Part shown: piece after piece, positions 1 through 32,263 of the stretch
How positions within the stretch are numbered: position 1 is the first letter of the stretch
Layout: every line of letters starts with the position of its first letter
From: Candidatus Woesearchaeota archaeon
GTDB taxonomy: Archaea; Nanobdellota; Nanobdellia; Woesearchaeales; UBA10216
Assembly: GCA_016180195.1 (NCBI GenBank)
Contig: JACPBS010000014.1
Span: forward strand, 7,208-39,470
Length of the DNA stretch: 32,263 nucleotides
Reading direction: 5' to 3'
Notes under the pieces: model-generated
What the model was told of the DNA's origin: nothing
Seen by the model: the letters and a program-made list of their open reading frames with translations, nothing else
Database searches by the model: none
Translations under genes and position numbers: made by a program

Positions 1-198
1 CTTGTGGACAACGAAAGCTGCTCGGCTGCAATCGAGATAAGGAAGCTGATAAAGGAAATTGATACCGGGAACGGCGCTGATATCGAGGATGTATCCAGAA
101 AAAGCAACATTGCAGAAACAGAGGGCATCATAAGAAACATGCTCCAGGCAGGGGAAATATTCGAGATACGCCCCGGGAAGCTGAAGGTATTGGAATAA
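1..198 (+). CDS. mcm: MCM replicative helicase, C-terminal end (partial)
   Basis: The reading frame is open to the left edge, so this is the 3' end of a longer gene; the GTG at position 4 is probably not a start. The last ~60 residues look like a winged helix: alternating charged helices followed by the ending GEIFEIRPGKLKVLE. Archaeal MCM helicases end in such a winged helix, typically with a GEIYEPRPG-type tail. The next gene is aIF2-beta, a neighbour of mcm in several archaea as I recall. What is seen is only the tail; no AAA+ motif lies in the window. Another winged-helix protein remains possible. Confidence 0.62.
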   Translation, partial: LVDNESCSAAIEIRKLIKEIDTGNGADIEDVSRKSNIAETEGIIRNMLQAGEIFEIRPGKLKVLE

Positions 199-206
199 TT
201 TAAAAA
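197..206 (+). promoter_or_regulatory. TATA box for aIF2-beta
   Basis: AATTTAAAAA overlaps the end of the upstream gene. Its centre is about 26 nt before the ATG at 228, the distance expected for a leaderless archaeal transcript. Confidence 0.5.
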
Positions 207-227
207 CAAGGCAACTTTACCCAAGAA

Positions 228-635
228 ATGGAATACAAGCAGCTGCTTGAAAAGGGAATGAAAAATCTCCCTGAAAGAAGCGTCGAGACTTCCAGATTCG
301 AAGTCCCAAACGTAAGGGGCCACATACAGGGAAACAGGACAATAATCAGCAATTTCTACCAAATAGCAGACGTAATAAGGAGAGAGCCTGAGCACCTCCT
401 GAAATATGTCCTTAAAGAGCTCGCAACACCGGGGGAACTGAAAAAGACCGGATTCATAATAGGGACAAAGGTTCCTGCATCGAGACTGAATGAGAAGATA
501 ATGCAGTACGTGAAGGAGTTCGTTATCTGCCCCGAGTGCAAAAAGCCCGACACCAAGCTCATAAAGGAGGACAAGTTCATGTTCATCAAATGCAGCGCAT
601 GCGGCGCAAGGCACTCAGTGAAAGTCCGGATATAA
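228..635 (+). CDS. Translation initiation factor aIF2 subunit beta
   Basis: 135 residues, the usual size for archaeal aIF2-beta. The factor is part of the aIF2 alpha-beta-gamma heterotrimer that delivers initiator Met-tRNA to the small ribosomal subunit. Visible features: an N-terminal helix, a central alpha-beta domain with the segment RTIISNFYQIADVIRREPEH near residues 37-56, and a C-terminal zinc ribbon with C101-x2-C104 and C122-x2-C125. All four metal ligands are present. The gene converges with the polD large-subunit gene, whose stop lies 15 nt downstream. A TATA box 26 nt upstream suggests a leaderless mRNA. Confidence 0.93.
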   Translation: MEYKQLLEKGMKNLPERSVETSRFEVPNVRGHIQGNRTIISNFYQIADVIRREPEHLLKYVLKELATPGELKKTGFIIGTKVPASRLNEKIMQYVKEFVICPECKKPDTKLIKEDKFMFIKCSACGARHSVKVRI

Positions 636-649
636 TCTGGTGCGTTTTG

Positions 650-3600
650 TTATCCAAACCACCTTCCAAGCCCTTCCTGCTTGTCCTTCTCACGCCCGAA
701 AACCTCCTCAACTCGCTTCTTCGTAAGCTCAAGGCTCTGCCTGAGGTAAGGCGAGACCGAATATTTTTCCGCAAGGCTTATTGCAGGGCCCAGATATTTC
801 GTGATCGAGCCTTCAGAAACAGTAAAAATTAGCCTGCCCCTGCAAGAGCACATGCCGGACAGCGGAGGCCTTCGAAACTTCTTGTTGCATTTGACGCACC
901 TGAACTGCTGCGTTGAAAACTTTCTCAGGTTGCCCTTGATATCCCTCAAAAGGTGCTTTTCAATCACCAGCCTGGCAACATCCCTTGCATCAACCGCCCT
1001 AATGCGCTCTGCAAGCACCATCTGCCCCTTAAGCTTCTCCTCCATAGATGGAAGGGACTTATATGCGGAATACGTGTTTCCTGCATTTATGTCCAGAAGC
1101 TCATGGGTAAACCCGATCTTTTCATACTGAAGATCCGTACCAAGCCTACTACCAAGAAGCTCAATATCAACATCCCAGGGCATCTTATGAAGCAGCGTTG
1201 CCTCGTAAAACTCAAGCGGATACCTCCATGCCACATCAAACCTGTGCACCATATCGTCAACCTCTGCAGGAACAAGCTTTGCAGTAAGAACAAGCGGAGA
1301 ATCCATTGTTTTGGCACCCCTGGTATCGGGAAGGAAGTTCCTAGAAAAATTAAGCAATGCATCCATAAGGAGCATCACGCAAGCCTCATCGCCATCAGCA
1401 TCACGCCTCATTGCAGCATGGAAAAGAGGGTGCGCAAGAAGGGTCTGCGACTTTGAGAATCCGATTATCCTCCCCACAGTTCCCGCGGAGATATGAGGAG
1501 CCAGGCCGATCACGAGCTCTCCGACCAGGTCTGACTTGGATTTCAGATTATAAAACCTTTCCATCCCATACAGGTAGACTAATTCATCATCAATAAACCT
1601 TGAAACCCTGAAAAGAACAGAATCCCCGCTTTCATCCCCCAACCCAGACGGCAGAATGACATCTTGAGGCTTAATCTCCAGGAGCTGGGAATTTGATTCC
1701 AGCGGAACCCCGTTTATATCCCTCAAATAGCCAAGCGCAAGGAGACGCTCAAATGGCGTAGAAATTTCGCAAGGCCTGAAATGAGTTATTGGCAATTCAG
1801 TCATATCAAACCTTGTAGTGCCATCCTTGTTCACGCAAAGGTCATGCATGGACCTAAGCACCCCCTTTAAAAAATTCTCAACAACACGGTCCTTATTGGA
1901 CATACCCTTCACTCCCTTAATAAGATCAGGATATGACTTCGTATTAATCATCCTGAGAGCGCAGTCCAGGTAAAATGACATGTTTATCTTCCTCTTCATC
2001 GTCTTAGCCGGGCTGTGCGCGCACAACTTCTCAACCCTCCCACAGGTAGTGCAAAAATAATGCTGCTTGGAAACAGAATCACAAGACGGACACCTTGGAT
2101 ATACCAAATCAACATTGCAATGATCGCAAAAGAAAAGAGGAAATTCAGAAGTCACACCCCCTTCCTCAATGGAACTCTGGAAGCTCCTTAACCTCCCACC
2201 CTCCTCGCCAACAGGAAACAGGGCATTTGGCGACCCGGTAAGCGCCCTCATCTTTGCCTTCTCAGGCCTGCCCATCCTAGCCCCTATAAAAGTACCGCAC
2301 TTATCCCTGACCTTAACATGAGAGACTGAATTAATCAACGAAACGCTATCCTGCACATTACCGGAAAAACCAATAAACCTGGAAATAGAGAAATCATCAA
2401 GCCCAAGAATTGAAACAAGCATCTCCGCATCCTGTCCAGAGACGACAACATACTCATTCGAGACAACAGAATGCTGCACTCCTATGAGCTCAAGAAGCCT
2501 CTTCTGCCTTGACATCGGAAGCACGATCTTCTCATGCTTGATCGTTCCCTTCGAAACCCAGTCAACCAGCTCAATAAGCTCCTGAACAGATATCATGTTC
2601 CAATAAGGGGTATGATACGGGTGAAGGGGAATCCCGAGCTTCTCTGAAAGCCTAAGCGAAGTCTTAATGGCAGGCTTAATCAAAAAAGGGCTCGAAACTA
2701 TAGCCCCAAGCTCCTCCCTTGAAATTTCAGTATAATCAGACAGCTTTTCCAAGTCCAGATTCCCAAAAATGCCAACTGTGGCCTTTTCCAGCTCCTGGAT
2801 ATACCACTCATCACAATAGCCTGCTGGAACCAGAGGCTGCGCGCGATCCAGAAAATCGCCGTAGCTGATCAGTATATCACCCAAGTAGATTATCTCCTCA
2901 ACTTCAGGCAAGTACCTTTTCGCTGCAGCTTCATTCTCAAGCCTAACAACACTGCCATTCGCAAGCCTTACTATAGGACCATCTATACTGTCTGCAGGCG
3001 TGATTGCAGCAGCCTTTCCAGGCCGCTCCACCTTGAGCTGCGTGCCTATCGCAATGTACCTGTCAAGCACCACCATGGTAGCAGGATGTATGCCTGCAGA
3101 AGAATACCCGCTCATCCGGGTCTTTCCATACCTCAATCTGAAACCACCTGGACTCAATGGATGAGTGAGCACAGGCCTGCCTGCAACTAGGTCAGAAATG
3201 TACGTGTAATCAGGGGACAGCCCCTGCCTTTTCTGGGACTTGCCTTTCCTAAGAGAAATGAAGTCGGAAAGAAACCCCCACTCAATTCCAAAATCAGAAC
3301 CCCAAGACCTGAGCTCTTTCCATAACTTTGGAGCCTTCAATGCAAGCATCGAAACAACAAGGCAAACACCCGACCTGATCTTATTCGTTGAAACCCTCTT
3401 AAGGTCCTTATAATTGCTAACCTCAATGTTTTCAGACGGGTCACCATCCACCTCAACAGGGATGTTGCGGATAAGCTGCCTTATCTCATCCTCCGTAGGC
3501 TTATACTGGAGATTTGTGACCCGCTCATGATAATCATAAAGCTCAGTTATAAACCTGTTAATCTCATCCTCAGTCGGATCATAAGCACCATAACCCATCT

Positions 3601-4108
3601 TTTTCCTGATGTAATCGGTAATAACAACAGACACGCCGGCAGCTGTCCCGCCAGCACCCCTTATAGGGCCTGCATACGAAGCCGCAACATATTCACCACC
3701 ATCAGCCCTCTTCTTGATCTTAAGCTCCACCAACCCCTCAAGAGGCGCTGCAACAACCCCGACAGTATGGTACGCGAAACCAGTTCTTATTCCGACCTCC
3801 ATAGCCTCCTTCCTGTCCCTGAACTTGCAGAACTTTTCACATGCCACCTCTTCGGCGATTATCAATGCGACCTGCCAAGCCAAGGCCCCGTATTTTTTTT
3901 CAAGCTGCTCTATCCTTTTAGGAATCCCCTTACCCACGATATCGGGGGCAATCGCAGAAATCAGTCCCTCTACCCTCTCAGCCATGTTCCTTGCCAACGG
4001 AATATCCACCCTCTCCTGGGGATCATACCCCTTCTTCCTCGCGGATTCGGCAACCAAATATGCACGCCTTAGGTCCTCGTTCATTGCAGTAAAATAATCG
4101 TCCATCAT
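650..4108 (-). CDS. polC: DNA polymerase D large (catalytic) subunit DP2
   Basis: 1152 residues, within the normal DP2 range and without an intein. It catalyses DNA synthesis in the archaeal family-D replicative polymerase. The catalytic motif DADGDE is at about residues 903-908, with D905 and D907 the likely metal ligands; the family usually shows NADGDE, so the first residue is Asp here. A zinc module of CxxC pairs lies at about 661-696, and a second at C1071-x2-C1074 and C1087-x-C1089. The protein ends in QEGLGRWFG, which fits a PCNA-interacting QxxLxxWF box at 1144-1151. The start overlaps the DP1 stop by 4 nt (ATGA), implying translational coupling in an orc1-DP1-DP2 operon. Confidence 0.96.
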   Translation of the reverse strand: MMDDYFTAMNEDLRRAYLVAESARKKGYDPQERVDIPLARNMAERVEGLISAIAPDIVGKGIPKRIEQLEKKYGALAWQVALIIAEEVACEKFCKFRDRKEAMEVGIRTGFAYHTVGVVAAPLEGLVELKIKKRADGGEYVAASYAGPIRGAGGTAAGVSVVITDYIRKKMGYGAYDPTEDEINRFITELYDYHERVTNLQYKPTEDEIRQLIRNIPVEVDGDPSENIEVSNYKDLKRVSTNKIRSGVCLVVSMLALKAPKLWKELRSWGSDFGIEWGFLSDFISLRKGKSQKRQGLSPDYTYISDLVAGRPVLTHPLSPGGFRLRYGKTRMSGYSSAGIHPATMVVLDRYIAIGTQLKVERPGKAAAITPADSIDGPIVRLANGSVVRLENEAAAKRYLPEVEEIIYLGDILISYGDFLDRAQPLVPAGYCDEWYIQELEKATVGIFGNLDLEKLSDYTEISREELGAIVSSPFLIKPAIKTSLRLSEKLGIPLHPYHTPYWNMISVQELIELVDWVSKGTIKHEKIVLPMSRQKRLLELIGVQHSVVSNEYVVVSGQDAEMLVSILGLDDFSISRFIGFSGNVQDSVSLINSVSHVKVRDKCGTFIGARMGRPEKAKMRALTGSPNALFPVGEEGGRLRSFQSSIEEGGVTSEFPLFFCDHCNVDLVYPRCPSCDSVSKQHYFCTTCGRVEKLCAHSPAKTMKRKINMSFYLDCALRMINTKSYPDLIKGVKGMSNKDRVVENFLKGVLRSMHDLCVNKDGTTRFDMTELPITHFRPCEISTPFERLLALGYLRDINGVPLESNSQLLEIKPQDVILPSGLGDESGDSVLFRVSRFIDDELVYLYGMERFYNLKSKSDLVGELVIGLAPHISAGTVGRIIGFSKSQTLLAHPLFHAAMRRDADGDEACVMLLMDALLNFSRNFLPDTRGAKTMDSPLVLTAKLVPAEVDDMVHRFDVAWRYPLEFYEATLLHKMPWDVDIELLGSRLGTDLQYEKIGFTHELLDINAGNTYSAYKSLPSMEEKLKGQMVLAERIRAVDARDVARLVIEKHLLRDIKGNLRKFSTQQFRCVKCNKKFRRPPLSGMCSCRGRLIFTVSEGSITKYLGPAISLAEKYSVSPYLRQSLELTKKRVEEVFGREKDKQEGLGRWFG

Positions 4109-5460
4109 TTTTGATCAGAACTGAACTTAAGCACCTTAATCTCCCTCGTGTTGAGGTTAACCACAGGAACCCTTGCAGGCTGCGGGTGATGTCCCATCTT
4201 TTCCTGAAAGGAGGTTTTTGACTGCCAGCAGGAGCTGCTGATGAGCGTGACATGCTTATAACCTGAAACAGCTGCCTTGTGAATGTGCCCTGTAACAAAA
4301 ATATCAGGAACCCTTGAAACAACCAGGTTGTCAACAGAATCAGGGAGATAAAGGGTGGATGAGTGCGAAGGTGCGAGATGCCGTCTCTGCAAAAGAAATT
4401 TCATTATCAGATCCGCACGATCATAACCCCCCCGTGTCCTTATGCTTTCAACATTGGCGACATAATAGTCAAAGCTATAACCATGATACATGAGCACATC
4501 AATACCTGGAAAGTCAGCAGACCTGTCGATGTTTACAAGCGCAGGGTTAGAAACGGCCGTGACATTGTCAAGCTTCAGAATGGGCGCGGGCATTTCCCCG
4601 TAAAATGCAGGCTGAGGCTCTGAAATCCTCATAGAATCGTGATTGCCAGGGGATATTATTATCCGTTTATCAGAAGGTATCTTGCTAAGCAGTTCAGCGC
4701 ACACCCGGTACTGATCATATATGTCAGTTATCTCCAGTTCCTCCTCCTGGCCCGGATAAACGCCCACCCCGTCAACCAAGTCGCCAACAATAAATACATA
4801 TTTGGTCTTCCTCGCGATTTCCTTCTGCTCATCACTCCCTGATTTGCCACAAATCCATTTCAGGAACCTTGAGAACTCATCTGAGAGAAACTTCTTAGAA
4901 CCTACATGAAGGTCTGAGAGGAAGACAGCGTAACCGTCTTCAGGGCTTTTCCTTAATTCTGAGGAAGGTATGTCAGGGAGAATTATATTGTTCGCGAATA
5001 TTACATCGCCTGCACATGTACCTGACACGCCAACTATCTCGTCGTAAACCAAATCCTTTGCAAGATCGAAAATGGACTGCTTATTCTTGTTAACCAAAAC
5101 GGCAATCGATCCTGTCTGGTCCTCAAGCTTAAGCAGAATATTGCCGTTTTTCGTTACCTGCTTCTCGTTCACCATGCCTATGACTGAGCAAACTTCCCTC
5201 TCCTTAACAAGCCTCAGCCTGCTTATCGTTGTCGCATTCCTCATCTCAGGCCTGTTGCACAACAGGCCCTCCACATTCCTGAACCTGGAGTTAAAATAAT
5301 TGACAAAATCCTGGCAGCCCCTTTTTTTAGGGGATTCCTGGTGTGAGAAGAGAATGTTGACAGAAGGCGGTATCGGGGCCTCTTCCATTCTTGAAAGCAT
5401 TTCAGGGGTAACAAGGACATTCCGCCTTAAAAGGCTCTCGACAATCTTCTTCTTATCCAT
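4105..5460 (-). CDS. polB: DNA polymerase D small subunit DP1 (exonuclease)
   Basis: 451 residues; many archaeal DP1 proteins are longer, so the N-terminal region is short here. DP1 gives PolD its 3'-5' proofreading exonuclease. An OB-fold region lies at about 88-165. The calcineurin-like/Mre11-like metal site is complete: SDLHVGS at 182-188, GDLVD at 226-230, GNHD at 272-275, H326-G and GHIH at 391-394. An intact site argues for an active nuclease. It lies 6 nt downstream of the orc1/cdc6 stop and overlaps DP2 by 4 nt, so the three genes are probably one transcript. Confidence 0.95.
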   Translation of the reverse strand: MDKKKIVESLLRRNVLVTPEMLSRMEEAPIPPSVNILFSHQESPKKRGCQDFVNYFNSRFRNVEGLLCNRPEMRNATTISRLRLVKEREVCSVIGMVNEKQVTKNGNILLKLEDQTGSIAVLVNKNKQSIFDLAKDLVYDEIVGVSGTCAGDVIFANNIILPDIPSSELRKSPEDGYAVFLSDLHVGSKKFLSDEFSRFLKWICGKSGSDEQKEIARKTKYVFIVGDLVDGVGVYPGQEEELEITDIYDQYRVCAELLSKIPSDKRIIISPGNHDSMRISEPQPAFYGEMPAPILKLDNVTAVSNPALVNIDRSADFPGIDVLMYHGYSFDYYVANVESIRTRGGYDRADLIMKFLLQRRHLAPSHSSTLYLPDSVDNLVVSRVPDIFVTGHIHKAAVSGYKHVTLISSSCWQSKTSFQEKMGHHPQPARVPVVNLNTREIKVLKFSSDQK

Positions 5461-5466
5461 TTTACA

Positions 5467-6669
5467 TCATAAGGAAAGCTCCTCTTCCAAAAGCCTCTTT
5501 ATCCTAGGCAATGTAACTGACGGCAGGGAGATTGTTATTTCACGGGTCCTTCCATACCTTCCCTTTGATATTACCTTGACATTTATTATGCCAAGCATAT
5601 CGAGCTCGGCAATGATATCTGAAACCCTGCGCTGAGTCAGCGGCCTCATCCCAAGCCTGCTACACACGTCCTTGTAGATCTCATAAACATCACCTGTAAA
5701 AATAAGATCCTTCCTTTCCGAAACACCTATGCAGAAGATTGCATAAAGCGTTGCCTGGAACTGCTTTGGCTGCGAGGTAAGAATGTCAAGAATCCTATCC
5801 TTCTCTATCTTATCATTCGCGGCATCTATATGCTCAAGCCCCACTTTTTCAGAATTCGCCCTATCTGCGATTTCCCCTGCCACGCGCATAAGCTCGAGGC
5901 ATCTCCGGGCATCACCGTGCTCACGGGCAGCAAAAGCTGCACATTTCTCAATAACCCCTGGCTCAACAACGCCTTTGTTAAAGGCAAGCTTGACCCTTTG
6001 GGACAGGATGCTCTGAAGCTGCATAGCGTTGTATGGAACAAAAACAACCTCCTCCTCAGACAATGATGATTTGACGCGCGGATCGAGCGAATCAAGAAAA
6101 ACCATATCATTAGATATCCCGATTATCGATATCCTCGATTTCTTCAAGTCCTCATTTATTCGCGTAAGATTATATAGAATCTCATCCCCTGTCTTCTTAA
6201 CAAGCTCATCTATCTCATCAAGGATTATGACATTAATCAGCCTCTGAGAATCAAGGGCTGACTGAAAAATCCTATAAATCTCATCAGTTGGAAGCCCTGT
6301 AGGGGGTATTGATTTCCCATACTCCCGCGCAATTTGAGCAATAAGCCTGTATTCTGTGTCAGCCACCTTCTTAAGCTTACAATTAACATAGACAACCTTT
6401 ACCTTACCATTTCCAGAATGCTCAAGCTCGCTTGCAACATGCCTTGTACAAAGCGTCTTCCCACAGCCGGATTTCCCATATATGAACAGATTAGAAGGCT
6501 TCTCAAACTTCAATACAGGGGCTAAAATAGATGCAATCGTTGAAATCTCCTTGTCCCTGTGAGATATCCCTTCAGGATTATATGCAGACTGCAGCACCGC
6601 CTTGTTTGAGAATAATGATTTTGATTCGATATATTTCTTGAAAAAATCAGACAATCCTTCCTGAACCAT
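5467..6669 (-). CDS. cdc6: Origin-binding initiator Orc1/Cdc6
   Basis: 400 residues. It is the AAA+ initiator that binds origin recognition boxes and loads MCM. Walker A is GKSGCGKT at 65-72, Walker B is IILDEIDEL at about 148-156, a sensor-1 segment IIGISND follows, and EHGDARR corresponds to sensor 2. The C-terminal ~100 residues form the expected winged helix (PLTQRRVSDIIAELDMLGII). It is the first gene of the leftward orc1-DP1-DP2 operon. Its start codon lies only 5 nt from an ORB-like box, so Orc1 binding could repress its own expression; this is an inference from position. Confidence 0.95.
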   Translation of the reverse strand: MVQEGLSDFFKKYIESKSLFSNKAVLQSAYNPEGISHRDKEISTIASILAPVLKFEKPSNLFIYGKSGCGKTLCTRHVASELEHSGNGKVKVVYVNCKLKKVADTEYRLIAQIAREYGKSIPPTGLPTDEIYRIFQSALDSQRLINVIILDEIDELVKKTGDEILYNLTRINEDLKKSRISIIGISNDMVFLDSLDPRVKSSLSEEEVVFVPYNAMQLQSILSQRVKLAFNKGVVEPGVIEKCAAFAAREHGDARRCLELMRVAGEIADRANSEKVGLEHIDAANDKIEKDRILDILTSQPKQFQATLYAIFCIGVSERKDLIFTGDVYEIYKDVCSRLGMRPLTQRRVSDIIAELDMLGIINVKVISKGRYGRTREITISLPSVTLPRIKRLLEEELSL

Positions 6670-6674
6670 AATAA

Positions 6675-6700
6675 CCCCCAGACCATCATTTCCTGTGGAA
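6675..6700 (-). repeat. ORB-like origin recognition box, left copy
   Basis: On the minus strand the box starts TTCCACAGGAAATGATGG and ends in five Gs. It matches the right copy at 20 of 26 aligned positions. It begins 5 nt upstream of the orc1/cdc6 start codon. Confidence 0.7.
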
Positions 6701-6793
6701 TTTTTTGTTGTTTTGTTTTTTATAAAAAGTATTTGTTTATTTTTTTCAATATAGAAAATAATAAGTTTAGTTATAAATAAAATAATAATAGGT

Positions 6794-6817
6794 TTCCAAA
6801 TGAAATCATGGGGTGGG
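6794..6817 (+). repeat. ORB-like origin recognition box, right copy
   Basis: The box starts TTCCAAATGAAATCATGG and continues with GGTGGG. It is inverted relative to the left copy, and both G-runs point away from the AT-rich core. Confidence 0.68.
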
Positions 6818-6853
6818 TGTAATAATACTATTTTGAAGTGGTGAAAAAGAATA

Positions 6854-6866
6854 AATTTTTAAATAT
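6854..6866 (+). promoter_or_regulatory. TATA box for the TrmB-like regulator
   Basis: AATTTTTAAATAT is centred about 25 nt before the ATG at 6885, consistent with a leaderless transcript starting at the edge of the origin region. Confidence 0.55.
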
Positions 6867-6884
6867 GCGTGAAATACTATTGAA

Positions 6885-7679
6885 ATGCTTATACAAAAAG
6901 AACTCCTGATACAATTAAAGGCGTTTGGCATAAATAGCTATGAATCAAAGTTGTGGACAGCGCTCCTTGCCAAAGGATCAGCATCTGCAGGTGAACTTTC
7001 AGATCTTGCAAACGTCCCAAGGTCAAGAGCATATGACGTTCTCGAGAGCCTGGAGAAAAAAGGTTTCATACTCATGAAAATCGGCAAGCCTATCAAGTAC
7101 ATCGCACTATCGCCCGAAATAGTTATTGAAAAAGTAAAAAGAAAAATAGTGAATGATGCAGAGGAAAGAAAAAACACACTCAACAGCCTGAAAGACAGCG
7201 ATACAATAAGCCAGCTATCCTTGCTTTACAAGAACGGAATAGATACTGTAGAGCCTTTTGAGCTTTCAGGATCAATAAAAGGAAGAAAGAACATCTACGA
7301 GCATATAGACCACTTAATAAAAAATTCCTCAAAGACGATAACGATAACAACCAGCAGGCAGGGCATATTAAGGAAGAAAGACGCATTGTTCAAATCTCTC
7401 AAGAAGGCAAAGGAAAGGGGGGTAAAAATAAAAGTATCAGCCCCAATAGAAAGCATGAACCAGGATGAAAAGAAGGAGATATCACAATTAAAACTGCTCT
7501 GCGAATTGAAAAACACAGAAACCAACGCAAGATTCTGCATATTCGACTCGACAACACTTATTTTCATGCTGAACGATGATGCCACAAACCAGGCATACGA
7601 CTCCGCCATATGGATAACAACACCCTTCCTTGCATCAGCATTCGAAAAGACATTTGACAAGCAAAAAAGCAACCTTTAA
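6885..7679 (+). CDS. TrmB-family transcriptional regulator
   Basis: 264 residues. The N-terminal ~70 residues form a winged helix of TrmB type: LKAFGINSYESKLWTALL, then ASAGELSDLANVPRSRAYDV as the recognition region, then a wing with EKKGFI. Residues 90-115 look like a coiled-coil linker. The C-terminal half (about 125-260) has the alternating beta-alpha pattern of the PLD-like effector domain found in TrmB proteins, including TITITTSRQGI and FCIFDSTTLIFML. TrmB proteins usually sense sugars, but some are global regulators; the ligand here cannot be told. The gene is divergent from orc1/cdc6 across the predicted origin, and its stop codon overlaps the TATA box of the ribosomal operon. Confidence 0.85.
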   Translation: MLIQKELLIQLKAFGINSYESKLWTALLAKGSASAGELSDLANVPRSRAYDVLESLEKKGFILMKIGKPIKYIALSPEIVIEKVKRKIVNDAEERKNTLNSLKDSDTISQLSLLYKNGIDTVEPFELSGSIKGRKNIYEHIDHLIKNSSKTITITTSRQGILRKKDALFKSLKKAKERGVKIKVSAPIESMNQDEKKEISQLKLLCELKNTETNARFCIFDSTTLIFMLNDDATNQAYDSAIWITTPFLASAFEKTFDKQKSNL

Positions 7680-7685
7680 ATATTG
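7674..7685 (+). promoter_or_regulatory. TATA box of the rpsM ribosomal operon
   Basis: CTTTAAATATTG overlaps the trmB stop codon. A start about 26 nt downstream would fall near 7705, just before the structured leader and about 70 nt before the rpsM start. Confidence 0.55.
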
Positions 7686-7708
7686 CCTCAAGTTCCAACA
7701 ATTCTAAA

Positions 7709-7764
7709 GCCCGAGTAAGCCTCAAAGGCAAGCGATCTAGGGTTTCGCTTCTGAGTTCTCGGGA
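7709..7764 (+). promoter_or_regulatory. Structured 5' leader of the rpsM operon
   Basis: The sequence can fold into a three-way junction. An outer stem pairs CCCGAG (7710-7715) with CTCGGG (7758-7763). Inside are a small hairpin GCC-TCAAA-GGC (7719-7729) and a 6-bp hairpin AAGCGA/TCGCTT (7730-7735/7745-7750) with a 9-nt loop. The next start codon is at 7775. A leader of this kind is unusual in an archaeon with many leaderless genes. By analogy with the bacterial S4-regulated alpha operon (rpsM-rpsK-rpsD-rpoA), it may be an autoregulatory site. The folding is by eye and the function is inferred. Confidence 0.45.
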
Positions 7765-7774
7765 TGATCATAAA

Positions 7775-8254
7775 ATGGCTGAACAAAAAGATAAGGACTT
7801 CAAGTATCTTGTCAGGGTAATGAATACAGACCTTGACGGAAACAAGCAGATAAATGACGCTTTAAGGAAAATCAAAGGCATCGGATTCTCTTTTGCTAAC
7901 GCAATCTGCATGTTAAGCAGCATCGAAAAAAACAAGAAAACAGGCCATCTTACAGATGACGAGGTTAAAAACATCGAGTCGCACATAAAGAGAGCCACAA
8001 GCACGCTGCCTGCATGGCTGCTTAACCGGAGGAAGGATACCGAGGATGGCGAAAACAAGCACTTGCTGACATCAGACCTGGACTATTCCATTGAAAATGA
8101 CATAAAAATGATGAAGAAGGTAAGAAGCTACAAGGGAATAAGGCATGGAATGGCTGCTCCGGCAAGAGGACAAAGGACAAGAAGCAACTTCCGAAGGAAC
8201 AAGGGAAAAGTGCTTGGAGTCATCAAGAAAAAGGTAGGCGGAAAGACAGGATAA
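7775..8254 (+). CDS. rpsM: 30S ribosomal protein S13 (uS13)
   Basis: 159 residues, normal for archaeal S13. The protein sits in the head of the small subunit and contacts the P-site tRNA and 5S-side bridges. The N-terminal helix-two-turn-helix is seen in NDALRKIKGIGFSFANAIC. The hallmark C-terminal tail is SYKGIRHGMAAPARGQRTRS at about 125-145. It is the first gene of a tight block in which S4 follows after 1 nt. Its start lies 11 nt after the folded leader. Confidence 0.95.
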   Translation: MAEQKDKDFKYLVRVMNTDLDGNKQINDALRKIKGIGFSFANAICMLSSIEKNKKTGHLTDDEVKNIESHIKRATSTLPAWLLNRRKDTEDGENKHLLTSDLDYSIENDIKMMKKVRSYKGIRHGMAAPARGQRTRSNFRRNKGKVLGVIKKKVGGKTG

Positions 8255-8255
8255 A

Positions 8256-8783
8256 ATGGGAGATCCAAGAAGAATAAAGAAGAAATTTTCGAAGCCTTCA
8301 CATCTGTGGCAAAAGGCAAGAATAGATGAAGAGCGCGTGCTCCTAAAGGAATACGGGCTGTCCAACAAGCGTGAAATATGGAAGGCCGCATCACTCACAA
8401 GATCATTCTCCAAACAGGCAAAGAGACTGATTGCCATAAAAAACAGCCAATCCGAGAAGGAAGGCGCCCAGCTGCTTGACAAGCTCACAGGACTCGGGCT
8501 CATAAAAGAAAAGAGCCTCGAATCAGTCCTCGATATAGGGATAAAGAATGTCCTTGACAGGCGGCTCCAGACAATCGTATTCAAAAAAAAGCTCTCCAGG
8601 TCTGTGAAGCAGGCAAGACAAGCAATAACCCACGCACACATAACCATAGGAAGCAAGAAGATCACCTCACCATCATACCTTGTTACAGTACAGGAGGAGG
8701 GAGCCATCAGCTTCAGCGAAAAATCTCCCTTTGCAAAACAGGATCACCCTGAAAGGACACTTCCGGAGACAAAACAGACATGA
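8256..8783 (+). CDS. rpsD: 30S ribosomal protein S4 (uS4)
   Basis: 175 residues. S4 is a primary 16S rRNA binder and assembly initiator. It begins with [19 protein letters not shown], typical of archaeal/eukaryotic uS4. The S4 RNA-binding domain lies at about 100-160 ([20 protein letters not shown], then [17 protein letters not shown]). The C-terminal tail is short and charged. It starts one nucleotide after the rpsM stop and overlaps rpsK by 4 nt (ATGA). Confidence 0.95.
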
Positions 8784-9178
8784 CAAGACAGGACACCAGA
8801 TGGGGAATAGCGCATATCTTCAGCAGCTACAACAATACAATAATACACATCACAGATATAACCGGAACAGAAACAATGAGCAGGGCTTCGGGAGGAATGG
8901 TGGTAAAGTCCGACAGGATGGAAAGCTCCCCAACAGCGGCAATGGCAGCAGCCAAGAAGGCAGCTGAGGCAGCAATGGAAAAAGGAATATCAGGCATACA
9001 CGTCAAGATCAAGGCGCCAGGCGGCCACAATGGCCCCAACAATCCAGGGCCAGGAGCACAGGCAGCTGTCAGGGCGTTGTCAAGAATGGGACTTAAGATA
9101 GGCATAATCGAGGATGTCACACCAATACCTCATGACGGATGCAGGAAAAAAGGCGGAAAAAGGGGCAGGAGGGTTTAA
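8780..9178 (+). CDS. rpsK: 30S ribosomal protein S11 (uS11)
   Basis: 132 residues, standard length. S11 forms part of the platform near the mRNA exit. Hallmarks are [19 protein letters not shown] near the N-terminus, [20 protein letters not shown], and the C-terminal [20 protein letters not shown]. The start overlaps the rpsD stop (ATGA), and rpoD follows after 3 nt. Confidence 0.96.
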
Positions 9179-9181
9179 ATC

Positions 9182-9973
9182 ATGGAAATAGAACTTGTAG
9201 AGTATGACAAGAAGTCGAACAAGCTAGTTTTCATACTTAAAGACGCCGACCCTAGCATAGCTAATGCGTTAAGACGAATCGCAGTTGATGAGGTTCCTGT
9301 GATGGCAATTGAGGACGTAGAGATAAGGAAAAACAGTTCTGTGCTTTATGACGAGATGATAGCGCACAGGCTCGGACTTGTCCCTTTGAAAACAGACCTT
9401 GAAAGCTACAGCCTGCCAGCAGAATGTAAATGCGGCGGGGCAGGGTGCGCAAGATGCCAGGTTAAGATGACAATCGAATCTGACGAGGTAGGGGTAGTAT
9501 ATTCCGAAGGACTCAAATCAAAAGACCCAAAAATAAAACCAGTCTTTGCAAAAACACCCATTGTCAAGCTCTCAAAAGGGCAAAAGCTCGAAATAGAGGC
9601 AACTGCCATTCTTGGCACGGGAAAGGAACATGCAAAGTGGATCCCCGGGCTCGTTTATTACAAAAAATATCCCACACTGAAAATGGTTCATGAGATAAAG
9701 GAACAGAAACTTACCGAGATATTCCCAAAAGTTTTCGAAATGAAAGCAGGCAAGATAACAATCAATGAGACTGAATTCATAAAATCACACTTGACAGACT
9801 CTATAGAAGAGGTTACCGAAGGAGCTGTCAAGGTCGAAGATGACGAAAACAGGTTCGTGTTTTTCGTCGAATCATGGGGCCAGCTTGAAAGCAAGGAAAT
9901 AATGGAAACCGCAATAAGCATTTTTGAGCAAAAGCTGGCAAACTTCCAGAAGGAGCTCAGCAAGAAACAATAA
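9182..9973 (+). CDS. rpoD: RNA polymerase subunit D (Rpo3)
   Basis: 263 residues. Subunit D pairs with L to form the assembly platform of archaeal RNA polymerase (Rpb3/alpha homologue). The N-terminal alpha motif is LKDADPSIANALRRIAVDEV with the RLGLVPLKTD segment at about 63-72. Cysteines C82-x-C84-x4-C89-x2-C92 resemble the zinc loop of eukaryotic Rpb3. I see no further cysteines, so the [4Fe-4S] ferredoxin-like site of some archaeal D subunits seems absent. It lies 3 nt after rpsK, in the conserved archaeal order. Confidence 0.95.
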   Translation: MEIELVEYDKKSNKLVFILKDADPSIANALRRIAVDEVPVMAIEDVEIRKNSSVLYDEMIAHRLGLVPLKTDLESYSLPAECKCGGAGCARCQVKMTIESDEVGVVYSEGLKSKDPKIKPVFAKTPIVKLSKGQKLEIEATAILGTGKEHAKWIPGLVYYKKYPTLKMVHEIKEQKLTEIFPKVFEMKAGKITINETEFIKSHLTDSIEEVTEGAVKVEDDENRFVFFVESWGQLESKEIMETAISIFEQKLANFQKELSKKQ

Positions 9974-9986
9974 TCATGCTTAAAGT

Positions 9987-10102
9987 GCGGGGGTGGCAGA
10001 GCCTGGCCAAATGCGCAATTTCATGCGATAACCGCGTATGAAGCTTAAGGTTGAGGGCCTTGTCCCTTAGTGGGTGCGCGAGTTCGAATCTCGTCCCCCG
10101 CA
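9987..10102 (+). tRNA. tRNA-Leu(GAG) with a 30-nt intron
   Basis: The acceptor stem pairs GCGGGGG (9987-9993) with CCCCCGC (10095-10101), followed by an A discriminator; CCA is not encoded. The T-arm is GCGAG-TTCGAAT-CTCGT. A class II variable arm has CCC-TTAGT-GGG. The anticodon loop is TTGAGGG with anticodon GAG at 10053-10055. The anticodon stem CAAGG/CCTTG forms only if about 30 nt (10019-10048) are removed between positions 29 and 30. A bulge-helix-bulge with bulges AAT and AAG and inner helix TTCAT/ATGAA supports this cut. The mature tRNA would be 86 nt. It sits between rpoD and rpl18e. Confidence 0.88.
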
Positions 10103-10143
10103 TCAAAGGATAAAATGAATCAAGAACTTTTATTATTTTACAA

Positions 10144-10503
10144 ATGAGAACCGGACCAATGAACGAGCAATTGAAGCAGCTCATAGATGAGCTGAAGAAA
10201 AAGGCATACAGCGACAACGCCATGCTCTGGAAAAGAATAGCATTAGACCTGGAAAAGCCATCCAGGCAAAGAAGATCTGTTAACCTCTCCAGGATAAACA
10301 GGCATACGAATGACGGCGAAACAATAATTGTTCCCGGAAAGGTATTGAGTTCAGGAGAATTGGACAAGAAGATAACGATCGCAGCCTGGCAGTTTTCCAA
10401 AGATGCCTTTGCAAAAATAATGAAGTCAGAATCAAAAGCAGTCACGATCTCAGACCTTATGAGGCAAAACCCGGAAGGGAAGAATGTGAGGATAATAGGA
10501 TGA
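10144..10503 (+). CDS. rpl18e: 50S ribosomal protein L18e (eL18)
   Basis: 119 residues, as usual for archaeal L18e. The core includes LWKRIALDLEKPSRQRRSVN, SRINRHTNDGETIIVPGKVL and ITIAAWQFSKDAFAKI, typical of this L15/L18e-fold protein of the large subunit. I keep the start at 10144 because MRTGPMNEQLKQLI resembles the RTGPTN-type N-terminus of relatives. However, a TATA-like TTTTATTATTTTAC at 10126-10139 would suit a start at 10162 better. It overlaps rplM by 4 nt. Confidence 0.92.
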   Translation: MRTGPMNEQLKQLIDELKKKAYSDNAMLWKRIALDLEKPSRQRRSVNLSRINRHTNDGETIIVPGKVLSSGELDKKITIAAWQFSKDAFAKIMKSESKAVTISDLMRQNPEGKNVRIIG

Positions 10504-10910
10504 TAATAGATGCTTCAAACCTGATACTTGGAAGGATGGCAAGCTTCGCCGCAAAAAAAGCATTATCCGGCGAAGAAATCATAGTGATAAATTGCGAGAA
10601 GGCAGTCATAACAGGCAGGAAAAACAGCATCCTTGCCCGGTACAGGCTATTGATGGATATAGGCCAGCCAACAAAAGGACCTTTCATCCCGAGAAGACCA
10701 GACCTTCTAGTCAGGAGGGTCATTAGAGGGATGCTGCCAAGGAAAAGAGCAAGGGGAAGGGAAGCATACAAAAAAGTTAAATGCTACATGGAAATGCCTC
10801 CTGAAATAAAGCAGGACTCAGTTCAAACAATAAGCTCGGCAGACATAAACTCAAGATCAACATCCAAATATGTAACAGTCAAGGAACTTTGCAGGTTGAT
10901 AAGAAAATGA
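10500..10910 (+). CDS. rplM: 50S ribosomal protein L13 (uL13)
   Basis: 136 residues, typical of archaeal L13. It is an early-assembling large-subunit protein. Recognisable segments are IIDASNLILGRMASFAAKKA at the N-terminus, INCEKAVITGRK, and the GPFIPRRPDLLVRRVIRGML region where archaeal L13 contacts rRNA. The start overlaps the rpl18e stop, and the stop overlaps the rpsI start; both overlaps are ATGA, so translation is probably coupled along the block. Confidence 0.94.
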   Translation: MIIDASNLILGRMASFAAKKALSGEEIIVINCEKAVITGRKNSILARYRLLMDIGQPTKGPFIPRRPDLLVRRVIRGMLPRKRARGREAYKKVKCYMEMPPEIKQDSVQTISSADINSRSTSKYVTVKELCRLIRK

Positions 10911-11311
10911 GCAAGCCAATAAACACGTCAGGAAAAAGGAAGAAAGCCATCGCAAGAGCAGTCCTGAAAGCAGGAACTGGAATCGTAAAGGTAAACAACA
11001 TACTCATAGACAATTATGAGCCGATGCTGGCTAGAATGAAGATAATGGAGCCGCTGACATTAGCGGATACTTACGCCCCGAAAGTTGACATAAATGTAAT
11101 AGTATCAGGCGGTGGCATATTCAGCCAGGCAGAGGCTGTAAGGCTCACAATAGCAAGGGCACTGGTCGAGTTCTCAAAGGACAAAAAGCTCGAGAAGGAA
11201 TTCCTTGAATATGACAGGCATATGCTGGTTGCAGACGTAAGGCAAAGGGAAGACAGGAAACCGAATTCTGCCGGGAAGGCCAGATCGAAAGTGCAAAAAT
11301 CGTATAGATAG
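10907..11311 (+). CDS. rpsI: 30S ribosomal protein S9 (uS9)
   Basis: 134 residues with the start chosen at 10907, where ATGA overlaps the rplM stop; an in-frame ATG at 10889 lies inside rplM and would add six unlikely residues. S9 contacts the P-site tRNA through its C-terminal tail. Hallmarks are SGKRKKAIARAVLKAGTGIV at the N-terminus, VSGGGIFSQAEAVRLTIARA in the centre, and a basic tail ending RSKVQKSYR, here slightly different from the common KxQKRYR. It is the last gene before the inserted 11.3-12.5 kb region. Confidence 0.95.
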   Translation: MSKPINTSGKRKKAIARAVLKAGTGIVKVNNILIDNYEPMLARMKIMEPLTLADTYAPKVDINVIVSGGGIFSQAEAVRLTIARALVEFSKDKKLEKEFLEYDRHMLVADVRQREDRKPNSAGKARSKVQKSYR

Positions 11312-11398
11312 GAGAAAGTTAATTATTGGAAGGGCTGATAAGGGAACACAACTAATCTCTCATTAATCGAAGCCAGGACCTGTTGCTCCTTTGAAGAT

Positions 11399-11772
11399 TT
11401 AGTCGTAAGTCAATCCATTATGTCTGATTATTCGGTTATACGCATTGATGTGCGCTTTCAAAAAAGCGAAATCAAGATCATTATGTCTTCCCCTACCAAT
11501 ATATGTTTTCCCTTGAAAACTAACTTTAGCTGTCGAGACGGGCACTCCTTTGGACGTGTTAAGATATATTCCAGTTATATCGGCATTTAAGCCCATCTCA
11601 GAAGCCAGACTTTGTAAAGCATACATAGTTGCTGCCACTCCACCTATTCCCTCCCCACCTACTATTATGTCCCGACTTCCAACCCTTACTTCCAGATCGG
11701 CCCTGCACTCTTCCCTTCCTGCTGTTTTGAAATGTTTTATGTGTATAATAAAACCCGATCTTTCCCGTTCAT
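11399..11772 (-). pseudogene. LeuA-type regulatory domain, probable frameshift
   Basis: The intact stretch (11399-11638, 79 residues from the first ATG) reads GKTYIGRGRHNDLDFAFLKA, then HINAYNRII. This resembles the C-terminal regulatory domain of 2-isopropylmalate/citramalate synthases (pattern GxxYxGRGxxxDixeASxxAylnAiNr). The frame stays open and domain-like upstream (ADLEVRVGSRDIIVGGEGIG) to about 11735 but has no ATG, GTG or TTG there. The only good start, ATG at 11770-11772 with AAGGA 11 nt upstream and a TATA box at 11816-11827, is in the neighbouring frame. Loss of one base between 11735 and 11770 explains this. No synthase catalytic domain is present. It could be a free-standing regulatory domain damaged by one indel, a sequencing error, or a decaying fragment. 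Confidence 0.5.
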
Positions 11773-11815
11773 TTATATTTTTTTCCTTGAAATGCCGTTT
11801 AAGTCTTATAGATAG

Positions 11816-11827
11816 GAATATATTTAA
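11816..11827 (-). promoter_or_regulatory. TATA box for the LeuA-like domain
   Basis: On the minus strand TTAAATATATTC precedes the proposed ATG at 11772 by about 49 nt, leaving a leader of roughly 24 nt that contains AAGGA. Confidence 0.35.
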
Positions 11828-11902
11828 CGGCGATAAAACAGGTTTTATTTATGGGCAGGTCAATTTCTGTAAAGCCAAGTTGTTTGGAACAATCAGAGTC
11901 AG

Positions 11903-12154
11903 CTATTTGTAAACATCTCTCCTGTTAGCAACTTCTATGACAAAAACAATAAGCCTGCCATCCTGAATGTCTAGAATTGCCCGATAGTCACCAATCCTTA
12001 ATCTGAAATATGGGCTTCCTACAAGTTTCTTGACAAACGAATAAGGTTTTATCCGTATTCTTTCAAGCGTGGAAATGACCCTTATCTGAACGCCTCTTTC
12101 CAACTTATATAGCTGTTTCTCTGCTGTTGTTGAGAATTCAATATCGTACATCAT
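11903..12154 (-). CDS. RelE/ParE-family toxin
   Basis: 83 residues, the normal size for a RelE-type toxin. RelE proteins cleave mRNA in the ribosomal A site. The pattern EFSTTAEKQLYKLERGVQIR, then a small hydrophobic strand, then FRLRIGDYRAILDI and VIEVANRRDVYK is characteristic of this family, with the usual C-terminal Arg-rich strand and terminal Tyr. It begins 1 nt after the stop of the antitoxin gene, in the standard antitoxin-toxin order. The pair sits inside an otherwise conserved ribosomal/RNA polymerase cluster. Confidence 0.88.
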   Translation of the reverse strand: MMYDIEFSTTAEKQLYKLERGVQIRVISTLERIRIKPYSFVKKLVGSPYFRLRIGDYRAILDIQDGRLIVFVIEVANRRDVYK

Positions 12155-12155
12155 A

Positions 12156-12374
12156 TCAAAGTTTTAATTGTTTCTTTATCTGCTCAAGCGTTTTTGTCTT
12201 GCCTTCTTCAATCTCCTTTCTTGATTGCTCTATGTGTCTTTTCGTTTCTTCAGACAGCTCCTTGCTGTCTTCCAGCAAGTCCCAAATAATGTCTTCATAG
12301 CTCTCTTTATCATACATCTTTCTTATTTTCAACTGCTCAACCAGTTTTTCGCTAACTTGAATAGTTGTTGTCAT
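12156..12374 (-). CDS. RelB-like antitoxin
   Basis: 72 residues from the ATG at 12374. That start is preferred because TTATAT at 12399-12404 lies about 27 nt upstream, and the protein then begins MTTTIQVSEKLVEQLKIRK as archaeal antitoxins of this kind do; starts at 12383 or 12425 are possible but less likely. The N-terminal beta strand and helix would bind DNA as a dimer. The highly charged C-terminal helix (SKELSEETKRHIEQSRKEIE onward) would wrap the toxin. RelB-family antitoxins usually repress their own promoter. Confidence 0.78.
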   Translation of the reverse strand: MTTTIQVSEKLVEQLKIRKMYDKESYEDIIWDLLEDSKELSEETKRHIEQSRKEIEEGKTKTLEQIKKQLKL

Positions 12375-12427
12375 AGTAATCATATAATTCGCTATAGAAT
12401 ATAAGGCTTTGGTTTTTAGCCACAAAA

Positions 12428-12439
12428 GGTTTATAAACC
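12428..12439. promoter_or_regulatory. Palindromic TATA box upstream of rpoN
   Basis: GGTTTATAAACC is a perfect 12-bp palindrome. It is centred about 33 nt before the rpoN ATG and about 60 nt from the relB start on the other strand. It gives rpoN its own promoter after the insertion, and could also serve as an operator for the antitoxin. Confidence 0.45.
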
Positions 12440-12466
12440 AGCCTGAAATCCCTAAATAGTTCTGAA

Positions 12467-12664
12467 ATGATAATCCCTATCAGATGCTGGAGTTGCGGAA
12501 AGCCAATTGCACATCTCAAAGAAGAGTATGATGAAAGAGTGGCCAAAGGCGAGACCAGGAAAAAGATACTTGATGACCTAGGAATGGAAAGGTACTGCTG
12601 CAGGGCAATGTTCCTGGGGCATGTTGACCTGATTGAAAAAATAACGCAGTTCAAAAAGTTTTGA
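12467..12664 (+). CDS. rpoN: RNA polymerase subunit N (Rpo10)
   Basis: 65 residues, the usual size of this Rpb10 homologue. It binds the D/L platform. The zinc site is complete: C7-x2-C10 near the N-terminus (PIRCWSCGKPI) and the atypical adjacent pair C44-C45 (ERYCCRAMF). The archaeal neighbour is normally rpsI; here it is separated by about 1.15 kb. The protein ends in HVDLIEKITQFKKF as in relatives. Confidence 0.96.
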   Translation: MIIPIRCWSCGKPIAHLKEEYDERVAKGETRKKILDDLGMERYCCRAMFLGHVDLIEKITQFKKF

Positions 12665-12733
12665 GCATTTTCTTGATGTGGAACGTTTAGTTCGGTTCAG
12701 GTGCTCCATGTCCTGAATGTTTTTCGAAACAAA

Positions 12734-12746
12734 ATTTAAATATAAT
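12734..12746 (+). promoter_or_regulatory. TATA box for leuS
   Basis: ATTTAAATATAAT is centred about 31 nt before the ATG at 12771. It lies inside the longer open frame beginning at 12717, which argues that translation starts at 12771. Confidence 0.55.
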
Positions 12747-12770
12747 GAGACAGCTTATCCGAAAACAAAA

Positions 12771-15626
12771 ATGCTCGACTTCAACAGGATTGCTGAAAAG
12801 TGGCAGAAGAAGTGGGAGGAATCAAAGGTTTTCCAATCTGAAGCTGATGAACGGCCGAAATTCTATGTTGCCATCGTTTACCCTTACATGAGCGGGCTCC
12901 TGCACCTGGGACACTTATTCACGTACACGTTTTCTGAAGTTGCCTTGAGGTACAAAAAGATGAGAGGCTATAACGTCCTTGCCAAATACGGGTACCACTG
13001 CACCGGGACCCCGATAATAGCAGCAGCCCAAAGGGTCAAGGAAGGAGAACCCGGCCAAATAGAGACCCTGAAAAAGATGGGCATAAATGAGGAGGAAATA
13101 CCTAAATTTGCAGACCCAGAGTACTGGTGCGAATACTTCCCAAAGGAAACCCTAAGGGATGCGAAAAACATGGGCTTTGCAATAGATGAAAGATATGCAT
13201 TCAGAACAACACACCTAAACCAGCCATACGACAGCTTCATAACATGGCAATTCAACAGGCTTAAAGAAAAAGGCTATGTCAAGCAGGGAAGGCACCCTGT
13301 GGTATGGTGCCCGAAGGACAATGTCCCTGTCGGCGATCATGACAGGGCTGAGGGCGAGGGCGAGACGCCAAAAGATTTCATTTGGGCCAAGTTCAGGCTA
13401 AAGGATTCTGACCTTATCCTAATGGCAGGCACAACCAGGCCCGACGCATTGCTTGGGCAGACCCATTTGTGGATAGATCCGAATTCAACATATTCCATAA
13501 TACGAGTAGACGGAGAGAAATGGGTTGTTGGCAAGGAAGCTGTTAAAAAGATAGAGCAACAATACAAAAAACCGGGGCTTATTGGAGAGATCAGCTCAAG
13601 CGATCTTATAGGAAAATGGACAAAAGGGCCGATGGTGGATTATGATGCGTACATAGTCCCGGCAGGCTTTATTGAAGCTGATGTAGGATCCGGGATAGTT
13701 TATTCAGCGCTTGAAGACCCGGTTGATTTAATGGAGATGCAAAGCATACAGGCTAACCCTGATTTTGTCAAAAAGCACAAACTAGACGCCGAAGTCGTAT
13801 CAAAGCTAAAGCCAATCTCGATCATAAACATCCCCGACCTTGGAGAAAACCTTGGCCAAGAAATGCTCGACAAATACAAAGTCAGATCACCAAGAGACAA
13901 ACAGCTTCTTGAAGAAGCAAAAGGCGAATTAAACAGGGTTGTTTACAGGAAAGGAATCCTGAAACAAAATTGCGGAAAATACGCGGGCCTCACAGTCCCA
14001 GAAGCTCAGGCAAAAATCAAGAAAGACCTGATCGAATCAAAGGATGCAGTGATGTTTTACGAACTGACTGGAAAAGTGAAATGCAGGTGCCTTACTGACT
14101 GCATAGTAAAGATGGTAGAGGACCAGTGGTTCATAGAATACAACGATCCCGGTTGGAAAAAGAAGGCGCATGAATGCCTTGCCACGATGAAGATATACCC
14201 TGAAGTGGTAAGAAAGCAGTTTGACTATGTAATAGACTGGCTTGACCACTGGGCATGCACAAGGGAGTATGGCCTCGGGACAAAGCTGCCCTGGGACAAC
14301 AAGTGGGTGATTGAATCGCTATCTGATTCAACAATCCAGATGGCGTATGGAACTGTTTCAAAATATCTGCAGAACCCCGGCGAATACGGGTTCAAAACAG
14401 ATAAACTAAATGATGAATTCTTTGATTATGTTTTTTTGGGAAAAGGTAATGTAAAATCTGTTGAGAATTCAACAGGCATACCCACAGGAATGATAGAAAC
14501 GATGAAAAAAGACTTCGAATACTGGTATCCATTCGACTTCAGAAACTCCGCAAAGGACCTTGTACAGAACCACCTTGCGTTCTGCATATTCAACCACGTT
14601 GCACTCTTTCCCGAGAAACACTGGCCACAAGCGTTTGCCATAAATGGGAGGATAATGGTAAACAACGAAAAGATGTCAAAATCCAAGGGCAACTTCTTCA
14701 CGATGAGAGAACTATACACCAAGCACGGACCTGACATAGTAAGGCTTGCCGCAGCAAATGCCGGAGAAGGGGTTGACGATGCGAACTATGACATGGAATT
14801 CCTGGAAACAGCGAAAAGGAAATTATCAGAACACCACTCATTCATAAATCGAAGCTATGGGAAGGGAAGGAAAGAGGAGCTTGTAATAGATAGGTGGCTT
14901 GAAAGCAAGATAAACGAGAACATCAAAAAGGCAACGGAATCGATGGATAACATGATGTTCAAATCAGGCATATTCCATTGCTTCCTTGAAATGCAGAGAA
15001 ACATGAAATGGTACATAAAAAGAACAAATGGATCGCCTAATGAAAGAATTGTAAAACTGTATTGCGAATCAACAGTAACGATGCTGGCCCCATTCTCCCC
15101 GCACTTCAGCGAGGAATGCTGGGAACTTATGGGAAAAAAAGGCTTCGTTTCGAACTCCCCCTGGCCAAATGCCAATGCAGATTCAATAAAACCCGAGCTC
15201 GACCAAGGCGAGGAACTCGTATCAGGCATTCTTTCAGACATAAGGGCGGTGATCAAACTAACAAAAATAGAGAAGCCGAAAGAGATCAAGATAATTATAA
15301 GCCAGTCATGGAAATATGAGCTTTTTGGCCAAATACGCAAAATAATGGAATCAGGCAAAGAGCCGAAAATAAAGGAAATTCTGGCAGATATGAAATTCAT
15401 ACAACACGCACAGGAAATCCAGAAATTCCTCCCAAAGATGATTTCATCCAGGAAGCTTCCTGAAGCAGCCATTTCCAAAGAGCATGAAAAGAAATCGCTG
15501 GATGAGGCATTAAGCTTCATGGAAAACGAACTGAATTCCCCAATAAGGATCGAGGATGCTGACTCAAGCACCGAACAAAAATCAAAACAGGCAATCCCGG
15601 GAAAGCCCGCAATCCTAATAAAATGA
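12771..15626 (+). CDS. leuS: Leucyl-tRNA synthetase, archaeal type
   Basis: 951 residues from the ATG at 12771. It charges tRNA-Leu, one copy of which lies 2.7 kb upstream. The class I signature is PYMSGLLHLGHL with HLGH at 45-48, and the second signature KMSKS is at 634-638 within NEKMSKSKGN. The editing CP1 domain occupies the region in between, with AGTTRPDALLGQTHLWIDP corresponding to its threonine-rich editing pocket. A C-terminal helical anticodon-binding domain and a long archaeal-type tail follow. An earlier ATG at 12717 overlaps the promoter and is not favoured. The stop overlaps the NAD kinase start by 4 nt. Confidence 0.95.
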   Translation: MLDFNRIAEKWQKKWEESKVFQSEADERPKFYVAIVYPYMSGLLHLGHLFTYTFSEVALRYKKMRGYNVLAKYGYHCTGTPIIAAAQRVKEGEPGQIETLKKMGINEEEIPKFADPEYWCEYFPKETLRDAKNMGFAIDERYAFRTTHLNQPYDSFITWQFNRLKEKGYVKQGRHPVVWCPKDNVPVGDHDRAEGEGETPKDFIWAKFRLKDSDLILMAGTTRPDALLGQTHLWIDPNSTYSIIRVDGEKWVVGKEAVKKIEQQYKKPGLIGEISSSDLIGKWTKGPMVDYDAYIVPAGFIEADVGSGIVYSALEDPVDLMEMQSIQANPDFVKKHKLDAEVVSKLKPISIINIPDLGENLGQEMLDKYKVRSPRDKQLLEEAKGELNRVVYRKGILKQNCGKYAGLTVPEAQAKIKKDLIESKDAVMFYELTGKVKCRCLTDCIVKMVEDQWFIEYNDPGWKKKAHECLATMKIYPEVVRKQFDYVIDWLDHWACTREYGLGTKLPWDNKWVIESLSDSTIQMAYGTVSKYLQNPGEYGFKTDKLNDEFFDYVFLGKGNVKSVENSTGIPTGMIETMKKDFEYWYPFDFRNSAKDLVQNHLAFCIFNHVALFPEKHWPQAFAINGRIMVNNEKMSKSKGNFFTMRELYTKHGPDIVRLAAANAGEGVDDANYDMEFLETAKRKLSEHHSFINRSYGKGRKEELVIDRWLESKINENIKKATESMDNMMFKSGIFHCFLEMQRNMKWYIKRTNGSPNERIVKLYCESTVTMLAPFSPHFSEECWELMGKKGFVSNSPWPNANADSIKPELDQGEELVSGILSDIRAVIKLTKIEKPKEIKIIISQSWKYELFGQIRKIMESGKEPKIKEILADMKFIQHAQEIQKFLPKMISSRKLPEAAISKEHEKKSLDEALSFMENELNSPIRIEDADSSTEQKSKQAIPGKPAILIK

Positions 15627-16405
15627 GGCCCAAATTCGCACTGGTCGTCTGCTACAAGGACACATATGGGACTGAATCGGCCGTGAAGAAAGCGCTTAAA
15701 AAAGAAAAAATAAACCATAAATGCATTAACCGGGACATGCTTACAAAGGAAAGCTTCCAAAAAGCAGACCTCGTAATAAGCGTGGGCGGGGATGGAACAT
15801 TCCTGACCGCTTCACAGTACATCAAAGATCAGCCTGTTCTTGTTGTTGCCTCAAATTTCAAAAAGAACGAGGGATTCTTTGCAGCTGCAGGCAAAAAGGA
15901 ATTCCATAAAAAGCTAAAAATGATAATCAATGATGAATTCACAACAATAAAGCTTAACAGGCTGCAGCCCTTAATTGTTAAAGGCAAAAAGAGAATGAAC
16001 ATTCCTCCAGCAATCAATGAAGTCTACATAGGCTGCAAGAGACCTTACATTACTGCAAGATACGTGCTAAAAATCGGGAATAAAAAAGAATTCCAGAAAA
16101 GCAGCGGCGTCATTGTATCCACGGCAGCAGGCAGCAATGCATGGATCAAAAGCGCGGGAGGCAGAAAACTGCCATTATCAACCAAAAAAACACAGTACCT
16201 CATCAGAGAGCCTTATTTCGGCAGGCTCACCAAACCGAAAATGAGGAAAGGCGTACTGCCTGAAAATGCAGCAGTTAAAATCAAATCCCTGATGTGGGAT
16301 GGAATTGCAGTTGTGGATTCGCGCCACACAGAATATGAACTTGATGAAGGCTCATCCATAATAATTAGAAATGCCAAAAAACCCCTTAATCTTATTACAT
16401 TTTGA
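15623..16405 (+). CDS. NAD(+) kinase family protein
   Basis: 260 residues. The enzyme phosphorylates NAD to NADP. The nucleotide-binding motif VISVGGDGTFLTAS places GGDGT at 55-59. The later signature STAAGSNAWIKSAGG corresponds to the conserved TPTGSTAYxxSAGG region, and INEVYIG to the NE motif. Length and order are consistent with an active enzyme, although the second motif is degenerate (AAGSNAW rather than TGSTAY), so substrate preference may differ. ATGA overlap with leuS suggests co-transcription. Confidence 0.83.
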   Translation: MRPKFALVVCYKDTYGTESAVKKALKKEKINHKCINRDMLTKESFQKADLVISVGGDGTFLTASQYIKDQPVLVVASNFKKNEGFFAAAGKKEFHKKLKMIINDEFTTIKLNRLQPLIVKGKKRMNIPPAINEVYIGCKRPYITARYVLKIGNKKEFQKSSGVIVSTAAGSNAWIKSAGGRKLPLSTKKTQYLIREPYFGRLTKPKMRKGVLPENAAVKIKSLMWDGIAVVDSRHTEYELDEGSSIIIRNAKKPLNLITF

Positions 16406-16410
16406 AATGT

Positions 16411-16516
16411 CAGAAATTGCTCTCGACGCAATCTGTGGCACTTTAGTGCGCAGTAAGGACGAGCAATTTCTGAGCATGCTCAAGAAACACCCTGGGCTTT
16501 AGCCCGGGGTTCTTGA
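16411..16516. repeat. Two adjacent TTTA-loop hairpins, IS605-end-like
   Basis: Hairpin 1 (16411-16472) has a perfect 12-bp outer stem CAGAAATTGCTC/GAGCAATTTCTG and an inner stem around GCAC-TTTA-GTGC with a bulged G. Hairpin 2 (16480-16516) has an outer stem TCAAGAA/TTCTTGA, a 3-nt bulge, and an inner stem ending GGGC-TTTA-GCCC. Imperfect palindromes with a CTTTAG tip are common at the ends of IS200/IS605-group elements. No transposase or TnpB is present. Alternatives are a terminator for leuS-nadK or a structured RNA. Confidence 0.5.
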
Positions 16517-16584
16517 CAATGAAGATCAACAAGCTGGGAATCGGCATCACAAAAGAAAAAAAATATTCTAAGCTCCTATAAAGT

Positions 16585-16881
16585 TCAATCCCTGAACAAC
16601 TCCAACGCGTCACTTGGTGTCCTGACATTCACCGGTTTCCGGGTGGCAACGATGTCATCCAGGTTTCCGTCGCCGGGCACGTCACTCCATACTTTTACAA
16701 GTGGCAATGGCCCGTCGAAACAAGCCCTGTTGCAGCCAACCACTACAGAACCTCCACCACCTTTTTCAAAAACTGCGTAATCCATGTTACAATGCCCATG
16801 GATAGCAAATTTACTATAACCCGCCCCAGCCATTCTACTAAGCTCATCAAAAAACCTTATGCTTTTATCGTGATAATCCAA
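16585..16881 (-). CDS. Hypothetical protein, 98 aa
   Basis: I do not recognise this protein. It begins with TTG at 16881, preceded by GGGTGG as a possible ribosome-binding site and by a TTAAAATTT element. It has an N-terminal helix (HDKSIRFFDELSRMAGAG), then FAIHGHCNMDYAVFEKGGGG and VVVGCNRACFDGPLP, suggestive of a small alpha-beta fold, and ends SDALELFRD. No membrane segment is seen. It is transcribed in the same direction as the SRP RNA about 180 nt upstream. Real coding is likely from its protein-like composition but not proven. Confidence 0.5.
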   Translation of the reverse strand: MDYHDKSIRFFDELSRMAGAGYSKFAIHGHCNMDYAVFEKGGGGSVVVGCNRACFDGPLPLVKVWSDVPGDGNLDDIVATRKPVNVRTPSDALELFRD

Positions 16882-17059
16882 TTAAACCACCCTGAAATTT
16901 TAACCAGCCAAAAGAATTCGCTTACAGGAGCCAGGCCGCTTAAAGGCTCCCTAGAGAATAATGATTATAGTTATAACCGATGTCAAGAATAATGAAATTT
17001 TGCTTCCAGCAGCCATCATATACATTGAGAATCAGGCTTATTATTTAAATATTATGCAA

Positions 17060-17337
17060 AAAGCGGCAAGCGCGTTCAGGATCGACCAATCAACGATGCA
17101 GGAGTTGTCCCTGGCCGTTCCTCAGCCCCGTTTACCGCAAGCACAGGCATAGATGATTAACGCTGCTTCCTTCCGGACCTGACGTGGTTTTCATAATAGC
17201 CTGTCCAGCGGGACAAGGCATCCTCGTAGTTGCCAGGACTCATGCACCCTCGAAAAGCCTCTCCCAAACTTCAACCCCATATAAAGCCCATTTATGGTTA
17301 CAGCGCAGGGCTAGTGCACCGGTCTAGCTTGCCGACC
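17060..17337 (-). ncRNA. ffs: Signal recognition particle (7S) RNA
   Basis: On the minus strand the S-domain hallmark of helix 8 is present at 17162-17183: GTCAGGTCCGGAAGGAAGCA with a GGAA tetraloop. The Alu domain is at the 5' end, with GCTAGACCGG...CTAGCCC and CTGTAACC. The ends close helix 1: CGGCAAGC (17327-17334) pairs with GCTTGCCG (17064-17071), followed by a short T-run. A TATA-like TTTAATAATATCC lies about 20-26 nt before the 5' end. The length of about 278 nt is somewhat short but normal for archaea. The RNA scaffolds SRP54 and SRP19 in membrane targeting. Confidence 0.92.
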
Positions 17338-17376
17338 AAAAGGAAACAGCGGATATTATTAAAGGTTTTCAGAAAA

Positions 17377-17386
17377 ATTTATAAAT
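17377..17386 (+). promoter_or_regulatory. TATA box for the 225-aa unknown gene
   Basis: ATTTATAAAT is centred about 27 nt before the ATG at 17409, consistent with a leaderless transcript diverging from the SRP RNA gene. Confidence 0.55.
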
Positions 17387-17408
17387 TTATTGTTACTTCA
17401 TAGTTACT

Positions 17409-18086
17409 ATGAAATTGCTCATTGGGGTCGGGCATGGAAACGGTGATGAGCTTGAAACGAAAAGCGAACTAAACTGGGTATGTAATCAAATAAAAGATAG
17501 TTTTTTATCAGGAAGACTTGGCTGGTTATTCAGTAAAATTTACAGTTCTTCACCGGGCAATGTAGGATTGGAATTGCCGAAAGGCTATGAACAACGAAAA
17601 AATTTTTTTGAAATCATGTTCTTCGGCGACTTAGAAAAGATACTCTTAGGCTGGAAAATAGGGTCTGTTTACTTGGACGACCAATCGCTATTAGACAGGG
17701 TAGGAGGTTTAGAATACGCTAGAAAGGTAAGAGAGGGAACACTTGAAGAGGAGCTATTGAGAACGGTATTTGAAAACACAGCATCCTCAGCATATTTGGA
17801 TATTGAAAGGTTACCTCCTGAAAACAAAGATATCCCGGCCCGTTCAAAATTACAAACCCCAAAATTAGGATACGCTGTCAAGTTACTTGATGAAAATATC
17901 CCTCTGGAAGAAATGATGCGGATGATCGAAGAAGTACATGTTATGCGGAGCGAACATCAATTGAAGAGGATTGTTGAGACTGGCTGTCAACTTGTCGTAC
18001 TTGGAGATTACCATGCCTGTCAAATAAAAGACAGGCTTCCTGACTATAAATACATTAGAAGTCCTTATGTAAATTTGGCAAAATAA
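17409..18086 (+). CDS. Unknown protein, possible TraB/ChaN-like fold
   Basis: 225 residues with no clear family assignment. The N-terminus MKLLIGVGHGNGDE is a strand followed by a His-Gly turn. A second strand reads GNVGLELPKGYEQRKN, and the C-terminus MRSEHQLKRIVETGCQLVVL is followed by GDYHACQIKDRL. The spacing of GHG, ELP and GDYHA recalls the TraB/PrgY and ChaN/EreA group, where a family member has a GTAHVS-type start, an E-rich second strand and a GxxH near the end. That is pattern resemblance only. There is no signal peptide or transmembrane helix. It has its own promoter and no close co-transcribed neighbour. Confidence 0.7.
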   Translation: MKLLIGVGHGNGDELETKSELNWVCNQIKDSFLSGRLGWLFSKIYSSSPGNVGLELPKGYEQRKNFFEIMFFGDLEKILLGWKIGSVYLDDQSLLDRVGGLEYARKVREGTLEEELLRTVFENTASSAYLDIERLPPENKDIPARSKLQTPKLGYAVKLLDENIPLEEMMRMIEEVHVMRSEHQLKRIVETGCQLVVLGDYHACQIKDRLPDYKYIRSPYVNLAK

Positions 18087-18111
18087 TCTACTTGGATCAT
18101 TAGTCACGAAA

Positions 18112-18123
18112 TCTATATATAAT
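18112..18123 (+). promoter_or_regulatory. TATA box for topA
   Basis: TCTATATATAAT is centred about 28 nt before the topA ATG at 18146. Confidence 0.5.
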
Positions 18124-18145
18124 CCCTGCTTACTCTTAAAAAGTA

Positions 18146-20311
18146 ATGCCCGAACTCATAATCACAGAAAAACCAAAGGCTGCAATGATGATAGCATCAG
18201 CGCTGGCAGAAGGCAAGCCTGTCAAGAAAAACAATGAAGGCGCACCATTCTATGAAATAAAGAGGGGAAAAAACGAGATAATCGTCGGGTGCGCAGTTGG
18301 CCACCTTTTCGGGATAGGTGAAAAAAAAGAGAAAAAAAGGAAAGGCTGGACCTACCCGATCTTCGACATCGAATGGAAACCGATCCATGAGATCGACAGG
18401 ACAGCCTCATTTTCAAAGAAATACATCAACACACTCAAATTGCTGGCCAAGGAAGCGGATTCCTTCATAGTTGCAACGGACTATGACATCGAAGGGGAAA
18501 CCATAGGACTCAATGTTGTCAAATACATCTGCAAGCAGAAGGATGCCAAAAGGATGAAATTCTCCACGCTGACAAAAAACGACCTGATAAAGGCATATGA
18601 CGACGCAAGCCCCCACCTGGACTGGGGACAGGCGAATGCCGGCGTTGCAAGGCATGAAATGGACTGGTATTATGGAATAAACCTGAGCAGGGCACTCACC
18701 TCTTCAATAAAGAAAGCGGGATTCTTCAAGATACTGAGCATAGGGAGGGTCCAGGGCCCGGCCCTGAAAATAATAGTTTACCGCGAAAATGAAATACGCG
18801 CATTCAAGCCCCAGCCATTCTGGGTAATCGAGCTCAAGGCATCCTCTGAAAAAGGGGATTTCATCGCGTGGCACTCAAAAGACAAGCTCTGGAACAAGCA
18901 GGAAGCTGACAAGATTTTAGATCTAACAAAAGGCAGGGATGGAAAGGTCAGCGAAGTCAAGCGCGATGAGTTCAGGCAGGCCCCCCCGTTTCCATTTGAT
19001 CTTACCACCCTGCAGACCGAGGCGTACAGGTGCCTTAGGATAAACCCTAAAGAAACGCTTGAAATTGCCCAGGACCTTTACACAAGCGGCCTGATTTCGT
19101 ATCCAAGAACATCATCGCAGATACTCCCTCCAGCGATCGGGTTTCCTTCAATAATTAAGGCGCTTTCAAAACAAAAAGACTACTCAGACCTTTGCAAGAG
19201 CCTTCTTAAAAAAGACCTTAAACCAAACAACGGAAAAAAATCCGACCCGGCACATCCCGCCATATTTCCAACAGGCATGCCTCCAAAATCCCTCAAGCCC
19301 AGAAGCGCAAGGATTTATGACCTAATAGTAAGGAGATTCCTTGCAACATTTGCCGACCCTGCAGTAAGGCAAACCATGACTGTGTCCGTCGAGATTAACT
19401 CTGAAATATTCGAGTCAAAAGGAACAACGACACTTGAGAAGGGATGGCACAAATATTATGGCGAATATGCCAAGATGAAGGAAGAAGAGCTGCCGAACCT
19501 GGAAAAAAATGATGGCATAAAAAACAAAGGAATACTTGTCCATGACAAGGAGACACAGCCTCCAAAAAGATACACGCCTGCTTCAATAATACGAGAGCTT
19601 GAGAAAAAGAACCTCGGCACCAAGGCAACAAGAAGCGAGGTGGTTGACACGCTTTTCAGAAGAGGCTATGTTTCGGGCCAATCCATAGAAGCAACAGACC
19701 TTGGAATAAAAACAGTATCAACCCTTGAAAAATACTGCCCAGAGATAATGGATGAGGAACTCACCCGGCACTTCGAGATAGAGATGGAGGGGATACTTGA
19801 AAAGAAAAAATCAGGGGAAAATGTCCTCCAGGAAGCCAGGACAGTGCTCGAAAAAATACTCACGGGATTCAAGAAAAAGGAAAAGGAGATAGGGGAAGGC
19901 CTGGTTACAGCAACAAAGGAATCCGAGGAAAAGGCAAACACTGTCGGAAAGTGCCCTAAATGCAGCGGAAAGCTCATGATCAGGAAAGGAAAGTTTGGCA
20001 GATTCATTGCATGCATGTCGTATCCTGAATGCAAGACAACATTCAACATCCCGAAAACAGGGCTCATAAAAGTTACCGAGGACACCTGCAAGGAATGCTC
20101 CATGCCAGTCATACTTATAATTAAGAAAGCAAAGCAGCCACAGCCAGTATGCATAAACCCGCAATGCCCAACAAAAACAATTGCAAAGGACTTCAAGGAA
20201 AAACCGTGCCCAAAATGCGGCGAAGGCACAGTGGTGCTTAAGACCAGCATATACGGCTCCTTCTCAGCATGCAACAAATACCCTAAGTGCAGGCACACAG
20301 AAAGGATATAG
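18146..20311 (+). CDS. topA: DNA topoisomerase I (type IA)
   Basis: 721 residues. It relaxes negative supercoils through a 5'-phosphotyrosine intermediate. The Toprim domain opens with ELIITEKPKAA and carries D112-Y-D114-I-E116 (TDYDIEGETIG). The catalytic tyrosine is Y319 in SGLISYPRTSSQ. The C-terminus holds three zinc-ribbon modules: CPKC...CMSYPEC, CKEC...CINPQC and CPKC...CNKYPKC. The GRFIAC and GSFSAC patterns inside the ribbons are typical of topo IA tails. It has its own TATA box. No reverse-gyrase helicase half is attached. Confidence 0.95.
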   Translation: MPELIITEKPKAAMMIASALAEGKPVKKNNEGAPFYEIKRGKNEIIVGCAVGHLFGIGEKKEKKRKGWTYPIFDIEWKPIHEIDRTASFSKKYINTLKLLAKEADSFIVATDYDIEGETIGLNVVKYICKQKDAKRMKFSTLTKNDLIKAYDDASPHLDWGQANAGVARHEMDWYYGINLSRALTSSIKKAGFFKILSIGRVQGPALKIIVYRENEIRAFKPQPFWVIELKASSEKGDFIAWHSKDKLWNKQEADKILDLTKGRDGKVSEVKRDEFRQAPPFPFDLTTLQTEAYRCLRINPKETLEIAQDLYTSGLISYPRTSSQILPPAIGFPSIIKALSKQKDYSDLCKSLLKKDLKPNNGKKSDPAHPAIFPTGMPPKSLKPRSARIYDLIVRRFLATFADPAVRQTMTVSVEINSEIFESKGTTTLEKGWHKYYGEYAKMKEEELPNLEKNDGIKNKGILVHDKETQPPKRYTPASIIRELEKKNLGTKATRSEVVDTLFRRGYVSGQSIEATDLGIKTVSTLEKYCPEIMDEELTRHFEIEMEGILEKKKSGENVLQEARTVLEKILTGFKKKEKEIGEGLVTATKESEEKANTVGKCPKCSGKLMIRKGKFGRFIACMSYPECKTTFNIPKTGLIKVTEDTCKECSMPVILIIKKAKQPQPVCINPQCPTKTIAKDFKEKPCPKCGEGTVVLKTSIYGSFSACNKYPKCRHTERI

Positions 20312-20322
20312 CGTTTCTAAAA

Positions 20323-20334
20323 ATTTATATATAT
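20323..20334 (+). promoter_or_regulatory. TATA box for the 137-aa unknown gene
   Basis: ATTTATATATAT is centred about 25 nt before the ATG at 20354; the spacing supports a leaderless gene. Confidence 0.55.
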
Positions 20335-20353
20335 TATAAAACCAAAAAGAGAA

Positions 20354-20767
20354 ATGCCAGGCCATACATCACCTGTTGAACTTGCAATAGATGTTGCCAC
20401 CGACGCCCTTATTCGAGTTGGGAGATATTATCAGGATCATAAAAAAGAACAGGGCCCAGTCCCGCTCATGGAAATGTTCAAAGGGGAATTATCTGACTGC
20501 TACAGATTTCTTGGTGAAAAAGGCTCAACATTAGATGAAGGAAAAATTGGTGATTTAGCATTTCTTTTGCGTGGCGCGATTGACGGGATTGAGGACAGCC
20601 TTACATATGCCATCGGATGCACTGAACGAGGGGAGCTATGGATGGGGACTGAACAGGGAATGGCTGCAACCCGACTTTTTGATGCACTATCCCGATATAA
20701 CCTGATGAAAAGAACAGAAACAGAACGAGCTATCTTGGAAACAGAAAAAGCTCTTCTTTCTCCCTGA
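20354..20767 (+). CDS. Hypothetical helical protein, 137 aa
   Basis: I do not recognise a family. The sequence is almost entirely predicted helix, with segments ELAIDVATDALIRVGRYYQD, IGDLAFLLRGAIDGIEDSLT and MAATRLFDALSRYNLMKRTE. It has no membrane segment or signal peptide. A well-placed TATA box supports expression. Its last 38 nt overlap the 3' end of the convergent herA gene, so the two messages would be complementary there. It could be a small adaptor or DNA-associated protein; nothing in the sequence decides this. Confidence 0.68.
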   Translation: MPGHTSPVELAIDVATDALIRVGRYYQDHKKEQGPVPLMEMFKGELSDCYRFLGEKGSTLDEGKIGDLAFLLRGAIDGIEDSLTYAIGCTERGELWMGTEQGMAATRLFDALSRYNLMKRTETERAILETEKALLSP

Positions 20768-22043
20768 TTGCTGTAGGGCTGCTTCCTCCGTGCCACGTCA
20801 TCTTCGGCCTAATCTGGGAAGGATACATCCTCTCATTTGTGTCATCGAAGATAAGTGCAGAACCCTTAACATCAGGAAGCTCCGCAAGCAGCTTATCAAG
20901 GTTTTCCCGCATGTAAGTCTGCATCAGCATCCCAAGAGAATCAATATCTATCTTTGACGTAAGCCTGTGAGCGATTATTATATCTGACTGTGTCATGACA
21001 TCTGTATGGATCTGGCCTGGCTGCTGGGTTGCAAGAATGAGGCTTATCCCGGGCTGCCTACCTTCCCGGAGAAGCGTGAGAAGGGGCTCAGTGGCTGAAG
21101 TCCTTCCCTTAAGCGGGAGAAACTCGTGCGCCTCATCCACCATTATCCAGATCAAGGGGACTTTCAGCTTATCCACCTTCTCCTCCTCGATGGTCATGGC
21201 GGCCTTAATCTTCCTGTACTCCTCCATCCGCCTCACCGACATCCTTTCCTCGAAAAGCTTTTTGGAAACCAGCCCTATGACCAGCGCACGTATGCTGTCT
21301 GCACCCGAAAGGGCAGAATAGCAGCTGACATCAAGAACGGTAACTTGTCCGCCCAAAACCAGATCTGAGAACTTAGTTCCCTTATCATCGAAGAGACCCC
21401 AATTATTTGCATTCATGAAAAGATTTTCAGCAGCATCCTTAACGTGTTGGTCCGTGTTTTGATTTTTTTTTATCTCTCCAACAATATCACTGATTGCATA
21501 TTCTGTGCCTGCAAGCTTATCCAAAGCCCTTGATATTGCGATTGAAACAGGATCATTCACACCCAAACCGAAGGTCATAAGCCAGTCATTAACCTCCAGC
21601 TCAGATGTCTTGATCGAGAACGGGAAATCACTAATGCCCTTCTCCCTGAACTGCTCATAATGGCCTGCGGGAGTGTAAACCTGGATGTTCAGCTTAGAAT
21701 AAGCTATGTTCCATTTCTTCAAAAGCTCTGCATCCTCTCTGTTCTCAAACTTCATTGTCCAGAAAATACCCATCGTATCAAGAAGGACGATGCTCAGGTT
21801 TTCCCTTATGTCCGGGTCGAGGCACATCATTCCCTCTGCAATTGCCGAAGCCGAATAGCTTTTTCCAGATCCCCTCTTGCCCACCACGAACACCACGTGA
21901 GGCCTGACAGCATCCATGTAAATATTGTTGGAAAGGGATGTGGCCTGCCCCATCTTCACATAATGCTTTCCAAGAAGGAATGTTCCCTTGTCACCGAACT
22001 TTCTTTTGTCAGTCTCGTTCCTGCCCACCACTATCTCGTACAT
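20730..22043 (-). CDS. herA: HerA-family ATPase
   Basis: 437 residues. HerA is a hexameric DNA translocase of the FtsK/HerA group that works with the nuclease NurA in end resection. Walker A is VVGKRGSGKS with GKRGSGKS at 55-62. Walker B is LIWIMVDEAHE with DE at 303-304. The downstream LREGRQPGISLILATQQPGQ contains the arginine and Gln-rich sensor typical of HerA. The N-terminal ~45 residues form a short HAS-barrel-like segment. No nurA or mre11-rad50 is beside it, so a role outside repair is possible. It diverges from the translin gene. Confidence 0.87.
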   Translation of the reverse strand: MYEIVVGRNETDKRKFGDKGTFLLGKHYVKMGQATSLSNNIYMDAVRPHVVFVVGKRGSGKSYSASAIAEGMMCLDPDIRENLSIVLLDTMGIFWTMKFENREDAELLKKWNIAYSKLNIQVYTPAGHYEQFREKGISDFPFSIKTSELEVNDWLMTFGLGVNDPVSIAISRALDKLAGTEYAISDIVGEIKKNQNTDQHVKDAAENLFMNANNWGLFDDKGTKFSDLVLGGQVTVLDVSCYSALSGADSIRALVIGLVSKKLFEERMSVRRMEEYRKIKAAMTIEEEKVDKLKVPLIWIMVDEAHEFLPLKGRTSATEPLLTLLREGRQPGISLILATQQPGQIHTDVMTQSDIIIAHRLTSKIDIDSLGMLMQTYMRENLDKLLAELPDVKGSALIFDDTNERMYPSQIRPKMTWHGGSSPTAIREKEELFLFPR

Positions 22044-22065
22044 GAAGCAACTCTTTCATCAGTAC

Positions 22066-22083
22066 TTTAAATAATTTTATAAA
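22066..22083. promoter_or_regulatory. Back-to-back promoters for herA and translin
   Basis: On the minus strand TTATTTAAAG lies about 27 nt before the herA start. On the plus strand TTTTATAAA (22075-22083) lies about 29 nt before the translin start. The two TATA boxes touch, so initiation in the two directions may compete. Confidence 0.5.
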
Positions 22084-22107
22084 CAACAAAGGCTTCTTTT
22101 TCCAACG

Positions 22108-22671
22108 ATGCTAAACAAAAAAGATTTCGATGGTCTTAGGCGACAAATGGATGAAATCGAGATTAAGAGGGAGGAATCAATCCGCCTGTCCAGGGAAATA
22201 ATCAAGCTTTCGAAAACCATCATTTATTCCGTGCACAGGAATGATCTGCCAGTTGCGGAAAAATCGATGCCTGAAATCTCATCCAAAATAAAAAAACTGA
22301 TGGAATGCAAAACCCATGACGAGGGGCACTTCAGGACAGCAATCCAGGAATTTGTTGAGGCCGCGTGCTTCCTCGGATTTGCAAAGAAATGCTCCATCCC
22401 ATCGCAAAAAGACCTCGATGTTCCTGCAGAGCACTATCTGCTTGGAATATGTGACCTGTCAGGAGAGCTGGTAAGGCTGGCCATAAATTCTGCAATAAAG
22501 GGGGACTATAAACTGCCCCTGACAATCAGGGAGTTCCTTGATGAAGTATATGGGGAGATGCTTAAATTCGACTTCAGGAACAGCGACCTTAGAAGGAAAT
22601 TTGACGGCATCAAGTACGACCTTAAAAAGCTAGAAGACCTCGCACTAGATATCCGAATGAGGGAAAAATGA
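22108..22671 (+). CDS. Translin-family protein
   Basis: 187 residues, all helical. Translin/Trax proteins bind single-stranded nucleic acid, and archaeal homologues can cleave RNA. Characteristic segments are REESIRLSREIIKLSKTIIY with IHR-like SVHRND, EFVEAACFLGF at about 88-98, YLLGICDLSGELVRLAINSA, and IREFLDEVYGEMLKFDFRNS then DLRRKFDGIKYDLKKLEDLA. The acidic residues in EFVEA are candidates for the Trax-type metal site. It heads an operon with gatC, gatA and an MBL hydrolase, and its stop overlaps gatC (ATGA). Confidence 0.86.
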   Translation: MLNKKDFDGLRRQMDEIEIKREESIRLSREIIKLSKTIIYSVHRNDLPVAEKSMPEISSKIKKLMECKTHDEGHFRTAIQEFVEAACFLGFAKKCSIPSQKDLDVPAEHYLLGICDLSGELVRLAINSAIKGDYKLPLTIREFLDEVYGEMLKFDFRNSDLRRKFDGIKYDLKKLEDLALDIRMREK

Positions 22672-22895
22672 CCGGTACCGATTCAGTGAGGAAGCAGGCA
22701 AAACAAATAATGGATGACTTCATGAATGCGCTTGATAGGCTCGGCGAAATCAGCATGGAATATGGACTTGAAAGAAAGGAACAAACCAGGCCCGACCCAA
22801 AAGAACAGGATTTCCCCGAATTCAGGAAGAGCATCTTGAAGAATGCCCCGAAGAAGAATAATGACTTCATAATCGCAGAGAAGAAAAAATGGTAA
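22668..22895 (+). CDS. gatC: Glu/Asp-tRNA amidotransferase subunit C
   Basis: 75 residues, shorter than most bacterial GatC (about 95). GatC wraps around GatA and stabilises the GatCAB transamidase. The diagnostic part is the C-terminus, FRKSILKNAPKKNNDFIIAE followed by KKKW, matching the FRxxxLxNAPxxxxxFIVxxKKW pattern of archaeal GatC. The N-terminal helical part is reduced. It overlaps both neighbours, and gatA begins 7 nt before its stop. Confidence 0.82.
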   Translation: MTGTDSVRKQAKQIMDDFMNALDRLGEISMEYGLERKEQTRPDPKEQDFPEFRKSILKNAPKKNNDFIIAEKKKW

Positions 22896-24259
22896 GAGAA
22901 AAGCGCGATCATCTACTGGATGGCAAAATTTCCGCTTCCGAAAACATACACATCCTGCAGGAGCGCATAAGAGAACTTGACAGGAATATCAATTCTTTCC
23001 TCCACGTGAATGAAAAGGCAGTTGAGGATGCCAAGGAGGTTGACCTCAAAATAAGGGAAGGCAATGCCGGGAAACTGGCTGGCTTGGCAATTGCAGTCAA
23101 GGCAAATATCAACGTGAGGGGCTTGCCTGCATCATGCGCGTCAAAAACCCTGGCGAATTACATTTCTACGTACGATGCAGATGCAGTTCGCATGATCAGG
23201 GAGAATGACGGGGTGGTAATCGGAATAGCCAACTGCGATGAATTCGCCTGCGGAAGCTCAGGTGAAAGCTCTGCATTCGGCGCGACCAATAATCCCGCAG
23301 CACCCGGAATGATACCTGGCGGAAGCAGCTCAGGAAGCGCGGCCTCGGTTGCGGCAGGAATGTGCGACATTGCTCTTGGATCTGATACGGGAGGCTCAAT
23401 AAGAAATCCGGCCTCCCACTGCGGAATTGTAGGCATAAAGCCCAGCTACGGCAGGGTATCAAGATTCGGGTTAATAGACCTGTCAATGTCACTGGACCAG
23501 ATAGGGCCGCTGTCACGGGACGTTCATGGCTCGGCACTTCTCCTCGAGGCCATATCCGGGAAAACAGGAAACGACCCCGCAACAACAGAAAATGAAGTTG
23601 AAAGCTATTCTGACTTTAAAAAACCCCGCGGACTGCGCATCGGGATGAGCAGCGACTTCGAGAGGATGTGCACGGACAAAAGGATACATGACAAGATATC
23701 GGCATTTGCACAGAGCTTCTCAAGAAAAACAGGATCTGAACTAAAGGAAATCGAGCTCAAATATGTTGATCTTTCAGTTCAGGCATATTATCCCATAGTC
23801 TACACTGAGTTTTTTTCAGGAACCAGGAAATTCGATGGCAGGAAATATGGCCGGAAAATAGAGGAAAGCTGCGGAGAAGAGGTATTGCGGCGAATCCTGG
23901 GAGGCATGGAAATATCTAAATCAGAATACCATGGCGCATACTACAGGAAAGCTCTCGCGGCAAAACAGCTCATTAGCAAGGACTTTGAAAATGCATTCAG
24001 AAACACAGACATAATCATGCTCCCAACAACCCCCATCCTCCCGCACAAAATCGGGACAAAAATCACCGATCCAAGAACAATGTACGCTTATGATGCATTC
24101 ACCATACCCGCAAACCTGTCCGGAATATGCGCAGGGGTAATAAACATAGGACGGATTGAAGGAATCCCTGTCGGACTCCAAGTAATGGCACCGGCGTTTA
24201 ATGAAAAGCTTCTTTTCGACGTACTCAGAGAATGCGAGGTGATAATGCATGGAGATTGA
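22889..24259 (+). CDS. gatA: Glu/Asp-tRNA amidotransferase subunit A
   Basis: 456 residues. GatA hydrolyses glutamine to supply ammonia for converting Glu-tRNA-Gln or Asp-tRNA-Asn. The amidase-signature triad is complete: K71 in AVKANINVRG, S146 in MIPGGSSSGS and S170 in GSDTGGSIRNP. The spacings (75 and 24) equal those of characterised GatA. GatB is not in the window. With only gatC and gatA here, gatB must lie elsewhere if the complex is whole. It overlaps the following hydrolase gene by 11 nt. Confidence 0.94.
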   Translation: MVREKRDHLLDGKISASENIHILQERIRELDRNINSFLHVNEKAVEDAKEVDLKIREGNAGKLAGLAIAVKANINVRGLPASCASKTLANYISTYDADAVRMIRENDGVVIGIANCDEFACGSSGESSAFGATNNPAAPGMIPGGSSSGSAASVAAGMCDIALGSDTGGSIRNPASHCGIVGIKPSYGRVSRFGLIDLSMSLDQIGPLSRDVHGSALLLEAISGKTGNDPATTENEVESYSDFKKPRGLRIGMSSDFERMCTDKRIHDKISAFAQSFSRKTGSELKEIELKYVDLSVQAYYPIVYTEFFSGTRKFDGRKYGRKIEESCGEEVLRRILGGMEISKSEYHGAYYRKALAAKQLISKDFENAFRNTDIIMLPTTPILPHKIGTKITDPRTMYAYDAFTIPANLSGICAGVINIGRIEGIPVGLQVMAPAFNEKLLFDVLRECEVIMHGD

Positions 24260-24890
24260 ATGGCTTGGGCATGCAGGATTCAAAATCTCATCCGAAAAGG
24301 TGATCTTTGTAGACCCTTACAAGGCTGAAACAAGCGATAAGGCAGACATAATACTTGTCACGCATCCGCACTATGACCACTTCAGCATCGAAGACATAAG
24401 GCAGATCTCGAAAATGGAAACCGTAATAATAGGCCCTGAAGAATGCAGAGCCGCGATAAACACGCACAAGATACATCACAAGGAATTCAAAACAATATTG
24501 CCGGGATATACAATTGCAGTTTACAACTGCTCAATAACCGGAGTTCCAGCATATAACGTGACCAAGCATTTCCATAAGAAGGCAGATGGATGGGTTGGCT
24601 TTGTAATCAGGACGGAAAACCGCGCAATATACCATGCAGGCGACACTGATTTCGTGCAGGAAATGGCATCAATAAAAGCGGATATCGCAATGCTCCCAGT
24701 GGGAGGCACGTATACCATGAACGCAAGAGAGGCTGCCCAGGCATGCAACCTGATAAAGCCAAAGATAGCGATCCCCATGCATTACGGCAGCATCATAGGA
24801 TCGAAAACAGACGCCGAAGTTTTCACGAAATCAGTAGCGCATTCGAAGGTGCAGGTAATGGAGAAGAACGTGCCTATTGAAGTGGGATAA
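24249..24890 (+). CDS. Metallo-beta-lactamase-fold hydrolase (UPF0173 type)
   Basis: 213 residues. The metal-binding set is THPHYDHFS (HPHYDH at 39-44), a central HAGDTDF motif and IPMHYGSIIG near the C-terminus, the layout of the UPF0173/YtkL-like metal-dependent hydrolases. The substrate is not known for this group. The N-terminus MEIEWLGHAGFKI is also typical. It is the last overlapping gene of the translin-gatC-gatA operon. Confidence 0.88.
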   Translation: MEIEWLGHAGFKISSEKVIFVDPYKAETSDKADIILVTHPHYDHFSIEDIRQISKMETVIIGPEECRAAINTHKIHHKEFKTILPGYTIAVYNCSITGVPAYNVTKHFHKKADGWVGFVIRTENRAIYHAGDTDFVQEMASIKADIAMLPVGGTYTMNAREAAQACNLIKPKIAIPMHYGSIIGSKTDAEVFTKSVAHSKVQVMEKNVPIEVG

Positions 24891-24905
24891 ACTGAGGGTA
24901 AAATT

Positions 24906-25049
24906 ATGAGAGAAATAAGATGCTTGATCTGCAAAGGGGAAACGGAAAAAGGCATTCTGCATGCACAGTTACAGAAATTCCCGCGTATAAACACATCAAA
25001 TACGGTTTTGTGCAGCTATAAGCTGAATGAACAACCTAAAGGATATTAG
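24906..25049 (+). CDS. Small Cys-containing protein, 47 aa
   Basis: A 48-codon frame starts at ATG 24906, with GAGGGT about 8 nt upstream as a good ribosome-binding site and the hydrolase stop only 15 nt before it. It opens MREIRCLICKGETEKGILHA with a CxxC knuckle. A third cysteine is in NTVLCSYKL near the C-terminus, so a complete four-cysteine zinc site is not formed by one chain. It could be the last gene of the gatCA operon. I know no family for it. Conservation in relatives would decide whether it is real. Confidence 0.5.
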   Translation: MREIRCLICKGETEKGILHAQLQKFPRINTSNTVLCSYKLNEQPKGY

Positions 25050-25147
25050 TAAAGTCATACCCCTTTATTGAGAAATTTTATCTGGACAATAGAAAGGAAA
25101 TGTGATGATTATAACCTCAATTGGATGGGATACAAATCAGAAAATCA

Positions 25148-26203
25148 TTACCAGCTAATCCTATACCTCAACAAAGCCCCGATGCCGCCCAATGCATCCA
25201 GCTTCTTGCCTGGCTCGTTTTCCGAATTCACGATATACACATCGCCTTTTGACTTATCCGTGTCTTTCATTATTTTCTCTATTGCAGCAAACCTGTCCTC
25301 CTGCCGCGCCTTCAAAATCAATTTGTCTGTCACGATAAGCAGCTTTACAGCCCCGGCATCAGCTGCCTGCCCCACCTCCTTTTTTCCATAAGCCGCAAGC
25401 CCTGCTTTTGATATCTCCACAAACAATTGCTCCACAAGACGTTCCTCATTGGCAGTCCTTTCCTGTTTCAGCACTTCCTTGAGCTCAGCACGCTTCAATG
25501 TCTCATTTATCCCGCCCTTCACGCTGCTGCAGGTAGCAACAACTATTTTCGATTTCAGATCATCGTTACCCAGCTCTTTCAGCAGCTCCTCTTTCCAGAA
25601 TGACGGGCTTGACAAAATAATGTGCTCCACTTTGTATTTCTTATCATGCTCCTTCAACAGCCCTATTATTTCCCTGTAGAAGTTTTTTGTCTCAGTCTTC
25701 TGCGCCTTCTTTTCAACCTGCCCTTTAATTTCCGCAAGCACCTTATACCCCTGTTCCTGAAGGACTGCAATTATTGCCTCCTCCCTGTCGAAAACGCAGA
25801 TTATCGTATGGAAGCTCTTTTTTGATGCCGCCTCCCTTAACCTGTCAAGCTGATAATTGAACCACTTATCCTTGACTATAGTGGCTGCGGTGCCTTCCTC
25901 AAAGTTAAACGTATGGTGGGCTTTCGGAACATCGTCAGGAGCCTCTATTATCATCCCGCTGGCCCTGAGGATGTTTGAGTACTTGTGAAACTCAACCTTC
26001 TCAGCCCTAAGGGCAACCCAAATCGGCCTTTTTGCAGCTTCAGAAGCCCTTTCATCCTTGCTTTTTACCTGCACCTTCCTAAAAGTCCTTCCTTTAATCA
26101 AGTCTCCAGGCTCAATTACCTGGCTCAGGTACCAAAGATCGTCCAGAGTTTGAACCTGGACTGTCACTTCTCCCTTTTTCAGATTGGATTTTAGTATCTT
26201 CAT
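25148..26203 (-). CDS. pelA: mRNA surveillance protein Pelota (Dom34)
   Basis: 351 residues, standard for archaeal Pelota. It rescues stalled ribosomes with aEF1A and ABCE1. The N-terminal Sm-like domain begins MKILKSNLKKGEVTVQVQTL then DDLWYLSQVIEPGDLI. The central eRF1-like domain shows the FDREEAIIAVL strand and lacks the GGQ of release factors, as expected. The C-terminal domain includes LLIVTDKLI and ends GGIGALLRYRISW. Its promoter is shared with the divergent surface-protein gene. Confidence 0.95.
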   Translation of the reverse strand: MKILKSNLKKGEVTVQVQTLDDLWYLSQVIEPGDLIKGRTFRKVQVKSKDERASEAAKRPIWVALRAEKVEFHKYSNILRASGMIIEAPDDVPKAHHTFNFEEGTAATIVKDKWFNYQLDRLREAASKKSFHTIICVFDREEAIIAVLQEQGYKVLAEIKGQVEKKAQKTETKNFYREIIGLLKEHDKKYKVEHIILSSPSFWKEELLKELGNDDLKSKIVVATCSSVKGGINETLKRAELKEVLKQERTANEERLVEQLFVEISKAGLAAYGKKEVGQAADAGAVKLLIVTDKLILKARQEDRFAAIEKIMKDTDKSKGDVYIVNSENEPGKKLDALGGIGALLRYRISW

Positions 26204-26221
26204 GGTAATTAAAGAAAAAGA

Positions 26222-26233
26222 TTTATATATAAA
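26222..26233. promoter_or_regulatory. Symmetric TATA box shared by pelota and surface cluster
   Basis: TTTATATATAAA is a perfect palindrome whose centre (26227.5) is 24.5 nt from the pelota ATG (26203) and 24.5 nt from the ATG at 26252. The purine-rich GAAAAAGA on the left resembles a BRE for rightward transcription; the right flank does not. One TATA box may therefore serve two leaderless genes. Confidence 0.55.
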
Positions 26234-26251
26234 GGTAGCGAGGTCATCGCC

Positions 26252-27418
26252 ATGTATCAGACCAAAGGCCAGAGTGCAGGAGGTGCCTCTGCCCTCATCG
26301 CCACAATTGTTGGCCTTATACTGCTTTACATCATGTTTCTGCCACCCGAGGACAGGGCAGTACTTCTTGACCAGAATTTAACCAGTCCAGGCGTAATCAA
26401 GGGTGTTGGCGAAGACTCGAGGGTGCTGCTCCGCGAGTTCCCAGGAACCCTCATCAAGGCAAGACAGGAGGATTTTGAGCATAAAATAAACTCATTCAAC
26501 CTTTACGAGAAGAGCGAGGATACTGTTATAAAATCAATACCCAACATATATGTCGAATCGAAGAGAGGAAATGAAAGAAAAAAAACCATGCCATTATCCG
26601 TAAACCCCGTGGCCACTTCAAATGTGCAGCTAAGCTTCTCAGCAGTACAACATGAAGGCAGGCTAATAATAAAGGTGAATGACGATGAGGTGTACAACAA
26701 CAAGCCCTCATCACAAGTTGTAATCAGACTTGACAAGCTCCAGAATGAGAACGTGATAGAATTCATGTCAGAGCCCATAGACTTCCAGTTCTGGAAGAAG
26801 AACTATCACGAATTGTCCGATGTTAAGGTTACGGGCACAGTAAAAAATACTGAAAACCTCGATTCCAGGCAAACATTCGTGGTCAGCGGCGAAGAGGCAG
26901 GAAACATCGAAACTGCAAAATTCAGCTATTTTGTTGACTGCAAGGTAAATGATGCAGGCTTACTCAGCGTTTACATCAATGAAAACATCATAAGCTCAAA
27001 CGTTCCAGACTGCGGCAGCTTTGTAAGGTTCGACCTAGATCCTTCAGTGATAATAAGGGGGTCAAACAGCATAAGGTTTTCAGCAACAAAAGGAACCTTT
27101 CTAATAGACCAGCTTTCGATAAAGACAAACCTGATCGACCCGATCGAGCCCATTTACTTTTTCGATGTCAACTCCACAAAATACTCGTGGATAGCCAATG
27201 ACAAGTTCGATGCAGTACTCAGGATGAAATTTGTAGATGACAAACAAGAAAAAGTAGCTGAGCTGAACATAAACAACCGAAGGACATTCATGGATGCAAA
27301 AAGAGCATCCAATTTCTCAAAGGACATAAGCCAGTTCATTGTTGAGGGGAATAATTTCATAAAAATAATACCTGAAAAAACCCTCAACCTTGTACAGGTC
27401 ACAATAAGCCTGGAATAG
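26252..27418 (+). CDS. Membrane-anchored surface protein with beta repeats
   Basis: 388 residues, family not recognised. An N-terminal transmembrane helix follows a short polar start (about 12-33, ALIATIVGLILLYIMFLP); the preceding KGQSAGGAS resembles the leader of archaeal type IV pilin-like proteins, but a cleavage site is not certain. The rest is beta-rich and extracytoplasmic. Three modules look related: LIIKVNDDEVYNN...VIRLDKL...VIEFMSE, LLSVYINENIISS...VRFDLDPSVI...SIRFSA, and VAELNINNRRTF...ISQFIVEGNNFIKIIPE. A leaderless start is supported by the symmetric TATA box. It heads a four-gene envelope cluster. Confidence 0.82.
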   Translation: MYQTKGQSAGGASALIATIVGLILLYIMFLPPEDRAVLLDQNLTSPGVIKGVGEDSRVLLREFPGTLIKARQEDFEHKINSFNLYEKSEDTVIKSIPNIYVESKRGNERKKTMPLSVNPVATSNVQLSFSAVQHEGRLIIKVNDDEVYNNKPSSQVVIRLDKLQNENVIEFMSEPIDFQFWKKNYHELSDVKVTGTVKNTENLDSRQTFVVSGEEAGNIETAKFSYFVDCKVNDAGLLSVYINENIISSNVPDCGSFVRFDLDPSVIIRGSNSIRFSATKGTFLIDQLSIKTNLIDPIEPIYFFDVNSTKYSWIANDKFDAVLRMKFVDDKQEKVAELNINNRRTFMDAKRASNFSKDISQFIVEGNNFIKIIPEKTLNLVQVTISLE

Positions 27419-27428
27419 GCTAGAAAGA

Positions 27429-27440
27429 TTTATAATTTAT
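27429..27440 (+). promoter_or_regulatory. TATA box and leader for the 911-aa envelope gene
   Basis: TTTATAATTTAT lies about 38 nt before the ATG at 27473. This leaves a short leader that contains GAGGG at 27463-27467, a Shine-Dalgarno sequence at 5 nt spacing. Unlike most genes here, this one appears to use a ribosome-binding site. Confidence 0.45.
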
Positions 27441-27472
27441 AGAGCGACAAAGAGTCAAAAAAGAGGGTTCTT

Positions 27473-30208
27473 ATGGCTGATGATGAAGAAGAGGGTGTCT
27501 TAAAGAGGGCTAGAGCCCGCTTGGGAACTTACGGGAAAGACGCTTTTTCAGCCATGAAGAAAGGCGCTGAATTAAGTGCAGCTGGAGCAGTGACAGGCAT
27601 CAAAGGTTCGGGTGCAGTAGCTGCGAAAAGCCTTTCGGCCATAAAAAAAGGGGCTGAAATAAGCGCTGCCGGAGCTGCTTCCGGGGCCAGGGGCACGGGC
27701 AGCGTTGCTGTCAAAGGCCTTGATTTTCTGAAACCCCGAATGCAGTCACCATTCATATTCTTCCTTCTAATAATCACTTACCAGCTCTTCGAGATACTTA
27801 CGAATTACGAAATACCCCTGGCAATGAGGCTGTTCATCTACATAGTATTTTTTGTCTTTGCCTGGCTCGCAATCAAGATTGATGTACAGCAGGCAGGATT
27901 CTTCTTTATCCTTTCATTCATCACCCCGTACGCGTGGCAGTACATCCCGAAGACAGGAGGCATATCAGAATATGCAGGCCCCATCATGTTCATACCCGCA
28001 CTATCATTATCGCTGTGGCTCGGTATATCGTCCAGCTATGAAGGACTGGCAGAACTCATAAGGATTTCATTAGTAATATTCCTCATATTCATCATAGCAT
28101 GGCCTAATGTACAGGCAATACTGAAATCAACAGGGTTCAGCGAATATGTTCCTAATGTTGATCCCAAGATGGGATGGAAAGGCATACAGAACGGCATAGA
28201 CAAGACAACAAAAACGTTCAGCCAGATCCCAGAGGCAATAAACAAGGCATTTCAAAGCCAGATAATAGTAGCAACAGGAGACTACTACACTGGAAGAGTT
28301 GATGAAAACAGCAAAAGGCCTGTAGGGGTATACATCGAAAAGCTAGAGGCAGCAGACCCAGAATACTATGAAGGGCAGAAAGTAGTTGTGCTTGCAGACA
28401 TCAAAGCCCAAACACTGAACTCCGAGATAAAGCTAAGTCCCAATTGCTGGTCAGACAGGAAGAGAAGGGAGGAAGTAGATGGAATGGTAATCCCCCCAAA
28501 GCTGACAATAGAAACCTACGGAATACAGTCTTTCGACTGCAAATTTGCTGCAAACAGCCTGAAATCAGGAACCCACACAATGACAGCTGCCGCAACATTC
28601 AGCTTCGAAACCATGGCATACCTGAAAACATACCTCATGGACAAGGACAAGATAAGAAGCTTAAGATCAATCGAGAAAGACCCGCTCGAATTCTATAAAA
28701 TACAGGAAACAAAGCCAGTTGCTGTTTACACCAACGGCCCGGTATCAATAGGGATGGAAGTAAAAAGCGCACTTCCAATAGCCCTTAAGCTAGGAGAGGT
28801 AGACCCATTCTCCCTTGGAATAACCATAGGAAACAACTGGCAGGGAAAAATAGAAAGCATATCCGAACTTAAAATAAGCCTTCCTCAAGGCATGGAGATT
28901 GACACAAGCTCCTGCTCCCACATATTCAACTCAGAAGGCCTAAAAGATAATTATAATGTCTATTCGCTGGATGTTGCAGCAGAAAGATTGGTCAACCCGA
29001 GAGCCTTCACGAACATAAAGAACCATCAGAGCCTAAGATGCTATATCGATGTCAAGGATGAATCTATATCAAGCCTCCTTGGAAAAACCCCTGTATCGGT
29101 CAGGTTCTTCAGGGCTGAGGCCAAGTATGACTATACTGTAGAAAAATCAATACCTCTCGAGATAAAATCAGAGGAAAGGACAAGTGTGGAAAAAGGGACT
29201 TGCGGGAGCAAACTGGCTGACATGGCAAGGAGGGGTCTTGGAAGGCCTGGAGCGGAAACAGGGTCATGGAGCGCGGAAAAAGAACCTGAATCAGACGAAC
29301 CAACAAGCCCTGGAGGATATATTGGCTGGGCGTTCAGCAGGTATGCGCATGTATACAAGGACAGCGAAATGGGCCTAACAGACAGCATAAACGAGCAGGC
29401 AGCATCAGGAAAGCTTGTTGATGGGGAAATTAATTCCAAAACCACACCGAACCTAGACTCTCTAAAAAATGGAGACATAGTCTTCTTCTGCGGAAAATAT
29501 GACTACTTAACAGGACAACTGGCTGAATGCGAAAACGAAGAAGCTGGCCACGCAGCAATTTACACTGGAAACGGACGCATAATCCATGCTGCAACAAAAG
29601 TTAAAGAAGAAAGCATGAGGCAATATGAATCCAACTATATCGGGGCAAGAAGGATGTGCAAGGAAGAGCAAAAAAATGACAAGCCCGACCCGGTAGATGT
29701 AAAAAGCACAGTGATTGCGTTTGCAGACGAATATGAAATACCCCGCGATGTTGCGCTTGGCGTAGCGGATGTTGAGGGAGGGCTGCAACATTATGCAGCC
29801 AACACATACACACCTGTAGGGTGGTGTGATGGCAAGGTGAAGTGCGGCGATCTTGATTCCTGCAGGACAGGCTCCATAGGGATGATGCAGATAAACAGCT
29901 GCGCACACCCAACATGCTTCAGCGATGAAGGAGTAATCTACGACCCGAAAAGCGGGGACATGTGCAAGGGAGCGCATGCATGCTCAGGAACAGATGCAAG
30001 AAACATAAGATGCAACATAGAGGCATCAATGAGGCTCCTGAGATCAGGATATGACCAGGGCCAGAGAAATCCTTATCCCGGATGCCATTGCGGAGGCAAA
30101 TACACTGGATGGGACTACGCGATAAAGAGCTATAACGGATGCGTATGCGACAAGAACCCGAACTATGTTTCAGAAGTAAGAAGAAGGGGGAAAGCGCTAA
30201 CAGAATGA
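27473..30208 (+). CDS. Polytopic envelope protein with NlpC/P60 and lysozyme-like domains
   Basis: 911 residues. Residues 25-82 are two 29-residue Ala/Gly-rich repeats. About five transmembrane helices follow (roughly 93-109, 119-133, 141-157, 168-186, 196-212), then a long extracytoplasmic part. Residues ~580-730 resemble an NlpC/P60 domain: NGDIVFFCGKYD, GHAAIYTGNGRIIHA. The place of the catalytic Cys (usually DCSG) reads PGGYIGWAF, so it may be inactive. Residues ~745-895 resemble a lytic transglycosylase: VADVEGGL with E768, then GSIGMMQINS. That domain has 12 cysteines, as expected for disulfides outside the cell. The next gene overlaps by ATGA. The order of domains recalls CwlT-like conjugation hydrolases; the role here is unknown. 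Confidence 0.85.
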   Translation: MADDEEEGVLKRARARLGTYGKDAFSAMKKGAELSAAGAVTGIKGSGAVAAKSLSAIKKGAEISAAGAASGARGTGSVAVKGLDFLKPRMQSPFIFFLLIITYQLFEILTNYEIPLAMRLFIYIVFFVFAWLAIKIDVQQAGFFFILSFITPYAWQYIPKTGGISEYAGPIMFIPALSLSLWLGISSSYEGLAELIRISLVIFLIFIIAWPNVQAILKSTGFSEYVPNVDPKMGWKGIQNGIDKTTKTFSQIPEAINKAFQSQIIVATGDYYTGRVDENSKRPVGVYIEKLEAADPEYYEGQKVVVLADIKAQTLNSEIKLSPNCWSDRKRREEVDGMVIPPKLTIETYGIQSFDCKFAANSLKSGTHTMTAAATFSFETMAYLKTYLMDKDKIRSLRSIEKDPLEFYKIQETKPVAVYTNGPVSIGMEVKSALPIALKLGEVDPFSLGITIGNNWQGKIESISELKISLPQGMEIDTSSCSHIFNSEGLKDNYNVYSLDVAAERLVNPRAFTNIKNHQSLRCYIDVKDESISSLLGKTPVSVRFFRAEAKYDYTVEKSIPLEIKSEERTSVEKGTCGSKLADMARRGLGRPGAETGSWSAEKEPESDEPTSPGGYIGWAFSRYAHVYKDSEMGLTDSINEQAASGKLVDGEINSKTTPNLDSLKNGDIVFFCGKYDYLTGQLAECENEEAGHAAIYTGNGRIIHAATKVKEESMRQYESNYIGARRMCKEEQKNDKPDPVDVKSTVIAFADEYEIPRDVALGVADVEGGLQHYAANTYTPVGWCDGKVKCGDLDSCRTGSIGMMQINSCAHPTCFSDEGVIYDPKSGDMCKGAHACSGTDARNIRCNIEASMRLLRSGYDQGQRNPYPGCHCGGKYTGWDYAIKSYNGCVCDKNPNYVSEVRRRGKALTE
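27545..27718 (+). repeat. Two in-frame 87-nt repeats in the envelope gene
   Basis: Copies at 27545-27631 and 27632-27718 encode FSAMKKGAELSAAGAV... and LSAIKKGAEISAAGAA..., each 29 residues with KKGAE-SAAGA and GSGAVA/GTGSVA in register. They precede the first membrane helix, so they are probably cytoplasmic amphipathic helices. Confidence 0.75.
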
Positions 30209-31200
30209 AAATGAGGCTATTGCTTGTTTTTGCGGCAATTGTGATGATCACAGGGTGCAGCAAGATACCTGGAGGGAAAAGCGGAGGAGAGATCCCATTC
30301 AGCTACGATGCAATACATACAGGAAGCGAAGGGGTGAAGCTGGAATTCATATCCAACGCACCTCCAAATGAATTACTGGCGCCGTCAAAAGACGGAAACG
30401 GGTATCCGTTCAGGCTAGGGGTCAAAGCCACCAACAAAGGAGCTACAAAGGTTGAGAACGGCTACATAACGGTAACTGCAGAAGACGACTACCTTGATCT
30501 TGACAACGGCTTCACGAAGACCTATACGATAGACGGAAAAAACTTCTTCAATCCACAGGGCGAATCAGAAGCAATCATATTCAACGGCATCACGAAGAAA
30601 TTCAAGGAAGGCCAGTCAGACAAGTACAGGACAACTGTCCTTGCCACAACGTGCTACAAGTACCTGACAGAGGTCAAAAAGGAGATATGCATAGACACCG
30701 ACATACTGGACCTGAAAAAGAAGCAGAAGATATGCACGACTAAAGATATCTCACTGAGCAACCAAGGAGGGCCGGTGGCTGTTACAAAGATAGAAACCAA
30801 GCTATTCCCCGAAGGAGGAAGCGAAGGCATAGCATACGTAAAGCCGCAATTTGTAATCACCATAAGGAATGTTGGTGACGGGCAAATAGTCAACCCGGAC
30901 CTTGACATGGCATCAGTCTGCTCGTCAGAGCTGATAGCAGACAAGAACCAGGACATGTTCAAGAAAGCATGGAACATAGTAAAGATCAGAGCCAGACTTT
31001 CAGACAAGGAACTGGCATGCTTCCCCAACCCGCTCAAAATAAGGGAAGGAGACGACATAATGAGATGCAGCATGAGGGAAGATGAAAAAATAGACGCAAA
31101 TCTCCCAACCTACAACTCGCCGCTCGTTGTATCCATCGAATACGGATACACGTCAACCATATCCAAAGAAGTGATGGTAACCAAAGACCTAGACTACTAG
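30205..31200 (+). CDS. Predicted lipoprotein, first of two paralogues
   Basis: 331 residues from ATG 30205, which overlaps the previous stop (ATGA); an earlier in-frame ATG at 30139 is inside the upstream gene and would mask the signal peptide. The start MKMRLLLVFAAIVMITGCSK is a lipoprotein signal with lipobox ITGC and Cys18 as the anchor. The body is beta-rich. FRLGVKATNKGATKVENGYI resembles a CARDB/COG1361-type adhesion-like sandwich, and there are paired cysteines in VLATTCYKYL, EICIDTD and KICTTKD. The next gene is a clear paralogue (KYRTTVLATTCYKY against TYKTTLMATACYSY). It should be tethered outside the membrane, near the 911-residue protein. Confidence 0.85.
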   Translation: MKMRLLLVFAAIVMITGCSKIPGGKSGGEIPFSYDAIHTGSEGVKLEFISNAPPNELLAPSKDGNGYPFRLGVKATNKGATKVENGYITVTAEDDYLDLDNGFTKTYTIDGKNFFNPQGESEAIIFNGITKKFKEGQSDKYRTTVLATTCYKYLTEVKKEICIDTDILDLKKKQKICTTKDISLSNQGGPVAVTKIETKLFPEGGSEGIAYVKPQFVITIRNVGDGQIVNPDLDMASVCSSELIADKNQDMFKKAWNIVKIRARLSDKELACFPNPLKIREGDDIMRCSMREDEKIDANLPTYNSPLVVSIEYGYTSTISKEVMVTKDLDY

Positions 31201-31203
31201 GCA

Positions 31204-31216
31204 AATATTTAAATAA
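31204..31216 (+). promoter_or_regulatory. TATA box for the second lipoprotein
   Basis: AATATTTAAATAA is centred about 28 nt before the ATG at 31238. The second lipoprotein can therefore be made separately from the first. Confidence 0.5.
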
Positions 31217-31237
31217 CCCATTCAATAGGCTTGGAAA

Positions 31238-32167
31238 ATGAAAAAAGAGGCTTTTTTGCTGCTGCTTGTTTTTTTTTTGATTGTGGGATGTAGCCAGCAA
31301 ACAAACAAAGGCAATGATAATTTCAGGACCGGAACAAAAGGCCTGGTAATGAGCTTCATTCCAGGATCCCCCCCTGACAGGTTTCTAGGTGACGGAAAGC
31401 TTGATGTTGCAGTCCAGGTCAAGAATGCGGGAACAACCAGCATTGAGAACAGCAATGGATTCGGAGGAAACATCTACCTCACAGGATTTGACAGGAACAT
31501 AATCGCATTTGACAAAGAAGCGGATGGCATCAACCTGCTTGGAGGCCGAAACCTTTATGACCCTGAAGGGGAGATTGATATCAAGGAATTCCAGGGTAAC
31601 GTGAAGCTTGCTGACGGCGTAGACACATACAAAACCACGCTAATGGCAACTGCATGCTACTCCTATGAGACCACCGCAGCACCCATGGTGTGCATTGACC
31701 CGGATCCTTTCGGATCAAAGACAAAGCAAAAGGCATGCACCACGCAAAATGTCGGCCTTTCAGGAGGCCAGGGAGCACCCATCTCAGTCACGAAGGTTGA
31801 GCTAAACCCCTCAAGCGAAAAACTAAGGTTTACGATACATTTCTCAAACTCGGGCGGAGGCATGGTATACGACATGAACAGCCAGAACTGCAATCCATAC
31901 TCCACAGGCCTATCATCAAAAGAAAAGAATGTGGTGAGCGTTGAAGAGGTAAGGATAGGAAGCATAGACATCACAGGCACCTGCAAGCCCCTCATAGATA
32001 GGAAATTTACACTAATCAACAACGCCAGAAACATCATGTGCGAACTGGATATACAGTCAAGCGGAATCCCTCAAAGCGCATTCTCATCCCCACTGCTTAT
32101 ACGGGTAAGGTACGGATATACAACTTCCATATCAAAGAGCATAGAAATAATAAGGCCGCCCAAGTAG
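31238..32167 (+). CDS. Predicted lipoprotein, second of two paralogues
   Basis: 309 residues. MKKEAFLLLLVFFLIVGCSQ is a lipoprotein signal with the lipobox IVGC and anchor Cys18. The domain pattern follows the upstream paralogue: LDVAVQVKNAGTTSIENSNG, TTLMATACYSYE, PMVCIDPD, KQKACTTQNVGLS, PISVTKVEL and a final SPLLIRVRYGYTTSISKSIE. The upstream copy has SPLVVSIEYGYTSTISKEV at the same place. This points to tandem duplication and divergence. It is longer in the middle loops than typical CARDB domains. Function is unknown; a surface or host-contact role fits the context. Confidence 0.85.
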   Translation: MKKEAFLLLLVFFLIVGCSQQTNKGNDNFRTGTKGLVMSFIPGSPPDRFLGDGKLDVAVQVKNAGTTSIENSNGFGGNIYLTGFDRNIIAFDKEADGINLLGGRNLYDPEGEIDIKEFQGNVKLADGVDTYKTTLMATACYSYETTAAPMVCIDPDPFGSKTKQKACTTQNVGLSGGQGAPISVTKVELNPSSEKLRFTIHFSNSGGGMVYDMNSQNCNPYSTGLSSKEKNVVSVEEVRIGSIDITGTCKPLIDRKFTLINNARNIMCELDIQSSGIPQSAFSSPLLIRVRYGYTTSISKSIEIIRPPK

Positions 32168-32235
32168 GCATTGTTCAAAGTTTCATTTTGAGCACCTCAT
32201 TAACATATTGTGGGTGAAGCATTTGGCGTAGAAGT

Positions 32236-32254
32236 GTCTGGCTTGCTGCCAGAC
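32236..32254. other. 7-bp perfect hairpin near the right edge
   Basis: GTCTGGC-TTGCT-GCCAGAC closes a 5-nt loop about 70 nt after the last gene. It could be a terminator or the beginning of a structured RNA cut by the window edge. The sequence before it does not fit a tRNA acceptor and D-arm, so I do not call a tRNA. Confidence 0.4.
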
Positions 32255-32263
32255 GGTGCGGCC

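Follow-up and report, generated by a model that had tools for sequence, protein, structure and literature searches.

How uncultured Woesearchaeota live, and whether some of them depend on bacteria rather than on archaea, is an open question. The window analysed here, a stretch of 32,263 nucleotides from a woesearchaeal genome of 1.23 Mb that is 97% complete, ends where its contig (C22) ends on the right, and its last four genes all encode exported or membrane proteins, one of which carries two domains resembling murein hydrolases. What does an archaeon without murein do with such a set?

All four open reading frames are present on the plus strand where the initial annotation had placed them, at 26252-27418 (388 aa), 27473-30208 (911 aa), 30139-31200 and 31238-32167 (309 aa); only the start of the third needs amending, from 30139 to, most likely, 30205, where an ATGA overlaps the stop codon of the preceding gene and is followed by MKMRLLLVFAAIVMITGC, a typical lipobox. 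We call the four proteins F2, F0, F1a (30205-31200) and F1b. The descriptions first given of them also hold up: F2, a surface protein, spans the membrane once by a helix that comes after a short N-terminus, and has three 'NxIxF' beta repeats; F0, the central membrane protein, combines five modelled helices with matches to an NlpC/P60-like and an SLT/lysozyme-type domain; and F1a and F1b are paralogous lipoproteins. Divergently oriented ahead of F2 lies the gene for pelota (aPelota/Dom34; 25148-26203, minus strand; Pfam eRF1_1/2/3), a conserved neighbour that marks the locus.

The genes are found together elsewhere. We collected neighbourhoods from 91 other Woesearchaeales genomes, called open reading frames and sorted them by profiles: F2 lies directly upstream of F0 in 71 of 85 loci and an F1 gene downstream of F0 in 87 of 90, with median intergenic gaps of 51, -4 and 40 bases, the -4 belonging to the F0-F1 junction. 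Pelota is divergent and upstream of F2-F0 in 60 of 74 loci, and the small subunit of replication factor C (RFC-small) is convergent and downstream in 60 of 76. The order F2-F0-F1a-F1b(-F1c) is thus that of an operon conserved in Woesearchaeota and in the surrounding class. Three F1 copies follow F0 in 57 of 76 complete loci, so that what had been described as a four-gene cluster does belong together but is part of a longer operon, in which a third lipoprotein comes next in relatives. In the window the contig stops 96 bases past F1b, within the surviving part of the operon, and, judging by the relatives, the position-3 gene (F1c) would be expected beyond its end.

The F0 core profile is present in 280 of the 353 genomes of the order (149 of 180 when only high-quality genomes are considered) and in 78 of 188 genomes of a class-wide sample. 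A scan of named genomes returned 0 matches with a single-protein query and 40 loci with a closer alignment; almost all named relatives with the F0 core are Candidatus Woesearchaeota. Eighteen loci were sampled from other orders; there F0 is mostly 390-520 aa long with mostly one membrane helix, two copies of F1 are usual, and 10 of the 18 loci have F2 ahead of F0. We found no copy of the operon on plasmids, phages or viral contigs; the locus has a fixed place on the chromosome and is inherited vertically as part of the chromosomal equipment. A viral or plasmid origin was considered and set aside, with no relatives found there and PHROGs matches confined to the NlpC/P60 part.

Recurrent flanking genes in the neighbourhoods collected are pelota (probably outside the system functionally), RFC-small, a PRC-barrel gene, a TrmB-type regulator and a phenylalanyl-tRNA synthetase-like gene. 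In loci L038-L065 (families F5 and F7) we noted, adjoining RFC-small beside the operon, a PRC-barrel protein of about 87 aa and, in family f1, a large coiled-coil-like protein with no Pfam match. A HerA/DUF87-type ATPase of 437 aa (20730-22043 in the window) is found near the operon in the window's family and also in loci L048, L049 and L045; its position next to the operon is not order-wide. Note that two loci (L131, L139) carry a woesearchaeal operon on contigs labelled Methanosarcinales archaeon and Aminicenantes bacterium, which are probably binning or naming errors.

Are the successive F1 genes interchangeable copies or distinct components? In a FastTree phylogeny of 177 F1 proteins from three-copy loci, the label denoting position after F0 changes only 3 times, compared with at least 74 (mean 84) when labels were shuffled 20 times. 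The window copies group with positions 1 and 2, and the two F1 copies of other orders are positions 1 and 3 in 14 of 14 loci. It follows that every position already had a protein of its own when the orders diverged. Such locking is what would be expected of fixed parts of a single assembly. A lipobox pattern near the N-terminus is found in 203 of 233 Woesearchaeales F1 copies and in 33 of 37 others.

What F0 and F1 look like emerges from AlphaFold2 models. F1b (31238-32167) is predicted, with a mean pLDDT of 93.8, to consist of two Ig-like domains that both finish with a long strand. In F0 (27473-30208), a five-helix membrane bundle (residues 92-219; 27746-28129) is modelled with moderate confidence (pLDDT about 50-70) and is followed by an ectodomain of two Ig-like beta-sandwich domains (residues 270-570; 28280-29182), where pLDDT per block is about 80-96 over most of the span. 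The ectodomain contains four almost invariant cysteines (C325, C356, C481 and C523) and, in the models, has the strand order of F1b, with long strands at 366-390 and 541-565. Foldseek searches with F1b and the F0 ectodomain return Ig-rich structures such as integrin legs and the soluble domain of STT3 at low TM-scores, that is, generic Ig-like folds and no single known relative. The models thus show a tandem Ig-like fold common to F1 and the F0 ectodomain. Common descent is likely: the sequence comparison is suggestive (profile against profile, E 9e-4, probability 23%) and is backed by the common strand order and the Foldseek neighbours.

Profile searches with the F0 core found no Pfam, NCBIfam or PDB family, and the same searches with F0, F1 and F2 outside the tail described below gave no convincing one. 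F2 (26252-27418), whose alignment of 28 members has 12 invariant columns, matches Pfam GH2_N at 14.5 bits, below the cut-off, a weak hint of a GH2-type sugar-binding fold. Profile comparison gave no support for kinship of F2 to F0 or F1. Across the family the start of F2 (window 26252-26380) has K-K-[GA]-Q right before the membrane helix, like archaeal class III (type IV pilin-like) signal peptides.

The C-terminal end of F0 is where the murein-active domains lie. Defining a tail as at least 45 residues beyond the F0 core and scanning with Pfam at E 0.01, we found a tail in 64 of 92 F0 proteins. The domains recognised are SLT (23), glucosaminidase (2), NlpC/P60 (2), Amidase_2 (1), M23 (1) and M15 (1), the remaining tails being mainly fn3, PKD or Ig modules; two further Woesearchaeales loci add one more glucosaminidase and one more weak SLT. 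Weak single matches aside, all enzyme families recognised in F0 tails are murein-active. The six hydrolase families have unrelated folds and chemistry, and their common substrate is peptidoglycan. Counts on the F0 core tree are approximate, since it was built quickly and support is weak for many of its forks: F0 switches between having and lacking a hydrolase at least 16 times, and hydrolase type changes at least nine times. Two genomes of a single genus, for example, have an Amidase_2 and an NlpC/P60 tail, respectively. Whatever the tail, the genes that follow F0 are F1 lipoproteins, orthologous by position; in locus L041 the SLT domain is on the adjacent F1 and not on F0.

Are these tails working enzymes? 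The initial annotation had proposed NlpC/P60-like and lysozyme-like folds for the C-terminal domains, and profile matches bear this out, although the models of the two domains are poor (pLDDT 25-79). The first (about residues 576-731; 29198-29665) matches PF00877 at 27.4 bits against a cut-off of 23. It has SPGG (P613) in place of DCSG, so that the catalytic cysteine is absent, while His693 is kept; by comparison, the NlpC/P60 tail of locus L125 has an intact FDCSG. We therefore predict a pseudo-enzyme. The second domain (about residues 740-905; 29690-30187) scores only 16.2 bits on its own, below the Pfam cut-off of 21.3, but a profile built from F0 relatives matches solved lytic transglycosylases (9vi7, E 4.4e-7; MltC, 1.6e-5; Slt70, 1.2e-3). 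All 14 aligned SLT members match PF01464 at E up to 0.1, and the catalytic glutamate, GxMQ and YNG are invariant among them, the window included (Glu768, GxMQI and YNG), which predicts an active lytic transglycosylase. Going by motifs, then, the tails would be mostly intact enzymes with some pseudo-enzymes among them, and the window would hold one of each.

A membrane protein with several helices fused to NlpC/P60 and SLT domains recalls conjugation, in which wall hydrolases pair an NlpC/P60 with a lysozyme-like domain, and the initial annotation had drawn this analogy to CwlT/Orf14. It did not survive. Besides the missing cysteine, the recurrent genes flanking the operon are not transfer genes, and no VirB4-, VirD4- or relaxase-like neighbour was recognised in more than 100 loci. 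VirB4 (PF03135) occurs in only 1 of 59 related genomes although F0 is near universal, and the VirD4 profile (PF10412) gives matches of about 45 residues around the P-loop, at places unlinked to the operon. The F0 core fold is, moreover, Ig-like and not VirB6-like, and the operon's absence from the mobile elements searched also speaks against transfer. A DNA-transfer apparatus of the CwlT/Orf14-VirB1 type is extremely improbable. Such systems and F0 are alike in placing an NlpC/P60 and a lysozyme-like domain on a membrane protein; F0 differs in its five-helix Ig-domain core, in the dead NlpC/P60 domain of the window, in the other hydrolase families of its relatives and in having no conjugation genes nearby.

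Whose wall, then, would the tails act on? FtsW/RodA was found in 0 of 59 relatives compared with 10 of 14 controls, and because the archaea bearing the tails have no such wall themselves, the tails may be suggested to act on neighbouring bacteria. The other half of the original guess, a role in cell contact or host interaction, does fit, and the woesearchaeon is presumably host-dependent. We think it fairly probable that the operon encodes a membrane-anchored heteromeric contact complex of Nanoarchaeia-type archaea, which confronts neighbouring bacteria with exchangeable domains that cut or bind murein. F0 would anchor the complex in the membrane and display its two-Ig-domain ectodomain outwards; two or three F1 lipoproteins (F1a, F1b, F1c), of the same fold but not interchangeable, would probably assemble with it, as would F2. 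In Woesearchaeales F0 ends in the exchangeable tail, whose commonest form is a peptidoglycan hydrolase domain; this would cut or grip the bacterial wall when a bacterium is held close to the archaeal cell. The benefit might lie in attachment, feeding or killing.

At the same time, no hydrolase was recognised in about half of the F0 proteins sampled, nor in any of the eight scanned from other orders. Murein therefore cannot have been the ancestral purpose, and the ancestral role, common to the tail-less orders, must differ from murein action; partner-cell attachment and envelope scaffolding are candidates. More tentatively, and with the odds somewhat against it, F2-F0-F1 could be an undescribed, near-universal envelope machine of the class that was made into a contact weapon or feeding tool in Woesearchaeales by recruiting at least six murein hydrolase families. 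Two further observations count against the contact-complex reading. First, some tails have decayed: besides the NlpC/P60 domain of the window, the SLT tails of loci L074 and L079 have lost the catalytic glutamate, and it may be binding rather than cutting that matters. Second, the F0 tail is not the sole murein-active protein of these genomes.

Might the complex instead be a general envelope scaffold of the class, serving S-layer anchoring, secretion or cell shape, with tails that are former hydrolases now binding sugars or peptides? The tail-less core is conserved class-wide, Ig-like folds resemble adhesins as well as scaffold proteins, and the decayed active sites in some tails and the fn3, PKD and Ig modules in others would be at home in such a structure. 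However, the catalytic glutamate is kept in 23 of 23 clear SLT tails, the motifs of the Amidase_2 and M23 tails seem to be whole, and six unrelated folds with murein as their sole common substrate are not what binding of glycans in general would lead one to expect; we consider this account rather unlikely. We give still less credence to scavenging, in which the tails would digest the walls of dead bacteria outside the cell for food and leave living cells alone. Such archaea are nutritionally dependent, murein of dead cells has been suggested as an amino-acid source (PMC11537232), and identical enzymes would be required, but scavenging would be better served by released enzymes, and a membrane tether within a fixed heteromeric complex would be unexpected for it.

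That murein domains might be exclusive to F0 was rejected, SLT and M23 occurring elsewhere in the same genomes. SLT domains are present in 23 and M23 in 32 of 59 related genomes, mostly in proteins other than F0, shares far above the 5% of archaeal genomes quoted for hydrolases in PMC12352652. A second SLT protein, of 430 aa, is encoded in the genome of locus L044 (G000:C25, about 8669-15142 in the locus); its C-terminal SLT domain is 35% identical to that of F0. It sits in a row of about eight small proteins with one helix each, several of which start like pilins (KKG or RGQ before the helix), and the row is possibly a pilus-like cassette with a murein hydrolase at its tip.

A near-universal surface complex with interchangeable murein-active tips is a concrete candidate for the contact machinery of these archaea. 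Tail type offers a marker for each genome that can be compared with host or co-occurrence data, and the tails are soluble domains suited to a simple wall-digestion assay. In architecture F0 resembles polymorphic toxins of the CdiA and Rhs type, which join a constant N-terminal chassis to an exchangeable C-terminal effector, as F0 joins a constant N-terminal part to exchangeable C-terminal domains. It differs in that no immunity gene was recognised (none would be needed, because the archaeon has no murein), in having no secretion partner and in keeping its effector anchored in the membrane.

Closer still are proteins from the same lineages. Castelle 2021 (PMC8204110) and Vigneron 2022 (PMC9723730) report murein transglycosylase domains in Woesearchaeota and Pacearchaeota and suggest action on bacteria; the former describes large extracellular proteins with such a domain (fam00969), the latter GH23 genes. 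These share with F0 the lineages, an SLT domain on a surface protein and the suggested action on bacterial walls. In the available text of both papers they appear as a domain within a protein family, without the operon, the Ig-like core, the position-locked lipoproteins or the five replacement hydrolase families. F0 may be among the members of fam00969, the distinction drawn here being one of description and not of sequence. The accessible parts of a 2025 study (PMC12352652) report that archaeal peptidoglycan hydrolases kill bacteria, that modular hydrolases occur in nearly 5% of archaeal genomes and that homologues are prominent in Nanoarchaeota. Those hydrolases and F0 alike have archaeal murein-active domains with action on bacteria predicted or shown, whereas in F0 the domain forms the exchangeable tail within a membrane complex that is near universal. 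Literature searches on lipoproteins and on conserved DPANN clusters gave nothing informative, and the literature covered, supplementary tables excluded, contains no description of the operon, the F0 core or tail exchange. Set against these sources as far as they were accessible, woesearchaeal SLT proteins were known before, and what is new is the operon and the swapping of F0 tails.
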